Below are positions 1-64,000 of a stretch of DNA of 64,000 bases, one piece after another. Each line of letters opens with the position of its first letter. The first letter of the stretch is position 1. This DNA comes from Bradyrhizobium sp. CCBAU 051011. Lineage in GTDB: Bacteria; Pseudomonadota; Alphaproteobacteria; Rhizobiales; Xanthobacteraceae. Location: the NCBI RefSeq assembly GCF_009930815.1, contig NZ_CP022222.1:2212501-2276500 (forward strand). The letters run 5' to 3'. The position numbers and the translations under genes are program-made. Below the pieces are notes generated by a model. It was not told the origin of the DNA and ran no database searches. It saw only the letters and a program-made list of their open reading frames with translations.

Positions 1-1
1 G

Positions 2-967
2 ATCATGGTCGACCCCAAGATGCTCGAACTCTCCGTCTATGACGGCATCCCGCATCTGCTGACGCCGGTCGTGACCGATCCGAAGAAGGCGGTGGTCGCG
101 CTGAAATGGGCCGTGCGCGAGATGGAAGAGCGCTACAAGAAAATGGCCAAGCTCGGCGTGCGCAACATCGACGGTTACAACCAGCGCCTCGTCGAAGCCA
201 AGGGCAAGGGCGAGGAGCTGACGCGCACGGTGCATACCGGCTTCGACAAGGAAACCGGCAAGGCGATCTACGAGGAAGAAAAGCTCGAGCTCGAACCGCT
301 GCCCTATATCGTCATTATCGTCGACGAAATGGCCGACCTGATGATGGTGGCCGGCAAGGACATCGAAGGCGCGGTGCAGCGCCTGGCACAGATGGCGCGC
401 GCCGCGGGCCTCCACGTCATCCTCGCCACGCAGCGTCCCTCGGTCGACGTCATCACCGGCACCATCAAGGCGAATTTCCCGACCCGCATCGCCTTCCAGG
501 TCACTTCGAAGATCGACAGCCGCACCATTCTCGGCGAGATGGGGGCCGAGCAGCTGCTTGGCCAGGGCGACATGCTCTATATGGCCGGCGGCGGCCGCAT
601 CAGCCGCGTGCACGGTCCCTTTGCTTCCGACGAGGAGGTCGAGAAGGTCGTGCGTCATCTCAAGACGCAGGGCTCACCGGAATATCTGGAAGCGGTCACC
701 GCGGAGGAGCCGTCCGAGGAAGACGGCGCGGTATTCGATTCCACCGGCATGGGCGCCGATGGCGGCGGCGACCTGTTCGCGCAGGCGGTTGCGATCGTCA
801 AGCGCGACCGCAAGGCCTCAACCTCCTACATTCAGCGCCGGCTGCAAATCGGCTATAACCGTGCCGCCTCGCTGATGGAACGAATGGAACAGGAAGGGAT
901 CGTCGGACAGGCGAATCACGCCGGTAAACGCGAAATTCTGGTCGAGGAGGAAGAGGGCGGGTTTTAA
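2..967 (+). CDS. ftsK: DNA translocase FtsK, C-terminal part (5' end outside window)
   Basis: C-terminal 322 codons of the septum-located DNA pump that moves chromosome ends to the dif site for XerCD resolution. The visible part covers the distal RecA-like motor, with a Walker B strand ([14 protein letters not shown]) and the arginine-rich stretch around [12 protein letters not shown]. It ends in the small winged-helix gamma domain that reads KOPS sequences ([20 protein letters not shown]). The frame is open to the left edge, so the membrane domain and Walker A lie upstream. lolA follows in the same direction after about 125 bp, an ftsK-lolA order usual in Rhizobiales. Confidence 0.96.
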
Positions 968-1093
968 AAATCGGCGCGGAACAGCGCTTCAGCGCAACGA
1001 TTTTCACGGAAAAACGATATCTCCTTTGGTCGAAAGCACGATAAACTGGCTGGCAACGGGGCCCCTCGTTCGAATAGAGATCCGAAATACCTG

Positions 1094-1900
1094 ATGACAG
1101 AACAATCCACCCATCGCGGGCTGCGCACCGGACTGGCCCTTTTGATCGCCACCTCCATCGCCGGCTTCGCCACGCCGGCGCTCGCGCAGAACGTTCCGGT
1201 TCCGAAGCCCGCGCCCAAGGCCCGCGAGGGCGGCGTGCAGATGAGCGCGCAGGATAAGGTTCCGATGACCACCGGCGCCACCCAGGCACCGCCGAATCCG
1301 GTGATCCCGAACCCGAACCGCAATGTCCCGGCCAATGTGTTTGCAACCTTCGATGCCAACCAGAAGGCGCAGGCTGCCCGGGTGAGTTCCTACCTGTCCT
1401 CGCTGCAGACGCTGGTCGGAAATTTCGTCCAGGTCGGGCCAGATGGCAGCAAGACCAAGGGCGATTTCTACATTCAGAAGCCGGGCAAGGTGCGCTTCGA
1501 ATATGACGACCCGAGCCCGATCGCGATTGTCGCCGACGGCTCGTCGCTGGCGGTGCGTGACCGCAAGCTCGCGACCCAGGACATCTATCCGCTGTCGCAA
1601 ACGCCGCTGCGTTTCCTGCTGTCGGACCGGATCGATCTGTTGAAGGATACCAATGTCGTCAGCGTCACAGCTGATGATGTCTTCATCAGCGTCACCATCG
1701 AGGAGAAGCAGGCCTTGATCGGCACCAGCCGGCTGATGCTGATGGTCGGCACCAAGGACGGCCAGCTCAAGCAATGGACGGTGACCGACCCGCAGGGCTA
1801 CGACACCACCGTTGCAGTTTACAATCTGGATTCGTCCAAGAAGGTCGATCCCGGCCTGTTCAAGATCGACTTCACCAATTACATCACGCCGGCGAACTGA
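1094..1900 (+). CDS. lolA: Outer-membrane lipoprotein carrier protein LolA family
   Basis: Periplasmic chaperone that carries lipoproteins from the LolCDE exporter to the outer membrane. The 268-residue product starts with a signal peptide (hydrophobic core about residues 12-27, likely cut after ATPALAQ). A long Pro/Lys-rich linker follows to about residue 75. The LolA beta-fold then begins with the typical segment in which SYLSSLQTLVGNFVQ precedes GDFYIQKPGKVRFEY. The linker makes it longer than the E. coli protein, which is common in alphaproteobacteria. It is transcribed alone after ftsK. Family assignment is firm; function is by homology. Confidence 0.93.
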   Translation: MTEQSTHRGLRTGLALLIATSIAGFATPALAQNVPVPKPAPKAREGGVQMSAQDKVPMTTGATQAPPNPVIPNPNRNVPANVFATFDANQKAQAARVSSYLSSLQTLVGNFVQVGPDGSKTKGDFYIQKPGKVRFEYDDPSPIAIVADGSSLAVRDRKLATQDIYPLSQTPLRFLLSDRIDLLKDTNVVSVTADDVFISVTIEEKQALIGTSRLMLMVGTKDGQLKQWTVTDPQGYDTTVAVYNLDSSKKVDPGLFKIDFTNYITPAN

Positions 1901-1922
1901 GCCGCACTTTCTGCGCAGCCGC

Positions 1923-2010
1923 AGGGTGGGCAAAGCGCAAGCGTACCCACCATCTTCATCGAGATCAGGATGCATGGTGGGCGCGGCGCAGGTGCGCCTT
2001 TGTCCACTTT
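1923..2010. repeat. Dispersed palindromic repeat, GGGTGGGCAAAGC family
   Basis: Begins AGGGTGGGCAAAGCGCAAGC and continues into an inverted, diverged copy that includes GGTGGGCGCGGCGCAGGTGC. Related sequences recur at 14069-14193, 15789-15869 and 38434-38523, always between genes. It lies in the lolA-xthA spacer. Confidence 0.6.
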
Positions 2011-2069
2011 ACGCCACCTGTGGACAACGCGCGCGACGTCACCATGAACCGTGGTAATACACGGCCCTC

Positions 2070-2885
2070 ATGCGTTTCTCCCTGACAACGTGGAATATCA
2101 ATTCGGTGCGCCTGCGCATCGACATCGTCGCCAAATTCCTCAAATCGGCGCGGCCGGACGTGCTGTGCCTGCAGGAAACCAAATGTATCGACGACGCGTT
2201 TCCGCTGAAGCGATTCAAGCGTCTCGGCTATGAGCATGTCGCGCTGAACGGACAGAAGGGCTATCACGGCGTCGCCATCGTCTCGAAACTGCCGTTCGAG
2301 GCCACCGACATCAGAACCTTCTGCGACAAGATCGATTCACGGCACATTTCGGTATCGTTCGGCGAGAAGGCCCAGCTTGCGAAACCGGTGGTGCTGCACA
2401 ATTTCTACGTCCCGGCCGGCGGCGACATTCCCGATCCGGTGCTCAATCCGAAGTTCGATCACAAGCTGAAATTTCTCGACGAGATGAAGGCCTGCGAGCC
2501 GCTGCATCCGCGCGGTGAGGACCGGCATATCCTGGTCGGCGACCTCAACGTCGCGCCGCATGAAAACGACGTGTGGTCGCACAAGCAGCTCCTGAAGGTG
2601 GTCTCGCACACACCGATCGAATGCGAAAAGCTCCTGGCCGCGCAGGTCCATGGCGAATGGTTCGACGTCGCGCGCGAGCGAATCCCGCTATCTGAAAAGG
2701 TCTATACGTGGTGGAGCTACCGCGCGGCCGACTGGACGGTCGGTGACCGCGGCCGTCGGCTCGACCACATCTGGGTGTCGCGCGCGCTGAAAGACGGTGT
2801 CAGCGATTTCAAGATCACCCGCGATGCTCGCGGCTGGGAGCGCCCGTCCGACCACGTGCCGGTGACGGTCACGCTGGAAGTATAG
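2070..2885 (+). CDS. xthA: Exodeoxyribonuclease III
   Basis: Mg-dependent AP endonuclease and 3'-5' exonuclease of base-excision repair. The 271-residue product has the whole EEP catalytic set: the N-terminal strand TTWNINSVRLR, the metal-binding Glu in CLQETKC, the GDLNVAPHENDVW block, RRLDHIWVS and the C-terminal SDHVPV His. The length is normal for the family. The ATG lies about 170 bp after lolA and follows a palindromic repeat. Confidence 0.96.
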   Translation: MRFSLTTWNINSVRLRIDIVAKFLKSARPDVLCLQETKCIDDAFPLKRFKRLGYEHVALNGQKGYHGVAIVSKLPFEATDIRTFCDKIDSRHISVSFGEKAQLAKPVVLHNFYVPAGGDIPDPVLNPKFDHKLKFLDEMKACEPLHPRGEDRHILVGDLNVAPHENDVWSHKQLLKVVSHTPIECEKLLAAQVHGEWFDVARERIPLSEKVYTWWSYRAADWTVGDRGRRLDHIWVSRALKDGVSDFKITRDARGWERPSDHVPVTVTLEV

Positions 2886-2888
2886 CGA

Positions 2889-3329
2889 TCAGATGCTCAG
2901 CTTGGCGCCGGCCATCAGAATATCGCTGGCGAGCTGGCTGGTGCGGGTGGCGAGTTCATCGCGCAGGCGGCGCGCGGCGGCAGGATCGCTTTCGAGCACA
3001 CGCTGAAACAGGCTGCGTGCCACGCGGATGACCGAGGAATGATCAAGCGCGACCGCGCTCGACGGCCGTTTCATCGCGACGATCAGCGCCAATTCGCCGA
3101 TCAGGGAGCCGGGGCCGGCGACGACTTCAGCGCCGCCGTCCTCGACGCGAAACGAGCCGCGCTGCACGATGTAGCCGGCATCTGCATCATCGCCGGCATT
3201 GAACAGATAATCGCCCGGCGAGAAATCGCGCTGCTCCGAGCCGATCGCCAGCATGCGCAGAGCCGCCGTCCCCAACAGGTGCAATGTCGGGACCCGCTCG
3301 AGCAGGGCTACATCATCTTCGATCGACAT
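2889..3329 (-). CDS. Cyclic-nucleotide-binding-domain protein
   Basis: A 146-residue protein made almost wholly of one cNMP-binding beta-roll (about residues 12-125), with FSPGDYLFNAGDDADAGYIV and GPGSLIGELALIVAMKRPSS matching the family's hinge and phosphate-binding cassette. It has no helix-turn-helix, so it is not a CRP/FNR transcription factor. It is more likely a stand-alone sensor or partner subunit. The PBC segment keeps the Gly-Glu pair but has Arg-Pro-Ser-Ser where CRP has the cAMP-contacting Arg-Ser/Thr, so the ligand is unclear. It converges on xthA three bases away and is followed by cenR on the same strand. Confidence 0.85.
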   Translation of the reverse strand: MSIEDDVALLERVPTLHLLGTAALRMLAIGSEQRDFSPGDYLFNAGDDADAGYIVQRGSFRVEDGGAEVVAGPGSLIGELALIVAMKRPSSAVALDHSSVIRVARSLFQRVLESDPAAARRLRDELATRTSQLASDILMAGAKLSI

Positions 3330-3381
3330 GGACCGGTGACCGGGACGCGCGGAAAATTACGAACCGTGGCTGCGAATCGTA

Positions 3382-4068
3382 TCACGGCACCAGCTTGTAG
3401 CCACCAGCTTCCGTCACCAGGATTTCCGGGTTGGCCGCATCTTTCTCGATCTTCTGCCGGAGCCGGTAAATATGGGTTTCCAGCGTGTGCGTGGTGACAC
3501 CCGAATTGTAGCCCCAGACTTCCTGCAGCAGCGTCTCGCGCGACACCGGCAACTGGCCGGCACGATACAGGAAGCGCAGGATCGCGGTTTCCTTCTCCGT
3601 CAGTCGCACCTTTCTGGCATTGGCGGCGGTCAGCATCTTGGAGCCGGGGCGGAAGCTGTAGGGGCCGACGGAAAACACCGCGTCCTCGCTGGCCTCGTGT
3701 TGGCGAAGTTGCGCCCTGATCCGGGCGAGCAGGACGGCGAACCGGAACGGCTTGGCGACGTAGTCATTGGCGCCGGATTCGAGGCCCAGAATGGTGTCGG
3801 AATCGGTGTCGTGCCCGGTGAGCATGATGATCGGCGCCTTGAAGCCGCCCTTGCGGAGGCTCCGCACGACTTCGCGTCCGTCGGTATCCGGCAGGCCGAC
3901 ATCCATCAGCACCAGATCGGGGGAGTTGGCTTTGGCGGCGCTGGCGCCCTTGGCGCCGGTATCGACTGCAGAGGCTTCGAACTCCTCATGCAACGATAGT
4001 TGCTCGACCAGCGTGTCGCGCAGATCGGTGTCGTCATCCACGATCAGGATCTTGCGGGCATTGGGCAT
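3382..4068 (-). CDS. cenR: OmpR/PhoB-family response regulator, CenR-like
   Basis: Two-domain response regulator of 228 residues. The receiver domain has its acidic pocket at residues 11-13 and the phospho-acceptor Asp56 (LVLMDVGLPDTDG). The C-terminal OmpR winged helix carries EVWGYNSGVTTHTLETHIYR. Long identical-looking blocks with Caulobacter CenR, an essential cell-envelope regulator, support the name; this is from memory of the family. The ATG at 4068 is preceded by AGAGG at good spacing, so I prefer it to a 30-codon longer frame. The cognate kinase is not in this window. Confidence 0.82.
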   Translation of the reverse strand: MPNARKILIVDDDTDLRDTLVEQLSLHEEFEASAVDTGAKGASAAKANSPDLVLMDVGLPDTDGREVVRSLRKGGFKAPIIMLTGHDTDSDTILGLESGANDYVAKPFRFAVLLARIRAQLRQHEASEDAVFSVGPYSFRPGSKMLTAANARKVRLTEKETAILRFLYRAGQLPVSRETLLQEVWGYNSGVTTHTLETHIYRLRQKIEKDAANPEILVTEAGGYKLVP

Positions 4069-4338
4069 AGGATACGATCCTCTTGAGGCAGGCGGCGGAC
4101 ACAGGCGGGGGCGTCTCAAGCCGGGTCTTGGTCGATGACAAACCTGATTCGCGGGCAAATTTCGCTAGCAAGCCGCGTCATCAGGGTACTGATTCGTATT
4201 GAGGTAAGACATTGTTACAGATTCACAAGCCGATCACAGTCTATCCCAAATTTGGGGCGCGTTTGGATGAATGTCCTGTAATGGCGTCAGTTAGAATAGC
4301 AGCGGCCGGGCAGACAATCCCCGGATTTGGGCATTGGC

Positions 4339-4908
4339 ATGGAAAACAACCCAATTTCAATCACTTATAAGATAGCTCCGCGTGATCAGCCGCTTGCGGC
4401 GATCCGGGTCCGCCAGGCCGCCGGCGACCCCCGACGGGGGTGGCTGACCGCAGACGGCTGGACTGTGCCGGTGGCACTTGGCCGCGGCGGCATCCTCGCC
4501 AACAAGCGGGAGGGCGATGGCGGCACCCCGAGGGGCACCTATCATCCGCTGCGATTGTGGTGGCGCGCCGACCGCCATATTCGGCCCCGGACCTATCTGC
4601 CGGCCCGGCCAATCCGGCCCGAAGACGCCTGGTGCGAAGACCCGGGCGACCGCCATTACAACCAGCCGATCCGCCTGGTCCGGAATCAGCCTGGCGACCG
4701 GCTGACGCGTGAGGACCATCTCTACGACTTCATCGTCGAGATCGATCACAACAGCGCGCCGCGCATTGCCGGTCGCGGCAGCGCCGTGTTCCTGCATCTG
4801 GCGCGGACCAATTTCTCGCCGACAGCCGGATGCGTCTCAATGACAAAATCCGCCATGCTGCGGCTGTTACGGCGCATGGGCCCGCAAACGAAAATCATGA
4901 TCGGCTGA
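4339..4908 (+). CDS. L,D-transpeptidase catalytic-domain protein
   Basis: A YkuD-type L,D-transpeptidase fold of 189 residues. The catalytic signature is near the C-terminus: HLARTNFSPTAGCVSM, with the His and the nucleophilic Cys in the usual H-x(n)-GC context. A GDGGTPRGTY strand precedes it. Such enzymes make 3-3 peptidoglycan cross-links or attach proteins to the wall. No clear signal peptide is seen, so export is uncertain. This short subgroup is usually annotated only as a family protein. The ATG at 4339 is chosen over an upstream TTG. Confidence 0.85.
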   Translation: MENNPISITYKIAPRDQPLAAIRVRQAAGDPRRGWLTADGWTVPVALGRGGILANKREGDGGTPRGTYHPLRLWWRADRHIRPRTYLPARPIRPEDAWCEDPGDRHYNQPIRLVRNQPGDRLTREDHLYDFIVEIDHNSAPRIAGRGSAVFLHLARTNFSPTAGCVSMTKSAMLRLLRRMGPQTKIMIG

Positions 4909-4924
4909 TGGGGAATCACACGCG

Positions 4925-5710
4925 ATGCTCGACAGGAACGCGATAGAAGCCGCGTCAAAGACGCTGCACGACCACTGGCGCGCCGGCACCAAATTATCCG
5001 GCCTCGACGCCTCGCTACGGCCGCGCGACCGGATTGAGGCCTACGCTATTCAGGCGACAATCGAAAAGTACTCGTCCGAGAGCCTGTTCGGCTGGAAGAT
5101 CGCGGCCACCAGCGAAGCCGGGCAAAAGCACATCAATGTCGAGGGGCCAATGGCCGGGCGCATTCTGGCCGAGACCGTCATTCCCGATGGCGGAACGGCT
5201 TCGATGGCAGGCAATGAAATGCGCGTCGCCGAACCCGAATTCGCCTTTCGAATGCGCGTCGATCTGCCGGCGCAACCGACACCCTATACGGTTCAGCAGG
5301 TGCTCGATGCCGTCGACACGCTGCATCCGGCCATCGAGATTCCCGATTCGCGCTTTGCCGATTTCGCCGGCGCCGGCGAAGCGCAGCTCATCGCCGACAA
5401 CGCCTGTGCGCATCTGTTCGTGCTGGGCCCTGCCGCAACGGCCGACTGGCGCTCGATGGACCTCGTCGAGGAACGGCCGGTCATGACGATCCGCGGCGAA
5501 AAATTCGTCGGCCACGGCAAGAACGTGCTGGGCGATCCGCGGATTGCGCTGACCTGGCTTGCCAACGAACTGCGCCAGCTTGGCGTGACGCTGAAGGCCG
5601 GCCGAATCGTCACGACAGGCACCTGCCATCCGCCGCTGCCGATTCAATCGGGCGATTTTTTCGCAGTCGATTTCGGCGCGCTTGGGAAGGTGTCGGTAGG
5701 ATTTACGTAG
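4925..5710 (+). CDS. 2-keto-4-pentenoate hydratase / fumarylacetoacetate hydrolase family
   Basis: A 261-residue MhpD-like hydratase, a family that adds water to 2-hydroxypentadienoate-type intermediates of aromatic meta-cleavage. The FAH-fold metal site is visible as EPEFAFRM and, downstream, HPAIEIPDSRF. The C-terminal GTCHPPLPIQSGDFFAVDFG matches the family's closing strand. It starts 16 bp after the L,D-transpeptidase gene. No other catabolic genes flank it, so the substrate cannot be deduced. Confidence 0.87.
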   Translation: MLDRNAIEAASKTLHDHWRAGTKLSGLDASLRPRDRIEAYAIQATIEKYSSESLFGWKIAATSEAGQKHINVEGPMAGRILAETVIPDGGTASMAGNEMRVAEPEFAFRMRVDLPAQPTPYTVQQVLDAVDTLHPAIEIPDSRFADFAGAGEAQLIADNACAHLFVLGPAATADWRSMDLVEERPVMTIRGEKFVGHGKNVLGDPRIALTWLANELRQLGVTLKAGRIVTTGTCHPPLPIQSGDFFAVDFGALGKVSVGFT

Positions 5711-5719
5711 CTCTCTCCC

Positions 5720-5805
5720 CGTCACTGCGAGGAGCGCTAGCGACGAAGCAATCCATCAAGCCGTTATGCCGCGCGATGGATTGCTTCGCTGCGCTCGCAA
5801 TGACG
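5720..5805. repeat. Dispersed palindromic repeat, GAAGCAATCCAT family
   Basis: An imperfect inverted repeat. CGTCACTGCGAGGAGCGC and ACGAAGCAATCCATC on the left are mirrored by GATGGATTGCTTCGCTGCGC and CGCAATGACG on the right. Copies recur at 13002-13113 and 41655-41768. It fills the convergent gap after the hydratase gene and may form a hairpin or act as a bidirectional terminator. Confidence 0.75.
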
Positions 5806-5814
5806 GAGACCGAG

Positions 5815-6492
5815 TCACCGCGCCCCGAAAATCGCCGAGCCCACCCGCACATGCGTCGCGCCTATCTGGATCGCGACCGCGAAATCGGCGCTCATGCCCA
5901 TCGACAGATTTTTCAAGCCATTGCGCGCGGCGATCTTGGCCGTCAGCGCAAAATGTGGCGCCGGCGCGTCGTTGACCGGCGGGATGCACATCAGACCGGA
6001 AATGACCAGACCATATTTGTCGCGGCAGCTCGCGAGGAAGGCATCGGCATCGCCGGGCGCGATGCCGGCCTTTTGCGGCTCCTCGCCAGTGTTGATCTGA
6101 ACGAACAATTCCGGCCGTTTGTTCTGCGAATTGATTTCCTTGACCAGCGCTTCGCAAATGCTGGGACGGTCGACCGAATGGATGGCGTCGAACAGCGCCA
6201 CGGCTTCCTTCGCCTTGTTGGATTGCAGCGGCCCGATCAGATGCAACGCAATCCCGGGATGGGACGACACTAGCGCCGGCCATTTCGCCTTGGCTTCCTG
6301 CACGCGATTTTCGCCGAACACGCGCTGCCCGGCATCGATAACCGGCGAAATCGCTGCGGCATCAAACGTCTTCGACACCGCGATCAGCGTCACCGATGCA
6401 CGCTCGCGGCGCGCTTCCTTGCACGCGCGCGCGATGTCCTGCTCCACCTGGGCCAGACCGATTGGTAAAGACTTGGTTAGCGGCGTCGTCAT
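5815..6492 (-). CDS. YggS-family pyridoxal-phosphate homeostasis protein
   Basis: A 225-residue single-domain TIM-barrel PLP protein (YggS/PROSC family) that buffers free PLP and affects amino-acid metabolism. The PLP lysine is Lys41 in LIAVSKTF, followed by the signature FGENRVQEAKAKWP. The HLIGPLQSNKAKEAV and GLMCIPP blocks are typical, and the C-terminus FAVAIQIGATHVRVGSAIFG binds the phosphate. It is divergent from the diguanylate cyclase gene. Confidence 0.93.
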   Translation of the reverse strand: MTTPLTKSLPIGLAQVEQDIARACKEARRERASVTLIAVSKTFDAAAISPVIDAGQRVFGENRVQEAKAKWPALVSSHPGIALHLIGPLQSNKAKEAVALFDAIHSVDRPSICEALVKEINSQNKRPELFVQINTGEEPQKAGIAPGDADAFLASCRDKYGLVISGLMCIPPVNDAPAPHFALTAKIAARNGLKNLSMGMSADFAVAIQIGATHVRVGSAIFGAR

Positions 6493-6609
6493 CTCTCTCG
6501 CATCGTGTCGTATTTCGGCGAGGAGATTCTACGGCATTTCCTCGAACTTTACCAAGTTCGGGAAAGGCTTTTTGAACCCTTCGCTCTACCCTGTGGTGCG
6601 GGGGGCAGG

Positions 6610-8301
6610 ATGTCTGGCGTTACTTTCAACCGCAAGCGGGTCAAGCTCAAGAAGCTGTTCGGAATCCGGGCGCGGCTTGCGATGCTGGCCGTGCTGCTGG
6701 TGGCGCCCTTGATGCTGGAGCGCGTCCGCTCGCTCGAAGACACCCGCGCCAAACAGATCACGACGGCTTCGGAAGAATACGCCAACATCACCCAGCACAG
6801 CGCCCAGACCCAGCGCGAAGTGATCTCCTCGGTCGAGACCATGCTGAAATCGGCCGCCTATATCCGCGCCTCCAGCGGCATCGGGCGCAGTTGCGAAATC
6901 TTGCGCGCCAGCCTGCCCGCCAACCTGCCCTGGATCCGCGGCATCATGCTCGTGAGCAAGGAAGGTGTGGTGCAGTGCTCGACGCTGAACATTCAGGTCG
7001 GCCTCAACATCGGCGATCGCGAATATTTCAGGAGGGCGCAGGAGACGCGCGATTTCGTCTTCAGCGACTATCTGTTCGGCAGGACCAACAACCGCCCGAT
7101 CATGATGGCGGCCTATCCGGTCGCCGCGATCAATCCGGAAGAAGAATCGGTTGCGGTCGCCGGCATCAATCTGGACTGGCTGTCGAAGATCATGGCCAAT
7201 TTCAGCGGACGGCCGGGCATATCAGCTTTGTTGATCGACAGCACCGGCGTGGTGCTGGCGGCACCGCCGGACCAGGCCAGCATGATCGGCCAGCCGCTCG
7301 ACAACGTGCCACTGTTGTCGGCAATCACCTACAAGGCGCTCAGCTCCAACTCCGACACCGGCTCGCTTTCCTTTACCGCGACCGACGGCTCCAAGCGCGC
7401 GATCAGTTTCGCGCGCATTCCCGGGACGCAATCGCGCCTGATCGTCAGCGTCGACGAGGCCAAGGTGACGGCGGTGATCAATCGCGAGATCCGCACCGCC
7501 TATCTGCAACTCGGATTCGTCTGCCTGTTCGTGCTGCTCGGCGCGCTGATCGGCGCCGAGAAGCTCATCATCAATCCGATCGAAGTCATGACCGGCATGG
7601 CCAGGCGATTCGGCGAGGGCGACTGGACAGCCCGCGTCACGCGCAGCCGCCTGCCGTCGGAATTCATGCCGCTGGCCCGCGCCTTCAACGCAATGGCGGC
7701 CCAGCTCAGCCAGCGCGAGCGCGAACTGGTCGCCACCAACGACCGGCTCACCGTGATGGCCTCGATCGACATGCTCTCGGGCCTTGCCAACCGCCGCGGC
7801 TTCCAGAGCCGGCTCGATTTCGAATGGTTGAAGGCACAGCAACATCATAGCGAGCTGTCGCTGCTGATGATCGATGTCGATCACTTCAAGCTCTACAACG
7901 ACACCTATGGCCACCCCGAAGGCGACGCCTGCCTGGCCCGGATCGGCGCAACGCTGGCGGGCATCGCTGCCGACACAATGGGCTTTGCCGGCCGCTATGG
8001 CGGCGAGGAATTCTGCCTGTTGCTGCCGAACACCAGCGCGCAGAAGGCGCTCGAGATCGGCGAAACCGTGCGCGCGACCGTTCAGGGCCTCGCCCTGCCC
8101 CACATCACCTCCAGCTACGGGATGGTCACTGTCAGCGTCGGCGTCGCCGCTACGCTTCCGAGCGACACCCAAACCCCCGGCGACCTGATCGAAGCCGCGG
8201 ACGCCGCCCTCTACGCCGCCAAGCACCGCGGCCGCAACACCGTGGTCGAGCACGGCTTTGCCAAGCTGGTCGACGAGGCCGGGATCGCGATGGCGGGGTG
8301 A
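6610..8301 (+). CDS. Membrane diguanylate cyclase (Cache-HAMP-GGDEF)
   Basis: A 563-residue c-di-GMP synthase. A first membrane helix (about residues 17-36) and a second (about 298-320) enclose a periplasmic Cache-like sensor of some 260 residues. HAMP (IEVMTGMARRFGEGDW) and then a GGDEF domain follow. The active site is GGEEF at residues 464-468 with the upstream metal residues in MIDVDHFKLYNDTYGHPEGD. Where many cyclases carry the RxxD inhibitory site, this one has DTMG, so product inhibition is probably absent. The ATG at 6610 is preferred over an upstream GTG at 6505. The signal sensed is unknown. Confidence 0.9.
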   Translation: MSGVTFNRKRVKLKKLFGIRARLAMLAVLLVAPLMLERVRSLEDTRAKQITTASEEYANITQHSAQTQREVISSVETMLKSAAYIRASSGIGRSCEILRASLPANLPWIRGIMLVSKEGVVQCSTLNIQVGLNIGDREYFRRAQETRDFVFSDYLFGRTNNRPIMMAAYPVAAINPEEESVAVAGINLDWLSKIMANFSGRPGISALLIDSTGVVLAAPPDQASMIGQPLDNVPLLSAITYKALSSNSDTGSLSFTATDGSKRAISFARIPGTQSRLIVSVDEAKVTAVINREIRTAYLQLGFVCLFVLLGALIGAEKLIINPIEVMTGMARRFGEGDWTARVTRSRLPSEFMPLARAFNAMAAQLSQRERELVATNDRLTVMASIDMLSGLANRRGFQSRLDFEWLKAQQHHSELSLLMIDVDHFKLYNDTYGHPEGDACLARIGATLAGIAADTMGFAGRYGGEEFCLLLPNTSAQKALEIGETVRATVQGLALPHITSSYGMVTVSVGVAATLPSDTQTPGDLIEAADAALYAAKHRGRNTVVEHGFAKLVDEAGIAMAG

Positions 8302-8431
8302 GCCGACGCTCCGCGTCACCGGCCAAATGACTGTTCCTGCCGTCCCAACCCGTTGACCCCGCAGCCGCTTTTGTGGCCTAGTCCGCCGTCCTCTAGACGG
8401 GACCCGAATCCACAAAAAGCCCTGCGATTCC

Positions 8432-11056
8432 ATGACCTCCGAACGTTATAACGCCCGTGATTCCGAGCCTCGCTGGCAGCGCCAGTGGGACGAAAAGGCG
8501 ATCTTTGCGTCGAAAAACGACGACCCACGACCGAAATACTACGTGCTCGAGATGTTCCCCTACCCGTCCGGGCGCATCCATATCGGGCATGTCCGGAACT
8601 ATACGCTGGGCGACGTGCTGGCGCGGTTCATGCGCGCCAGGGGTTTCAACGTGCTGCACCCGATGGGCTGGGACGCTTTTGGCCTGCCGGCGGAGAACGC
8701 CGCAATCGAGCGCAAGGTCGCGCCAAAAGCCTGGACCTACGACAACATCGCCGCGATGAAGAAGCAGTTGCGGTCGATCGGGCTGTCGCTCGACTGGAGC
8801 AGAGAATTCGCGACCTGCGACCCCAATTATTACAAGCATCAGCAGAAGATGTTTCTGGACATGCTGCGCGCCGGCCTGGCCGAACGCGAGAAGCGCAAGC
8901 TCAACTGGGATCCGGTCGACATGACCGTGCTCGCCAACGAGCAGGTGATCGACGGCCGCGGCTGGCGCTCGGGCGCGGTCGTCGAACAGCGCGAGATGAG
9001 CCAGTGGGTCTTCAAGATCACGAAGTACTCGCAGGAACTGCTGGACGCACTCGACGGGCTTGACCGCTGGCCTGACAAGGTGCGGCTGATGCAGCGCAAC
9101 TGGATCGGCCGCTCCGAAGGCCTGCTGATCCGCTTCTCGCTGGATGCTGCAACGACGCCGGCGGGCGAAACCGAGCTGAAGATATTCACGACGCGGCCGG
9201 ACACGCTGTTCGGCGCAAAGTTCATGGCGATCTCGGCCGACCATCCGCTGGCGATAGCCGCGGCGGCGAAGAATCCAAAGCTCGCCGAGTTCATCGCTGA
9301 CATCAAGAAGATCGGCACCGCGCAGGAAATCATCGACACCGCCGAGAAACAGGGTTTTGACACCGGCATCAAGGCGGTTCACCCGTTCGATCCGAACTGG
9401 AAGCTGCCGGTTTACGTCGCGAATTTCGTGCTGATGGAATACGGCACCGGCGCCATCTTCGGCTGCCCGGGCCACGACCAGCGCGACCTCGACTTCGTCA
9501 ATAAATATAATCTCGGCGTCACGCCGGTGGTCTGTCCCGAGGGTCAGGACCCAAAAAGCTTCGTGATCACCGACACCGCCTATGATGGCGACGGCCGCAT
9601 GATCAATTCCCGCTTCCTCGATGGCATGACCATCGACGAGGCCAAGGAAGAGATTGCAAAACGGCTGGAATCGGAGATACGGGGCAATGAGCCGGTCGGC
9701 GAGCGCCAGATCAATTTCCGCCTGCGCGACTGGGGCATTTCGCGCCAGCGCTATTGGGGCTGCCCGATCCCTGTCATCCATTGCCCGAAATGCGATGTGG
9801 TGCCGGTGCCGGACGACCAGTTGCCGGTGACGCTGCCGGAGGACGCAACCTTCGACAAGCCCGGCAACGCGCTCGACCATCATCCGACCTGGAAGCACGT
9901 CACCTGCCCGAAATGCGGCGGCAAGGCTAGCCGCGAAACCGACACCATGGACACCTTCGTGGATTCGTCCTGGTACTTTGCGCGCTTCACCGATCCCTGG
10001 AACGAGAAGGCGCCGACCACACCCGACGTCGTCAATCGGATGTTGCCGGTCGACCAGTATATCGGCGGCGTTGAGCACGCGATCCTGCATCTGCTCTACA
10101 GCCGCTTCTTCACCCGCGCGATGAAGGCGACCGGCCACATCGGCATGGACGAACCGTTCGCAGGCATGTTCACCCAGGGCATGGTGGTGCACGAGAGCTA
10201 CCGGAAGGCCGACGGCACCTATGTCACGCCGGCCGAGGTGAAGGTCGAGGTCATCGGCGGCGAGCGGCGCGCCACGATGCTCGATGGTGGCGAAGAGGTC
10301 ACGATCGGCCCGATCGAGAAGATGTCGAAGCAGAAGAGGAACACCGTCGACCCCGACGACATCATCGCGACCTATGGCGCCGATGTCGCGCGCTGGTTCA
10401 TGCTGTCGGACTCCCCGCCCGATCGCGATGTGATCTGGAGCGACGAGCGCGTGCAGGGCGCCTCACGCTTCGTGCAGCGGCTGTGGCGGCTGGTGAACGA
10501 ATCGGCCGAAATCGCCAAATCGGCACCTGCCGACCGGCCGGCCACGTTCGGCGCCGAGGCGCTGGCGCTGCGCAAGGCGGCCCACGGCGCGCTCGACAAG
10601 GTCTCGTCAGGCATCGAGCGGCTGCACTTCAACGTCTGCCTGGCCCATATCCGGGAATTCGCCAATGCGCTGGCGGAGGTGCTGGGGAAGGGCGGCAAGC
10701 CGGCGGCCGACACCGCCTGGGCGGTTCGGGAAGCCGCAACCATCCTTGTTCAGCTCATTGCGCCCATGATGCCCCATCTGGCTGAAGAGTGCTGGCAGGT
10801 TCTGGGCCAGCAGGGGCTGATTTCGGAGGCCAACTGGCCCCAAATCGAACGCGATTTGCTGGTTGAAGACACCGTGACGCTGGTGGTCCAGGTCAACGGC
10901 AAGAAGCGGGGTGATGTTACCGTGCCACGGGTCGCCCAAAATCCGGAAATTGAGGCTGCCGTTTTGGCGCTCGATGCGGTAAAACTCGCTCTCGGCGGCA
11001 AGGCCGTCCGCAAGGTAATCGTAGTTCCCATGAGGATCGTGAATGTCGTTGGCTAA
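8432..11056 (+). CDS. leuS: Leucyl-tRNA synthetase
   Basis: Class I aminoacyl-tRNA synthetase of 874 residues that charges tRNA-Leu. The HIGH motif is at residues 50-53 ([11 protein letters not shown]) and the KMSKS-equivalent KMSKQ at 630-634. Between them are the CP1 editing domain ([12 protein letters not shown]) and Cys pairs typical of the zinc region ([15 protein letters not shown]). Its last 14 bases overlap lptE, and holA follows, giving the conserved leuS-lptE-holA order. Confidence 0.98.
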
Positions 11057-11594
11057 GACCCGGATCGCCGTTCGGCTCATCGCCGTCGCCGCTCTGGCGG
11101 CGCTCACGGCCGGCTGCTTCCAGCCAATGTATGCCGAACGTACCGACGGCAAGCCTGGCTTGCGCGAAAAGCTGATGGGCGTGGAAGTCCCGCCGGTCGA
11201 CAAGCCCAATGCGTCGCGGGAAGCCCGAATCCAGGTGGAGATACGTAACGCGCTGGCGTTCAAGCTCTACGGCAACGCCACCGGCATGCCGCCGACCCAT
11301 CGGCTGGTGCTGCGCTTCACCACCACCCGCAACTCGCTGATGATCGATCCCAACACCGCCCTGCCCTCGAGCGAAAACTACGGCATCGACGCCCAGTACA
11401 ACCTGATCGACCTTGCCACCAACAAGTCGGTCATGACCGGCACGACCTTCTCCCGCGTGTCCTATGACATCCCTGGCCAGCTCCAGCGCTTCGCCCGCGC
11501 CCGCGCCTTCCGCGACGCCGAGGATCGCGCCGCCAACGAGATCGCTGAAAACATCCAGACCCGGCTGGCGTCCTACTTCTACGCCGGCACCTGA
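11043..11594 (+). CDS. lptE: LPS-assembly lipoprotein LptE
   Basis: Outer-membrane lipoprotein that plugs the LptD barrel and helps insert lipopolysaccharide. The 183-residue product has a lipoprotein signal with lipobox LTAGC (Cys25) after a short hydrophobic helix. The body is low-complexity by family standards but matches alphaproteobacterial LptE in length and position. It overlaps the leuS end and is followed 5 bp later by holA, the location in which lptE is found across proteobacteria. Confidence 0.86.
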
Positions 11595-11599
11595 TCCCG

Positions 11600-12628
11600 T
11601 TGGTCGCGCTCCGCGGAAAAGACATCGACGCTTTTCTCGCCCGGCCTGATGCCGGCCGCCCCATCATCCTGCTCTACGGTCCGGATGCCGGTCTCGTGCG
11701 CGAGCGCGCCGATGCGTTGATTGCGTCGGCGGTCGACGATCCCAACGATCCCTTTTCGCTGGTGCGGCTCGACGGCGACGAGCTGGCGGCCGAGCCGTCG
11801 CGGCTGGTCGATGAAGCCATGACGATCCCGATGTTCGGCGGCCGACGGGCGATCCGCGTGCGCGCCGGCTCCCGCAGTTTTGCCAGCGGCGTCGATACGC
11901 TGGCCGATTCGCCAGTGAAGGATTGCCGCATCGTGATCGAGGCCGGTGAGCTCCGGCCGGAATCGCCGCTGCGCAAGGCGTGCGAGCGCGCCAAGACCGC
12001 GGTCGCCATCGCCTGCTATCCCGACACCGAGCGCGATCTCGCGAGACTGATCGACGAGGAATTGCGGACTTCCAATTTGCGCATTGCCGCCGATGCGCGC
12101 GCCGTGCTGCTGTCGCTGCTCGGCGGCGACCGCCAGGCCTCACGCAACGAACTGCGCAAGCTCGCGCTCTATTCCCACGGCAAGGGCGAGATCGCGCTCG
12201 ACGATGTCATGACCGTCGTGTCCGACGCCTCCGAGCTGAAACTCGACCCGATCGTGGATGGCGCCTTTGCCGGCAAGCCGGACCTGGTCGAAGGCGAATT
12301 TGCCAAGGCCATGGTCGCCGGCACCTATCCCGGCGTGATCATTTCCGCCGCGCAGCGCCAGGCGGCCTGGCTGCACAAATCGGCGCTCGCGGTCGCGGAA
12401 GGAACGCCGGTCTCGACCTTGCTCGAAAGCGGCTATCCGCGCCTGCACTTTTCGCGCAAGGGCGCCGTCGAAATCGCGCTGCGTAATTTCAGCCCCGCCC
12501 GGCTCGCCGGCATCATCGATCAGCTTGGGACCGCGGCGCTCGACATGCGCAAACAGGCCTCGCTGGCGTCAGCCATCGGGCTGCGCACACTGCTATCGAT
12601 TGCGGCGAACGCGAAGCGGCGGGGGTGA
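11600..12628 (+). CDS. holA: DNA polymerase III delta subunit
   Basis: Clamp-loader delta subunit (342 residues) that opens the beta sliding clamp. The RarA/AAA-like N-terminal domain begins GRPIILLYGPDAGLVRERAD, and the body contains RLDGDELAAEPSRLVDEA and the SLLGGDRQASRNELRKLALY helix typical of HolA. The start is a TTG at 11600, six bases after the lptE stop and without a strong ribosome site, which suggests coupling to lptE translation. Confidence 0.93.
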   Translation: MVALRGKDIDAFLARPDAGRPIILLYGPDAGLVRERADALIASAVDDPNDPFSLVRLDGDELAAEPSRLVDEAMTIPMFGGRRAIRVRAGSRSFASGVDTLADSPVKDCRIVIEAGELRPESPLRKACERAKTAVAIACYPDTERDLARLIDEELRTSNLRIAADARAVLLSLLGGDRQASRNELRKLALYSHGKGEIALDDVMTVVSDASELKLDPIVDGAFAGKPDLVEGEFAKAMVAGTYPGVIISAAQRQAAWLHKSALAVAEGTPVSTLLESGYPRLHFSRKGAVEIALRNFSPARLAGIIDQLGTAALDMRKQASLASAIGLRTLLSIAANAKRRG

Positions 12629-12629
12629 G

Positions 12630-12985
12630 ATGTCGAATGGGGCGGAGGACGCCGTAACCCTTTGGCGTCCGGTTGGACCGAAGGAGCCGGAATGATTCGC
12701 AACAGCGGAATACGCGCGTTTCCGCCGCGACTTCCCGATCAGCCCATCTTCTATCCGGTGCTCTCAGAAGAATACGCGGTGAAGATTGCCCGTGACTGGA
12801 ACGTGCCGGCCAGCGGCTCTGACTATGTCACTCGTTTTCAAGTCAGACGGAGCTTCCTGGAAAACTACAGTGTCCAAAAGGCCGGTGGCTTGGCTCATTT
12901 GGAGTACTGGATTCCTGCCGAGGAAATGGCCGCTTTCAATGCGGCCATCGTGGGTGAGATCGAAGTCGTCGCCGAGTTTCGCTGA
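12630..12985 (+). pseudogene. Frameshifted small conserved gene (annotated elsewhere as ADP-ribosylation/crystallin J1)
   Basis: The downstream part (ATG at 12692, good AAGGAG site) encodes about 97 residues containing AFPPRLPDQPIFYPVL and ARDWNVPAS. This matches a small conserved family that from memory normally begins with TLWRPVG-type residues. That missing beginning is present just upstream in another frame: ATG at 12630, giving MSNGAEDAVTLWRPVGPKEPE and then a stop. The 12630-12985 span is one base short of a multiple of three, so a single 1-nt loss near 12690 explains the break. Either a pseudogene or a shortened protein made from 12692. Function unknown. Confidence 0.6.
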
Positions 12986-13001
12986 CGCCGCGCTCTCCGC
13001 C

Positions 13002-13113
13002 CGTCATTGCGAGCGAAGCGAAGCAATCCATCGCGCCACAAGTGGAGGAATGGATTGCTTCGTCGCTATCGCTCCCTTGCGCAAACGCTTCGCGTTTGTC
13101 GCAGGCAATGACG
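13002..13113. repeat. Dispersed palindromic repeat, GAAGCAATCCAT family
   Basis: CGTCATTGCGAGCGAAGCGA with GAAGCAATCCATCGCG on the left, mirrored by GGAATGGATTGCTTCG and GCAATGACGCGG on the right, with extra sequence inserted in the right arm. Second copy of the family at 5720-5805, in the gap before parB. Confidence 0.75.
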
Positions 13114-13125
13114 CGGAGAGACTTA

Positions 13126-14010
13126 TCAATTCCCCTTCTCCAGTCGTCGCATCACCTCATCCAACTGTTCGAGGTTGCGATAGCTGATCTGGACGCTGCC
13201 GCCGGGGTCGCGGTGGTTGACGGTCACGGTGAGGCCGAGCGCATCGCTGACGCGCTTCTCCAGCGCGATCGTGTCGGGGTCTTTGGTCTTGCCGCCGCCG
13301 CCCCTCGCCTTCTGCGGCTTGCGCTCCGGCACACCCTCTTCATGCGCCAGCGCTTCGGTCTGGCGGACGTTGAGACCTTCCGCGACGATGCGCTTGGCTG
13401 CGGCCAGCGGATCGGGCACGCCGATCAGCGCGCGGGCGTGACCGGCCGACAATTCGCCGTTCGCAATAAGGGTCTGCACCTCCGCCGGCAATTTCGTCAG
13501 CCGCATCATGTTGGCGACGTGGCTACGGCTCTTGCCGACTTCCTTGGCGATGTCTTCTTGGCTGCGTTTGAACTCGTCGGCCAGCGCGTGATAGCCCTGC
13601 GCCTCTTCCATCGCATTGAGGTCTTCGCGCTGCACGTTCTCGATGATCATGATCTCGAGTGCGTCGCTGTCGCTGACTTCGATGGGGACGATCGGCACTT
13701 CGTGCAGGCTGGCGAGTTGCGCCGCGCGCCAGCGTCGTTCGCCGGCGATGATCTCGTAGCGGTCCTGTGTGCCTTTCACCGGCCGCACCACGATCGGCTG
13801 AATCACGCCGTGCTGCTTGACGGAGGCCGCAAGCTCGCCGAGCTCGGCATCGGAAAAGGTCCGGCGCGGGTTACGCGGATTCGGTTTCAGGAACTCGATC
13901 GGCACCTTGCGCTGGTTGCGCGGGCGTTCGACATGCGCGGCCTCGCCGCCGACGTCCCCGATCAGACTTGCGAGACCACGACCCAGTCGCGAACGCGTTT
14001 CGTCGGCCAT
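13126..14010 (-). CDS. parB: Chromosome-partitioning protein ParB
   Basis: CTP-dependent DNA clamp that loads at parS and spreads to form the centromere complex. The 294-residue product has the N-terminal ParA-contacting segment (RLGRGLASLIGD). The CTP-binding ParB/Srx domain carries the arginine motif GERRWRAA. The central helix-turn-helix follows (SQEDIAKEVGKSRSHVANMMRL), and the C-terminal dimer domain ends LDEVMRRLEKG. The ATG at 14010 (GGGAG upstream) gives the usual start; a GTG eight codons earlier is possible. parA follows upstream on the same strand after a repeat-filled gap. Confidence 0.96.
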   Translation of the reverse strand: MADETRSRLGRGLASLIGDVGGEAAHVERPRNQRKVPIEFLKPNPRNPRRTFSDAELGELAASVKQHGVIQPIVVRPVKGTQDRYEIIAGERRWRAAQLASLHEVPIVPIEVSDSDALEIMIIENVQREDLNAMEEAQGYHALADEFKRSQEDIAKEVGKSRSHVANMMRLTKLPAEVQTLIANGELSAGHARALIGVPDPLAAAKRIVAEGLNVRQTEALAHEEGVPERKPQKARGGGGKTKDPDTIALEKRVSDALGLTVTVNHRDPGGSVQISYRNLEQLDEVMRRLEKGN

Positions 14011-14068
14011 CGCCGCCAACTCCCTAGGATTCACTTAAGCTACTCCGGAACCGAATTCGGTGATCGTT

Positions 14069-14193
14069 GGGTGGGCAAAAGCAAAGCGTGCCCACCGACT
14101 CTCGCGGCAGCGCGTAGGATGGGTTGAGCGTAGCGAAACCCATCATCTTTACCACGCGACTTGATGGGTATCGCTGCGCTCAACCCATCCTAC
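14069..14193. repeat. Two adjoining palindromic repeats (GGGTGGGC and TAGGATGGGTTGAG families)
   Basis: GGGTGGGCAAAAGCAAAGCG at the left is followed by a strong inverted repeat whose arms are TAGGATGGGTTGAGCGTAGC and GCGCTCAACCCATCCTA (14115-14193). The arms pair almost perfectly around a loop of about 40 bases. It sits between parB and parA and may limit read-through. Confidence 0.75.
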
Positions 14194-14201
14194 ATTTCCC
14201 T

Positions 14202-15050
14202 CTAATGCCTCAGCTCGCGCTCGCGCTGGATCACTTCCGTCGCAAGCTTCAGATACGCTTCGCTGCCGACGCATTTGAGATCGTAGACCAGCACCGGCTT
14301 GCCGTAGGACGGCGCCTCGGAGATGCGCACGTTGCGCGGGATCATGGTGTCGTAGACCTTCCCGCCCATGAACTGCCTGACGTCGGCGACCACCTGGTTC
14401 GACAGGTTGTTGCGGGAGTCGAACATGGTCAGCACGATGCCGTGGATGGACAGGTTCGGATTGAGGGTCGAGCGCACCTGCTCCACCGTCTGCAGCAGTT
14501 GCGACAGACCTTCGAGCGCGAAGAACTCGCACTGCAGCGGCACCAGGATCGCATCCGACGCCGCCATCGCATTGACGGTGAGGAGATTGAGCGAGGGCGG
14601 GCAATCGATCAGCACATAGGTGTAATCGGTGTCGGGCGCGGCGTTCTTGTTCAACGCTGCGATCGCATCGCGCAGGCGGAATGCGCGGCCCGGGGTGGTA
14701 CCGAGTTCGAGCTCGAGGCCCGACAGATCCATGGTCGAGGACGCGATGTGCAGCCTCGGCACCGCGGTGGCAACCACAGCGTTGCGCAGCGGCGCTTCGC
14801 CGATCAGCACGTCATAGGTCGAGCAGTTGCGGTTGCGGCGATCGATGCCGAGACCGGTAGAGGCGTTGCCCTGCGGATCGAGATCAACGATCAGGACGCG
14901 CTCGCCAATTGCCGCGAGCGCGGTGCCCAGATTGATCGCGGTGGTGGTCTTGCCGACGCCGCCCTTCTGATTCGCGAGCGACAGGATGCGTGGATGGGGC
15001 GGTGGAGTTTGCTCTCTATCTTCTTGATATAACTGATCTAATTCGCTCAT
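14202..15050 (-). CDS. parA: Chromosome-partitioning ATPase ParA
   Basis: MinD/ParA-family ATPase of 282 residues whose gradient on the nucleoid pulls ParB-parS complexes apart. The deviant Walker A is NQKGGVGKTTTAINLG (about residues 26-41), followed by LIVDLDPQGNAS and the Walker B strand VLIDCPPSLNLL. The ATG at 15050 overlaps the rsmG stop by four bases, and the order parB-parA-rsmG-mnmG-mnmE is the classic origin-proximal set. A 38-codon upstream extension in the same frame is judged spurious. Confidence 0.97.
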   Translation of the reverse strand: MSELDQLYQEDREQTPPPHPRILSLANQKGGVGKTTTAINLGTALAAIGERVLIVDLDPQGNASTGLGIDRRNRNCSTYDVLIGEAPLRNAVVATAVPRLHIASSTMDLSGLELELGTTPGRAFRLRDAIAALNKNAAPDTDYTYVLIDCPPSLNLLTVNAMAASDAILVPLQCEFFALEGLSQLLQTVEQVRSTLNPNLSIHGIVLTMFDSRNNLSNQVVADVRQFMGGKVYDTMIPRNVRISEAPSYGKPVLVYDLKCVGSEAYLKLATEVIQRERELRH

Positions 15051-15745
15051 GCCCGATCGCCATGTGTGATCGCGGAGGGGTTGCGTCGCTCGATCCGATC
15101 GAGTTCGACGATCCAGCCGTGCCCGCCCGTGCGGCTGGAATGGAGTCGCGGTTGAATATTCCAATATTTAGTGGCTTCGGTCAATTCAGCCTCTACATCT
15201 TGGCCCTTGAGAAACAGCGCTTTCGCGCCATCTCTCACAAACGGCTCCGCGAAGCCGACAAGCTGATGTAATGGAGCCAGCGCCCGCGCAGTCACGCAAT
15301 CAACGCGACTTCCAATTCTATCCACAATATCCCCGATTCCCGCCAAATGCACGATTGCAGACGCGGAAGTTACGCGAATTGCCTCGCGCAGGAAGGCGGC
15401 CTTTTTGGCGTTCCTCTCGACCAGATGCACATTTGCGCCTGGCGTTTCCACCAGTGCACAGGCGAGCACCACGCCGGGAAATCCGCCGCCGCTGCCGAAA
15501 TCGACCCAGATTTTTTTTGATGGTGCCAGGTCGAGGAGTTGCAGCGAGTCGGAAATGTGCCGTGTCCAGAGATGCGGAAGCGTGGAGGGCGCCACGAGAT
15601 TCGTTTTGATCTGCCACTCAAGAAGGAGGGCGACGTAGCGTTCGAGCCGCGCCTCCGTTTCACTTGAAACGGGCGTGAGGGCCAGTGCGGCTGCTTTGTC
15701 GGAGGCCAGGATCGGCGAGGGGATCTCGGCAGCGGCTTTCGCCAT
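15047..15745 (-). CDS. rsmG: 16S rRNA m7G527 methyltransferase RsmG (GidB)
   Basis: SAM-dependent methyltransferase of 232 residues that modifies G527 of 16S rRNA; loss gives low-level streptomycin resistance in other bacteria. The SAM-binding loop is VDFGSGGGFPGVVLA. The core also has HLVERNAKKAAFLREA and VTARALAPLHQLV, as expected of the family. Its end overlaps the start of parA (ATGA), so the two are probably translationally coupled. Confidence 0.95.
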   Translation of the reverse strand: MAKAAAEIPSPILASDKAAALALTPVSSETEARLERYVALLLEWQIKTNLVAPSTLPHLWTRHISDSLQLLDLAPSKKIWVDFGSGGGFPGVVLACALVETPGANVHLVERNAKKAAFLREAIRVTSASAIVHLAGIGDIVDRIGSRVDCVTARALAPLHQLVGFAEPFVRDGAKALFLKGQDVEAELTEATKYWNIQPRLHSSRTGGHGWIVELDRIERRNPSAITHGDRA

Positions 15746-15788
15746 TGAACGGGTCTCAGGTGGGTTTGGATCGTAGTGGGTTTGGATC

Positions 15789-15869
15789 GTAGGATGGGTG
15801 GAGCGAAAGCGATACCCATCTTTCGGGCATCAGCAGCGATTGGGTATCGCTTCGCTCCACCCATCCTAC
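15789..15869. repeat. Dispersed palindromic repeat, TAGGATGGGTGGAG family
   Basis: GTAGGATGGGTGGAGCGAAA is mirrored by TTCGCTCCACCCATCCTAC, with ATACCCAT/ATTGGGTAT inside. A close relative of the repeat at 14115-14193. Located between mnmG and rsmG, directly beside a parS site. Confidence 0.75.
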
Positions 15870-15874
15870 ATCAA

Positions 15875-15890
15875 CGTTTCACGTGAAACA
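15875..15890. promoter_or_regulatory. parS site 1 (ParB-binding)
   Basis: CGTTTCACGTGAAACA, one mismatch from the perfect 16-bp palindrome TGTTTCACGTGAAACA that chromosomal ParB proteins bind. It lies just beyond the mnmG stop and about 1.9 kb from parB. Confidence 0.88.
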
Positions 15891-15895
15891 GATTC

Positions 15896-17779
15896 TTAAG
15901 CTGTCGCCTTCGCGCTCTTCCGTCGCGCCTCGCGCCGTAGATAGGCCGCCAGAATTCCAAGCGCCGCCGGCGTCAAACCATCGAGCCGACCCGCCTGCCC
16001 CACGGTCCGTGGCTGGGCCGCCTGAAGCTTTGACCGGGCCTCATTCGAAAGTCCGGGCACATCGGCATAGTCTATACCGGTCAGGACCAGACCTTCGTCG
16101 CGTCGGAAGGCATCGACGTCGGCGGTCTGGCGCTTGAGATAGACATCGTATTTGGCGTCGATCTCGAGATGCACGGCGATCGACGGATCGATAGCGGAGA
16201 GCTCCGGCCAGATACCGCGCAGGGTCGTCCACTCGACCTCCGGATAGGCCAACAGCTCGAATGCCGATCGGCGATGGCCGTCGCGGTTGAGCGCAAGGCC
16301 GTGCTTGGCCGCTTCGTTGGGAGTGATGCCCAGCGACTTGGCCAACGCCTTGGCGGCCTCCAACGCAGCCATCTTCTCGCGATGCCGTTGCGAACGCGCC
16401 TGCCCTACGCAGCCCAGAGCGATACCTTTGTCCGTCAGGCGCTGATCGGCGTTGTCGGCTCGAAGCGTCAGACGGTACTCGGCCCGCGAGGTGAACATCC
16501 GGTACGGCTCAGTGATCCCGCGGGTCACGAGGTCATCGATCATCACCCCGAGATACCCGTCAGCGCGATCGAACACGATCAGATCAGTGCCACCCGCCAT
16601 CAACGCAGCGTTCAGACCGGCTACGATCCCCTGAGCCGCCGCCTCTTCGTATCCTGTCGTGCCGTTGATCTGCCCAGCCAGGAAGAGACCGGGCAGACGC
16701 TTGGTCTGCAGGGTCGGCTCAAGCTCCCGCGGATCGACATGGTCGTATTCGATGGCGTAGCCCGGCCGGACCATCTTCACCCGCTCGAGGCCGGGAATGG
16801 TCGCGAGGATTGCGAGCTGCACCTCTTCCGGCAGCGAGGTCGAGATGCCGTTGGGATAGACGGTGGAGTCGTCGAGCCCTTCCGGCTCCAAAAAGATCTG
16901 GTGCCCGTCGCGATCGCCAAAGCGGACGATCTTGTCCTCAATCGAGGGACAATAACGCGGGCCGCTGCTCTTGATCTGACCGGAATACATCGGCGAGCGA
17001 TGCACATTGGCGCGGATGACCTCATGGGTCGCCGGCGTTGTCCGCGTGATGCCGCATTGGATCTGCGGCGTCGTGATCCGGTCGGTCATGACCGAGAACG
17101 GCTCTGGGGGCTCGTCACCGGGCTGCATTTCCACCGCAGACCAGTCGATGGTCGTGCCGTCGAGCCGCGGCGGCGTGCCGGTCTTCAACCGCCCCAGTGT
17201 AAACCCGGCACGCTCAAAGGACGCCGAAAGCCCCAGCGCGGGCTCCTCACCGACGCGGCCGGCGGGCCAGTTCTTTTCGCCGAGATGGATGAGGCCCCGG
17301 AGGAAGGTGCCTGTCGTGATAACGACCGCACCGGCCGCAAGCTCACGCCCGAACCCCAGCCGTACGCCCCTCACCTGGCCATTCGAAACGATCAGCTCAT
17401 CCGCCTCGCCATCGATCACGCTGAGGTTCGCCGTCTCCCGGATCGCGGTCTGCATGGCGGCGGCGTAGAGCTTGCGGTCCGCTTGGGCGCGCGGTCCGCG
17501 GACCGCCGGACCCTTGCGGCGGTTCAACATCCGAAACTGGATGCCGCCGGCATCGGCCACGCGACCCATCAGACCATCCAGAGCGTCGACTTCACGGACC
17601 AGATGGCCCTTGCCGAGCCCGCCGATCGCGGGATTGCAGGACATCGCTCCGATGGTCGCAAACCGATGGGTCACCAAAGCCGTCTTCGCGCCCATCCGCG
17701 CAGCCGCGCTCGCGGCCTCGCAGCCGGCATGGCCGCCGCCGATGACGATGACGTCGAATGAGTCTGCTTCGGAAATCAT
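15896..17779 (-). CDS. mnmG: tRNA uridine-5-carboxymethylaminomethyl synthesis enzyme MnmG (GidA)
   Basis: FAD-dependent partner of MnmE that installs the cmnm5 group on U34 of certain tRNAs. The 627-residue product has the FAD dinucleotide fold [15 protein letters not shown] near the N-terminus. The signatures [30 protein letters not shown] and [16 protein letters not shown] follow. The ATG at 17779 gives the standard N-terminus; the frame runs 35 codons further but that stretch is parS DNA. mnmE lies upstream on the same strand. Confidence 0.97.
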
Positions 17780-17833
17780 GCCGGGACTTCTATCGCGGAG
17801 TTGGAAAACCCGGAAGTGGGTTTGAGGAGTCTT

Positions 17834-17849
17834 TGTTTCACGTGAAACG
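17834..17849. promoter_or_regulatory. parS site 2 (ParB-binding)
   Basis: TGTTTCACGTGAAACG, one mismatch from the perfect palindrome, in the mnmG-mnmE spacer 34 bp from site 3. Confidence 0.88.
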
Positions 17850-17867
17850 CCGGCTGGCCCGCCCGTC

Positions 17868-17883
17868 TGTTTCACGTGAAACA
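17868..17883. promoter_or_regulatory. parS site 3 (ParB-binding, perfect palindrome)
   Basis: TGTTTCACGTGAAACA, an exact match to the consensus ParB site. With sites 1 and 2 it forms a centromere cluster of about 2 kb around mnmG. Confidence 0.92.
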
Positions 17884-17901
17884 TTTATAGATAAGGAAGT
17901 C

Positions 17902-19239
17902 TTACTTACCTACACAGAACTCCCGGAAGATGACGTCCAGGATGTCCTCGACGTCCACGCGGCCTAATAGTCGGCCCAACGAATGGGAGGCTGAGCGCAG
18001 TTCTTCCGCCGCAAGTTCTTCACCCTTCCCGACCACGGCGAGACAGCGGCGCAACGCGGCGACCACATCTTCCAATAACTTCCGCTGTCGGGTACGGCCG
18101 ATCAGGCCAGCCTCGCTGCCGCCAAAGTAGCTTTGGGCGAACTCGACCAGGGCATTAATCAGCTCCGGTAGGCCGTCGCCGCGGCTCGCCGAAATCTGGA
18201 AACTTGGCTGGCTCGGTTTCCCGGCCTCGGCCAATGGCCGACCCGCCTCCGCGAGATCGATTTTGTTTCGCACCTTCCAGATCGGTGCGCTCCCGTCGTG
18301 ATCTATCGCCGCTTGCGGAGAGTCGGAAAGCCACAGCACGAGATCCGCATCTGCCGCACGAGCTCGGGCGCGACGAACGCCCTCCTGCTCCACCGGGTCG
18401 TCGGTCTCCCGAATGCCGGCAGTGTCGATCACGGTTACCGGATAGCCGTCGAGGTCGAGCTGTACCTCGATGATGTCGCGCGTAGTCCCGGCATGCGGAG
18501 AGACGATCGCGACCTCACGGCGCGCGAGCTGATTCATCAGCGTCGACTTACCCACGTTCGGTGGGCCGGCGATCGCGACGACGAGGCCATCGCGAAGCCG
18601 TTCACTCCGCCCCTGCCCCGCCAGCACTTCCTCGATCTCGGCCAGCAGCGCTTTGACCTTTGCCAGCGCCGGCGCGATCAACTCTGCCGGCACATCGCCC
18701 TCATCCGAGAAATCGATCCCGGCCTCGATCAAGGCGGACGCCTCGATGATCCGCGCACGCCAATCGCGCGCCCGGTCGCCAAGCAGTCCCTTCAATTGAC
18801 GCAACGCCTGGCGCCGCTGCCGATCGGTATCGGCGTGGATGAGATCGTCGAGGCCTTCGGCTTCGGTGAGATCGAGCTTGCCGTTCTCGAACGCGCGCCG
18901 CGTAAACTCGCCGGGCTCGGCGATGCGAACATCCTCGAACGCGGACAGCGCCGCGAACAAAGCGGCCAGGACCGCGCGTCCGCCGTGGACGTGAAATTCG
19001 GCAACGTCTTCGCCGGTCGCACTGGCCGGACCTGGAAACCAAAGTACCACGGCGTCGTCGATCGGCCGCTGGCCGACACCCCGAAGCAGGGCGCGGGTGG
19101 CCATTCGCGGTGGCGGCAATTTGCCGGCCAGGGCCGTCACGACCTTTCCGGCCTGCGAACCCGAGACGCGCACTAACGCGATCGCACTCGGTGGCCGGCC
19201 CGATGACAGCGCAAAAATGGTCTGGTCCCGCGGATGCAT
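17902..19239 (-). CDS. mnmE: tRNA modification GTPase MnmE
   Basis: GTPase that works with MnmG on U34 of tRNAs. The 445-residue product has the folate-binding N-terminal domain ([37 protein letters not shown]). The inserted G domain has GPPNVGKST, the switch region [10 protein letters not shown] and [10 protein letters not shown]. The C-terminal catalytic Cys motif is CVGK at the very end. The start is the ATG at 19239. It is followed by parS sites and mnmG. Confidence 0.97.
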
Positions 19240-19485
19240 GGCCTATTTGCGCGGGAGGTTTTGAAAAGGCAACGCGATTCAGTTCGAGGCCCTGACCGCG
19301 CAGGCCATGCGGCTGGTTTTGCCGTAAAAAGATCCCGCAAAAAATGCTGCAAAATCTGGAGAGGCACCCTCCCCGAACATCCCGCAACAATAAATAAGAA
19401 TAAAATTCAATACCTTATATGGTTAACCAATCGCTAAGACCAATTTCGCATGCTGCATTCGCACCGCAGCGGCGCGCGCAGCATG

Positions 19486-19516
19486 AAAAAGGGCGCCCCG
19501 CTGGTACGAGGCGCCC
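19486..19516 (-). terminator. Intrinsic terminator of rho
   Basis: Read on the minus strand, a perfect 7-bp GC stem (GGGCGCC paired with GGCGCCC) with a 12-base loop is followed by TTTTT, 24 bases after the rho stop. The rest of the 300-bp rho-mnmE gap shows no gene, only an AT-rich stretch at 19380-19440. Confidence 0.85.
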
Positions 19517-19539
19517 TCCCCTAAGCCCGGTTTGACGGC

Positions 19540-20805
19540 TCAGGTATTCATGGAATCGAAGAACTCCGAGTTGTTCTTGGTGTTGCGGAGCTTGTCGAGC
19601 AGGAAGTCGATGGCGTCCATCGTGCCCATCGGATTGAGGATCCGGCGCAGCACGTACATCTTCTTCAGGAGCTGCGGATCGGTGATCAGCTCTTCCTTGC
19701 GGGTGCCGGAGCGCGAGATGTCGATCGCCGGGAAGGTCCGCTTGTCCGAGACCTTGCGGTCGAGGATCAGTTCGGAGTTACCGGTGCCCTTGAATTCTTC
19801 GAAGATGACTTCGTCCATGCGGCTGCCGGTATCGACCAGCGCGGTCGCGATGATCGTCAGCGAACCGCCCTCCTCGATGTTGCGCGCGGCGCCGAAGAAT
19901 CGTTTCGGCCGTTGCAGCGCATTGGCGTCGACACCGCCGGTCAGCACCTTGCCGGATGACGGCACCACCGTGTTGTAGGCTCGGCCCAAACGCGTGATCG
20001 AGTCCAAGAGGATCACGACGTCGCGGCCATGCTCGACGAGACGCTTAGCTTTCTCGATCACCATCTCGGCGACCTGGACGTGACGTACGGCGGGTTCGTC
20101 GAAGGTTGACGACACCACCTCGCCTTTCACCGAGCGCTGCATGTCCGTGACTTCTTCCGGACGCTCGTCGATCAGAAGCACGATCAGATAACACTCAGGA
20201 TGATTGGCGGTGATGGAGTGCGCGATGTTCTGCATCAGCACCGTCTTGCCGGTGCGCGGCGGCGCCACGATCAGCGCGCGCTGGCCCTTGCCGATGGGCG
20301 CGACGATGTCGATCACCCTTGCAGAAAGGTCTTTTCGCGTGGGGTCTTCGAGTTCGAGGCGGAAGCGCTGGTCCGGAAACAGCGGCGTCAGATTGTCGAA
20401 ATTGACCTTGTGCTTGGACTTTTCCGGATCTTCGAAATTGAGCGTGTTGACCTTGAGCAGCGCGAAATAGCGTTCGCCTTCCTTCGGGCTGCGGATGTGG
20501 CCTTCGATGGTGTCGCCGGTGCGAAGACCGAAGCGGCGGATCTGCGACGGCGAAACGTAGATGTCGTCGGGGCCGGGCAGGTAGTTGGCATCGGGCGAAC
20601 GCAGAAAGCCGAAGCCGTCGGAGAGAACCTCGACGACGCCTTCGCCGATAATGTCGATTTCCTGAATCGCGAGCTGCTTGAGAATGGCGAACATCAGCTC
20701 CTGCTTCCGCATGGTGCTGGCATTTTCGACCCCGCTCTCTTCGGCGAACGTTACAAGCTCGGCCGGCGTTTTCGATTTGAGGTCTTGGAGTTTCATTTCC
20801 CGCAT
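19540..20805 (-). CDS. rho: Transcription termination factor Rho
   Basis: Hexameric RNA-dependent ATPase that ends transcription at Rho sites. The 421-residue product has the N-terminal helical domain ([19 protein letters not shown]). The cold-shock-like RNA-binding domain follows ([20 protein letters not shown]), then Walker A ([13 protein letters not shown]), Walker B ([16 protein letters not shown]) and the R-loop region. The length is typical. A leader of roughly 250 bp lies between hemJ and the start, consistent with the autoregulated leaders seen for rho elsewhere; no attenuator is evident by eye. Confidence 0.98.
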
Positions 20806-21062
20806 TGGGGTGGTCCTGTGGAGTGTCTTTTGAGAAGGGGTGCGAGGTGGCTTTAGAAAAAAGCGGACACGAAAAATGGAAGGTCCGCAGGTCTAAGCAA
20901 GGAAAGCGCCGGTGAGGCTTCAAACCTGATGCGGCGGCCGGTCCAATGAAGGAGCCGGAACGCAGCCACATCCGCCTGCGTGGGGTGGGATTTCGATAAT
21001 ATAGAAAATCGGCCGCCGCTTCGCAAGCAGATGAGAAACGGCCGTATCAGCGAAAACGCGTC

Positions 21063-21509
21063 CTAGAACGGCTTCACGATCACCAGGATGACGATGAAGA
21101 CCATCATGACGGTCGGTACCTCATTGATAATACGATAGAATTTCTGGCTTCTGGTATTCCGGTCGACGGCGAAATCCTTGACCCAGCGGACAAAAAACCC
21201 GTGGACGCCCGACAGGATGAGGACCAGCGTCAGTTTGGCGTGAAACCAGCCGTACCTGTACCAATCCCCGCTCCAGGCCAGATAAAGCCCGGCCAGCCAG
21301 GTGATGATCATCGCGGGATTGATGATCGCCTTCAGCAATCGCCTTTCCATCACCTTGAAGGTCTCGGACTGCTTCGATCCGACCTCCGCCTCGCAATGAT
21401 AGACGAACAGCCGCGGCAGATAGAGCATGCCGGCCATCCACGAGATGACGGCAATCACATGCAGCGCCTTGATCCAGGGATACGCCGTGAGGATGGTGAA
21501 CTCGTACAT
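21063..21509 (-). CDS. hemJ: Protoporphyrinogen oxidase HemJ
   Basis: A 148-residue polytopic membrane enzyme of the HemJ (UPF0093) family, which oxidises protoporphyrinogen IX late in haem synthesis. Four hydrophobic segments are visible (for example VIAVISWMAGMLYLPRLFVY and FHAKLTLVLILSGVHGFF). The conserved His of KALHVIAVISW and Lys of HAKL are present. In many alphaproteobacteria hemE separates hemJ from the origin; here no hemE is seen and the gap beyond hemJ is gene-free. Confidence 0.9.
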   Translation of the reverse strand: MYEFTILTAYPWIKALHVIAVISWMAGMLYLPRLFVYHCEAEVGSKQSETFKVMERRLLKAIINPAMIITWLAGLYLAWSGDWYRYGWFHAKLTLVLILSGVHGFFVRWVKDFAVDRNTRSQKFYRIINEVPTVMMVFIVILVIVKPF

Positions 21510-21962
21510 TGCAGTCGCCAGGCCTTGTTCGTCTCTGGAACGTTCCGATCATCCCGGCGTTGCGAAGAAGCGCTGCCAACGTGGGACGCAAGACATATCC
21601 GCAAAGCTCCGCTTCTCTAAACTAATAATTTTAGAATCTTAGGTTTGAGTCTAAGTGACGGTGATTATGACTCACGCAAAACGATCCCGCATGTTTGCGA
21701 GGCTTGTTCACAACCGTCCCCAATTTCGGCCGGGCATTGCATCATCCTGATAACGCCACGCACATCAATTGCTTGTGCCGTTTCGTGGCCAGCTTATGAA
21801 GAGACAAATCCACACCTTCCCACTATCATGGCGATGAGCTGGCGGACTTGTCCTCTCGTGTGGCCCTGTGAAGAAAGGTAAGGGTTATCCCTGAGGCGGC
21901 GACGCGGGGCCTGATAACGCGGTTAAGCTCCACAGGATTCACAGGATTACACAGGGGTTCTG
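21510..21962. other. Candidate chromosomal replication origin (oriC)
   Basis: A 453-bp gene-free gap between hemJ and the ppsR homologue. In Caulobacter and Rickettsia the origin lies between hemE and this same neighbour (from memory, CC_0001/RP001). The gap holds an AT-rich block at about 21617-21645 as a possible unwinding region. DnaA-box-like 9-mers are TTGTTCACA (21704-21712), AAATCCACA (21806-21814) and TTATCCCTG (21885-21893), each two mismatches from TTATCCACA. The motif CACAGGATT occurs twice near 21932-21950. GANTC methylation sites lie at 21634, 21647, 21669 and 21936, three within 40 bp. The parABS locus is about 4 kb away. No box is a perfect match, so this rests mainly on synteny. 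Confidence 0.6.
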
Positions 21963-22802
21963 GTGCCCACGACCGGCAATTATTTTCATCTTCATCTGGT
22001 CTCCGACTCGACCGGCGAGACGCTGATTACGGTGGCGCGCGCGGTGGCTGCGCAATACGCCAACGTGACCGCGGTCGAACATGTCTATCCCCTGGTGCGC
22101 AGTCAGAAGCAGCTCGACCGCGTGCTCGATGAGATCGAGGAGGCGCCGGGCATCGTGCTCTTTACGCTGCTGGAAAAGGATCTGGTCGGCCGGCTGGAAG
22201 CCAAGTGCAGGGACATCAATATCCCGAGCCTCTCCATCATTGGGCCGGTGATGCAGTTGTTCGAGGCTTATCTCGGCGCGGCAACGACGGGCAGGGTGGG
22301 TGCCCAGCACGTTCTGAACGCGGAATATTTCAAGCGCATCGATGCCTTGAACTATACCATGATGCATGACGACGGACAGCACGTCGAAGGCCTGGAGGAA
22401 GCCGATGTCGTTTTGGTCGGCGTGTCCCGCACCTCGAAGACGCCGACCTCGATCTATCTTGCCAACCGCGGCGTCCGCACCGCAAATGTGCCACTGGTGC
22501 CGGGCATTCCGCTGCCGCACCAGCTGGAGACATTGAAAAAGCCACTGGTCGTCAGTCTTCACGCCACGCCCGAGCGGTTGATCCAGGTGAGGCAAAACCG
22601 ATTGCTGAGCATGGGTGCGGATACGCCCAACGATGATTACATCGATCGTCAGTCTGTGGCCGACGAAGTCGCCTACGCGCGGAAGCTGAGTGCCAGATTC
22701 AGTTGGGCGCAGCTGGATGTCACGCGACGCTCGATCGAGGAGACTGCCGCCGCAGTGCTAAAGCTGTTCACCGACCGACAGCGGCAGCGGCTGCCGGAAT
22801 GA
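21963..22802 (+). CDS. ppsR: Pyruvate,phosphate dikinase / PEP synthase regulatory protein (DUF299)
   Basis: Bifunctional kinase/pyrophosphorylase of the DUF299 family that switches PPDK or PEP synthase off and on by threonine phosphorylation. The 279-residue product starts [13 protein letters not shown] and carries the P-loop-like segment [19 protein letters not shown]. The start is a GTG at 21963. In Caulobacter this gene stands directly beside the origin, and the following maf-coaE-dnaQ-secB order also matches. Confidence 0.93.
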
Positions 22803-22812
22803 AGCTGATACG

Positions 22813-23421
22813 ATGACCATCTGGCGCGAAAAAGATCTGCTGATTCTCGCTTCGCAGAGCCGCGCACGGCAAACTCTGCTCGCCAACGCCGGCATTCCCT
22901 TCAAGGCCGTTCCCGCCGATATCGACGAGCGCGCGCTGCAGACCAATTCCGGCCTTTCATCGCCTGGCGAGATTGCGGGTCTGCTGGCGCGCGAAAAGGC
23001 GCAGTTCGTATCATCAAAGAATCCCGGCCGCCATGTCGTCGGCGCCGATCAGACCCTGGCTTTGGGAAGCCGGCTGTTCAGCAAGCCGGCGGGGCGCGCA
23101 CAGGCGGCGGATCAATTGCGCCTGCTTGCCGGCCACACGCATGAACTGCACTCTGCCGTTGCGGTTGCCCGCGACGGCAAGATAGGATTTTGCGATGTCA
23201 GCGTTGCCAAAATGACGATGCGGCGTTTGAGCGAAAGCGAGATCGAAAATTATCTAGATCAAGCGGGTGAGGCGGTCACGACCAGCGTCGGCGCCTATCA
23301 GCTCGAAGGGCTGGGCGTGCATCTGTTCGAGCGGATCGAGGGCGATCATTTCACCATTCTCGGCCTGCCGCTGCTGCCGTTGCTGGCATTCCTGCGCGGC
23401 GAGGGCCTGCTCAATGTCTAG
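22813..23421 (+). CDS. maf: Maf-family nucleoside triphosphate pyrophosphatase
   Basis: A 202-residue Maf/YceF-like enzyme that hydrolyses non-canonical or modified NTPs, a house-cleaning role. Visible motifs are ILASQSRARQTLLANAGI at the N-terminus, VVGADQTLALGSRLFSKP and EAVTTSVGAYQLEGLGVHLF. It starts ten bases after the ppsR homologue, so the two are probably cotranscribed. The aroE gene that often follows maf is absent and coaE comes next. Confidence 0.93.
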   Translation: MTIWREKDLLILASQSRARQTLLANAGIPFKAVPADIDERALQTNSGLSSPGEIAGLLAREKAQFVSSKNPGRHVVGADQTLALGSRLFSKPAGRAQAADQLRLLAGHTHELHSAVAVARDGKIGFCDVSVAKMTMRRLSESEIENYLDQAGEAVTTSVGAYQLEGLGVHLFERIEGDHFTILGLPLLPLLAFLRGEGLLNV

Positions 23422-23449
23422 GACCACCTTTTTGGAAACGGCGAGCTGA

Positions 23450-24049
23450 ATGCGTATTCTCGGACTGACCGGCTCGATCGGGATGGGAAAATCCACCACC
23501 GCGAAGCTGTTCGTCGAGGCGGGCGTGCCGGTTTACGACGCCGACGCCGCCGTTCACAAAATCTATGAGGGCGAGGCGGCGCCGGCGATCGAAGCGGCAT
23601 TTCCCGGCACGACGGTCGGCGGCAAGGTCGATCGCGCCAAATTGTCCGCCAAGGTGGTGCAGGACCCCGCCGCCATCAAGCAGCTTGAGGGAATCGTTCA
23701 CCCGATGCTCGGCGCGTCCCGCCAGAAATTCCTCGACGAGGCCGAACGCTCCGGCGCGCCGGTCGTGGTGATGGATATCCCGCTCTTGTTCGAAACCGGC
23801 GGCGAGAAACGCGTCGATGCCGTGGTCGTGGTCAGCACCGATGCGGCGACCCAGCGCGAACGAATCCTGGCGCGCGGCACCATGACCAATGAGGCACTCG
23901 ACGCCATTCTGGCGCGGCAATTGCCCGACGCCGAAAAGCGCAAGCGGGCGGATTTCGTGGTGGATACCTCGCATGGACTGGAGCCGGTGCGGGCCGCCAT
24001 CCGCGACATTCTGGCCGCGGTCGTTAAGATGCCGCAACGGCGAACTTGA
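23450..24049 (+). CDS. coaE: Dephospho-CoA kinase
   Basis: Last step of coenzyme A synthesis, phosphorylating the 3'-OH of dephospho-CoA. The 199-residue product has Walker [18 protein letters not shown] at residues 5-21. The CoA-binding segment ([17 protein letters not shown]) and the lid strand [20 protein letters not shown] follow. It lies 28 bp after maf and just before dnaQ. Confidence 0.95.
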
Positions 24050-24078
24050 TTCGCCGTAGAGCTGCGGTCCCAAAATCC

Positions 24079-24780
24079 ATGCGCGAAATTGTTCTCGATA
24101 CCGAAACCACAGGCCTCGACCCGCTGCGCGGCGACCGGCTGGTCGAGATCGGCTGCATCGAAATCTTCAACCGCATGCCGACCGGGCAGACGTTTCACCG
24201 CTACATCAATCCCGAGCGCGACATGCCGGCCGAAGCATTTAACGTGCACGGCCTGTCCACCGAGTTCCTCGCCAGCAAGCCGCTATTCCACGAAGTGGTC
24301 GAGGAGTTCCTGGATTTCATCGGCGACGCGCCGCTGGTGATTCACAACGCTTCATTCGACATCAGCTTCATCAATGCCGAGCTCGACCGCATCAAGCGGC
24401 AGCCGATCTTGCGAGAACGGCTGGTCGATACGCTGCTGCTGGCGCGCCGCAAACATCCGGGCGTGTCGAATCGACTGGACGATCTCTGCTCGCGCTATTC
24501 GATCGACAATTCCCGCCGCACCAAGCACGGCGCGCTGCTGGACGCCGAGCTCCTGGCCGAGGTCTATATCGACCTGATCGGGGCGCGGCAGTCGCAGCTG
24601 ATCCTGGCGTCGGAAACCCGCGTCACTGTCAGCAACGGATTTGGTGAAACGCCGCGCCGGCAGCGCGAGGTGCCGCTGACGCCGCGAATCACCGACGCCG
24701 ACCGCGAGGCTCATCGCGCTTTCATTGCCACATTGGGCGACAAGCCAATCTGGAACGATTTTCTGCCGGCCGCTGGCTAA
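24079..24780 (+). CDS. dnaQ: DNA polymerase III epsilon subunit (3'-5' proofreading exonuclease)
   Basis: Proofreading subunit of the replicative polymerase, 233 residues. The DEDD catalytic set is visible: DTETTG (Asp7, Glu9), HNASFDISFINAEL and the C-terminal KHGALLDAELLAEVY. The C-terminal tail that binds the alpha subunit is present. The ATG at 24079 is 29 bp after coaE. The short convergent gap to secB (24781-24891) shows only GC-rich sequence. Confidence 0.96.
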   Translation: MREIVLDTETTGLDPLRGDRLVEIGCIEIFNRMPTGQTFHRYINPERDMPAEAFNVHGLSTEFLASKPLFHEVVEEFLDFIGDAPLVIHNASFDISFINAELDRIKRQPILRERLVDTLLLARRKHPGVSNRLDDLCSRYSIDNSRRTKHGALLDAELLAEVYIDLIGARQSQLILASETRVTVSNGFGETPRRQREVPLTPRITDADREAHRAFIATLGDKPIWNDFLPAAG

Positions 24781-24891
24781 GGCAGGACGCACCCCGGATG
24801 CAAGCGGCCCGAGGGCCGCGAGCCGGGCCCCATTCTACTGTGCATGGGGTTGTTTTCGAGATTTTGTATTTGAGACCTGTGTTCGCTTGCT

Positions 24892-25380
24892 TTAGCTCGG
24901 CTTCGCGCCGGAAGCGGCTTGCGCCGCAGCCTGCCGCTCCATGTTCTGGCGGTACAGACCGACGAAATCGACGGGATCAAGCATCAACGGCGGGAAGCCG
25001 CCGTCGCGCACGGCGGTCGCGATAATCTCGCGCGCGAACGGGAACAGCAGCCGCGGGCATTCGATCATGACCAGCGGATGAAGCTGTTCCTGCGGCACGT
25101 TGACGATGCGGAACACGCCCGCATAGGCGAGTTCGAAGCTGAACATCACCTTGCCGCCATTTTCAGCCTTGCCCTCGATCGAAAGCGTCACTTCGAACTC
25201 ATTTTGCGCGAGATTGTTCGCCGCAACGTTGATCTGGATGTTGATCGCCGGCTGCTGCTGTTGCGGCGCGAGCGAAGAGGGCGCGTTCGGATTCTCGAAC
25301 GACAGGTCTTTGGTGTATTGGGCCAGCACATTGAGCTGGGGAGGGGCCTGCTCGGAAGGCGCGCCGTTGCCGTTGGTCAT
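24892..25380 (-). CDS. secB: Protein-export chaperone SecB
   Basis: Tetrameric cytosolic chaperone that holds preproteins unfolded for SecA. The 162-residue product has the SecB core from [19 protein letters not shown] to [20 protein letters not shown] and [16 protein letters not shown]. It ends in a short Ala-rich tail. The ATG at 25380 has CAGGAGAG about ten bases upstream; the frame continues 44 codons further but without family support. Confidence 0.97.
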
Positions 25381-25805
25381 GAAAATCTCTCCTGAAGCGC
25401 TCGCGAGCGCGGCCCGGGTTCGTTTGAATGTGTTTTCCGGGCGAGTGGCTATCATAGCCCCGGCTCGTTCCACAAGGACGACGGCCCGGCGGCGGAGCGG
25501 CCCGGCCGCCAAATGTGGCGGATATGCCTAATACCGCCTCGCCGGAGGCTCAATAGGCATCCTAAATTATTGAATATGCGTGATTTCCGGACACGATCGG
25601 GTTTCCCCTCGCGGCCAAAACGCGCTACAATTACCCCGCGCCAAAACGCGCCATTGGCCGGGCATAGTTTCATGCCTACATGCAGCAGTCTCAATCGATG
25701 ATGTAATCTCCCGTTCCCAGGGAAACCTCATAAGAGAATCTCTCATCAGGGAACGCTCGACCGCCGGGCCCGTTGCCGGCGCTAGAACCAGAAAGCGAAT
25801 ACGAC
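25381..25805. other. Intergenic region between secB and timA
   Basis: A 425-bp divergent promoter region. A short inverted repeat is visible near 25713-25755, with arms GTTCCC and GGGAAC around AGAGAATCTCTC. I see no gene or RNA in it. Confidence 0.4.
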
Positions 25806-26507
25806 GTGGATATCTACACCATCATTTTCCTGGCGCTGGCGGTCTTCATCTTCCTGCGCCTGCGCAGTGTCCTCGGCCAGCGCACCGGGAGCGAGCGGCC
25901 CTATGACCGCGCCGCGCCCACTGTCGCGCAACGGACGCAGGACAATAATAACGTGGTTCCGATGCCGGGCACCGTCATTGACCAGGCGCCCATGCCGCCG
26001 AACGCCGATGTAACGCCGGCCGATCGCTGGAAGGACATTGCCGAGCCGGGCACGCCGCTCGCCGCAGGTCTTGACGGTATCGCCGCCCAGGACTCCTCGT
26101 TCGATCCCAAGCACTTCCTCTCCGGCGCCCGCAGCGCCTACGAGATGATCGTGCTGGCCTTCGCCAATGGCGACCGCCGCGCGTTGAAGGATCTCCTGTC
26201 CAGCGAGGTCTATGAGAGCTTCGATGCCGTGATCAAGGATCGCGAGAAGCACGAGCAGAAGACCGAAACGCGGTTTGTTTCGATCGACAAGGCCGAGCTG
26301 GTGAGCGCGGAAGCCCGCGACCGCGCGGCGCAGCTGACGGTTCGCTTCGTGTCGCAGATGATTTCGGTCACCCGCGACAAGACCGGCGCCATCGTCGATG
26401 GCAACCCCGATAAGGTCGCCGATATCACCGATGTCTGGACATTCGCCCGCGACACGAGCTCTCGCGATCCGAACTGGAAGCTGGTTGGCACCGGAAGCGC
26501 GGGCTAA
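25806..26507 (+). CDS. Tim44/TimA-family putative adaptor protein
   Basis: A 233-residue membrane-anchored protein. It starts with an N-terminal transmembrane helix (DIYTIIFLALAVFIFLRL), then a Pro-rich linker to about residue 90. The C-terminal Tim44-like domain begins FDPKHFLSGARSAYEMI and includes LLSSEVYESF and VTDVWTFARD-like residues. The related Caulobacter TimA is linked to membrane-protein handling; the bacterial role is not settled. The GTG at 25806 places the helix at the N-terminus. It is followed at once by mltA. Confidence 0.85.
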   Translation: MDIYTIIFLALAVFIFLRLRSVLGQRTGSERPYDRAAPTVAQRTQDNNNVVPMPGTVIDQAPMPPNADVTPADRWKDIAEPGTPLAAGLDGIAAQDSSFDPKHFLSGARSAYEMIVLAFANGDRRALKDLLSSEVYESFDAVIKDREKHEQKTETRFVSIDKAELVSAEARDRAAQLTVRFVSQMISVTRDKTGAIVDGNPDKVADITDVWTFARDTSSRDPNWKLVGTGSAG

Positions 26508-26520
26508 GTCGCCGAGCCTT

Positions 26521-28053
26521 GTGAGGCTCGCGTTTGGCGTGGTCGCTTTGGCGTGGTCGCTTGCTCCGGTGGATGCCGCAACCGCGCGTCATGCGCGTTC
26601 GCAAAAGCCTTCGCCGGCGCCTGTCCGGCATCTGCCATATCCGGAGCTTGAATTGCCGTTTCAGATCAGCGGCGGCCAGTATGCGCCCGTCGCCTGGTCC
26701 GAGATCGCGGGCTGGAGCGCGGATGATCATCTTGCAGCCTACAAGGCATTTCGGATCAGCTGCAGGCCGATAGCGGCGCAACAAAAGCCGCCTGTCGATC
26801 CGAAGGCGCTCGGCACCTCGCTGCGCGATCCCTGCCGTATCGCCAAAGGTCTCGAACTATCAGATGGTGCGAAGGCGCGGGCGTTCTTCGAGGAGCACTT
26901 TCTTCCCGTGCGCATTTCGCGGCTTGGCGAAGGCGAGGGTTTTGTCACCGGTTATTACGAACCCATCGTCGACGGCTCGCGGACCGAGAACGAGGTCTAC
27001 AAAGTGCCGGTATACCGCCGGCCGTCGAACCTGTTCGTCCGCGGCACCACGCAGGGCTCGGTCGGTCTGCCCAACAAGGGCCAGGTGTTCCGCAAGATCG
27101 GTCGCCGCAAGCTCGTGCCTTACTACGATCGCGCCGAGATCGAGGACGGTGCGATTGCCGGCCGCGGCCTCGAAATTTGTTTTCTGAAGGAACAGACCGA
27201 CCTGCTGTTCTCGCAGATCCAGGGTTCGGCGCGGGTCAGCCTCGACGACGGCTCCACCCTTCGTATCAATTACGATGCCCATAATGGCTTTCCCTATACG
27301 GCGGTCGGCCGCATCCTGATCGAGCGCAACATCATCCCCAAGGATCAGATGTCGATGCAGAAGATCCGGGAGTGGATGGAGCAGAATCCTAATGAAGCCG
27401 ACGAGCTGCGGCGGCAGAACAAGTCCTACGTCTTTTTCCGCGAGGTGCAGCTTTCCGACAAGGACGAGGCGGTCGGCGCCCAAGGCGTGCCGCTGACGCC
27501 GGGCCGGTCGATTGCGGTCGACAAGGCGCTGCATGTCTATGGCACGCCGTTCTTCATCGAAGGCGAGTTGCCGATTGAATCGGAGCTGTCGAAGACGCCG
27601 TTCCGCCGGCTGATGATCGCTCAGGACACCGGCTCCGCCATCGTCGGTCCCGCGCGCGCCGACCTTTATTTTGGCGCCGGTCTCGATGCCGGCAAGGTTG
27701 CCGGCCGCCTCCGTCACAATGCGCGCTTCGTGATGCTGGTGCCGAAGAGCCTTGATCCCGGAGCGCGCGGCCGCAAGATGCCGGTGCCCGACGCGCGGCC
27801 ATCGGAGCAGATCGCAAAGCTGTTCCCGCAAACCGATCCGTTGAAGAATCCTGCGAAGCCGCCGGACGTTACCGCCGCGACTAACGCCAAGCCTGCGGCC
27901 CCGGCGGCGACACCGCCCGCAGCCGGGCCTTCGCAAGCGCCAGCCGTCCAGGCCGCGGCAGCAACGCCGGTCCCGCTTCCCGAGCCGCGGCCGAAAGTTG
28001 AAGCAGTTTCACCGCAGCCGCGTCACCTGCGCCGATATCGCCACCGTCGATGA
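26521..28053 (+). CDS. mltA: Membrane-bound lytic murein transglycosylase A
   Basis: Cuts glycan strands to 1,6-anhydro-muropeptides during wall growth. From the GTG at 26521 the 510-residue product begins with a signal-like segment (LAFGVVALAWSLAPVDA). The MltA barrel follows, with EGEGFVTGYYEPIVDGSRTE and PVYRRPSNLF. The 3D domain with three catalytic-type Asp residues comes next (MIAQDTGSAIVGPARADLYFG). The Pro/Ala-rich tail of about 90 residues is extra. The start is inferred from position 13 bp after timA; no strong ribosome site is seen and an earlier overlapping start cannot be excluded. Confidence 0.88.
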   Translation: MRLAFGVVALAWSLAPVDAATARHARSQKPSPAPVRHLPYPELELPFQISGGQYAPVAWSEIAGWSADDHLAAYKAFRISCRPIAAQQKPPVDPKALGTSLRDPCRIAKGLELSDGAKARAFFEEHFLPVRISRLGEGEGFVTGYYEPIVDGSRTENEVYKVPVYRRPSNLFVRGTTQGSVGLPNKGQVFRKIGRRKLVPYYDRAEIEDGAIAGRGLEICFLKEQTDLLFSQIQGSARVSLDDGSTLRINYDAHNGFPYTAVGRILIERNIIPKDQMSMQKIREWMEQNPNEADELRRQNKSYVFFREVQLSDKDEAVGAQGVPLTPGRSIAVDKALHVYGTPFFIEGELPIESELSKTPFRRLMIAQDTGSAIVGPARADLYFGAGLDAGKVAGRLRHNARFVMLVPKSLDPGARGRKMPVPDARPSEQIAKLFPQTDPLKNPAKPPDVTAATNAKPAAPAATPPAAGPSQAPAVQAAAATPVPLPEPRPKVEAVSPQPRHLRRYRHRR

Positions 28054-28643
28054 AACGCCGTTCTTCCAGCTTGATACCCGAATTGGAGCCACCACGACGC
28101 AAGCGCGGCCTGAGCGACGAGGAGCGCGCGCTGTGGGAGAGCGTCGCCAAGCAGGTCAAGCCGCTGCGCAAGCGCCACCGCGTCGCGAAGCCGTCGGTTG
28201 CTTCAACCGAAGCCAATATCAAGATCGCGCCCAAACTGGCCGCTAGGCCAAAGCATGCCGCGCCGGCGCGAATCGTCCTGCCTTCAAGGCCGGAGCCACC
28301 GCCGCTGGCGCCGATCGGCCGCCGCGAACGATCGCACCTGTCACGTGGCCGCAAGGAGATCGATGCAAGGCTCGACCTGCACGGCATGACGCAGACGCGG
28401 GCGCATCGCGCGCTGTTCGGCTTCCTGCAACGCGCCCATCATGACGGGCTGACGTTCGTCCTGATCATAACCGGCAAGGGCAAGATGGGCGCGGAATCCG
28501 AACGCGGCGTGTTGCGCCGCCAGGTGCCGCAATGGCTCGGCCTGCCGGAATTCCGCTCGCTGGTGGTCGGCTTCGAGGAAGCCCATATCGGCCATGGCGG
28601 CGAGGGCGCCTTGTACGTTCGGGTGCGACGGGCGCGAGTTTAA
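28050..28643 (+). CDS. Smr-domain (MutS2 C-terminal-like) protein
   Basis: A 197-residue protein with a basic, poorly ordered N-terminus and a C-terminal Smr domain (about residues 105-195). The domain has the LDLHGMTQ motif, GKG (VLIITGKGKMG) and GGEGALYVRVRR. Smr domains bind or nick branched nucleic acids. The ATG overlaps the mltA stop by four bases. Specific function unknown. Confidence 0.9.
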   Translation: MKRRSSSLIPELEPPRRKRGLSDEERALWESVAKQVKPLRKRHRVAKPSVASTEANIKIAPKLAARPKHAAPARIVLPSRPEPPPLAPIGRRERSHLSRGRKEIDARLDLHGMTQTRAHRALFGFLQRAHHDGLTFVLIITGKGKMGAESERGVLRRQVPQWLGLPEFRSLVVGFEEAHIGHGGEGALYVRVRRARV

Positions 28644-29770
28644 AACGGACGCACGATTCCGACGCGAGGGATCAGCGTAACGATCCAGCCGAACACCACG
28701 GTCTTACGATCGTCCGCTGATATCGGCGGCGTGTCCTTTGAAGCCGGCAGCGCTTTCACCGCGTACAGGATCAGGAACATGCAAACGGTCCAATTCGAAA
28801 TCCACCTGGAATAATCGAATATCATCGCGAACATGACGAGATAGCCGAGACTGACGACAACGATTGCAGCAGCGACGATGCGGCGATGTGCTTCCATTGA
28901 TAACGTCGCGATCAGATTTAAGAAATATCGCCAGAGCGGCGTGTGCAGCCAGATCAGGAGCGCAAATACCGGAATGCCAAGAAGGTTGTGCGGCAGCCGC
29001 TGCCAGGTATCAAAGACCTCCTTCGACAGCGGCTGATACCAGATATAGCTAAAGCTCAGCAATTTGGTTTGCGATGGGTTCGCCATCCGGCTTTGCAGAT
29101 AGGAGACGAATTCCGCCTCCGGCACCGCCATCGTGCCGTAGAATTGCGCGGCGATGAAGAGCAGGCCTATGGCAGCGAGCGATGCGAGGCCAACGGTGGC
29201 ATTCTGCCGGCTCACGCCCTGCACGAGATAATGACGCAACACCACAATGGCGGCGATCGTCGGGACATACATCAGGAGATGGATGTGGTGGATCAGAACG
29301 AGCGTCGCCGAGAACGCCGCCGCGAGCAGCACATAGGCCAGCGACCGCGCCGGAAACAGCAGCAGGCAGATCGCGAACAGGCATCCATAAATATCGAAAT
29401 GCCCGAGCGTGTGCATGAAGTTCTTCAGGAAGAACGGCGAGCCCGCCATGAACACGAACAGCGGCAAATGCTTCTCGTCGAAGCCGAACGTTCGCCGGAA
29501 TAGCTGCACGAACAGTCCTGCCGTGATCAGCCACGCCGCGCCGCCCAGCGCGAACACCAGCCACACCGGCACCTTGGCCGCAAACAACGAGATGACCGCG
29601 CCGATCAGCGCGCGCTTGGTGAAGCCGAAATGGTAATCGACCAATAGATGGATATAGGGAACATAGGGCGGCAGCGTGATCTTGTGCCAGAAGACCCCGA
29701 TCAGCACGGCGGCATTGACGGCCAGCATCAACCGCCAGGGGTTTTCCCACACCCGCAAATCCAGATTCAT
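28640..29770 (-). CDS. Polytopic membrane protein of unknown function
   Basis: A 376-residue protein with about nine hydrophobic helices. Charged loops include LLVDYHFGFTKRALIGA near the N-terminus and a HTLGHFDIYG loop in the middle. The pattern, with His/Asp-rich luminal loops, resembles membrane proteins of polysaccharide synthesis, but I cannot name a family. The ATG at 29770 is chosen because upstream residues in the same frame are low-complexity repeat DNA. Its end overlaps the smr stop by four bases, tail to tail. Confidence 0.75.
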   Translation of the reverse strand: MNLDLRVWENPWRLMLAVNAAVLIGVFWHKITLPPYVPYIHLLVDYHFGFTKRALIGAVISLFAAKVPVWLVFALGGAAWLITAGLFVQLFRRTFGFDEKHLPLFVFMAGSPFFLKNFMHTLGHFDIYGCLFAICLLLFPARSLAYVLLAAAFSATLVLIHHIHLLMYVPTIAAIVVLRHYLVQGVSRQNATVGLASLAAIGLLFIAAQFYGTMAVPEAEFVSYLQSRMANPSQTKLLSFSYIWYQPLSKEVFDTWQRLPHNLLGIPVFALLIWLHTPLWRYFLNLIATLSMEAHRRIVAAAIVVVSLGYLVMFAMIFDYSRWISNWTVCMFLILYAVKALPASKDTPPISADDRKTVVFGWIVTLIPRVGIVRPF

Positions 29771-29875
29771 CGTCGTCCCGGTCAAGCGATAGCGCGAGCC
29801 GGGACCCATAACCACAGGCCGGCGCGACAGACGGGATAGCGGCCCCAGCGAAAACGCACAATGGAGATTTGGGCG

Positions 29876-30000
29876 CGTAGCCCGGATGGAGCGCAGCGCA
29901 ATCCGGGGCCTTGCCGCCAGCGGATTCACCGATCCCGGATTTCGCGGAGCCTGTCATCGGGCGCGCGTTCGCGCGACCCGTTGGCTGCATCCGGGCTACG
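29876..30000. repeat. Dispersed palindromic repeat, CGTAGCCCGGATG family
   Basis: CGTAGCCCGGATGGAGCGCA at the left is mirrored by TGCATCCGGGCTACG at the right end, about 125 bp apart, with GCAATCCGGGG and GATCCCGGATTTCGCGGAGC inside. It fills the gap after hslU. Confidence 0.75.
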
Positions 30001-30006
30001 AAGTTA

Positions 30007-31308
30007 CTACAGAATAAACCGGCTCAAATCAGCGTTCTTGGCGAGGTCGCCGATGTGCTTCTGCACGTAATCGGCATCGACCTTGATGGTCTCGCCATGA
30101 CGGTCCGGCGCTGCAAAGGATATCTCGTCGAGCACGCGCTCCATCACCGTCTGCAGGCGCCGCGCGCCGATGTTCTCGACCGTCGAATTGACGGCAACCG
30201 CAATGTCTGCCAGCGCGTCGACGGCGTCGCCGGTGATGTCGAGGGTGACGCCTTCGGTCTGCATCAGCGCGACATATTGCTTGATCAGCGACGCCTCCGG
30301 CTCGGTCAGGATCCGGCGCATGTCGTCGCGCGTCAGCGCTTCCAGCTCGACGCGGATCGGCAGGCGCCCCTGCAATTCCGGCAACAGGTCCGAGGGCTTT
30401 GCAATATGGAACGCGCCGGACGCGATGAACAGGACGTGGTCGGTCTTCACTGCGCCGTGCTTGGTCGTGACCGTGGTGCCTTCGATCAGCGGCAGCAGGT
30501 CGCGCTGCACACCCTCGCGCGAGACGTCGCCGCCAGTACGGCCATCGCGCACGCAGATCTTGTCGATCTCGTCCAGGAACACGATCCCGTTGTTTTCGAC
30601 CGCGCTGATCGCTTCCAGTACCAGCTGATCGCTGTCCAGCAGCTTGTCGGATTCCTCGTTGACGAGGATTTCGTGCGAGTTTTCGACCGTCAGGCGGCGG
30701 GTCTTGGTTCGTCCGCCGAGTTTGCCAAAAATGTCGCCGATCGAAATCGCGCCCATCTGCGCGCCGGGCATGCCCGGGATTTCGAACATCGGCATGCCGC
30801 CGGACGACTGCGTCTCGATCTCGATTTCCTTGTCGTTGAGCTCGCCGGCGCGCAGCTTCCTGCGGAAGGAATCGCGCGTTGCCGGGCTCGACGCCGGTCC
30901 GACCAGCGCATCCAGCACGCGCTCTTCGGCGGCCTGCTGCGCGCGGGCCTGTACGTCCTTGCGCTTGCGCTCGCGCATCTGGACGATTGCGACCTCGACG
31001 AGATCGCGGATGATCTGCTCGACATCGCGGCCGACATAACCGACTTCGGTGAACTTGGTGGCTTCGACCTTAATGAAGGGAGCGTTGGCAAGCTTCGCCA
31101 GCCGCCGCGCGATCTCGGTCTTGCCTACGCCGGTCGGCCCGATCATCAGGATGTTCTTCGGCAGCACCTCTTCGCGCAAGTTGCCGGTGAGCTGCAGCCG
31201 CCGCCAGCGGTTGCGCAACGCGATCGAGACGGCGCGCTTGGCGTCGGCCTGACCGACAATGAAGCGGTCGAGTTCGGAGACGATTTCACGGGGAGAAAAG
31301 TCGGTCAT
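30007..31308 (-). CDS. hslU: ATP-dependent protease ATPase subunit HslU
   Basis: AAA+ unfoldase (433 residues) that feeds substrates to HslV. Walker A is [17 protein letters not shown], with the family start [20 protein letters not shown]. Walker B is [12 protein letters not shown] and the sensor region [19 protein letters not shown]. The C-terminal tail ends DLSRFIL, which docks in HslV. The ATG at 31308 fits the conserved N-terminus. hslV lies about 1.7 kb upstream on the same strand, separated by three other genes. Confidence 0.97.
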
Positions 31309-31360
31309 GTGTCCTAGGTAGGCGTCCAATGTTGCGAGAACAAGCCGCAGGTGAGGCAGA

Positions 31361-31972
31361 TCAGATGATCGGCGGCCCACCTTGCCATAGCTTAATCGCC
31401 TCGAAGGGATGAATCAGCATGATGATGTTGAGCGTCAGATTGTCGCGAATGTGCAGCGCCAACACGAGCTCGAACAGCAGCGCCATCGCCACGGTGATGG
31501 CCACCGGAAGCATTTTTGCCAGCAGGAAGCCGCCGATCATCGCAAGCATATCGGCGACCGAATTGACGATGGTGTCGCCGAAATAATCCAGCGAGATCGT
31601 GCCGGCGCGGTAGCGGTTGATGATCCAGTCGGAATTCTCGACCAGTTCCCAGCCGCCCTCGACCAGCATCGCGAGGATCAGGCGGCCCTGCCAGGCAAGG
31701 CGCGGGAACGCGAGGAAGGCGGCGCCGTAGAACAGGAAACCGTGCAGGACGTGCGACAGCGTGTACCAGTCGGCGATGTGCTGCGAATTCTCTGAGCTCA
31801 GCACCACGCCGTGCCAGAGTTTGACATAGCCGCAGGCGCAGATCGGCAGCCGGCCCATCCCGTACAGGATTGCGGCCTGAAGTGCGATAATGCCGGCGGC
31901 GATTGCGAACCAATGCCAGGCCGAAAGTGCGCGGGTAGCCGAAGCTTTTTCGATGCTGCTGGTAGAGGTCAT
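31361..31972 (-). CDS. DUF2585 / UPF0314 membrane protein
   Basis: A 203-residue protein with about five membrane helices. The conserved block [20 protein letters not shown] is followed by [18 protein letters not shown] and [17 protein letters not shown], the marks of this alphaproteobacterial family. Function unknown. Its ATG overlaps the upstream acetyltransferase stop by four bases, so it belongs to the hslV-hslU transcript. Confidence 0.88.
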
Positions 31973-32457
31973 GCGTTGCGCACCATCAGTAGAGCGGGCC
32001 CATCAGGTGTGTCGACCATACCAGCTTTTTCAAACCCCGCCTTCTCATAGGCACGAACGGCCCGGGTATTCGCCGGATCGGGATCGGTGACAATGCGCGG
32101 CGCACCATTCCGCAGGCGCTCGTCGACGAAGGCGCGAATGAACGCCGAACCATGGCCGCGTTCGATCATATCGGGCTCGCCGATGAACTGGTCGATGCCG
32201 CGGGTGCCGCGCGGATGTTCGCCAAACCCTGAATTCCACGCGGTCAGGTCGTAGCATTGCAAATAGGCGAAATCGCTGCTGCCTGCCGAAACGATGAACT
32301 GGTCCATCGCGGGTTCGTTCAAGTCGCCACTGACCAGGTCATATTGCTCGGCCGGATCGCCCCACCATTGCACCACGTGCGGCGCTGCCAGCCAGCGCCG
32401 GACCAGCGGCAAATCGGCCGATGTCATCGAACGAAACTGATAGGGATCATCCGGCAT
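31969..32457 (-). CDS. GNAT N-acetyltransferase (tandem copy 1)
   Basis: GNAT-fold acyl-CoA transferase of 162 residues, similar to AacA4/IAT-type enzymes. The N-terminal [20 protein letters not shown] leads to the acyl-CoA pyrophosphate-binding region ([15 protein letters not shown] in spirit, read as [17 protein letters not shown]). The C-terminal [17 protein letters not shown] follows. A paralogue lies directly upstream. The start at 32457 is preferred because it matches the paralogue's length; an ATG seven codons earlier is possible. Substrate unknown; resistance should not be assumed. Confidence 0.85.
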
Positions 32458-32470
32458 CGCCTGCCTTGTA

Positions 32471-32953
32471 TCACGCATCGCGCACCATCAGCAGCGCCGG
32501 GCCATCGGGCGTGTCTACTTCGCGCACGCGACGGCAGCCGGCTTTCTCATAGGCCCTGATCGCACGCGAATTGGTCGGGCTCGGATCAATCACGATCCGC
32601 GGTACGCCTTTCCTCATCAGCCGTTCAATGAAAGAGCGGATGAAAGCCGATCCATGGCCGAGCGCAAGCTTATCGGCTTCGCCGATAAATTGGTCGATTC
32701 CCCTTGTGCCGGTGGGCTGCGGTCCAAGGCCGCTGTGCCATTCGCCGATCTGGTAGCATTGCAGATAGCCGAGAGGATGATCATCCAGCGTCACAATGAA
32801 CTGCGCCACGTCGGGATGGTCGAGATCGCCGCTGACGAACTCAAACGCCTCAGGATCATGCCACCATTCGGCGACATGCGGTTGCGCCAGCCAGCGCTGG
32901 ATCAGCGGGAGGTCAGCCGCCGTCATCGGGCGGAAGGCATATTCCGATGCCAT
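32471..32953 (-). CDS. GNAT N-acetyltransferase (tandem copy 2)
   Basis: Paralogue of the downstream gene: [37 protein letters not shown] and SRAIRAYEKAGCRR line up with the copy at 31969-32457. The product is 160 residues. The pair arose by tandem duplication and both keep the acetyl-CoA motif. It lies nine bases after the hslV stop. Confidence 0.86.
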   Translation of the reverse strand: MASEYAFRPMTAADLPLIQRWLAQPHVAEWWHDPEAFEFVSGDLDHPDVAQFIVTLDDHPLGYLQCYQIGEWHSGLGPQPTGTRGIDQFIGEADKLALGHGSAFIRSFIERLMRKGVPRIVIDPSPTNSRAIRAYEKAGCRRVREVDTPDGPALLMVRDA

Positions 32954-32962
32954 GGGCGCGTC

Positions 32963-33514
32963 CTACAGCGTTTCGATCGTGACGTTCCGGTTGGTATAGA
33001 CGCAGATGTCGGCCGCGATATCGAGCGCGCGACGCACGATGGTCTCGGCATCCTTGTCGGTTTCGACCAGGGCGCGGGCGGCGGCCAGTGCGTAATTGCC
33101 GCCGGAGCCGATCGCCATCACGCCCGCTTCCGGCTCCAGCACGTCGCCGGTGCCGGTCAGGACCAGCGAGACGTCCTTGTCGGCAACGATCATCATGGCC
33201 TCCAGCCGGCGCAGATAGCGGTCGGTCCGCCAGTCCTTGGCGAGTTCGACCGCCGCGCGGGTCAATTGCCCCGGATACTGCTCGAGCTTGCTTTCCAGCC
33301 GCTCGAACAGGGTGAAGGCATCGGCGGTGGCCCCGGCAAAGCCGCCGATCACGTCACCCTTGCCGATTTTGCGGACCTTTTTGGCGTTGGCCTTGATGAC
33401 GGTCTGGCCGATCGAGACCTGGCCGTCGCCGCCGATTACCACCTTGCCGCCTTTACGGACCGTCAAAATCGTCGTGCCGTGCCAGATCGGCAGGTTGTTC
33501 TCTGATGCTTGCAT
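32963..33514 (-). CDS. hslV: ATP-dependent protease subunit HslV
   Basis: Proteasome-like threonine protease of 183 residues. The peptide is cut before Thr14 in [11 protein letters not shown], exposing the nucleophile, and the conserved Lys ([20 protein letters not shown]) is present. [18 protein letters not shown] and [14 protein letters not shown] are typical. It starts the hslV-GNAT-GNAT-DUF2585-hslU set and is divergent from hisB. Confidence 0.97.
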
Positions 33515-33706
33515 GGATTGTCCTCGTTCCCGTCAGATTTAGGGGCTGGCGGGGAGGGTTACAATCGCGGCATTTGGGCCGGAATCCCGGTCACCATAGG
33601 CCGAACTTCGGCCCGCCGAGCGTCATCCCGCAGTAGCGAAGGTGACATCCGCCTGTTAAAAGGGCCGCGTTTTCGGCCCCCAAGCGGCCCAAGGGAAGCA
33701 ATTTTC

Positions 33707-34300
33707 ATGCGCACAGCGTCCATCAAGCGCAAGACCAAGGAAACCGACATCGAGGTGGCGGTGAACCTCGACGGATCAGGCGTATCCAAGGTTTCGACCG
33801 GGATCGGCTTTTTCGACCATATGCTCGATCTCCTGGCCCGGCATTCCCGCATCGACATCACCGTCAAGGCCGATGGCGACCTCCACGTCGACCACCACCA
33901 CACCACCGAGGACGTCGGCATCGCACTTGGGCAGGCCGTGAAGCAGGCGCTCGGCACCATGGCCGGCATCACCCGCTATGCCTCGGTCCACATGCCGATG
34001 GACGAGACGCTGTCGCGCGTCGTGATCGACATTTCGGGCCGGCCGGTCTTGGTGTTCAAGGTCGATTTTCCGCGCGACAAGGTCGGCCAGTTCGACACCG
34101 AGCTGGTGCGCGAATGGTTCAACGCCTTCACCATCAACGCCGGCGTGACTTTGCACGTCGAGACCTTATATGGCGAGAATAGCCATCATATCGCCGAATC
34201 CTGTTTCAAGGGTCTGGCAAGGGCGCTCCGTGCCGCAGTCGCGATCGATCCGCGCAACGCAGGCGAAGTGCCTTCCACCAAGGGTCAGCTCGGCGGCTGA
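33707..34300 (+). CDS. hisB: Imidazoleglycerol-phosphate dehydratase
   Basis: Sixth step of histidine synthesis. The 197-residue monofunctional enzyme has the paired Mn-binding signatures [16 protein letters not shown] and, near the end, [21 protein letters not shown]. The length is normal. The ATG at 33707 is preferred; the frame extends 66 codons upstream into the hslV-hisB spacer without family similarity. First gene of the hisB-hisHAFE-coaA set. Confidence 0.97.
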
Positions 34301-34332
34301 TTATCGTTCGCGTCTCGCGGCGGAGAGCTACG

Positions 34333-34866
34333 ATGCGGGTTTATACAGTGCATGCCCCCGTGGGTGACGGCGCCGACCTGGCGGCGGCCGATAAATTCGT
34401 CTTCGTTCGTGACGGCTTCCATTTCTGGGCTGCAGTCGCGAGCGTGATCTGGCTGCTTTGGCATCGCCTTTGGCTGGCATTGATCGGCTGGATCGTTCTG
34501 GTTATTGCGATCCAGTTCGGAATGGCGGCGCTTGGCGCCACCCGCGGTACGATCTTCATCGTTGACGTCCTGTTAGCCATTCTGATGGGGCTCGAAGCGG
34601 CCAGCTTGCGGCGCTGGACACTTTCTCGGCGCAAATGGCGCCAGCTAGACATCGTGGTCGCCGACGACCAGGAAGCGGCCGAGCGCCGCTTCTTCGAGCG
34701 CTGGGCTGCGAAGCAGCGGGGCTTCACCAATGACCAATACGCGGTCGATCGCGGCGGACCGCCGCCGACCCGCAACGTCCCCGGCCAGTCGTTCTCCAAA
34801 CCGCCGCCGCCACTGCCGCAGGGCGGGATCATCGGCCTGTTCCCGGAGCCGGGAGGACCGCGATGA
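34333..34866 (+). CDS. DUF2628 membrane protein
   Basis: A 177-residue protein with three hydrophobic helices. It begins [20 protein letters not shown] and [20 protein letters not shown], the conserved start of DUF2628 proteins, and ends in a Pro-rich cytosolic tail. It sits between hisB and hisH, overlapping hisH by four bases, a position shared by other alphaproteobacteria. No role in histidine synthesis is known. Confidence 0.85.
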
Positions 34867-35513
34867 CCGTTGCGATCGTCGATTACGGCTCGGGCAATCT
34901 TCACTCGGCGGCGAAGGCGTTTGAGCGCGCCGCGCGGAGCATGGAAGAGCCGCAGAAGGTCATGGTGACGCGCGATCCGGACGCGGTGTTTCGCGCCGAC
35001 CGTATTGTGCTGCCCGGTGTCGGCGCCTTTGCCGATTGCCGCCGCGGCCTCGACGCCGTGGATGGCATGCTGGAAGCGATGACGGAAGCGGTGCGCGTCA
35101 AGGCGCGGCCGTTCTTCGGCATCTGCGTCGGCATGCAGTTGATGGCAACCCGCGGCAAAGAGCATGTCACGACCGACGGCTTCAACTGGATCGCGGGTGA
35201 CGTCGAGAAGATTTCGCCGCGCGAGGAAAACCTGAAAATCCCGCACATGGGCTGGAATACGCTCGACATGGTCCGCGAGCATCCGGTGCTGGAACGCCTG
35301 CCGCTCGGGCCGAAGGGCCGCCATGCCTATTTTGTGCATTCGTTCCATCTCAACGCTTCGAACGAGGCCGATGTGCTGGCGCGCGCCGACTATGGCGGGC
35401 CGGTGACGGCGATGGTCGGCAAGGACACCGCCATCGGCACGCAGTTTCACCCCGAGAAGAGCCAGCGGTTTGGATTGGCCCTGATCTCGAATTTCCTGAA
35501 GTGGAAGCCGTGA
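34863..35513 (+). CDS. hisH: Imidazole glycerol phosphate synthase, glutaminase subunit HisH
   Basis: Class I glutamine amidotransferase of 216 residues that supplies ammonia to HisF. The catalytic Cys88 is in [11 protein letters not shown] and the His-Glu pair in [10 protein letters not shown]. The N-terminal [16 protein letters not shown] is typical. The four-base overlaps with the DUF2628 gene and with hisA suggest coupled translation. Confidence 0.97.
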
Positions 35514-36250
35514 TTCTCTTTCCCGCCGTCGACCTGAAAAACGGCCAGTGCGTGCGCCTCGAGCAGGGCGACATGGCGCGCGCCACCGTGTTCAACCTCG
35601 ATCCCGCAGCACAGGCGCGTTCCTTCGCCGAACAGGGGTTCGAATATCTCCACGTCGTCGATCTCGACGGCGCCTTTGCCGGCAAGCCGATGAATGCGCT
35701 CGCCGTCGAGGCGATGCTGAAGGCGGTCACCATGCCGGTGCAACTCGGCGGCGGCATCCGCGATCTCAAGACCGTGGAAGCCTGGCTCGACAAGGGCATC
35801 GCACGCGTCATCATCGGCACGGCCGCGGTGCGCGATCCGGAACTGGTGAAGAGCGCCGCGAAAAAATTCCCGGGCCGCGTCGCCGTGGGACTCGACGCAC
35901 GTGACGGCAAGGTCGCTGTCGAAGGCTGGGCCGAAACCTCGCAGGTGACCGCGCTCGAAATCGCGCAACGGTTTGAGGACGCTGGCGTCGCCGCGATCAT
36001 CTTCACCGACATCGCCCGCGACGGGCTGTTGAAGGGCCTCAACCTCGATGCCACGATCGCGCTGGCCGAGCGTATCTCGATCCCCGTCATCGCCTCCGGC
36101 GGTTTTGCATCCATTGAGGACGTCAAGGCGCTCTTGGAGCCACGCGCCAAAAAGCTCGCCGGCGCCATTGCGGGCCGCGCGCTTTATGACGGACGGCTCG
36201 ATCCTGCTGCAGCCCTGACGCTGATCCGCAACGCGCGCGCCGCGGCCTAG
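35510..36250 (+). CDS. hisA: Phosphoribosylformimino-AICAR-P isomerase HisA
   Basis: TIM-barrel isomerase of 246 residues for the fourth step of histidine synthesis. It begins [20 protein letters not shown], with one catalytic Asp, and has [31 protein letters not shown] and [16 protein letters not shown]. The GTG at 35510 overlaps the hisH stop (GTGA); a GTG three codons earlier is less likely. Confidence 0.97.
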
Positions 36251-36260
36251 GAGTTTCGCC

Positions 36261-37037
36261 ATGTTCAAGGTCCGCGTCATTCCCTGTCTCGACGTCAAGG
36301 ACGGTCGCGTGGTCAAGGGCGTCAATTTCGTGGACTTGCGCGATGCCGGCGATCCTGTCGAAGCGGCGATTGCATATGACGCCGCAGGCGCCGACGAATT
36401 GTGCTTCCTCGACATCACCGCCACCCACGAAAACCGCGGCACCATGCTGGACGTCGTGCGGCGCACGGCGGAGGCCTGCTTCATGCCGGTGACGGTCGGC
36501 GGCGGGGTGCGGACCATCGAGGATATCAAGACGCTCTTGCGCTCCGGCGCCGACAAGGTCTCGATCAACTCGGCCGCCGTCTCCAACCGCGAATTCGTCA
36601 AGCAGGCGGCCGAAAAATTCGGCGAACAGTGCATCGTGGTCGCGATCGACGCCAAGCGGGTCAAGCGCGCCGGCGGTTCGGACCGCTGGGAGATATTCAC
36701 CCATGGCGGCCGCAACTCCACCGGGATCGATGCCATCGAATACGCGCAGGAAGTGGTGTCGCTCGGCGCTGGCGAAATCCTTCTGACCTCAATGGACCGG
36801 GACGGCACGCGGCAAGGGTTCGACCTGCCGCTGACGCAGGCCATCGCCGACAGTGTCCCCGTACCGGTCATCGCCTCCGGCGGTGTCGGCAATCTCGACC
36901 ATCTCGTCGACGGCATCCGCGAGGGCCACGCCACCGCGGTGCTGGCCGCCTCGATATTCCACTTCGGCGAATTTACCATACGCCAAGCCAAGGAGCACAT
37001 GGTCCGCGCTGGCCTGCCGATGCGGCTCGATCCCTGA
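36261..37037 (+). CDS. hisF: Imidazole glycerol phosphate synthase, cyclase subunit HisF
   Basis: TIM-barrel cyclase of 258 residues, paralogous to HisA. The catalytic Asp11 lies in [18 protein letters not shown] and the second in [27 protein letters not shown] and [17 protein letters not shown] are diagnostic. It lies ten bases after hisA. Confidence 0.98.
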
Positions 37038-37120
37038 CGACTCCCTGTCACAAAAGTGCTAAGTCCCTGTTCGGGACGGTGCCGCGGCCTTCGGCCGGGC
37101 GCGAGTGTTGAGTTCGGTTG

Positions 37121-37444
37121 ATGTCGCGTTTCACGATCCACGATCTGGCCGCCACCATCGATGCACGGGCCGCATCGGGAGGAGAGGCGTCCTACACCCG
37201 CAAATTGCTCGACAAGGGTGCGGAGCACTGCGCCAAGAAGCTGGGCGAGGAGGCGGTCGAGACCGTGATCGCGGCGATCGAGAACGATCGCGGCCACCTG
37301 ATCGCCGAAAGCGCCGATCTCGTATTTCACCTGCTGGTGCTTTTGAAGTCGCGTGGCGTGACGCTCGAGGAGGTCGAAGCCGCGCTGGCGCAGCGGACGT
37401 CGATGTCCGGGCTTGAGGAGAAGGCGTCGCGCAAGCGCGACTGA
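37121..37444 (+). CDS. hisE: Phosphoribosyl-ATP diphosphatase HisE
   Basis: Second step of histidine synthesis, removing pyrophosphate from PR-ATP. The 107-residue MazG-like helical protein has GGEASYTRKLLDKGAEHCAK and KKLGEEAVETVIAA, then ESADLVFHLLVLLKSRG carrying the metal ligands. The ATG at 37121 follows an 83-bp gap after hisF. Confidence 0.96.
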   Translation: MSRFTIHDLAATIDARAASGGEASYTRKLLDKGAEHCAKKLGEEAVETVIAAIENDRGHLIAESADLVFHLLVLLKSRGVTLEEVEAALAQRTSMSGLEEKASRKRD

Positions 37445-37459
37445 CCGAGAGGACAGCTG

Positions 37460-38416
37460 ATGGATATTCGGGCTCCCGACCAGCAGTACAACCCTTACCG
37501 CATCTTCACGCGCGAGCAGTGGGCGCGGCTGCGTGACGACACGCCGATGACGCTGGAGCCGGGCGAGTTCGAGCGGCTGCGTTCGATGCACGACCGCCTC
37601 GACATGCAGGAGGTCGAGGACATCTACCTGCCGCTGTCGCGCCTGTTGTCGATCTATGTCGACGCCACCCACCGCCTCTACCAGGCGCAGCGCCAGTTTC
37701 TGGCGATCCGCGATCGCAAGGTGCCCTACATCATCGGCGTCGCCGGCTCGGTGGCAGTCGGCAAATCGACCACCGCGCGCGTGCTGCAGGCGCTCCTGGC
37801 GCGCTGGTCGCCGCGGCCCAAGGTCGACCTGGTGACGACAGACGGTTTCCTGTTTCCCAATGCCGTGCTGGAGCGGCAGGGCCTGATGCAGAAAAAGGGC
37901 TTTCCCGAGAGTTACGATCTGCCGACGTTGCTCGCGTTCCTCTCCGACATCAAGGCCGGCCGCCGGCCGGTGCGCGCGCCGGTCTATTCGCATCTGGTCT
38001 ACGACATCGTGCCGAACCAGTGGATCGAGGTCGACCGCCCCGACATCCTGATCGTTGAGGGCGTCAACGTGCTGCAGACCGGCCGCCTGCCGCGCGACGG
38101 CAAGGCGGTGCCCGTGGTGTCCGACTTCTTCGACTTCTCCGTCTATATCGACGCCGAGGAACAGGTGCTGCGCGAATGGTATGTACGGCGCTTCCTCGCG
38201 CTCAGGGACACCGCATTCCACGATCCCAAATCGTACTTCCATCGCTACGCCGTGCTATCGGACGAGGAGGCGACTGCGACCGCGATCGCGATCTGGGAGC
38301 GCACCAACCTCGCCAATCTCGAGGACAATATTTTGCCGACCCGTCCGCGCGCGACGCTGATCCTGAAAAAGCGCGCCGACCATCTGGTCGAGACGGTCGC
38401 GCTGCGGCGGTTGTGA
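37460..38416 (+). CDS. coaA: Pantothenate kinase, type I
   Basis: First committed step of CoA synthesis (318 residues). It begins [20 protein letters not shown]. The P-loop is [19 protein letters not shown], and [19 protein letters not shown] and [14 protein letters not shown] follow. It starts 15 bp after hisE; his genes next to coaA are common in rhizobia. Confidence 0.96.
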
Positions 38417-38433
38417 CCTCCGCGCCGGTTTCC

Positions 38434-38523
38434 TAGGGTGGGCAAAGGCGCGTTTGCGCCGTGCCCACCATCTTTCCTGATCGCTAACTGAAATGGTGGG
38501 CACGCTTCGCTTTGCCCACCCTA
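38434..38523. repeat. Dispersed palindromic repeat, TAGGGTGGGCAAAG family
   Basis: TAGGGTGGGCAAAGGCGCGT is mirrored by CTTCGCTTTGCCCACCCTA, with GTGCCCACCATC/AATGGTGGGCAC inside: two nested pairs of arms. It lies in the convergent gap between coaA and the histidine kinase and could form a long hairpin in either transcript. Confidence 0.78.
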
Positions 38524-38542
38524 CAAATCCTTCGCTATCACC

Positions 38543-40777
38543 TCACGCCGCGATGTGGCGGGATGTGATCAGGCCAAGGAGCGCCTCGGCGAGCTTTTCG
38601 CGGTCCAGCGGCTTGATCAGGAATCCATCCATGCCGGCCTCGAAGCAGGCGTAGCGGTCTTCCACCAGCGTGTTGGCGGTGAGCGCGAGAATCGGTGTCC
38701 GGCTTGCCGGCTCGCCGGCCTCAAGCGTGCGAATCCGCTTGGTGGTCTCGATGCCGTCGAGCTGCGGCATCTGGATGTCCATCAGCACGAGATCATAGGG
38801 GGTGCCCGCCGATTTCGCCGCCAGCCAGGACTCCAGCGCCTCGGCACCATTGGTGGTGATCATGGCGTGATGGCCGAGCCGGCCGAGCAGTGAGCGGATC
38901 AACAGCGCGTTGATCTGATTGTCCTCGGCAACGAGGATCGAAAGGCCCTTGGCCGAGGAGGCGGCCGGCTGATCGATCGGATCGATGGTCGGCTCCAGGC
39001 TCGGCGAGGTCACTTCCGGTGCTGCCATCAGGCGTGCGGCAAGCGAGGCGGCGCGCAGTGGCTTGACCAGATAGCCGGTGAAGGCGGAGATCGTCGACGG
39101 TTGCAATTCGTGCCGTGTCACCGGCGTGAACATCACGATGCGCTGCGTGGCGTGAAGGCGTGCGGCTTCGCTGAGTCGCTGCATATCGGCCAGCCCCAGC
39201 GCGTGGTCGATCAGCACGGCGTGCCAGGCGCGCTCGGGCAACAGGGCCTCCGCGACATCGGTATCCGACACCATGCAGGTCTGACCGCCCCAGCGCTGCA
39301 GCCGCCGCGCGGCCAGCGAGGCCTCGATGTTCTGCGGCGATACCAGCATGATCGACTGGCCGGAGAGATCCGGCGCGGCGAATGAGGTTTGTTCGCTAGC
39401 CGCAGCGACAAGAGGAATCGAGACTTCGAATGTCGAGCCGGCGCCCGGCTGGCTTTCCAGCGCGATGCGGCCGCCCATGCGCTTGACGATGCGGTCGGAG
39501 ATGCTGAGACCAAGGCCAGTGCCGCCATAGCTGCGGGCGATCTTGGCGTCGGCCTGTTCGAACTCGCGGAAGATCCGCTCGCGCGCCTCGGGCTCGATGC
39601 CGATGCCGGTGTCGCGCACCAGGAAACTGATTTCATTGGGCCAGATGCCGGGCTCGACGATCAGGGCGACGCCGCCGGTCGAGGTGAACTTGATGGCATT
39701 GCCGGCGAGATTGAGCAGCACCTGACGCAGCCGCGCCGCGTCGCCGACCACCACGCTCGGCAGCCGCTCGTCAACATAGGCGGCCATCTCGATTTTCTTG
39801 GCCTCCGCGCGCGGCGCGAGCAATTCGGTGATGTCCTCGATCAGGCCCGACAGCGCGAACGGACGATGGTCGAGATCGATCTTGCCGGCCTCGATCTTGG
39901 AATAGTCCAACAGCTCCTCGATCAGCGACAGCAGCGCGTCGCCGGAGGTTTTCACCGCCTTGACATAGGTCGTCTGTTCCGGCGTCAGCGGTGTATCCAT
40001 CAACAGGCCACTCATGCCGATGATGCCGTTGAGCGGCGTGCGGATCTCGTGGCTTGCCATGGCAAGGAAACGCGACTTGGCGCGGCTCGCGGCATCGGCC
40101 TGGTCGCGGGCCTCGGTCAGCGCGCGTTCGCTCTCGGTGCGGTCGGTGACGTCGCGGCCGACGCTCTGCATTTCTGCGCGCTCTCCGGCGTCGTTGCGGA
40201 CCAGACCCTCGCGCCATGCGATCCAGCGCGGGCCGAGCGGACCCTCGATTTGTTGATCGTGAACGCGGGTGCCGTTCGGCTCCAACGCGGTGTCGCCCTG
40301 TTCGAGAACGCGAAGTGCGAAGCGGCTGCCGATCAGCGCGTCGCGCGGCATCTGCGCGAGCTCGCAATAGGCGTCGTTGGCATAGGTGATGCGGCCTTCC
40401 GCATCGCGCAGCACGATCAGGTCACCCTGCGCTTCGAACAGGCGACGGGCGCGCTGCTCGGCTTCCTGCAGTTCCCAATTCCGGTCGGCGAGCGCTTCAT
40501 TATGAAGCGCGATCTTGCGCATTCTCTTGCGTAGCAGCCGCAGCCGGAAGCTCAAGGCCGCGAGCGCGACGCAGGCGAGAGCGAACAGGAAGGCGACGCC
40601 GATCGCAAAAGCGTGCGGGTCATAGCCGGAATTTTCCGTCTTGCTTCCGGCGATGAAGCCATAGGCGACGCCGAACACGATCGAGAAGATCATGAACGAC
40701 CGAAGCGCGAAGGTGAGCCAGGGATGGCGGCGGCCGAAACGACGAAAGCGAAGTTTGATCCGGAATGTCAGCCCCAT
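38543..40777 (-). CDS. PAS-containing hybrid histidine kinase with two receiver domains
   Basis: A 744-residue membrane sensor kinase. Two N-terminal membrane helices (about residues 22-42 and 50-75) lead to a PAS domain (about 105-215), then HisKA with the phospho-His in [18 protein letters not shown]. The ATPase domain has [28 protein letters not shown] and [14 protein letters not shown] first receiver lacks the usual N-terminal acidic pair ([12 protein letters not shown]). A complete second receiver follows ([32 protein letters not shown]). The ATG at 40777 is preferred over a start 29 codons upstream. The partner is unknown. Confidence 0.92.
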
Positions 40778-40979
40778 CGCCAATGACCCTGAGCTTGCTG
40801 CTTGAACTGAACCGGCCCGCTGCGCCGTATGCCTTAGACAGACGATGCGTCGCCGACGTTGCAAAGTGCTTGAGGTGCTCAGCGCGTAACGGCCGCGATG
40901 AGAACAGGGTGAATGAAACGTTAACCGAGCATGGTCAGGAGAAGTGGAAACCGGCTTCCGAGAAGACCGTGCTCCAAAC

Positions 40980-41447
40980 CTAGAGCGACGCCGCCTGGAT
41001 GCGGTGGCGCTCGCCGCGGGCGCCGACGATCAGGGCAGCGGCATCGAGCAGCGAAAAGCTCTTCGAGGACACGAAAATGCGGTAATCGGCCGGCCCGTCC
41101 CGGGAGAGATAGATCACGGGATCGGAGCCGGAGGGTTTTCGGGAAATCGCGACCAGTCGCGGCGGCGTATTGCTCTCGCAGGCACCCGCCTCGGCCGTAT
41201 CGATGTCGTCGATCACGGTGAAGTCGGCCGCTTCCGGGCTGTCGGAGATCTGGACCCGAACCGTCGCGCGGGACGGATCGTTGGTGAAGCTGACGTAGTG
41301 GTGCGCCTCCCAGGAGAGGGAGGCGATCTGGACGGAAGTGCCCGCGATTTCGATGCAGGGCCGCGAACCGTCCAAAAACTCGCTCCGCGCGAACAGGGCG
41401 ACAATCGCCAGCGGAACCACGGAGACCAGGACTTTCAAACGCAACAT
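40980..41447 (-). CDS. Exported hypothetical protein
   Basis: A 155-residue protein with an N-terminal hydrophobic segment (KVLVSVVPLAIVALFARS) that acts as signal peptide or anchor. The periplasmic domain contains the spaced cysteines of GSRPCIEIAG and EAGACESNTPP. No known family recognised. It is a single gene on the minus strand between the histidine kinase and a repeat. Confidence 0.65.
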   Translation of the reverse strand: MLRLKVLVSVVPLAIVALFARSEFLDGSRPCIEIAGTSVQIASLSWEAHHYVSFTNDPSRATVRVQISDSPEAADFTVIDDIDTAEAGACESNTPPRLVAISRKPSGSDPVIYLSRDGPADYRIFVSSKSFSLLDAAALIVGARGERHRIQAASL

Positions 41448-41937
41448 GACACGCTACTCGCTCGCCATGAGCCCACGACATGGGGCTTATGGTTGGCAGA
41501 GTGTGAAAGAAATTAGTTACCGCGACGTTGACGCCGGTTGTTTTTTGCGCTCGCGGCATCCTGATCGCGAGTGAGGGAAGGGGATGCGCGGCCGCCTTAT
41601 CGATGGCCGTCGTTTCCGCATCGGCAGGGCATCCGATACGCTGCGGCCTTTCAGCGTCATTGCGAGCCAACGGGTCGGCACGAAGCGCCGCCCGATGACA
41701 GACTCCGCGAAGCAATCCATAGCTCGGCTCGGGGATAGATGGCTTGCTTCGCTTGGCTCGCAATGACGTAGATATAGATTCGCGATCTCGCGACATGTTT
41801 TGCCCGCCGGTCAGTTTGCCGCACTTACTGCATAAAATTGCCCTTGTACGCGAGGCAAATCAGCTTGCGGTTCACGGACACGACGCAAGCAAGTTTGCCA
41901 ACGGTGCGTGTTGGACTGACCGAGGAAGGGTTGCGTC
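41448..41937. other. Intergenic region with palindromic repeat
   Basis: A 490-bp divergent gap between two exported hypotheticals. It holds the repeat at 41655-41768 and promoter space on either side; no gene or RNA is visible. Confidence 0.5.
41655..41768. repeat. Dispersed palindromic repeat, GAAGCAATCCAT family
   Basis: CGTCATTGCGAGCCAACGGG at the left and GCTTGGCTCGCAATGACG at the right form the outer arms, with GCGAAGCAATCCATAGC inside. Third copy in the window, with an interior that differs from 5720-5805 and 13002-13113. Confidence 0.75.
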
Positions 41938-42288
41938 ATGCGAAAATTGTTGGGGCTCGTCGTCATGATTGTCAGCGCGGCAATCTCCACCGCAGATTCC
42001 GCGTCCGCCAAGAAGATGAAGCAAGTGCTCGAGGCGAGGATGGCCTGCGCCAAGGCTCCACCCAATCTGACCATTGGGCCGAAATTCCTATCGCATGTGA
42101 AGCGCATGTGCGAGGGCAAGACGGAGTGCAGCGTCGGGCCAGGTGAGTTGTTCGCGGCCGGAGACATGGAGCGCTGGGGATGCAACAAGGGATTCTTCGT
42201 TCTCATCAGCTGCGGCGGCAGTGACAAGCAGCAGTATCCTTCCGACAACGTGAAACAGAAGATCGACGTGTTCTGCGACGCGCCATAA
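41938..42288 (+). CDS. Small secreted Cys-containing hypothetical protein
   Basis: A 116-residue product with a clear signal peptide (LLGLVVMIVSAAISTADSASA, cleavage near residue 24). The mature part has five cysteines, including MACAKAP, MCEGKTECSVGP and WGCNKG, and the last residues are FCDAP. The arrangement suggests disulfides and loosely recalls galactose-binding-lectin-like secreted domains, which I cannot confirm. The stop lies before a repeat. Confidence 0.7.
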   Translation: MRKLLGLVVMIVSAAISTADSASAKKMKQVLEARMACAKAPPNLTIGPKFLSHVKRMCEGKTECSVGPGELFAAGDMERWGCNKGFFVLISCGGSDKQQYPSDNVKQKIDVFCDAP

Positions 42289-42302
42289 CCGCATCCCGCG
42301 CT

Positions 42303-42405
42303 AAAGCGTGATGACTTTTCTGCGAATCGTCATCCCGCTTTATCTTTTTGTTTGAGCATGATCTTTTCGGAAGACCGCTACACACTTTTCCGGATCATGC
42401 TCTAG
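42303..42405. repeat. Dispersed repeat, GAGCATGATC family
   Basis: Contains TTGAGCATGATCTTTTCGGA and the mirrored TTTTCCGGATCATGCTC, plus AAGCGTGATGACTTTTCTGC. Related sequence occurs at 47092-47187 and, in part, at 62838-62884. It fills the convergent gap before the napC stop and could terminate both transcripts. Confidence 0.65.
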
Positions 42406-43097
42406 GGCCGCTCGGCTGCGGCGCCCGCCAGGTAGCGTGCCAGTTCGGAGCGCGGATCCTGACGAAAACTCTGGCGCTCCCTCAACTCCGGCGGCGCCCG
42501 CCAGCCCGGCTCGATGCCGGTCATATCAGGCAATTCGTGCGCGATGCCCTTGTGGCAGTCGATACAGGTCTTCTCGCCGGTGGTGAGAAATTTGCCATGG
42601 ATCTCCGCGGCCCGCCGCGTCTGCTTGGTGAAATCCATCGCGACCGCGGAGTGGCAGTTGCGGCATTCCAGGGAATCATTGGCTTTTAGCCGCGCCCATT
42701 CGTGCTTGGCGAGCTCGAGCCGGTGATCCAGAAACTTCTGCCTGGTGTCGATCACGCCGAAGATCTTGCCCCAGACTTCCTTGGAAGCCTGCATCTTGCG
42801 GGCGATCTTATCGGTCCAGTCGTGCGGAACGTGACAGTCGGGGCAACTGGCGCGGACGCCCGAACGGTTCGAGAAGTGGGGGGTGTGCTGCAGCTCCTCG
42901 AACACGTTGCTGCGCATTTCATGGCAGGAGGTGCAGAACTTCTCGGTATTGGTGACTTCGAGCGCGGTATTGAAGGCGCCCCAGAACAGCACGCCGCAGA
43001 CGAAGCCGCCGAGCGCGAGAAACCCCAGGCTGAGATGCGTGCTGGGCCGGCTGGCGATGCGCCAGAACCAGATCAGCAGTTCCTTGAGCCGCTTCAT
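42402..43097 (-). CDS. napC: Periplasmic nitrate reductase, quinol-oxidising cytochrome NapC
   Basis: Membrane-anchored tetrahaem cytochrome (231 residues) that passes electrons from the quinol pool to NapAB. A single N-terminal helix ([20 protein letters not shown]) is followed by four haem motifs: CTSCH, CPDCH, CRNCH and CIDCH. The ATG at 43097 follows the napB stop by eight bases. Last gene of napEFDABC. Confidence 0.96.
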
Positions 43098-43104
43098 CGC
43101 CCAC

Positions 43105-43602
43105 TCACTTTTTCTCGGGTTCGACGAGCAGCATGTCCTTGAACGTGCTCGGGACCAGCGGCTGTGCGTCCGTTTGCTGGACATGGCAGGCGGTGCAGAA
43201 GTAGCGCCGCGGGGTGACATCGGCGAGCACCTGCCCGTTGCGGTCCATGAAGTGGGTGACGCTGATCATCGGCGCACCCGAGCCTTCGGTGAATTGCCGC
43301 CGGTGACAGTCGAGGCAGCGGTTGGTCTTGAGCGTGAGCTGATAATTGTCGATCGAGTGCGGAATGATCGGCGGCTGCTCCGGATAGTTGCGCATCAGCC
43401 GCTTGTCATCGATGACAGGCCGCGCCAGGGCAGGCGCCGGCACGTCGCCCATGGGCGAAGCGGCGCCGGTGACGCGCGGCACGACCTGGGGCGCGTTCTG
43501 CGCGTAGATCGCGCCGCAGACGAACACCAGCATGCCGCCAAGCAGCGCGCCTGCGAGCGGCGTTCGAAGTCTCTTCAGGCCGGGATGATCTTGACCGCGC
43601 AT
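43105..43602 (-). CDS. napB: Periplasmic nitrate reductase, dihaem subunit NapB
   Basis: Small electron-transfer subunit (165 residues) of the NapAB complex. An N-terminal signal segment ([20 protein letters not shown]) precedes [17 protein letters not shown]. The two haem sites are CLDCHRRQF and [10 protein letters not shown], with the distal His region [10 protein letters not shown]. Its start lies 28 bases inside the end of napA, so coupling is likely. Confidence 0.95.
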
Positions 43603-46070
43603 TTCTTGAAGTCCGTCTGCTTGGAAATGGGATCGGTGGCGTCCAACGTCACCTTGTTGATGAGCTGGCTGGCGTCGAACCAGGGTACGAAGACCACGCC
43701 GCGCGGCATCCGGTTGCGGCCCTTGGTGTCGATCCGGCTCCTGATTTCGCCGCGCCGGGAAACCACCCGGACTTCCGCGCCCTCGTTGATGCCCCGGGCG
43801 CGGGCGTCTTCGGCATGCATGTAGACCCTGGCGCCGGGATACGCCTTGTAGAGCTCCGGCACCCGCATGGTCATGGAGCCGGAGTGCCAATGTTCGAGCA
43901 CGCGGCCGGTGACGAGCCAGATATCGAACTCCTTGTCCGGAGATTCCGCCGGCGGCTCGTACGGTACCGCGATGATCCTCGCCTTGCCGTCCTTGTTGCC
44001 GTAGAACTCGACGCCCTTGCCCGGCTTCACATAGGGATCAAGGCCTTCGCGATAGCGCCACTTGGTCTCCTTGCCGTTGACGACAGGCCATCGCAGTCCC
44101 CGCACCTCGTGAAGGGTGTCGAAATCAGCGACATCGTGGCCGTGCCCGCGGCCGAACTGGGCGTATTCCTCGAATAGTCCCTTCTGCACGTAGAAGCCGA
44201 ACGCCTTCGCTTCGCGGTTCCCGTACTCGGCGGGGATTTCGGTCGTCGGGAACTTGTCGACATTGCCGTTGCGGAAGAGAACGTCGAACAATGTCTTGCC
44301 GCGATAGTTCGGATTGGCGTCGAGGATCTGCGCCGGCCATACCTCGTCGGTGGTGAAGCGTTTTGAGAATTCCATCATCTGCCAGAGATCGGAGCGCGCT
44401 TCGCCCGGCGCATTGACGAGCTGCCGCCACACATGGGTGCGGCGCTCAGCGTTGCCGTAGGCGCCCTCCTTCTCCACCCACATCGCCGCCGGCAGCACGA
44501 GATCGGCGGCCATCGCGGTGACGGTCGGATAGGCATCCGAGACCACAATGAAATTGTCCGGATTGCGGTAGCCGGGATAGGTCTCGCGCGAATTGTTCGG
44601 CGCGGCGTGCATGTTGTTGTTCACCTGAACCCAGTAGAAGTTCAGCTTGCCGTCATGGAGCATGCGGTCCTGCTCGACGGCGTGGTAGCCTGGCTTCTCC
44701 GGAATGATGCCGTGCGGGATGCGCCAGATTTCTTCCGCGTGCTTGCGGTGCTCCGGGTTGGTGACGACCATGTCGGCGGGCAGACGGTGCGCGAAAGTGC
44801 CGACCTCGCGCGCCGTGCCGCAGGCGGAGGGTTGCCCTGTCAGCGAGAACGGCGAATTGCCGGGCTCGGAGATCTTTCCTGTCAAAAGATGCAGATTGTA
44901 GAGAAGCTGGTTCGCCCAGACGCCGCGGACATGCTGGTTGAAACCCATCGTCCACAGCGACATCACCTTGCGTTTGGGATCAGCATAGAGCTCGGCGAGC
45001 TCCTGCAGGAAGCCGCGCTCGACGCCGGTGAGCTCGGATACCTTCTCGAGCGTGTAGTCTTTCACGAAGGCGGCGTAGGCGTCGAAATCGATCGGCAGCG
45101 TCGCGCCTGCGTTTGCTGCGCCCTTGGCCTTGACTTCCAGCGGATGGTCGGCGCGCAGGCCGTATCCGATGTCGACCGTGCCTTTGACGAACGTGGTATG
45201 GTTCTTGACGAAATCCTGGTTGACCCGCCCGGTCGTGATGATGTGGTTGGCGATGTAATTCAGGATCGCCAGATCCGTGCCCGGCTTGAACACGATCGGG
45301 ATGTCGGCGAGATCGGAGCTGCGATTGGTGAAGGTCGAGAGTACCGCCACTTTCACATGCGGCTGGCTCAGCCGGCGGTCGGTGAGCCGCGTCCACAGGA
45401 TCGGATGCATCTCGGCCATGTTCGAGCCCCACAGCACGAAGGCGTCGGCGGCTTCGAAATCGTCATAGCAGCCCATCGGCTCGTCCATGCCGAAGGTGCG
45501 CATGAAGGCGACCGCTGCGGAGGCCATGCAATGGCGCGCATTCGGATCGAGGTTGTTGGAGCGGAAGCCGGCCCGCATCAGCTTGGTGGCGGCGTAGCCT
45601 TCGTAGACCGTCCATTGGCCCGAACCGAACATGCCGAGCGCCGTCGGGCCCTTCTCCTTCAGCACCGTCTTGGCGCGGGCGGCCATCACGTCGAAAGCCT
45701 CGTCCCACGAAACCGGCGTCAGTTCGCCGTTCTTGTCGAAGACGCCGCCCTTCTTGCGCAACAGCGGCGTGGTCAGGCGGTCGCCGCCATACATGATCTT
45801 GGAGAGGAAATATCCCTTGATGCAGTTCAGCCCGCGATTGACCTCGGCGAGCGTATCGCCGTGGGTGGCGACGACCTTGCCGGCCTTGACGCCGACCATC
45901 ACCCCGCAGCCGGTGCCGCAGAAGCGGCACGGCGCCTTCGACCATTTGATCTCCAGCGATCCGATGCCGCCCGCCACTGGCTGCGCGGCCGCAGGAACGG
46001 TGATGCCGGCGGCCGCGGCGGCGACGGCGGCGGCCTGCGCCTTCAACAATTCGCGTCGCGAGAGTGACAT
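43575..46070 (-). CDS. napA: Periplasmic nitrate reductase, catalytic subunit NapA
   Basis: Molybdenum bis-MGD nitrate reductase of 831 residues exported by Tat. The twin-arginine signal is SRRELLKAQ near the start. The [4Fe-4S] ligands are in [13 protein letters not shown] and [12 protein letters not shown]. The Mo-ligand Cys region is visible as [20 protein letters not shown]. The ATG at 46070 gives the Tat signal at the N-terminus; an upstream extension in frame is spurious. It is preceded by napD, its maturation chaperone. Confidence 0.98.
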
Positions 46071-46074
46071 GATC

Positions 46075-46338
46075 CTAGTCTCCGATATCGGCTGATCTTT
46101 CGACCTGCTCGAACACCATGTTGGCCGACAGGACTCCCTGCCAGCATGCGATTTCGGCAAGGCGGCCACCGAGGATTCCGCTCTCGGCCGCCTCCATCAC
46201 GATGACGATCTTTCTGGCGTCGCGCTGATGAACCTCGACGTCCGGCAGCGCAGCGAGCGCCTGCAGCACCTCGTTCCGGTGTTTGGGCAGCACGGATACG
46301 ACCGCGCTCGAAATGTGAATGGTGGCTTCGTCTGTCAT
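46075..46338 (-). CDS. napD: NapA signal-peptide chaperone NapD
   Basis: An 87-residue ferredoxin-fold protein that binds the NapA Tat signal and prevents early export. Its start ([19 protein letters not shown]) and [20 protein letters not shown] are typical. It overlaps the napF stop by four bases and ends four bases before napA. Confidence 0.92.
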
Positions 46339-46616
46339 GCGGCGTCTCCGCCACGCGCGGCGCCCAGCACGATCGTAGCGCCGGGGCAGGCAGCGATGCA
46401 TTCACCGCATCCGGTGCAGGCAGCTTCGTTGACGATGGCCTGAGGCGGCAATCCTATTCTAGGGCGGAAGCTGATCGCGGAAGCAGGACAGACATCGCCG
46501 CAGGAACGGCACACGATGCCGGCTTCGGCGAGGCACGCGTCACCGATGACGGCGACCGGTTTGGTGAGGAATTGACCGCGAAACAGAGCGCGGCGCGAGG
46601 GGCCCTGGGTTTGCAT
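46335..46616 (-). CDS. napF: Nap-associated ferredoxin-type protein NapF
   Basis: A 93-residue cytoplasmic iron-sulfur protein with CRSCGDVCP and CTGCGECIAACP cluster motifs and a basic start (SRRALFRGQF). It is much shorter than E. coli NapF, with ligands for about two clusters instead of more. NapF proteins interact with NapA during cofactor assembly. Second gene of the operon. Confidence 0.9.
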   Translation of the reverse strand: MQTQGPSRRALFRGQFLTKPVAVIGDACLAEAGIVCRSCGDVCPASAISFRPRIGLPPQAIVNEAACTGCGECIAACPGATIVLGAARGGDAA

Positions 46617-46622
46617 GGCGTT

Positions 46623-46820
46623 TCATGCTCCCGGAGGACCGGGCGGCCCCAGGATCAACTGGGACATCCACACCAGAAAGCCATAGCCACCGACCACGCC
46701 GACGGCGACCACCGGCCAGATGAAGGCGGCGATGATGGCGAACACCAGGAATTCCGCACGTCGACTTGCCCCGTGTACCTTCTTCGGCTGCGCATCAAGT
46801 TGAGTTGACGTATCGGGCAT
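46623..46820 (-). CDS. napE: Small membrane protein NapE
   Basis: A 65-residue protein with one long membrane helix (FLVFAIIAAFIWPVVAVGVV) and the sequence SRRAEFLVF before it, as in other NapE proteins. Its role in nitrate reduction is unknown. First gene of the operon, six bases before napF. Confidence 0.9.
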   Translation of the reverse strand: MPDTSTQLDAQPKKVHGASRRAEFLVFAIIAAFIWPVVAVGVVGGYGFLVWMSQLILGPPGPPGA

Positions 46821-46996
46821 GTAACGACCTGCCGCCTTTGGAATCGAGTAATTACTCAGCCGGCCGCGCGTTCCCCGCCCATGCCGGCTACTTTGCCAAT
46901 TGCCATCGCCGTCAGACGGAGTGCGCGACGAGTTCCCGCGCCGCTGCAGGATGCGTCACCGCAGCGATAGGGTAGCTGCGCGCGGGAAATCCTTCA

Positions 46997-47010
46997 TTGA
47001 TCTGGATCAA
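46997..47010. promoter_or_regulatory. FixK/FNR-type box
   Basis: TTGATCTGGATCAA, a perfect match to the TTGAT-N4-ATCAA consensus of FixK/FNR regulators. It lies about 180 bp before the napE start, consistent with activation of nap under low oxygen by the FixLJ-FixK2 cascade known in Bradyrhizobium. Confidence 0.85.
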
Positions 47011-47091
47011 ATAATGAAGAACAAACGCTTGGATTATTTGATGATCTTTCGGCGCGTTGCGCCGGAAGAGCTGCTGCGACTCAACTGAGCT

Positions 47092-47186
47092 TGGGCATGA
47101 TCTCCGGGCAAACGCGTCGGGTTTGTCCCGCGGAAAACCGCTTCACGCTTTTGCGCGAACGCGGCCCTTCGTATCAGGATCATGCA
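47092..47186. repeat. Dispersed repeat, GGGCATGATC family
   Basis: TTGGGCATGATCTCCGGGCA with CCGCTTCACGCTTTTGCGCG and ATCAGGATCATGCA. A diverged relative of the 42303-42405 repeat, between the nap promoter and the comM stop. Confidence 0.6.
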
Positions 47187-48094
47187 CTATGCCGCGCGCC
47201 TTAAATCCTCGGCCAGCGCGCGGTAGGACAGCGCTTCGGCCAGATGCAGCCGTCCGATTTTCTCCGCGCCATCGAGATCGGCGAGCGTGCGCGCGACGCG
47301 GAGCACGCGGTGATAGCCGCGCGCGGTGAGCTTCATGGTGTCGGCGGCGTCGCGCAGCAGTTTCTGGCCCTGCGCATCCGGCTGTGCGATCGTTTCCAAT
47401 AGCGAGGCCGGCGCTTCGGCATTGGTGCGGATCTGCGGCATGCCGGCCGTTGCGTAGCGTGCGAGCTGGATGTTCCGGGCGGCGGCGACGCGGGCAGCGA
47501 CTTCGGCCGAGCCTTCGGATGGCGGCGGCAGGATCAGGTCGGCGGCGGTCACCGCCGGCACTTCGATACGTAGGTCGATGCGGTCCATCAGCGGGCCGGA
47601 GATGCGCATCTGGTAATCAGACGTGCAGCGCTCGATGGGCGCGCGTCTGCAGGAATAACCGGGGTCATAGGCCTGGCCGCAGCGGCAAGGGTTCATCGCC
47701 GCGACCAGCATGAAGCGCGCGGGATAGGTGACGCGGTGATTGGCACGGGACACCGAGACCTCGCCGTTCTCCAGCGGCTGTCGCAAGGAATCGAGCACGC
47801 GCGGATCGAACTCCGGCAATTCGTCGAGAAACAGCACGCCCTGATGCGCCAGCGAAATCTCGCCGGGCCTGGCGCGCAGGCCACCGCCGGTCAGTGCGGC
47901 CATGCTGGCGGAATGATGCGGTGCGCGGAACGGCCGCCGCGCCGTCAATGCGCCGTCGCGGATTTCGCCGGCGACGGAGGCGATCATCGAGACTTCCAAC
48001 AGTTCGGACGGCGACAGCGGCGGCAGGATCGAGGGCAGTCGCGCCGCCAGCATCGACTTGCCGGCGCCGGGCGAGCCGATCATCAGCATGTGAT
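47187..48094 (-). pseudogene. comM: comM (yifB) 3' part, separated from its 5' part by an integrated element
   Basis: C-terminal 302 codons of the Mg-chelatase-like AAA+ helicase ComM/YifB, which drives branch migration during natural transformation. It begins inside the AAA domain at LMIGSPGAGKSMLAARLPS (Walker A) and includes LFLDELPEFDPRVLDSLRQP and GCGQAYDPGYSCRRAP-like Cys-rich sequence. It runs to the normal C-terminus (LSYRALAEDLRRAA). The 5' part is at 58221-58843. Joining at the TGAT shared by both ends restores the codons for GGHHMLMIG. Without its N-terminal half this piece is unlikely to work. Confidence 0.93.
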
Positions 48095-48131
48095 TGTCTC
48101 AGTGCCCATAGTGGGCCACCTGAAGGCAAAC
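48091..48131. other. Left attachment site (attL) of the island
   Basis: The comM sequence stops at TGAT (48091-48094). Element sequence TGTCTCAGTGCCCATAGTGG then runs to the recombinase start. Reading outward from TGAT, ATTGTCTCAG resembles ATTTGCTCAG reading out of the other end, the dyad expected of a serine-integrase attP. CCCAT followed by CACCTGA at 48105-48124 recalls the right-end core at 58191-58211. Confidence 0.7.
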
Positions 48132-49847
48132 ATGAACCGCATCAAAATCGCCCGTGGCTGCAATCCGCTCGGCTCAAATCATCAAGGGACAATACTCATC
48201 AACGAAGCCGATGCTCAGCGGCTGGGAGCACCCATGGACATGCAGCGGCCCGCGAGGGCGTACAGCTACGTGCGCTTCAGCACACCGGAGCAGGCGAAAG
48301 GCCATTCGCTCCAGCGGCAGACTGAGGCGGCGCAGGCATGGGCCGCTGCGAATGGTGTGGTGCTGGATGATGAGCTGACGTTTGAGGACAAGGGCGTCTC
48401 AGGGTTCCACGGAGCCAACCGAGAGACGGGTGCATTGGGCGTGTTCCTTGATCGGGTGCGAGACGGCACCATTCCTCCCGGCTCTTGGCTTCTGGTGGAA
48501 AACCTTGACCGCATCAGCAGGCAGGTAGCACGCAAGGCCGTGCGGGCGATTGAGGACATCGTTGAGGCCGGGATAACCGTTATAGACATGTCGGACGGCG
48601 GCCGGGAGTACAATGCCGCCGCGCTCGATAGCGACCCAGTGCTGTTCCTCATGATGGTGCTGCGCTTTATCCGCGCCAACGAGGAGAGCGCCACGAAGGG
48701 CGTGCGCGTCGCTAAGGCGCACGCTGCCAGACGACAGAAATTCGCAGGGCAAGAGAAGCTCACCAAGCCATACACCCGCAGGCTCCCTGCGTGGATACGA
48801 TGGAGTGACGAGGCCTCGGACTATGAGCTGATCGAAGACCGAAGCGCATTGCTGCGGTGGATGTTCGAAATGGCTGACGATGGCATGGGAGAATACAGCA
48901 TCGCTGCGCACCTCAATGCCACCAAGGAAGACACTTGGGGTGCGGGCAAGTGGAAGGCGGCGCATTGGCATCGCAGCTACATCCATAAGCTCCTCACCAA
49001 CAAGGCGGCCATTGGCGTCTTCGTGCCACACCGGGTTCAGAAGGTTGAAGGCAAGCGCACCAAACAGCGTGTCCCGCTGGAGCCCATCGCCCACAGGTTC
49101 CCCGCAGCCGTGGACCGAGAATTGTTTGAACGAGTGAACGCCCGCCTGAGCACCACAGAGGCGCGCGGTAGGAACGCCAAGGCTCCCGTGCGGTCCATCT
49201 TTGCGGGATTGGCGAAATGTCAGCACTGCGGGGGTACCGTCACTAGGGTCAACAAGGGGGAGCATGTGTATCTCGTGTGCTCGGCAGCGCACGCGAACGC
49301 GGGCACATGCAAGTACGAAAGCGTGCCCTACCACGATGCCGAAGTGGAGATGCGCCGGGTAATCCACCAAGTCTTGGATGCGGCTCCCCGGGGCAATGAC
49401 ACCGCAGAGATGGACGCCAAGATTGAGCAGATGCGTGCGGCGATTGATGTAGGCGAGGACAGGGTACGCGAGCTGCTGGAGCTAACTATCACCGACAAGA
49501 GCAGGGCAGCGAGACAGGCGCTGAACACCGCTGAACAGGAACTTGAGGAGACCACAGAGAGCCTGCGGAAGATGCTGGAGCGGCGGGACACCATGACTAG
49601 CACCAACGTCAAACTACGGCTGGCAGCAGTCGAGAAGGCGCTCACAGCGGAGCCCATGGACACTGAGGAAGCCAACAAGGCGCTGCGGGCCGCGGTGCGC
49701 AGGATGGTCATGAGGCCGCAGGAGGGGCGCTTGGACATCCTGTGGCACCACGCCGATGAGCCGCAAGAGACGCTGTTCATGACTAGCCGCTTCGATTGGG
49801 ACGCCAATCAGATTGAAAAGAAGAACACGGAAGAAACAGGGCTATGA
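48132..49847 (+). CDS. Large serine recombinase (integrase of the island)
   Basis: A 571-residue resolvase/invertase-type integrase. The catalytic domain has the nucleophile Ser50 in YVRFSTPEQAKGHSLQRQ and the arginine-bearing VENLDRISRQ. The Recombinase domain (about residues 215-330) follows. A zinc ribbon has CQHCGG and the later Cys residues of VCSAAHANAGTC, and a coiled coil runs from about residue 425 to 510. The ATG at 48132 (GAAGG upstream) gives an N-terminal extension of some 40 residues; an ATG at 48234 is an alternative. The attL site is immediately upstream and the stop overlaps the ParB-fold gene by four bases. Confidence 0.93.
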   Translation: MNRIKIARGCNPLGSNHQGTILINEADAQRLGAPMDMQRPARAYSYVRFSTPEQAKGHSLQRQTEAAQAWAAANGVVLDDELTFEDKGVSGFHGANRETGALGVFLDRVRDGTIPPGSWLLVENLDRISRQVARKAVRAIEDIVEAGITVIDMSDGGREYNAAALDSDPVLFLMMVLRFIRANEESATKGVRVAKAHAARRQKFAGQEKLTKPYTRRLPAWIRWSDEASDYELIEDRSALLRWMFEMADDGMGEYSIAAHLNATKEDTWGAGKWKAAHWHRSYIHKLLTNKAAIGVFVPHRVQKVEGKRTKQRVPLEPIAHRFPAAVDRELFERVNARLSTTEARGRNAKAPVRSIFAGLAKCQHCGGTVTRVNKGEHVYLVCSAAHANAGTCKYESVPYHDAEVEMRRVIHQVLDAAPRGNDTAEMDAKIEQMRAAIDVGEDRVRELLELTITDKSRAARQALNTAEQELEETTESLRKMLERRDTMTSTNVKLRLAAVEKALTAEPMDTEEANKALRAAVRRMVMRPQEGRLDILWHHADEPQETLFMTSRFDWDANQIEKKNTEETGL

Positions 49848-50800
49848 AGCATCAGCCAGCAAAGGCAAAACGAAAAGAGACAGTTGAGCGACGACGGGCC
49901 ATCACACGCGAGGGCATCAAGAGGCCGCGCGACACCGGCGCGACCAAGGAAGACATTGAGAGGAAATTAGCCACGAGTGCGACCCCGAAACACACAAAGG
50001 GGAGCGCTGTGGTGAAACTCAAGGTCAACAGCATCCGCGTGGCCCAAGAAGTGTTCCAGTGGAGAACGCCGCAGTACAACATGATACCGAGCGATGACCA
50101 TATTTTCGAAATGGCTAAGGCTATACAGAACACGGGCGCGCTAGAGCCGATACTCGTATTCCCGGTGGCTGATAAGTACTACGTGATAGATGGGCACCAC
50201 CGGCTAGCGGCCTACATCACGGCAGGATGGCAAGGCAGCATTCCAGCAAGAGTATTCACAGGCAGCCTGGATGAGGCCATGCGGGAGGCGCTAAAGCTCA
50301 ACATCAAGAACAAGCTGCCGATGACGACTAGAGACAAAACAGAGGCCGCATGGAGGTTAGTGAAGGAAGGCAGGCCGGGAGAGTGGCCGGACAGCATCAG
50401 CGAAACGATGAAATTAACAGGCGTCGGGAAAGGCACGGTGAACCGAATGCGCAGCGCATGGGAAACGCTGCACAACGCGCAGCATAGCGACCCTAAAACC
50501 GGTGAGCCCCCTAGGGACATCAGTTGGGCGCAGGCACAAGCCAAGATCAAGGGAAACGGAGAGCCGCAGTTCAATTACGACAGTTGGCTTGAGGAGCGAG
50601 CGCAGAACTTGGCGGAGGATATCGTCAGGGCGAAGCTGCACCTAGCGAAGGACATAGAAGTCACCGCACTCGCATTGGAGATGCTGGACCCGCAATTACC
50701 CGAGGCGCTCATGGCGCACTGGGCCCCGCCGCGTCCCTTTGATCCGGACGCGGTAGACGAGGACGAGTTGGACGAAGACGGCGAACGACTGCCATTCTAG
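49844..50800 (+). CDS. ParB/Srx-fold protein coupled to the recombinase
   Basis: A 318-residue protein with a basic N-terminus, a ParB/sulfiredoxin-like domain (about residues 60-150) and a Ser/Lys-rich helical C-terminal half. The domain has VNSIRVAQEVFQWR, ALEPILVFPVADKYYVIDGH and GHHRLAAYITAGW. GHHR replaces the GERR motif of chromosomal ParB, as in stand-alone ParB-like proteins of phages and plasmids. Helix-turn-helix-like ISETMKLTGVGKGTVNRMRS follows. The ATGA overlap suggests coupled expression with the integrase; it may be a directionality factor or partition protein, which is inference. Confidence 0.8.
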   Translation: MKHQPAKAKRKETVERRRAITREGIKRPRDTGATKEDIERKLATSATPKHTKGSAVVKLKVNSIRVAQEVFQWRTPQYNMIPSDDHIFEMAKAIQNTGALEPILVFPVADKYYVIDGHHRLAAYITAGWQGSIPARVFTGSLDEAMREALKLNIKNKLPMTTRDKTEAAWRLVKEGRPGEWPDSISETMKLTGVGKGTVNRMRSAWETLHNAQHSDPKTGEPPRDISWAQAQAKIKGNGEPQFNYDSWLEERAQNLAEDIVRAKLHLAKDIEVTALALEMLDPQLPEALMAHWAPPRPFDPDAVDEDELDEDGERLPF

Positions 50801-51233
50801 GCCACAGGTACCCCAACCCATGGTGCCCCTTTGGGGTAGGCTGGGGCGCAGCGCCTTAAAAGGCCGCAGTTGCCTTAACCCATAATGCCCCTTTGGGTAG
50901 CCAACAGAGGACTATGGCTTTGGGAAGCCACCGAGGATCGGGGAAGGAAGGCCCCTGCGAAACCCTACGGAGGCGCAGGATTCATTGTTGGCCCCTCGGC
51001 TACCCGGGGAGCGGCCACTCCAAACGGTCACCAGTGGATTCCGTAGAGTCTTCTGGAGCCCATTGCTCATATATGTGCACATATGCTCCCTTGGCTTTTG
51101 TCAGAGACGCTTCGGCGGCTCGCCCCTTGAAGCCGAGTAATTTGAAATCGGGGTGCCGGGGCCGTTCTAACAGGGGGCCCAGTACGCCGTATGGGACCCG
51201 TGAATTTCTGTGTGACCCCGGAGGGACAAGTCC
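50801..51233. other. Intergenic region after the ParB-fold gene
   Basis: 433 bp without a gene. Two hairpins open it: TACCCCAA paired with TTGGGGTA (50808-50838), then a second around 50878-50898 with ACCCATAATG and TTGGGT arms; they may end transcription of the integrase pair. The island repeat R1 lies at 51107-51213. Confidence 0.55.
51107..51213. repeat. Island intergenic repeat R1
   Basis: Shares CGGCGGC and TTGAAGCCGAGTAATTTGAA with R4 and R5, then GGGGGCCC (51173-51180) and TATGGGACCC (51190-51199), the hairpin pair also seen in R2 and R4. It lacks a clean terminal core motif, having GTGAATTTCTGTGTGACCCC in its place. Confidence 0.6.
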
Positions 51234-51966
51234 TTACCTCTTTCGTTTCCGTGGCACGGCCGCCTTTGCAGGAACAATGTCGATGACGTGCTCAGGGAGG
51301 AAAACGACAGGGCTCCCCCATTTTACATGCCGGTGGCGTATGTCGAAACCGAGCTTGGCCAGATCGGAGGCCTTTAGGGTCGTGCGCTGCTTCTCAGTCG
51401 GGATGTAGAAGGTCTTGGGATGCTTCTTGTTTGTCTTTACCCCGTTATGCAACGCCCAACCGTCCTGCTTCATTGTTGGAAGCCGGAGCAGCGGGGCCGT
51501 ACTCGTCCGTGGTCGTTTTGCAGGCGTATTGAAAATTGCGCGGAGAAGCTCTTCAAGGGTGCTGCTCGCCAAACGCTTTGAGCGAGCATCCACCGTGTAA
51601 ATACCACCAAGGTGTGTAGGGATGGCGCAGCTTCTACCCGGCTTGTGATCGCCTGCACGGAGCATTCCGCCGCGGGATGCCGGCCAACCTGTCGGCCGAA
51701 ATGATCTGCTGCTCGAACCCGACGCCGCCTTGGCGCGCGTTTGATTTACGGGCGTAGGCCGGAGTGCAAACGACAACCACGTGGCCGCTTGATCGTATCT
51801 TGCTCTCCATGAACTTGGTGAGACTCTCGCCTGCCTTCACATGCCATTGATCGAGCCATACCTTGACGCCATTCTGCTCAAGACGCGCGGCTAGGGATGC
51901 CACCCAACGCTCGTGCGTGGCGGCACTGTCCCACGAATAGGAGATGAAAGCGCTGGGCTGTCGCAT
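51234..51966 (-). pseudogene. TIR-domain protein, frameshifted
   Basis: The N-terminal frame (from the ATG at 51966) encodes a bacterial TIR domain: FISYSWDSAATHERWVASLA, VKVWLDQWHVKAGESL, VVVVCTPAYARKSNARQGG and VGFEQQIISADRLAGIPRR. The rest of the domain (LRAGDHKPGRSCAIPTHLGG, YTVDAR) lies in a second frame to 51234, with a lysine-rich C-terminal region of about 90 residues. The break is near 51660, and the 733-nt span is one over a multiple of three. TIR proteins of this form are often NAD-cleaving effectors of phage defence. Sequencing error is possible; otherwise it is inactive. Confidence 0.7.
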
Positions 51967-52206
51967 GATCGACTGCCGAGCTTACCGGTGGCGCAGTTCC
52001 CCCGGAAGTATCAGAGGTTGACCCTCCACAGCCTTGCGGGGCACCTCCGGCCTCTAGATACCCGGACGGTGCTGGGGCGCGCGGCCAAACCGACAGACCC
52101 CGACGGGGGATGGCGGGTAGTGCCCGGCCCGCCAGAGCCGCCCAGTCGGGGTATTCGCCACCCAGAACTAGTCATGGGTCATCATTGCGAAGTTAGCACC
52201 CTCGCC

Positions 52207-52281
52207 TTACAGGCCGATGAGGTGCTTCATGACCAACAGCGCATAGCCGGTGATCAGGAAGAAGTGGGCCACGGTTTCCAT
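52207..52281 (-). CDS. 24-residue hydrophobic small protein
   Basis: A short frame starting at ATG 52281 with a strong ribosome site (AAAGGAGGG eight bases upstream). It encodes METVAHFFLITGYALLVM followed by KHLIGL: one short membrane helix with a basic end. The length, hydrophobicity and unusually good start signal resemble type I toxins or membrane microproteins. No antisense RNA is evident by eye, and a function is not known. Confidence 0.45.
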   Translation of the reverse strand: METVAHFFLITGYALLVMKHLIGL

Positions 52282-52786
52282 GGACACCCTCCTTTCTTAT
52301 TTTCCGGTCAGTCAATTCTGCTTTTCCGGGGACGGTCGTTGCCGCCCAGCGGTGCTTATACGCGAAAAGCTTCGCCCTGCCCGCGGCTTTGCTTCCGTTC
52401 TCTGATAGCTCCCTGATCCATCCATCATTGGAGAAGCCCGTGGGAGGCTGAACAGAGAGCAACCGTCCGCGTGTGGGCTCCACCGAACCGCTCTGCCATG
52501 CGCAAAGATAGGGCCCGCACACTCATACCAGCCGTGGGCTGGGCCGCAGCCGCAGCTTTTAAGCAAGAGCTGTGAGTCGGGAAGGCCGGGGTCGATCAAA
52601 AATGGGGCCCGGTTGGTCATATGGGACCCGTGTGTTTCCCGTTGACGAAATCACCTCCTGGACCGTGAACGCTCCTGGAGACCGAGAAATAGCGTCAGAT
52701 TTGTCGCCGTTAATCAGACCGAGCTTGTTCTGGTAGAAGTTCCAAGGTAAGTCCACAGCACTGGTTCCACCTATGGGCAGTGCGGG
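52282..52786. other. Intergenic region of the island, contains repeat R2
   Basis: 505 bp with no convincing gene. Island repeat R2 lies at 52531-52656; the rest shows nothing I recognise apart from the start region of the next gene. Confidence 0.45.
52531..52656. repeat. Island intergenic repeat R2, with terminal core
   Basis: Has GCCGCAGCCGCAGCTTTTAA, then the hairpin pair TGGGGCCC (52603-52610) and TATGGGACCC (52620-52629). It ends in the core CCCGTTGACGAAATCACC (52638-52655), same orientation as the right end of the island. Confidence 0.65.
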
Positions 52787-53356
52787 ATGGCGGAAAGCCA
52801 CGAACATCAGCAAGAGACCGACCCAGTTCTTCTGAAGCAGAGCAGGGTTGAGGAGCGCTACGGCGAAGCAGGAAAAGCCGGGTGGGCGCCGGTCCCCGAT
52901 GTCCTTCTGCTCAACCAAAAGAGGTTAGGGATAAATAGTGCCGACCTGAACGTGTTGATGAACATGATCCTCCACTTCTACCGTCCCGGTGAGATGCCGT
53001 TCGTGAGGCCGAACGTGATTGCGAAGCGAATGGGGGTGGAGGAGAGAACTGTTCAAAGGGCGATTGCGAGACTGAGGAAACTTGGTCTCGTACGAAAAGG
53101 GAAGCACGAGAACGGACACATCACACACGACCTCACCCCGCTTCTGGAGCGGTTACAGCCTTATGCGAGAGAACGGATTGCCGAGCGCGAAAGGCGCAGG
53201 CAGGCAAATAGCGGCGTAGCTCAACTGGAAAGAGCCCCCGGTTTCGACACCATTGGCGGTCTGATGGTTGGCCGGGGAGATGCAGGTTCGAACCCTGCCG
53301 CCGCACCCGATATGCTCGTGACCGTCCAGAAGCCCGAGATGGGGCCGAAGACTTGA
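52787..53356 (+). CDS. Winged-helix DNA-binding protein
   Basis: A 189-residue frame whose first 140 residues are a winged helix of the kind found in rhizobial plasmid and phage regulators. Motifs are AGWAPVPDVLLLNQKRLGIN, LNVLMNMILHFYRPGEMPF and IAKRMGVEERTVQRAIARLR. The last 45 or so residues are read through a tRNA-like sequence (53210-53306) and end just before the R3 core. The natural C-terminus may therefore have been lost or fused. It may be a regulator of the island or a replication-type protein. Confidence 0.75.
   Translation: MAESHEHQQETDPVLLKQSRVEERYGEAGKAGWAPVPDVLLLNQKRLGINSADLNVLMNMILHFYRPGEMPFVRPNVIAKRMGVEERTVQRAIARLRKLGLVRKGKHENGHITHDLTPLLERLQPYARERIAERERRRQANSGVAQLERAPGFDTIGGLMVGRGDAGSNPAAAPDMLVTVQKPEMGPKT
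53210..53306 (+). tRNA. tRNA-Arg(UCG)-like sequence with a 23-nt insertion in the anticodon arm
   Basis: A cloverleaf can be drawn by eye: acceptor GCGGCG/CGCCGC (first pair mismatched A-A), D arm GCTC/GAGC with GG in the loop, anticodon stem CCCGG/CCGGG, five-base variable loop, T arm GCAGG-TTCGAAC-CCTGC. The anticodon loop begins TTTCGAC, a canonical 7-base loop with anticodon TCG, U33 and A37. The 23 bases at 53249-53271, partly self-paired (ACCAT/ATGGT), then separate it from the 3' stem. Without them the fold is canonical except for the A-A pair. No CCA is encoded. It may be a decayed tRNA or an att-related tRNA-like structure. Confidence 0.5.
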
Positions 53357-53390
53357 CGGGTGCGCGCATCTTCCCATTGAAGTAATTACC
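53321..53390. repeat. Island intergenic repeat R3, short, with terminal core
   Basis: AGAAGCCCGAGATGGGGCCG recalls part of R1 and is followed by CTTCCCATTGAAGTAATTAC, a diverged core (53373-53390). It marks the junction between the winged-helix unit and the MrcB/DUF3883 unit. Confidence 0.5.
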
Positions 53391-53422
53391 GCTGATCATT
53401 CTGGCGGAGGGGGGCCGCGTGA

Positions 53423-54520
53423 ATGCGAGACGAGCTTCTGGAGGTCATCAAGCTTCAACAAGACTACTCCGCAGCCAACACACCGGCGATGCAACGGCGC
53501 GGGGAGCTCATCAGGCGTGTAATCCGGGAGCAGCTTGAGGACGTGAGCGAGCAGCTGCGCCATGCTCTAGGCGCGCACGGTGTCGACTTGGACTTTGAGG
53601 GAAGGGATGGCACGGGACGCAAGACGCGCATCCCGTGGGTTCGCTTCTACTCCAAGGCCCGCTCCCACAGCGCGCAAGATGGATGGTACTGCGTGTACCT
53701 GTTCGATGCGCCAGGGACCGGCGTGTACCTTGAGCTCGGTCACGGCTCAACGACGCTAGAAGGAGGAGAGTTCCGACCCCGTCCACCGGAGGAGCTAGCC
53801 AGGCTGGTGGCCTGGGGGCGCGAGGCCCTCAAGTCGATCATCAGTGATGAACCGGCATTAGCGTTGCCGATGAAGCTGGGAGGGCGAGAGCTCGGAGACG
53901 CCTACGAGCGAAGCGCCGTTCTTGCGAAGTGGTACCCGGCCGATGACATGCCCAGCGACGAGGAGCTGCTCAATGACGCCGTTGCGTTCGCGGGATACCT
54001 GAAGCTCGTTTACGATGCGGAGGTTCTTGGGCTGGCTCCTACAGCGCCACCGCCCGAAGTTGTTGAGGTCGAGAGAGCAGCCTCTGGACAATCTCAGCGC
54101 CGCAGCAAGGCGCAGGGATTTGGATTGAACACGGCGGAACGTTTAGCGGTGGAGCTGCATGCGATGGCGCTCGCGAAGTCCCACCTGCAGGAGCTCGGGT
54201 GGCGCGTCCGAGACGTAAGCGCGACACATCCCTATGACTTTGAGTGCACGCAGGGCGAACAGCAAATGGTCGTCGAGGTTAAAGGGACGACATCAACTGG
54301 AGAGGAGGTCGTCGTCACGCACAATGAGGTCGAGGTTCAGCGAATGCGATACCCGAACAACGCGCTTATTGTGGTGCACTCTGTCGACTTGCTGCGGTCC
54401 GCTGACACACCAAAGGCCCGTGGGGGAATGCTGTTGATGCGTTCGCCATGGGAGATTGAAGACAACCACTTACGCCCGATTGCCTTCAGATGCGCAGTCC
54501 AGCGAGAGGAGCTCAGCTAG
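53423..54520 (+). CDS. MrcB-like N-terminal domain plus DUF3883 nuclease-like protein
   Basis: A 365-residue two-domain protein. Residues about 1-190 match the MrcB N-terminal domain (PWVRFYSKARSHSAQDGWYC, VYLFDAPGTGVYLELGHGST), which in type IV restriction enzymes and relatives reads modified DNA. Residues about 235-360 are DUF3883 (ERLAVELHAMALAKSHLQEL, YDFECTQGEQQMVVEVKGT), whose E-x-K core is that of restriction-type nucleases. Such proteins occur in defence islands. A GGAGGGG site precedes the ATG. The cleavage role is inferred from domains only. Confidence 0.8.
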   Translation: MRDELLEVIKLQQDYSAANTPAMQRRGELIRRVIREQLEDVSEQLRHALGAHGVDLDFEGRDGTGRKTRIPWVRFYSKARSHSAQDGWYCVYLFDAPGTGVYLELGHGSTTLEGGEFRPRPPEELARLVAWGREALKSIISDEPALALPMKLGGRELGDAYERSAVLAKWYPADDMPSDEELLNDAVAFAGYLKLVYDAEVLGLAPTAPPPEVVEVERAASGQSQRRSKAQGFGLNTAERLAVELHAMALAKSHLQELGWRVRDVSATHPYDFECTQGEQQMVVEVKGTTSTGEEVVVTHNEVEVQRMRYPNNALIVVHSVDLLRSADTPKARGGMLLMRSPWEIEDNHLRPIAFRCAVQREELS

Positions 54521-54997
54521 TGGAAGCCGGGCTTGCACGAATGGGCGGTGGAGAAACCGCACGCAACCGTATTTCGCCGGAGCGCCCCACTGCTGATGTG
54601 AGCCGAGCGGCGGCAGCAGCTCTTTAAGGCGAGGAACCGAAATCGCCTGAGCGACCGCGTCCAATTTGGGACCCATAGGCATGTATGGGACCCAGTATTG
54701 CGCGTTGGCCCCTCCGGCGGATGCCTTTTTCCCATTGACGAAATTCACATGCTGACGCGCGAGTGAAACTAAAGCTCGCGCCGCCCCGGGCAGCCGACTT
54801 CGCCTACCTGTGCACTCCAGTGGATACTGCAGGATAACCGCGGAACAAATGCTGGACGGGACGAGAATCGATGTAAATTACGAGCGGCAAGACGCGAATC
54901 GACGCGGCTTCTCCAACCGACGCCCAGCCCTGACACGGCCCGGGGCGCAGGTGCGCTTTCGGGGCAGCGGGGACCATACCCCGCCATGGAGAAGTAA
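54521..54997. other. Intergenic region of the island, contains repeat R4
   Basis: 477 bp. Island repeat R4 is at 54599-54751; beyond it to 54997 I see no gene. Short frames on the minus strand reading out of the core (54470-54748) are not supported. Confidence 0.5.
54599..54751. repeat. Island intergenic repeat R4, with terminal core
   Basis: Starts AGCCGAGCGGCGGCAGCAGC, then TTTAAGGCGAGGAACCGAAA, aligning with R5. The hairpin pair is TTGGGACCCA (54668-54677) and TATGGGACCCA (54685-54695). It ends with the clearest core, CCCATTGACGAAATTCAC (54731-54748) plus ATGCTG. Confidence 0.7.
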
Positions 54998-55135
54998 ATG
55001 CTTTCGTGTTCTCTGCCGCGGCCGGTCTACGTCCGGTCGTACTACCGCTTTCGCAAGGGGCGGCTTGAGTTCGTAACGGAGCATTGCCGCGGGCGGCCCG
55101 GCTCGCGCCGGAACCACACCGCGACTGCTATGTAA
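54998..55135 (+). CDS. Small basic hypothetical protein (45 aa)
   Basis: Short frame with ATGGAGAAGTAA just before the ATG, giving a GGAG site at good spacing. The product contains RPVYVRSYYRFRKGRLEFVT and ends rich in Arg. The pattern V-Y-V-R-S-Y-x-R recalls tiny basic proteins common in bradyrhizobial and phage genomes, without known function. A terminator follows 20 bases after the stop, supporting expression. Confidence 0.5.
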   Translation: MLSCSLPRPVYVRSYYRFRKGRLEFVTEHCRGRPGSRRNHTATAM

Positions 55136-55155
55136 CGTCTCTGTCCAAGACTTGG

Positions 55156-55187
55156 CCTCCGCTCTCAACCGGGCGGAGGTCCTTTTT
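55156..55187 (+). terminator. Intrinsic terminator
   Basis: CCTCCGC (55156-55162) pairs with GCGGAGG (55173-55179) over a ten-base loop and is followed by TCCTTTTT. It ends the transcript of the 45-residue ORF. Confidence 0.75.
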
Positions 55188-55418
55188 CTCCACCATCGAG
55201 GGTGAAGAACTCGAATCCGACGCGACCGGCTAAGCCGTATCGGAAATGCCCAAAATCCTTATGTGTTTCACGCGCCCCGAGCGGCAGCGGCGCACTCGCT
55301 GTAATGCTGACTTCAGCACCTCGCCGAATCGTTTTCGATAACGCATTCGGCTGTCTCAAGAATTTCCCCCGTCATTCTGAGTAGGAAGAATCCTATAATT
55401 CCAATTCTCATAACGCAA

Positions 55419-55449
55419 CGTTTCACGTGACGTGAAATATGTTTCACGG
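55419..55449. promoter_or_regulatory. Split parS-like palindrome
   Basis: GTTTCACGTGACGTGAAAT: the two halves of the host parS palindrome with GTGAC spacing enlarged by three bases, followed at 55441 by another GTTTCACG half-site. A further half-site TGTTTCACGC is at 55263. Host ParB might bind weakly; the island's own ParB-fold protein is another candidate. Confidence 0.4.
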
Positions 55450-55579
55450 CCTTTTTCCCCTGCGGACCTCGCAGGCCCCGATTGGAGAATCTGCAGTAAG
55501 CGGGGCGGCGCGGCCTTACGCTTCGGTGGCCTCCGGGGGCGAGGGGCCGGCATGCCGCCTCTGATGTCAGGGCGCGCGC

Positions 55580-55861
55580 CTAACGTCCAATGCTCTGCAG
55601 CGACCGCCCAGCCGCTATCAAGCCGTCTGCTGCCGCGTCACTGCGAGCCTGCCTTTGCGCTTCCTCCACCTGCGCCTGCTGCCGATAGTAGAGCAGGTTC
55701 CGGCGGCACTGCTGATAGGCATCCGCGCCTTTGCCTGCCGATAACCCCCTGCACGAAGCGTCATCCTGAGCTTCCATCTTGGCCGCCCTCACGCCTGCGT
55801 CCTCCCTTTCCATGCAGCCGGAAAGGGACACAAGGCACAGCACCAACATCAACGCGCGCAT
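55580..55861 (-). CDS. Small putative lipoprotein
   Basis: A 93-residue product with signal MRALMLVLCLVSLSGC, a good lipobox (LSGC, Cys16). The body is helical and Gln/Ala/Arg-rich (YRQQAQVEEAQRQARSDAA) with a C-x(n)-C pair (SCRGLSAG, QQCRRN). It lies 16 bases after a membrane protein gene on the same strand, so the pair is probably one unit. No family recognised. Confidence 0.65.
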   Translation of the reverse strand: MRALMLVLCLVSLSGCMEREDAGVRAAKMEAQDDASCRGLSAGKGADAYQQCRRNLLYYRQQAQVEEAQRQARSDAAADGLIAAGRSLQSIGR

Positions 55862-55877
55862 CTTCAGCCCCACGCTC

Positions 55878-56681
55878 CTATGCACGGTCCCACGGTCCCC
55901 GGGAACCCGCGGCGGGAGGCGGAGGGACGCTCGGAACAGTGCGCTGCCGCGGAGGATCAGGGACGGTCGGGACCTCGGAGGAGCGGAAGGCCTGACGCAC
56001 CGGGACATTCGGAGCAGCGAAGCGTTCCACGAACTCCTTGGCAGGCCCGGGCGTCTCCCGGGGACCAACGAAGACGTAGCGAACACCGCGACCGAACAAC
56101 CAGACTGCAGCCGCAACCGCCAGGAGCGCCCACGCGAGGGTAGGATCACCGCGCCCATTGACGAAGATCAGGACGGCCGGCGCTGCGCAGATGAGAGCAA
56201 CGGCGTTGAATAGCCAGCCGAGGAAAACACCAAGGCGGCCCAGCATTCCAAGAGCAGGAGGTGGCAAAGGACTACTCGCTATTGCAGAGGGGGCGGGGAT
56301 GGGAGGGGATGCAGGAGCACCAGCGGTGACACCAGAGGTTCCTGAGGGCTTCACCACAGGCCGCCTAGCTGGTGGCGTGTCTCGCTCCAGCCACTCCTTG
56401 AGTGGCAGCGCCATCCCTGCGCAGATCAGCACGACGAATGCGGCTTCAACGTCGAACAGAACGGTGTGGATCAATCGATCCACGATGGCCCAATGCGTTG
56501 GCTGGAAGTCCGCAGGAATACCGAGTTGAGAGCCGAGCGTGTATGACGGCCACTTACCTGTCTGAAGCCACTGTACTACCTGATAGCCCAGACCGATCAT
56601 CGCACCGAGCGCCATGACATCACCGAATATCGCGAGCGCGCCGACGAACAGCGCGGCGTAAAACACGTAAGTCCAATCCAC
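55878..56681 (-). CDS. Island membrane protein of unknown function
   Basis: From the GTG at 56681 (GGTAGGGG upstream) a 267-residue product with two hydrophobic blocks. About three helices lie in residues 5-110 (FYAALFVGALAIFGDVMALG) and three in residues 145-205 (LGRLGVFLGWLFNAVALICA). A Pro/Ala-rich stretch separates them, and a cytosolic Pro-rich tail follows. A GTG 16 codons upstream is possible. No family recognised. It precedes a small lipoprotein, so an envelope role is plausible. Confidence 0.65.
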   Translation of the reverse strand: MDWTYVFYAALFVGALAIFGDVMALGAMIGLGYQVVQWLQTGKWPSYTLGSQLGIPADFQPTHWAIVDRLIHTVLFDVEAAFVVLICAGMALPLKEWLERDTPPARRPVVKPSGTSGVTAGAPASPPIPAPSAIASSPLPPPALGMLGRLGVFLGWLFNAVALICAAPAVLIFVNGRGDPTLAWALLAVAAAVWLFGRGVRYVFVGPRETPGPAKEFVERFAAPNVPVRQAFRSSEVPTVPDPPRQRTVPSVPPPPAAGSRGPWDRA

Positions 56682-57206
56682 GGAGGCAGCCCCTACCTGA
56701 TTTGACCGAAGGATACCCAAGGGACGCACTGCGGCTCAACTGAACCATAGTGCAACCAAGGACGCACACCGCTGCCGTGAGCCGAGGAGACGACGAAGAC
56801 CTTGAAGGCAGGCGGCCCCCGGCAGTGAAGCGGTTATTGCGTCAGCTCGGGGTGATGGAACATCCACAGCATGAATGCAAATGTTAGGAGGCAGAGGACG
56901 CTGGTTGGGCTTCCTCAGTTCCCGTCTCCACAACCAAACTGACCCACAGCCTTGGGGCTCGGATTACGGCTATTGCTGTGAGCCGGGCAGCGGCGGCCTT
57001 GAAGTCGAGGAACTTGAAAGCGCCAGCATAGACCCAAAACGCATAGCACCGACGGGGCGCATGTGCATGACATTTGCCACTGAGTAGATCATGTGCTGAC
57101 GCTGAACGCCGGGCACCTGATGGGCGGGCGTGAGGAATGGCGCGGACCAGGTTTCTTGTAAGGAGACGCTTCACACGGAAAGCGCAAAAATTGCCATTGA
57201 AGAAAG
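56682..57206. other. Intergenic region of the island, contains repeat R5
   Basis: 525 bp upstream of the membrane protein and downstream of the DUF2726-type gene. A weaker GAGCCG-like segment lies near 56780-56835 and R5 occupies 56979-57213. Short frames here (for example 56875-57087 plus) lack support. Confidence 0.5.
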
Positions 57207-57213
57207 TCACCTG
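56979..57213. repeat. Island intergenic repeat R5, with terminal core
   Basis: TGAGCCGGGCAGCGGCGGCC and TTGAAGTCGAGGAACTTGAA (56999-57018) align with R4. It is longer than the others, with about 150 bp of unrelated sequence before the core GCCATTGAAGAAAGTCACC (57193-57211). Confidence 0.65.
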
Positions 57214-57821
57214 TTCGTCCGCAACGGAACGGTTGGTGAGGCACTTTCTGCTTGCGCTATCCGCGAAATCTCTCGGGCCATGTCCTCGGCGCCACTCTCG
57301 GGCGTAACCTCGATGTACCGGACCCCGGCCTTTCGCAGTGCCTCTTTCTTAACGGCATCTCGCGCTGCAGCAGTTCCTTGGTAGTGGCCGTATCCTTGGT
57401 ACTCAATAGCCGCAATCGGATCGCCGCTGCGGGAGACGATGAGAAGGTCGACGCGCTTGCTGTTGATCGCACTGTAGGCCCGCGCATCCGGGGAGGAGAG
57501 AACCTCACCCAAGCTAACTTGCGCCATCACGCGCCACTGGAGGTCCGCAATGTTGATTGCCTTTTCGGCGGCGTACAAAACCTGGGCCTCCGACCGTGAG
57601 AGGAGGCGGCGCTTCTTAAACACAGCACCCATGACCAGGCGAAGCTGCTCTGCGGGGTCGGTGACAGGAGCTGCTCCCGCCTCCACCCCGCCTTCACCTC
57701 TCCTCCGACGCCACGCTCGACGTGCCAGCTCCGCGCGAAGACGTTCGCAGCAAAGACCGGCGAGGAATGCGGCCACGACGGTAATGAACACAATTGGCAG
57801 ATCGCCTTGCAAGCCTTGCAT
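57207..57821 (-). CDS. Membrane-anchored DUF2726-like (nuclease-fold) protein
   Basis: A 204-residue protein with an N-terminal helix (LPIVFITVVAAFLAGLCCE) and a cytosolic domain. KKRRLLSRSEAQVLYAAEKA is followed by YSAINSKRVDLLIVSRSGDP, IAAIEYQGYGHYQGTA and ARDAVKKEALRKAGVRYIEV. The D-x(n)-E-x-Q/K pattern and the final strand match DUF2726, a restriction-endonuclease-like family of unknown role. The canonical E-x-D/K is seen here as EYQGYGH. It starts at ATG 57821 and its end overlaps the R5 core by seven bases. Confidence 0.75.
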   Translation of the reverse strand: MQGLQGDLPIVFITVVAAFLAGLCCERLRAELARRAWRRRRGEGGVEAGAAPVTDPAEQLRLVMGAVFKKRRLLSRSEAQVLYAAEKAINIADLQWRVMAQVSLGEVLSSPDARAYSAINSKRVDLLIVSRSGDPIAAIEYQGYGHYQGTAAARDAVKKEALRKAGVRYIEVTPESGAEDMAREISRIAQAESASPTVPLRTNR

Positions 57822-58067
57822 AGCGTTGGCTTCCCGTTGAGGGTCTCGCAGCGACTTGTAGGCAGTAAGGCTTGATCGTCTTGCTCGGGTTGCCAATTTC
57901 TTGTGATTTTCCGTCAAAGATGGTTTCTGCCACCCTTCCGGCTCGGGAGCCGCGAACGCTACGCCGCCTTCGCGACGACGAATAACTTCAAGAACGGCTG
58001 GTACGGGTATCCCGTCCAATGCGGCGCGGCCTCCCCTCGGTTGCGACAGACCAATGCTGCACCGGCG

Positions 58068-58217
58068 CGAGCCGGATGAAGGCAGGCTGCTGCCGACGGC
58101 TTTAGCCCTCGATTTTTGAAGCCAGAGGGGCCGAGCTCCAGCCAAAACGGTACCATGCCCCAAGGGGGCCCCAAAATCTGATCCAAAATTCCCATTGACG
58201 ACACCACCTGAGCAAAT
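58068..58217. repeat. Island intergenic repeat R6, terminal copy
   Basis: GAGCCGGATGAAGGCAGGCT and TTTTTGAAGCCAGAGGGGCC, then GCCCCAAGGGGGCCCC. It ends in the core CCCATTGACGACACCACCTG (58191-58210), which is also the right end of the island. Confidence 0.6.
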
Positions 58218-58220
58218 GAT
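58191..58220. other. Right attachment site (attR) of the island
   Basis: Element sequence ending CACCTGAGCAAATGAT meets comM (GTCCGCCGGC). The last four bases TGAT match the chromosomal TGAT at 48091-48094, giving a minimum crossover region of four bases. Confidence 0.75.
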
Positions 58221-58843
58221 GTCCGCCGGCTGCGGCAATCTCCAGCGCACGCTTTGCACTTTCCTGGCCTTTGATATCGCGCAGGTCGAGATGGGTTGCT
58301 TCCTGCTCGTGCACGCGCGGCTGCGGACGCGACAGCACCTGCGTGCCCTTAAAATGGTTGGCGATCTGGATCAGCGATTTGGCCGCGATGATCTGGATAT
58401 CCGGGCTCGCCCAGGCCGCTTCCGAGCCGCATGCGGCGGGACAGATCAGCCCTTCCTCGCGCGCGTTCGCCCCGATCGCAGCCGGCAGCACGCCTGCGAC
58501 CGGCGCGATCGATCCATCGAGCCCGAGCTCGCCGAGCACGGTAAAGCCGTTGAGCGCATCCGGCGGGATCGCGCCGATCGCAGCCATCAGGCCGAGCGCG
58601 ATCGGCAGATCGTAATGGCTGCCTTCCTTCGGCACGTCGGCCGGTGCGAGGTTGACCGTGATCCGGCGGGCAGGGAGCGCCAGACCCGAGGCGATCAGCG
58701 CTGAGCGGACCCGCTCCCGCGCTTCCGACACCGCCTTGTCCGGCAGGCCGACGATCGCAAACGCCGGTAGGCCGGGCGCGACCTGCACCTGCACGTCGAC
58801 CGCGCGGGCCTTCAAAGGCTACAGTAGATACCCGCGCGACCAT
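58221..58843 (-). pseudogene. comM: comM (yifB) 5' part, separated and frameshifted
   Basis: N-terminal part of ComM/YifB: VAPGLPAFAIVGLPDKAVSE, ITVNLAPADVPKEGSHYDLP and GFTVLGELGLDGSIAPVAGV are diagnostic of its Lon-like N-terminal domain. The true start is the ATG at 58843 (VSTVAFEG), but the frame then breaks: FEG and ARAVDVQVQV lie in different frames. An 8-nt loss near 58815 fits, since the whole gene then totals 1539 nt. The piece ends in AAGGHH at the island border. The 3' part is at 47187-48094. Confidence 0.92.
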
Positions 58844-59001
58844 CTCGCCCCTCGTGACGCAATCGAAGGTAGCGGGGAACCGGAGGGCAAGTCAAGAACA
58901 TTGGGGGAACATAGACGCAAACGATCCTGTCTGCACCGTCTGCCTGTCAGACCGGCACAACCTCGGGGCGTGGACACATTCCGGCCGGGAGCTGCCGTCC
59001 C

Positions 59002-59184
59002 TCAGCGCTCCGTTCTCATGTATGGGCTGCTCTCGGAAACATGCTTCAGCGCCGGATCGTCGGCGAGAATGCGCACCGCCTGCGTCTTCTCCGGGCTCGG
59101 ATTGGGCGGGGTGTCGCGCAGGCTCCATACGGCCAGGCCAACGACGAGCATTCCCGCGCTGATCGCTATCATGTCTTTGGTCAT
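59002..59184 (-). CDS. Small single-helix membrane protein
   Basis: A 60-residue product from the ATG at 59184 with one N-terminal helix (MIAISAGMLVVGLAVWSL). A short polar tail follows, containing PSPEKTQAVRILADDPALKH. No family known. It stands alone upstream of comM on the same strand. Confidence 0.55.
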   Translation of the reverse strand: MTKDMIAISAGMLVVGLAVWSLRDTPPNPSPEKTQAVRILADDPALKHVSESSPYMRTER

Positions 59185-59507
59185 GTGCCGGGCCTCCAAA
59201 CTGGCTGCCAAGCGGCCGAGACGCGGGCCTCATTGGTTCGGCTTGAAAGCCGATTGGCCCTGCGGCCTGACGCTTATGTTGCTCTCGGGCATCTTGCCCT
59301 GGTCTTGTTCGTTGTTGGCGTCCCTGCCGCCGAGGGCCGGAAGTTCCGCTGCCGGCTTCTTCGCTTAAGAGGAAACCAATTTCGGCGGATCGCGATGGTT
59401 CCTAAGGCGCGTCTTTTTCGATCGACTCGGTCTACGAAGCTGCGCTCCTGTGGCAGTAGCTTGACGATCCGGGGCCGGTGATCGGCCGGCCCCGCATCGG
59501 GGCGTCT
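59185..59507. other. Intergenic region after the MBL-fold gene
   Basis: 323 bp. A strong hairpin, GGGGCCGG paired with CCGGCCCC, lies at about 59471-59494 just past the MBL stop; it lacks a T-run. Nothing else is recognised. Confidence 0.5.
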
Positions 59508-60491
59508 TTACAGCTGCATGTTCATCGGCTCGGGATAATATCTAAAACCGTCGCCGTTCTTGGCGACGTGGCCGAAGCCCGGCCAGGCGAAGTGATAGGA
59601 CATGACAGGGATCTTCTGGGCGGCGAGCATGTCCAGCATCTTCACCCGCGAGTTCGCTGCCTGCTTCGGATCGCTGTCGTAGGAGAACTCCATCCGCGGC
59701 TTCTCCAGCAGCAGCACGGCGTGATGGGAGAGATCGCCGAGGAAGCAGAAGGATTTGCCCTTTGAGCTCACCATGTAGATGGTGTGGCCGACGGTATGGC
59801 CGGGCGCTGATAACGCGGTGACGCCGGGCAAAAATTCCTGATTGTCCTTGATGAACACGATGCGGTCGCGCACCGGCATCAGGTTCTTGCGGGCGTGGAG
59901 GATAAAATCCTTCAAGGGACTGCCGAGCTTGCCTTCGTCGGTCCAGAAATCGAAATCGCTCTGGGCGATGTAGACCTGCGCATTCGGGAACAGCGGCTTG
60001 TCGTCGGCGCCGACAAGGCCGCCGATGTGGTCGATATGGGCGTGCGAGCAAACCACGGCGTCGATATCGCTGGCCTTGATGCCGGCCGCCGCGAGGTTCT
60101 TCTGCTGCTGACCGGTGGTCGGCCCGAACGCCTTCGAGGTGCCCATGCCGGTATCGAACAGGATCAGCTTGTCGCCGGTGTTCACGACCGGCGAGTTCTG
60201 CTCCAGCACGACATTGTCCGGGTTGAGGAAGTTGTCGGAGAGCATCTTCTTCACTTCTTCCTTCGGCACGCCGGTAAACGTACCGGAGGGATCGCCGAGC
60301 GGCAGTGGGCCGTCAGAGACCACGGTGACCTCGGCGTCGCCGAGATTGAATCGGTGCCAGTAGGGGGTCTGCGTGGCGAGCTTGGGCGCTTTGGCCAGTG
60401 CGCTGCCGCCGAGCATGGTTGAGGCGCCGAGACCCATTCCGAGTCCTGCGCCGAGCGCAAGCAAAGACCGTCGCGAAAGATTCGTCGTCAT
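59508..60491 (-). CDS. Tat-exported MBL-fold metallohydrolase
   Basis: A metallo-beta-lactamase-fold hydrolase of 327 residues. It has a twin-arginine signal (LSRRSLLALGAGLGMGLGAS) and the metal site VVCSHAHIDHIGGLVGAD. Further ligands lie in SAPGHTVGHTIYMV and SYHFAWPGFGHVA. It resembles the periplasmic lactonase-like or quorum-quenching subgroup, but the substrate is unknown. The ATG at 60491 places the Tat signal at the N-terminus. Confidence 0.88.
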   Translation of the reverse strand: MTTNLSRRSLLALGAGLGMGLGASTMLGGSALAKAPKLATQTPYWHRFNLGDAEVTVVSDGPLPLGDPSGTFTGVPKEEVKKMLSDNFLNPDNVVLEQNSPVVNTGDKLILFDTGMGTSKAFGPTTGQQQKNLAAAGIKASDIDAVVCSHAHIDHIGGLVGADDKPLFPNAQVYIAQSDFDFWTDEGKLGSPLKDFILHARKNLMPVRDRIVFIKDNQEFLPGVTALSAPGHTVGHTIYMVSSKGKSFCFLGDLSHHAVLLLEKPRMEFSYDSDPKQAANSRVKMLDMLAAQKIPVMSYHFAWPGFGHVAKNGDGFRYYPEPMNMQL

Positions 60492-60725
60492 GCGTCTTCC
60501 TCCCACTGACTTTATTGAATTACAGCATGTGCCCGGACGGATTCATCCGTGGCGACAGGCTGCGCCCGCTTCCCGAAATTGGCAAGTGGGAGGACACGCC
60601 ACAACAGGGATGTGAAAATGCGGGTGGCACGGCGTTATGTGGCGCCGCGCTTCTTTTCGATGGCATCCCGGATTTTCGCGCCGGCGTTGCAGGACGGGAT
60701 TTTCGGATGATCACCGCGTCGACGA

Positions 60726-61568
60726 CTACCAATCGTCGTAGATCCACTCCCTTGGGTATCGAGGCCGCGATCTCGCTTGCGGCGACCGCTCCGGCTTGCG
60801 GAAGGTCGGGGCCGGCTTCGCCGGAGGCGGTGACGCCCTGGGCGGGCTTTGCTCGGAAACCTTCGCGAGCGCGCGTTTCATCTCTTCCTGGCTCGCCTTC
60901 AGCTCTCCAATGGCCTTTGAATTGTCACTGGTGATTTGTTGCTGGTTCGCCTTGAGCTGCTCGATGTTTCGCTCCAGGTTCGCGAGGTTGCGCACGATCG
61001 TTTGCAGCAGCTGTGTCTGGTCGGGAGGCGCCGCGGTGGTTGGCGGCGAGGCGTCTTGCGGCGGTGCGGCCTGAGCCAGGGTTGGTGCTTGCGGAGGTGC
61101 TTCCTGTGGCGGTGCCGCTTGCGGTGGCGATGCTTGTGATGATGCTGCTGGCTCCGCCGCGGCCACTTGAACGGTGGATGGAGCGGGCTCGGCGGCAAGC
61201 GGCGGATTTTCCGGCGGCAATGCGGGCGTTGAAACGAGCTGCGGCGCTGAACGGGCGGCAACCTGCTTGTCCCCACCGCCATAGGACGATTGCCAAACCA
61301 GGGCAGCGGCAACAATGCACGCTGCCACGGGCAAGGCAACAAGCGTCCGGAGCGCCGGCCTTTTTTCCGGTGATGGCGCAGGCGGTGATTGCGAGGCGGG
61401 TTGGGCCGAAGGCGGATGCGCGTCATCGCGCTCCATTCTTGCAAGCTGTTCGGTCAACCGCGTGAGCTGTTCATCCGCGCGCTTGATCTGTTCGTGAGCA
61501 TGCGCGAGCCGTTCATCGGCGCCCGCGATTGGGGCATCAGTTTCTTTCGGAGTAGGTGTGGAGTTCAT
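60726..61568 (-). CDS. Coiled-coil, Pro/Ala-rich membrane protein
   Basis: A 280-residue product. Residues 15-50 form a heptad coiled coil (HEQIKRADEQLTRLTEQLAR). One membrane helix (LVALPVAACIVAAALVW) follows, then a long Pro/Ala/Gln repeat region, a second coiled coil (NLERNIEQLKANQQQITSDN) and a basic tail ending EWIYDDW. The repeat composition makes it fast-evolving. No family assigned; it is likely a bacterial envelope or spacer protein. Confidence 0.65.
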   Translation of the reverse strand: MNSTPTPKETDAPIAGADERLAHAHEQIKRADEQLTRLTEQLARMERDDAHPPSAQPASQSPPAPSPEKRPALRTLVALPVAACIVAAALVWQSSYGGGDKQVAARSAPQLVSTPALPPENPPLAAEPAPSTVQVAAAEPAASSQASPPQAAPPQEAPPQAPTLAQAAPPQDASPPTTAAPPDQTQLLQTIVRNLANLERNIEQLKANQQQITSDNSKAIGELKASQEEMKRALAKVSEQSPPRASPPPAKPAPTFRKPERSPQARSRPRYPREWIYDDW

Positions 61569-61860
61569 TGGCGTTTCCCTTTCCGCCCAATGTCATCCGC
61601 AGGTAGCCGGTCGACCATGCGCCGACGCTCCGTGCAGTCTTGTCCAAAGAATGGCCGTATGATGATAGAGTACTGGATCACATGGCGATAGACGTTCTGG
61701 AATCCCGCGGGCCGTTGCCGACGGCGCAGCAGAGCGGCGCCACGACTCTCTCCGCCGGTTCCATTCAGCCAGCGCGCCATTCGTCCGGCCGCCCAAGTTC
61801 CTGATGGGGCGCGAAACGGGCGCGGGGAAATTGGTTGGTCGATAGGGCGCGAGTTGAAAA

Positions 61861-62808
61861 TTATTTCCCGGCGCGCTTCTTCTCGATGGTGTCCCAGATC
61901 TTGCCGGCGACGTCAGGGCCGTTGAGCCGTTGGATCGCGCGGATGCCGGTCGGCGACGTCACGTTGATTTCGGTGAGGTTGCCGTCGATCACGTCGATGC
62001 CGACGAACAGCAATCCGCGTTCGCGCAAAGCAGGTCCCAGCGTGTCGCAGATTTCGCGCTCGCGCGGCGAGAGGTCGGTCGCCTGCGCGGCGCCGCCGCG
62101 GACCATGTTGGAGCGGAGGTCATCGGCCGCGGGGACGCGGTTGACCGCGCCGGCAAACTCGCCGTCGACCAGGATGATGCGCTTGTCGCCGTGCTTCACC
62201 TCGGGAAGGAAGCGCTGGATCACCCAGGGCTCGCGGAAGGTCACCGAGAACATGTCGAACAGCGAGCCGAAATTCATGTCCTGCGGCATCACGCGGAAAA
62301 CGGCAGCTCCCCCATGACCGTGCAGCGGCTTCATGACGACGGCGCCGTGCTGGTCGCGGAACGAATTGATCTCGTCGAGGTCGCGCGAGATCAGCGTCGG
62401 CGGCATCAACTGCGGAAAATTCATCACGAACAGTTTTTCCGGCGCGTTGCGCACCGAGGCCGGATTGTTCACCACCAGCGTCTTCGGGTGGATGCGCTCG
62501 AGGAAATGAGTCGAGGTGATGTAGGCGAGGTCGAAGGGCGGGTCCTGCCGCAACAGGATGACGTCGAAAGCCTCGAGCGACTCGCGTTTGGGCTCGCCCA
62601 GCGTAAAATGGTCGCCGATCTCATCGCGGACGGTCAGCCTTTGCACCGGCGCCACCAACTCCTCGCCGCGCAGCGAAAGCTTGTCGGGGGTGTAGTAGGA
62701 GAGGCTGTGGCCGCGCGTTTGCGCCTCCAGCAGCAGCGCAAAGGTCGAATCGCCGCGGATGTTGATACGCGCGATGGGATCCATCTGGACAGCGACATTC
62801 AGTTTCAT
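61861..62808 (-). CDS. gshB: Glutathione synthetase
   Basis: ATP-grasp ligase joining gamma-glutamylcysteine and glycine, 315 residues. It begins [20 protein letters not shown] and contains [36 protein letters not shown] and [20 protein letters not shown], all typical. It is transcribed on the minus strand downstream of yraN and rsmI, the usual rhizobial order. Confidence 0.97.
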
Positions 62809-62837
62809 AGGGAAGTTCCGGGTCTCTGGAGGGTCAT

Positions 62838-62884
62838 AGCGTTTTCAAGCGAAGTGGGTACCGGTTCGCGTCAAGAAAACGCGT
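62838..62884. repeat. Short palindromic repeat, GCGTTTTCAAGCG family
   Basis: CATAGCGTTTTCAAGCGAAG and CGTCAAGAAAACGCGTC face each other around GTGGGTACCGGTTCG. A small hairpin-forming element of the family partly seen at 42303-42405, between yraN and gshB. Confidence 0.55.
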
Positions 62885-62898
62885 CCAAGATAAGAGTT

Positions 62899-63309
62899 TT
62901 AAGTGCTGGCGTCGAATGCCGCTAACAGATGGCGTGGCAGACGGCGCGGCGCAATCAGGACGGCGTCAAATCGTAGCTCGAATTCGGCATGCTCGGGATG
63001 CGCCATCAGCCAGGCTTGGGCGGCATTGATGATGCGCGCCTGCTGGCGTGGGGTGACCGCATAAGCGGCGTCGTCGAGGGTGGCTCGTGCCTTGACCTCG
63101 ATGAAAGCAACCAGATTGCGCTTCTTCGCCACCAGGTCGATCTCGCCATAGGGGGTGCGGAAGCGCTTGGCGAGGATACGGTAGCCCTTGGCCATCAGAA
63201 AGGCCGCGGCGCGGCTTTCGGCTGATAGTCCGGTGCGGAAGGCAGCGACGCGCTCGGGCGCGGCAAGCTTGGCGGCCGCGTCGGGCGGAATGCCGTCAGT
63301 CTTCGCCAT
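62899..63309 (-). CDS. YraN-family (UPF0102) endonuclease-like protein
   Basis: A 136-residue protein of the YraN family, a restriction-endonuclease fold. The catalytic-type motif is [20 protein letters not shown] followed by EVKAR, i.e. D-x(n)-E-x-K. The tail is basic ([13 protein letters not shown]). The ATG at 63309 is preferred; a longer frame overlaps rsmI too far. It is the usual partner of rsmI and gshB. Cellular role unknown. Confidence 0.9.
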
Positions 63310-64000
63310 CGCCGCCCCTGACTTCCTTCGCAAGCTCAAGCGCGCGGGCATAGACCTCGCGGCGTGGCCGTCCCGAAAGCTCGACCGCATGCGCCACGCT
63401 GTCCTTGACGCTTTCGCGCGCCAGCGAGGCGCGCAGGAGATCGTCGAGGTCATGCTGGGTCATGACGTCGGCGTCCTTTCGCGGCGGACTGAGGACGAGC
63501 ACGAACTCGCCACGGGTTTCCAGCGTATCGGCGGCCTTCGCCAGTTCTGCAATCGGCGCGCGCGTAATCTCCTCGTGCAGTTTGGTGAGTTCGCGGCAGA
63601 TCGCGGCGTCGCGGCCCGCCATGATTTCCGAGAGATCGGCCAGCGTCTCCTGCACGCGATTGCCGGATTCGAACATCACCAGCGTGGCGTCGATGCGGGA
63701 AAGCTCTGTGAGCCTAGTCCGCCGCGAGACCTGCTTGGCCGGCAAAAATCCCTCGAAGAAGAACCGGTCGGTGGGCAGGGCTGCAACCGAAAGCGCTGTG
63801 AGCACCGAGGATGCACCGGGTACCGCGATCACGGCGTGGCCGGCGGCCGAGACCTCGCGCACCAGCTTGAAGCCGGGATCCGAAATCAGGGGTGTGCCGG
63901 CATCCGATACCAGCGCGATGGAAGCGCCCTGCGCCAGCCGCTCCAGGATCTTCGGCCGCGCCATCGCCGCGTTGTGCTCGTGATACGGCTTGAGCTCCGC
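63296..64000 (-). CDS. rsmI: 16S rRNA (cytidine-2'-O)-methyltransferase RsmI (5' end outside window)
   Basis: SAM-dependent enzyme methylating C1402 of 16S rRNA. The visible 234 codons include [50 protein letters not shown] [18 protein letters not shown] and [15 protein letters not shown]. The C-terminal helical region ends EVRGGDGED. The frame is open to the right edge, so the first 50 or so residues are missing. Its end overlaps yraN. Confidence 0.95.

Follow-up and report, generated by a model that had tools for sequence, protein, structure and literature searches.

Integrons assemble arrays of gene cassettes with the tyrosine recombinase IntI, an attI site, and the attC sites of the cassettes, which have a hairpin fold. 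The pdif sites are 28 bp long and are used by the Xer tyrosine recombinases of the host. To our knowledge, the known builders of cassette arrays (integrons and pdif modules) use tyrosine recombinases. Among the serine enzymes, Tn3 has its res site upstream of the resolvase gene, and a 2001 paper by Kholodii is entitled "The shuffling function of resolvases". SCC elements have Ccr large serine recombinases and are stacked at one chromosomal gene, at att sites. We know of no second, integrase-independent cassette site in SCC elements or ssrA islands. The ssrA islands of Dehalococcoides are described as islands at one chromosomal gene (PMC3146451). In Acinetobacter plasmids, XerC/XerD sites flank genes that are thought to be mobile as pdif modules (PMC6449649). 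For Tn3-type res and SGI1 resolution, the system is outlined as a small serine resolvase with a site of about 107–120 bp, in which accessory boxes accompany a core dyad of roughly 28 bp, and which occurs in genomic islands (PMC12217951).

In Bradyrhizobium sp. CCBAU 051011 (genome G000), an island of about 10 kb interrupts comM in the window, i.e., the whole 64-kb stretch of DNA analyzed here. Its array is punctuated by RES, our name for a segment of about 94–115 bp upstream of an attachment half-site (P′). RES arrays resemble integrons in that they consist of small gene cassettes, each closed by a one-way site, that many RES loci have a recombinase gene at the array end, and that a cassette may be common to different arrays. 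However, they go with serine enzymes (a large serine recombinase in the window and small serine resolvases at the array end elsewhere), RES lacks a conserved hairpin fold, the cassette genes lie in both orientations, and the arrays are carried by mobile islands. Tn3-type res is similar to RES in length, core dyad, putative accessory boxes, adjoining small serine resolvase, and location in genomic islands, but RES is found at the 3′ end of the resolvase gene, several copies punctuate cassettes, and one site type goes with three resolvase families. As in pdif modules, genes lie between putative site-specific recombination sites and may move as modules, whereas RES is linked to serine enzymes and islands rather than to 28-bp Xer sites and plasmids. 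Finally, window-type islands are similar to SCC elements and ssrA islands in occupying one gene, comM; SCC-type stacking takes place at att sites, in contrast to RES, the putative cassette site.

Organization of the comM Island

The features of the interrupted comM and the island are as follows (position in the window, strand, feature, and basis).

47187..48089, −: comM C-terminal part, interrupted (ORF; tblastn)
48085..48116, no strand: attL, with central AG at 48085–48086 and P arm CATGTGATTGTCTCAGTGCCCATAGTGGGC (compared with left ends of ten related islands)
48234..49847, +: large serine recombinase with Resolvase, Recombinase, and Zn ribbon domains (Pfam)
49844..50800, +: ParB_N-domain protein (Pfam)
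51108..51202, +: RES copy 1, not followed by a P′ half-site (nhmmer; model R1)
51237..51966, −: cassette A, defence-like gene of the SEFIR/TIR kind, split into two overlapping pieces (Pfam; PADLOC bSEFIR for both pieces)
52539..52632, +: RES copy 2 (nhmmer; model R1)
52638..52657, +: internal P′ half-site, 1 mismatch, followed by CT (sequence; motif search)
52787..53356, +: cassette B, DnaD_N/HTH protein (Pfam)
53373..53392, +: bare internal P′ half-site, 2 mismatches, without RES before it (motif search)
53423..54520, +: cassette C, MrcB_N and NOV_C protein (Pfam)
54603..54696, +: RES copy 3 (nhmmer; model R1)
54731..54751, +: internal P′ half-site, one extra nucleotide, followed by CT (motif search)
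55583..56729, −: cassette D, two overlapping ORFs of 192 aa and 283 aa (ORFs)
56983..57054, +: RES copy 4, degenerate (nhmmer, E 4.4e-9; missed by R1)
57193..57213, +: internal P′ half-site, 3 mismatches and one extra nucleotide (motif search)
57207..57932, −: cassette E, DUF2726 nuclease-like protein (Pfam)
58082..58174, +: RES copy 5 (nhmmer; model R1)
58191..58212, +: attR, P′ half-site CCCATTGACGACACCACCTG and central AG (island right-end comparison)
58213..58815, −: comM N-terminal part, interrupted (ORF; tblastn)

With its large serine recombinase domains, att half-sites, and fixed target, this element is a large-serine-recombinase genomic island. The same comM codon is the junction for the right ends of eight islands and the left ends of eleven. 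Relatives of the recombinase (E ≤ 1e-60) are present in 23 of the 265 genus genomes, its own genome counted, and relatives of the ParB_N protein adjoin the recombinase in other islands (tblastn). A preliminary description of this locus had placed a large serine recombinase at the left end of the island and noted cargo of varying orientation; the Pfam domains and the cassettes on both strands agree with it. Homologous islands with other cargo at the same comM site, which it had proposed to look for, were found among the genus genomes. No P arm was seen by eye at the unit starts of the window island, and no resolvase gene of its own was found there.

The 283-aa protein of cassette D has a relative in the cargo of the comM island of G011 (tblastn, 60% over 237 aa); no other window cargo had a match in the other fetched RES loci. 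A tRNA-like sequence (53210–53306; Rfam tRNA, 43.4 bits) overlaps the end of the cassette B gene, and the stop codon of cassette E falls within the P′ motif.

The P′ Half-Site

The preliminary description reported an 18-bp motif, ending in CTG, at five unit ends in one orientation. Sequence comparison identifies it as the P′ half of the large serine recombinase's attachment site. Within 14 kb around the island, TTCCCATTGACGAAAT with up to three mismatches has five copies, all on the + strand, and no sixth (match starts 52636, 53371, 54729, 57191, and 58189, counted from two leading T). The 18-mer as first given has three matches in 64 kb at up to three mismatches, compared with 0.07 in shuffles; the match at 56154, inside a gene, is probably due to chance. 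Among the 265 Bradyrhizobium genomes, TTCCCATTGACGAAATCA with one mismatch has 11 matches in 9 genomes and its reversed control has none. The usual form of the half-site is CCCATTGACGAAATCAC-NTG rather than one with a fixed CTG, and the copies at 54731 and 57193 therefore have one extra nucleotide each. The two bases 3′ of the half-site are CT in two of the five window copies and AG at the right end of the island; CT follows in 12 of the 20 copies read by hand.

The last copy had been taken as the right att site; indeed, the same P′ is found, one copy apiece, at the end of seven islands that occupy this comM codon in other species. Because these seven homologous islands hold only one copy, the motif is not a general unit boundary. 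The claim that every junction is a recombinase half-site is thus correct for the nature of the motif, but the general boundary is RES.

Sequence and Distribution of RES

As previously described, a related segment precedes four of the five P′ copies (52638, 54731, 57193 in degenerate form, and 58191), and the segment before the 53373 copy is just a weak partial match (nhmmer, E 0.16); cassette B is closed by this bare P′ in place of RES. A sixth related segment, at 51108, is not followed by the motif. RES combines a GC-rich stretch with the sequence CTTTAAGnC...TTTGAAG and a roughly 26-bp dyad (GGGnCC ... GGGACCC). Both dyad arms were recognized in 84 sites (31 sites unrecognized), and 79 of these have an arm spacing of 18–20 bp (range searched 15–22 bp). 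The dyad is the only clear palindrome, other subsites being weakly symmetric, and the centers of sites I and II are about 47–49 bp apart by hand count, which is not a whole number of helical turns. The RNAalifold consensus of 34 RES copies has zero pairs; RES as an RNA element was rejected because of this lack of a consensus fold.

Model R1 has matches in 77 of the 265 genus genomes, and the 80 fetched loci contain 117 RES copies. RES orientation is uniform in 26 of the 27 multi-copy loci, which corresponds to the oriented site per cassette of integrons, with the bare P′ of cassette B in the window instead. In G000, R1 found four island copies and one weak partial match at 123411; RES as a plain repeat of this genome was rejected, since the copies are otherwise confined to the island. 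An order-wide search (397 genomes, E ≤ 1e-4, stricter filters) found matches in four Bradyrhizobium genomes and one weak partial match in another family, and one RES queried against 72,556 plasmid records had no match. RES is shared by islands from two recombinase clades, whose half-sites differ, and by islands with unrelated integrases. In 12 of the 20 RES loci examined for integrases, a tyrosine recombinase is encoded upstream in the same direction; located at the far side of the array, these are read as putative island integrases. As a possible second half-site after RES in general, CCATTGA-like words are present within 260 bp after 32 of 116 RES sites (background 4.7%), and after 17 of the 101 sites without clade-1 half-sites.

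Association with Small Serine Resolvases

Among the 38 resolvase-family ORFs in the 80 fetched loci, 34 lie within 700 bp after RES on the − strand (convergent), compared with a mean of 1.6 and a maximum of 7 for random placement and strand (2000 trials). Some of these ORFs are fragments, and the merged count is 33 of 37; one of the 38 (G193, 14255–15985) is probably a large recombinase. The adjoining ORFs belong to families B (24), A (7), and C (3), and one representative of each family has a Pfam Resolvase domain. Nearly all (32 of 34) come after the last RES of the locus. A resolvase follows the last RES in 31 of the 80 loci, all of which are among the 60 outside comM-type islands, and many of these 31 are tyrosine-integrase islands.

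Cassettes and Homology Breakpoints

Of 35 cassettes between sites, 21 have their longest ORF on the − strand, 12 have it on the + strand, and two have no ORF. One cassette with a 164-aa gene is shared by G004 and G009 (88.2% identity) and by G004 and G059 (82.8%). Its homology spans RES to RES and ends there, and the neighboring cassettes and resolvase family differ. In G024 and G194a, about 113 bp and RES are common, followed by resolvases of families C and B, respectively, and identity breaks in the dyad spacer. Pairs of loci were included whenever they passed the cut-offs among the 94 sites scoring above 35 bits. Across 8 upstream-only pairs (common cassette, different sequence after it) and 11 downstream-only pairs (the reverse), the switch in excess identity falls within the dyad. 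No clean single-cassette insertion (one RES in one locus corresponding to RES-cassette-RES in another) was found among the fetched RES loci. The set of G024, G045, and G194a was rejected as such a case for two reasons: some 350 bp beyond the last RES of G045 are unmatched, and the homology between G024 and G194a includes the RES before as well, together with about 110 bp to either side of it, whereas the cassette interior in between differs.

Proposed Mechanism and Alternative Explanations

The oriented RES sites, their linkage to resolvases, the att ends, and the breakpoints are consistent with RES being a res-type site used by small serine recombinases, with cassettes of the comM island array shuffled by RES × RES recombination and P′ being separate; we regard the chances of this reading as about even. 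Resolvases would bind and recombine RES, and the homology breakpoints suggest that units are acquired or shuffled. A cassette would comprise a gene and the RES at its right end, as most cassettes close with RES. The GC-rich stretch would be accessory and crossover would occur in the 26-bp dyad, such that recombination between sites in one orientation may add, remove, or swap cassettes. RES would play the role of the integron attC, but with a serine enzyme, and internal P′ copies would mark further insertions at the right end of the island, the integrase site. Since the window island has no resolvase gene, it would need a resolvase in trans (e.g., the one encoded in G000 at 6.34 Mb, away from the island) or be a relic. 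Integron-like shuffling by a serine recombinase had been suggested before. The oriented units and dyad breakpoints fit this suggestion, but a small resolvase is a likelier shuffler than the left-end large recombinase because RES is also present in islands with other integrases and precedes a resolvase in 31 of 80 loci.

Several observations count against RES × RES shuffling. No resolvase follows the last RES in 29 of the 60 non-comM-type loci and in all 20 comM-type loci, and a clear RES is present in only 7 of the 30 fetched loci of family-B-like resolvases (two more are weak). RES sits downstream of the resolvase gene, and one site type common to three resolvase families is unusual. Moreover, the breakpoint pairs are few, with members in common; the 14 downstream-only pairs from comM islands have excess identity at the dyad center only; and neither a RES-bearing circle nor an empty site was found.

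Alternatively, though we consider it unlikely, the array may result from tandem accretion and decay, in which comM islands were stacked at the right end, older ones lost their recombinase and ParB genes, and RES is the conserved right end. Because P′ resembles the comM left half-site (ATCACNTG-CT and CATCATNTG-CT, respectively), attR would still be usable as a target, much like the stacking of SCC elements at a single site. Internal pairs of RES and P′ are present in the window, G110, and G077, and an island tail with a comM remnant adjoins intact comM in G077 and G234. However, RES without P′ also occurs in islands that have a tyrosine integrase and in the vicinity of small resolvase genes, and no second recombinase or ParB copy was found in the window island (tblastn, E ≤ 1e-8). 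In addition, each of the seven other islands has a single P′, and four of them (G017, G055, G070, and G245) contain a total of five internal RES copies that lack P′.

It is improbable that the large serine recombinase itself uses junctions of P′ with any sequence as cassette sites, with P′ × P′ circles re-entering at attR. The internal P′ copies are recognizable, and by hand count six of nine have a CT center (two of four in the window, three of four in the first G110 contig, and the one in G077). Furthermore, two G110 units start with the same 49 nt or so directly after a P′ without RES, a sequence absent from the other 256 of the 257 genomes searched. Nevertheless, repeated clade-1 P′ copies are restricted to the window, G110, and G077 among the fetched loci, the four internal copies in the window all have one to three mismatches or an extra nucleotide (two with TG or TT centers), and most RES loci lack P′. 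Similarly improbable is a functional, non-crossover DNA element kept by islands and copied with cargo (ParB-like binding for segregation, a terminator, or a transfer/packaging site). RES holds repeated GGGnCC and TTnAAG half-sites, and a ParB-like protein is encoded by every island compared (ten of clade 1 whose sequence extends past the recombinase, and eight of clade 2), with RES downstream of it in ten and seven of these, respectively. However, there is no RNA fold, neither ParB query matched any of 20 RES loci, and neither the tight resolvase linkage nor the dyad breakpoints are expected under this reading.

Implications

The RES × RES reading can be extended, more tentatively, to a serine-recombinase counterpart of integrons in Bradyrhizobium. 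This would be a platform of resolvase and RES that captures, stores, and exchanges cassettes, many of them perhaps defence genes, in islands with varied integrases, and that can serve in trans those comM islands in which a resolvase is lacking. The 117 sites and three resolvase families provide a test set for plasmid recombination assays. If true, a genus-wide cassette signature linked to small serine recombinases would offer a second way of capturing genes in modular form and would help explain cargo exchange among small islands. A signature of about 100 bases, recurring across the genus and often located beside small recombinases, may let these bacteria swap genes in an integron-like manner with a different class of enzyme.

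The comM islands and their attachment half-site

The host genome of the window (G000) is a single contig of 9.1 Mb, in which comM is interrupted by an island of about 10 kb that encodes a large serine recombinase, a ParB_N protein (Pfam) and then five cargo units. The motif copies reported in the preliminary description are real, all lie on the plus strand, and are more numerous than chance predicts. The cargo includes a SEFIR/TIR gene in two overlapping pieces (Pfam; bSEFIR in PADLOC), an MrcB_N-NOV_C protein and a DUF2726 protein, and the cargo of the G004 locus includes Mrr_cat, SIR2, and HerA proteins. The domain scan covered the window, G004, three G110 proteins, and one protein each from G045 and G009 (all Bradyrhizobium genomes), which is too narrow for a defence share. 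Features of the island are as follows.

48085–48086: centre of attL
50799–50897: two 37-nt direct repeats right after the ParB gene, 81% identical, starts 62 nt apart
51237–51966: bSEFIR-like gene divided between two frames, its pieces matching successive parts of one PADLOC profile
53210–53306: sequence resembling a tRNA, scored at 43.4 bits with Rfam but not called by ARAGORN; its anticodon arm is longer than usual by about 25 nt, and it overlaps a DnaD-like ORF at the end of that ORF, directly ahead of a bare motif copy
55120–55194: suhB/mmgR-like match (30.4 bits, below the Rfam gathering score of 41)
About 55422–55455: TTTCACGTGA/TTTCACG repeats near that match, which resemble parS
56154–56171: motif copy with 3 mismatches within a 283-aa gene, probably due to chance
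58211–58212: centre of attR

The 18-bp motif (P') is an attachment half-site of the large serine recombinase. This enzyme was detected (E ≤ 1e-60) in 23 of the 265 genomes of the genus, at 25 places altogether. Eleven islands, including that of the window, form a clade with recombinases that are 68–100% identical, and half of comM adjoins the recombinase in all eleven. The right end reads nTCCCATTGAnGAAAnnAnnTG followed by comM in seven islands (G017, G070, G245, G025, G011, G055, and G052); the half-site is degenerate in G063, and the sequences of G051 and G202 stop short of this end. In the ten relatives, the left end is CATGTGAT, with a variant (CGTGTGAT) in G051. Taken together, the island ends imply a putative attP that is an imperfect palindrome. 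Its two central bases, read by eye, are CT in nine of ten left ends and five of seven right ends, and TT in the remainder. In phage serine integrases, the central dinucleotide sets the orientation. In the window island these bases are AG, which is CT read on the other strand, and its insertion runs counter to that of all ten relatives. This is what would be predicted if the dinucleotide governed orientation here too.

Recombinases of a second clade, which are about 43% identical, insert at a different position near the start of comM, with the half-site TTGTCATTGAC read in three islands. Directly ahead of this half-site in G245 and G191 (loci L034 and L041) is an ORF of about 45 aa (EARRII.EYAE.L.EI.R.LRR.L), which has a look-alike in G110 and could be a directionality factor. 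In G077 and G234 (L063 and L064), an intact comM is followed by an island tail (RES, the segment described below, and P') and a C-terminal comM remnant that has a gap inside it, which suggests that comM was restored next to an old island.

Repeated copies of P' are found in the window (five), G077 (two), and G110 (four within 5 kb of one contig and one on another). Queries with the recombinase, ParB, and comM gave no match in the 20-kb G110 stretches. The seven other islands whose right end was read above (3.9–10.4 kb) have a single copy each. The preliminary description had proposed that a serine recombinase shuffles units at P' junctions like integron cassettes. Its stated refutation, homologous islands of fixed gene order with motif-free unit junctions, is borne out in part: cargo is not fixed among these islands, but most of them lack internal copies. 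To account for such copies, something further would have to happen at the integrase site: islands may stack there, or the large recombinase may act on P' junctions. Contig C123 of G110 (L061) has bare P' half-sites at reversed coordinates 13996 and 15383, and both are followed by the same stretch of about 49 nt, which is absent from all other genomes among the 257 of the genus searched.

RES as the wider signature

The segment upstream of most P' copies (RES), rather than the 18-bp motif, is the more widespread signature. In the fetched islands, an iterated nucleotide HMM gave 40 matches (E < 0.01), all on the plus strand. Among these, 31 lie in recombinase-bearing islands in the orientation of the recombinase; the other nine, including two bare motifs, are from G110, G077, and G234, which were oriented by the motif. 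RES occurs in islands of both recombinase clades, with or without P' behind it. Aligning 34 copies gave 93 model positions with a mean column identity of 61% and no predicted base pairs. The derived model, R1, has matches in 77 of the 265 genomes (E ≤ 1e-3). In total, 117 sites were found in 80 loci, drawn from 86 requested regions and the window, with G025 and G052 near-identical there. Of 27 loci with more than one RES, 26 have uniform orientation and one (G066) is mixed. The cassettes between RES copies number 35; their median length is 1330 bp, and the longest ORF is on the minus strand in 21, on the plus strand in 12, and absent in two. In one subset of RES loci, 12 of 20 have an upstream tyrosine recombinase in the same direction.

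In another island family (L106, L109, L096, and L108; G011b, G017b, G176, and G193b), a CTGTTCGTAATTCGG...CGAACAG palindrome soon past RES is probably the family's own att site. At the non-comM loci L082, L086, L084, and L041 (G019, G159c16, G192, and G191), CCATTGAT words occur close behind RES. A CCATTGA-like word lies within 260 bp past RES at 17 of the 101 sites lacking a clade-1 half-site, compared with a background of 4.7%, and half-sites of different integrases may share such a core.

Small serine resolvases beside RES

Past the last RES, the opposite strand often encodes a small serine resolvase of one of three families (A, B, and C), each with a Pfam Resolvase domain in one representative. 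The 80 loci, which were picked for RES and not for resolvases, contain 38 such ORFs (37 with fragments merged), all on the minus strand. A G193 ORF among them probably encodes a large recombinase. Within 700 bp past a RES are 34 of the 38 (24 of family B, seven of A, and three of C), compared with a mean of 1.6 and a maximum of seven in 2000 trials of random placement and strand; 32 of these come after the last RES. At the level of loci, a resolvase lies past the last RES in 31, all of them among the 60 that are not comM-type; the 20 comM-type loci have none there. In the reverse direction, a search for family-B-like resolvases gave 45 matches in 33 of 98 genomes, and only seven of the 30 loci fetched have a clear RES, with a weak one at two more. 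A family-B resolvase is also encoded in G000 itself, distant from the island; it is 78% identical to that of G009, and no RES was found next to it.

Homology breakpoints

G004, G009, and G059 have in common a cassette that carries a 164-aa gene. In comparisons of G004 with each of the others, homology spans from RES to RES and ends there, while the neighboring cassettes and the resolvase family differ; G004 and G059 also share the island backbone further upstream. Between G024 and G194a, homology covers about 113 bp and RES as far as the dyad spacer, and the two diverge beyond it, with a family C resolvase following in G024 and family B in G194a.

Pairs were classified by stated cut-offs, and identity was expressed as excess over unrelated RES pairs. 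For eight pairs sharing only the upstream flank, the excess stays at 0.29–0.48 through the 5' flank and up to the dyad center, falls to 0.20 in the right arm, and ends at 0.16 and −0.03. For 11 non-comM pairs sharing only the downstream flank, it is 0.07–0.12 up to the linker, reaches 0.16–0.20 within the dyad, and is 0.23 and 0.07 beyond it. The 14 downstream-only comM-island pairs have about none, except for 0.28 at the dyad center, and in six pairs that share both flanks the excess is high along the whole profile. Because the pairs overlap in members, these profiles support, rather than prove, that the homology switch falls in the dyad. No clean filled/empty cassette pair was found among the RES loci.

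A possible mechanism of cassette exchange

Among the matches listed (titles and abstract starts of open-licence PMC papers), neither resolvase-linked cassette arrays nor comM serine-recombinase islands are described in Bradyrhizobium. PMC12217951 gives a resolvase res site as about 120 bp with three boxes and a 28-bp core. RES resembles such a site. Both core arms were recognized at 84 sites, and at 79 of these they are spaced 18–20 bp apart (searched range 15–22); 31 sites were unrecognized. Crossover within the dyad of directly repeated RES copies would delete or insert cassettes, and the RES nearest the resolvase may be their entry point. Since the window island has no resolvase of its own, either the one encoded in trans elsewhere in G000 would act on it or the array would be a relic.
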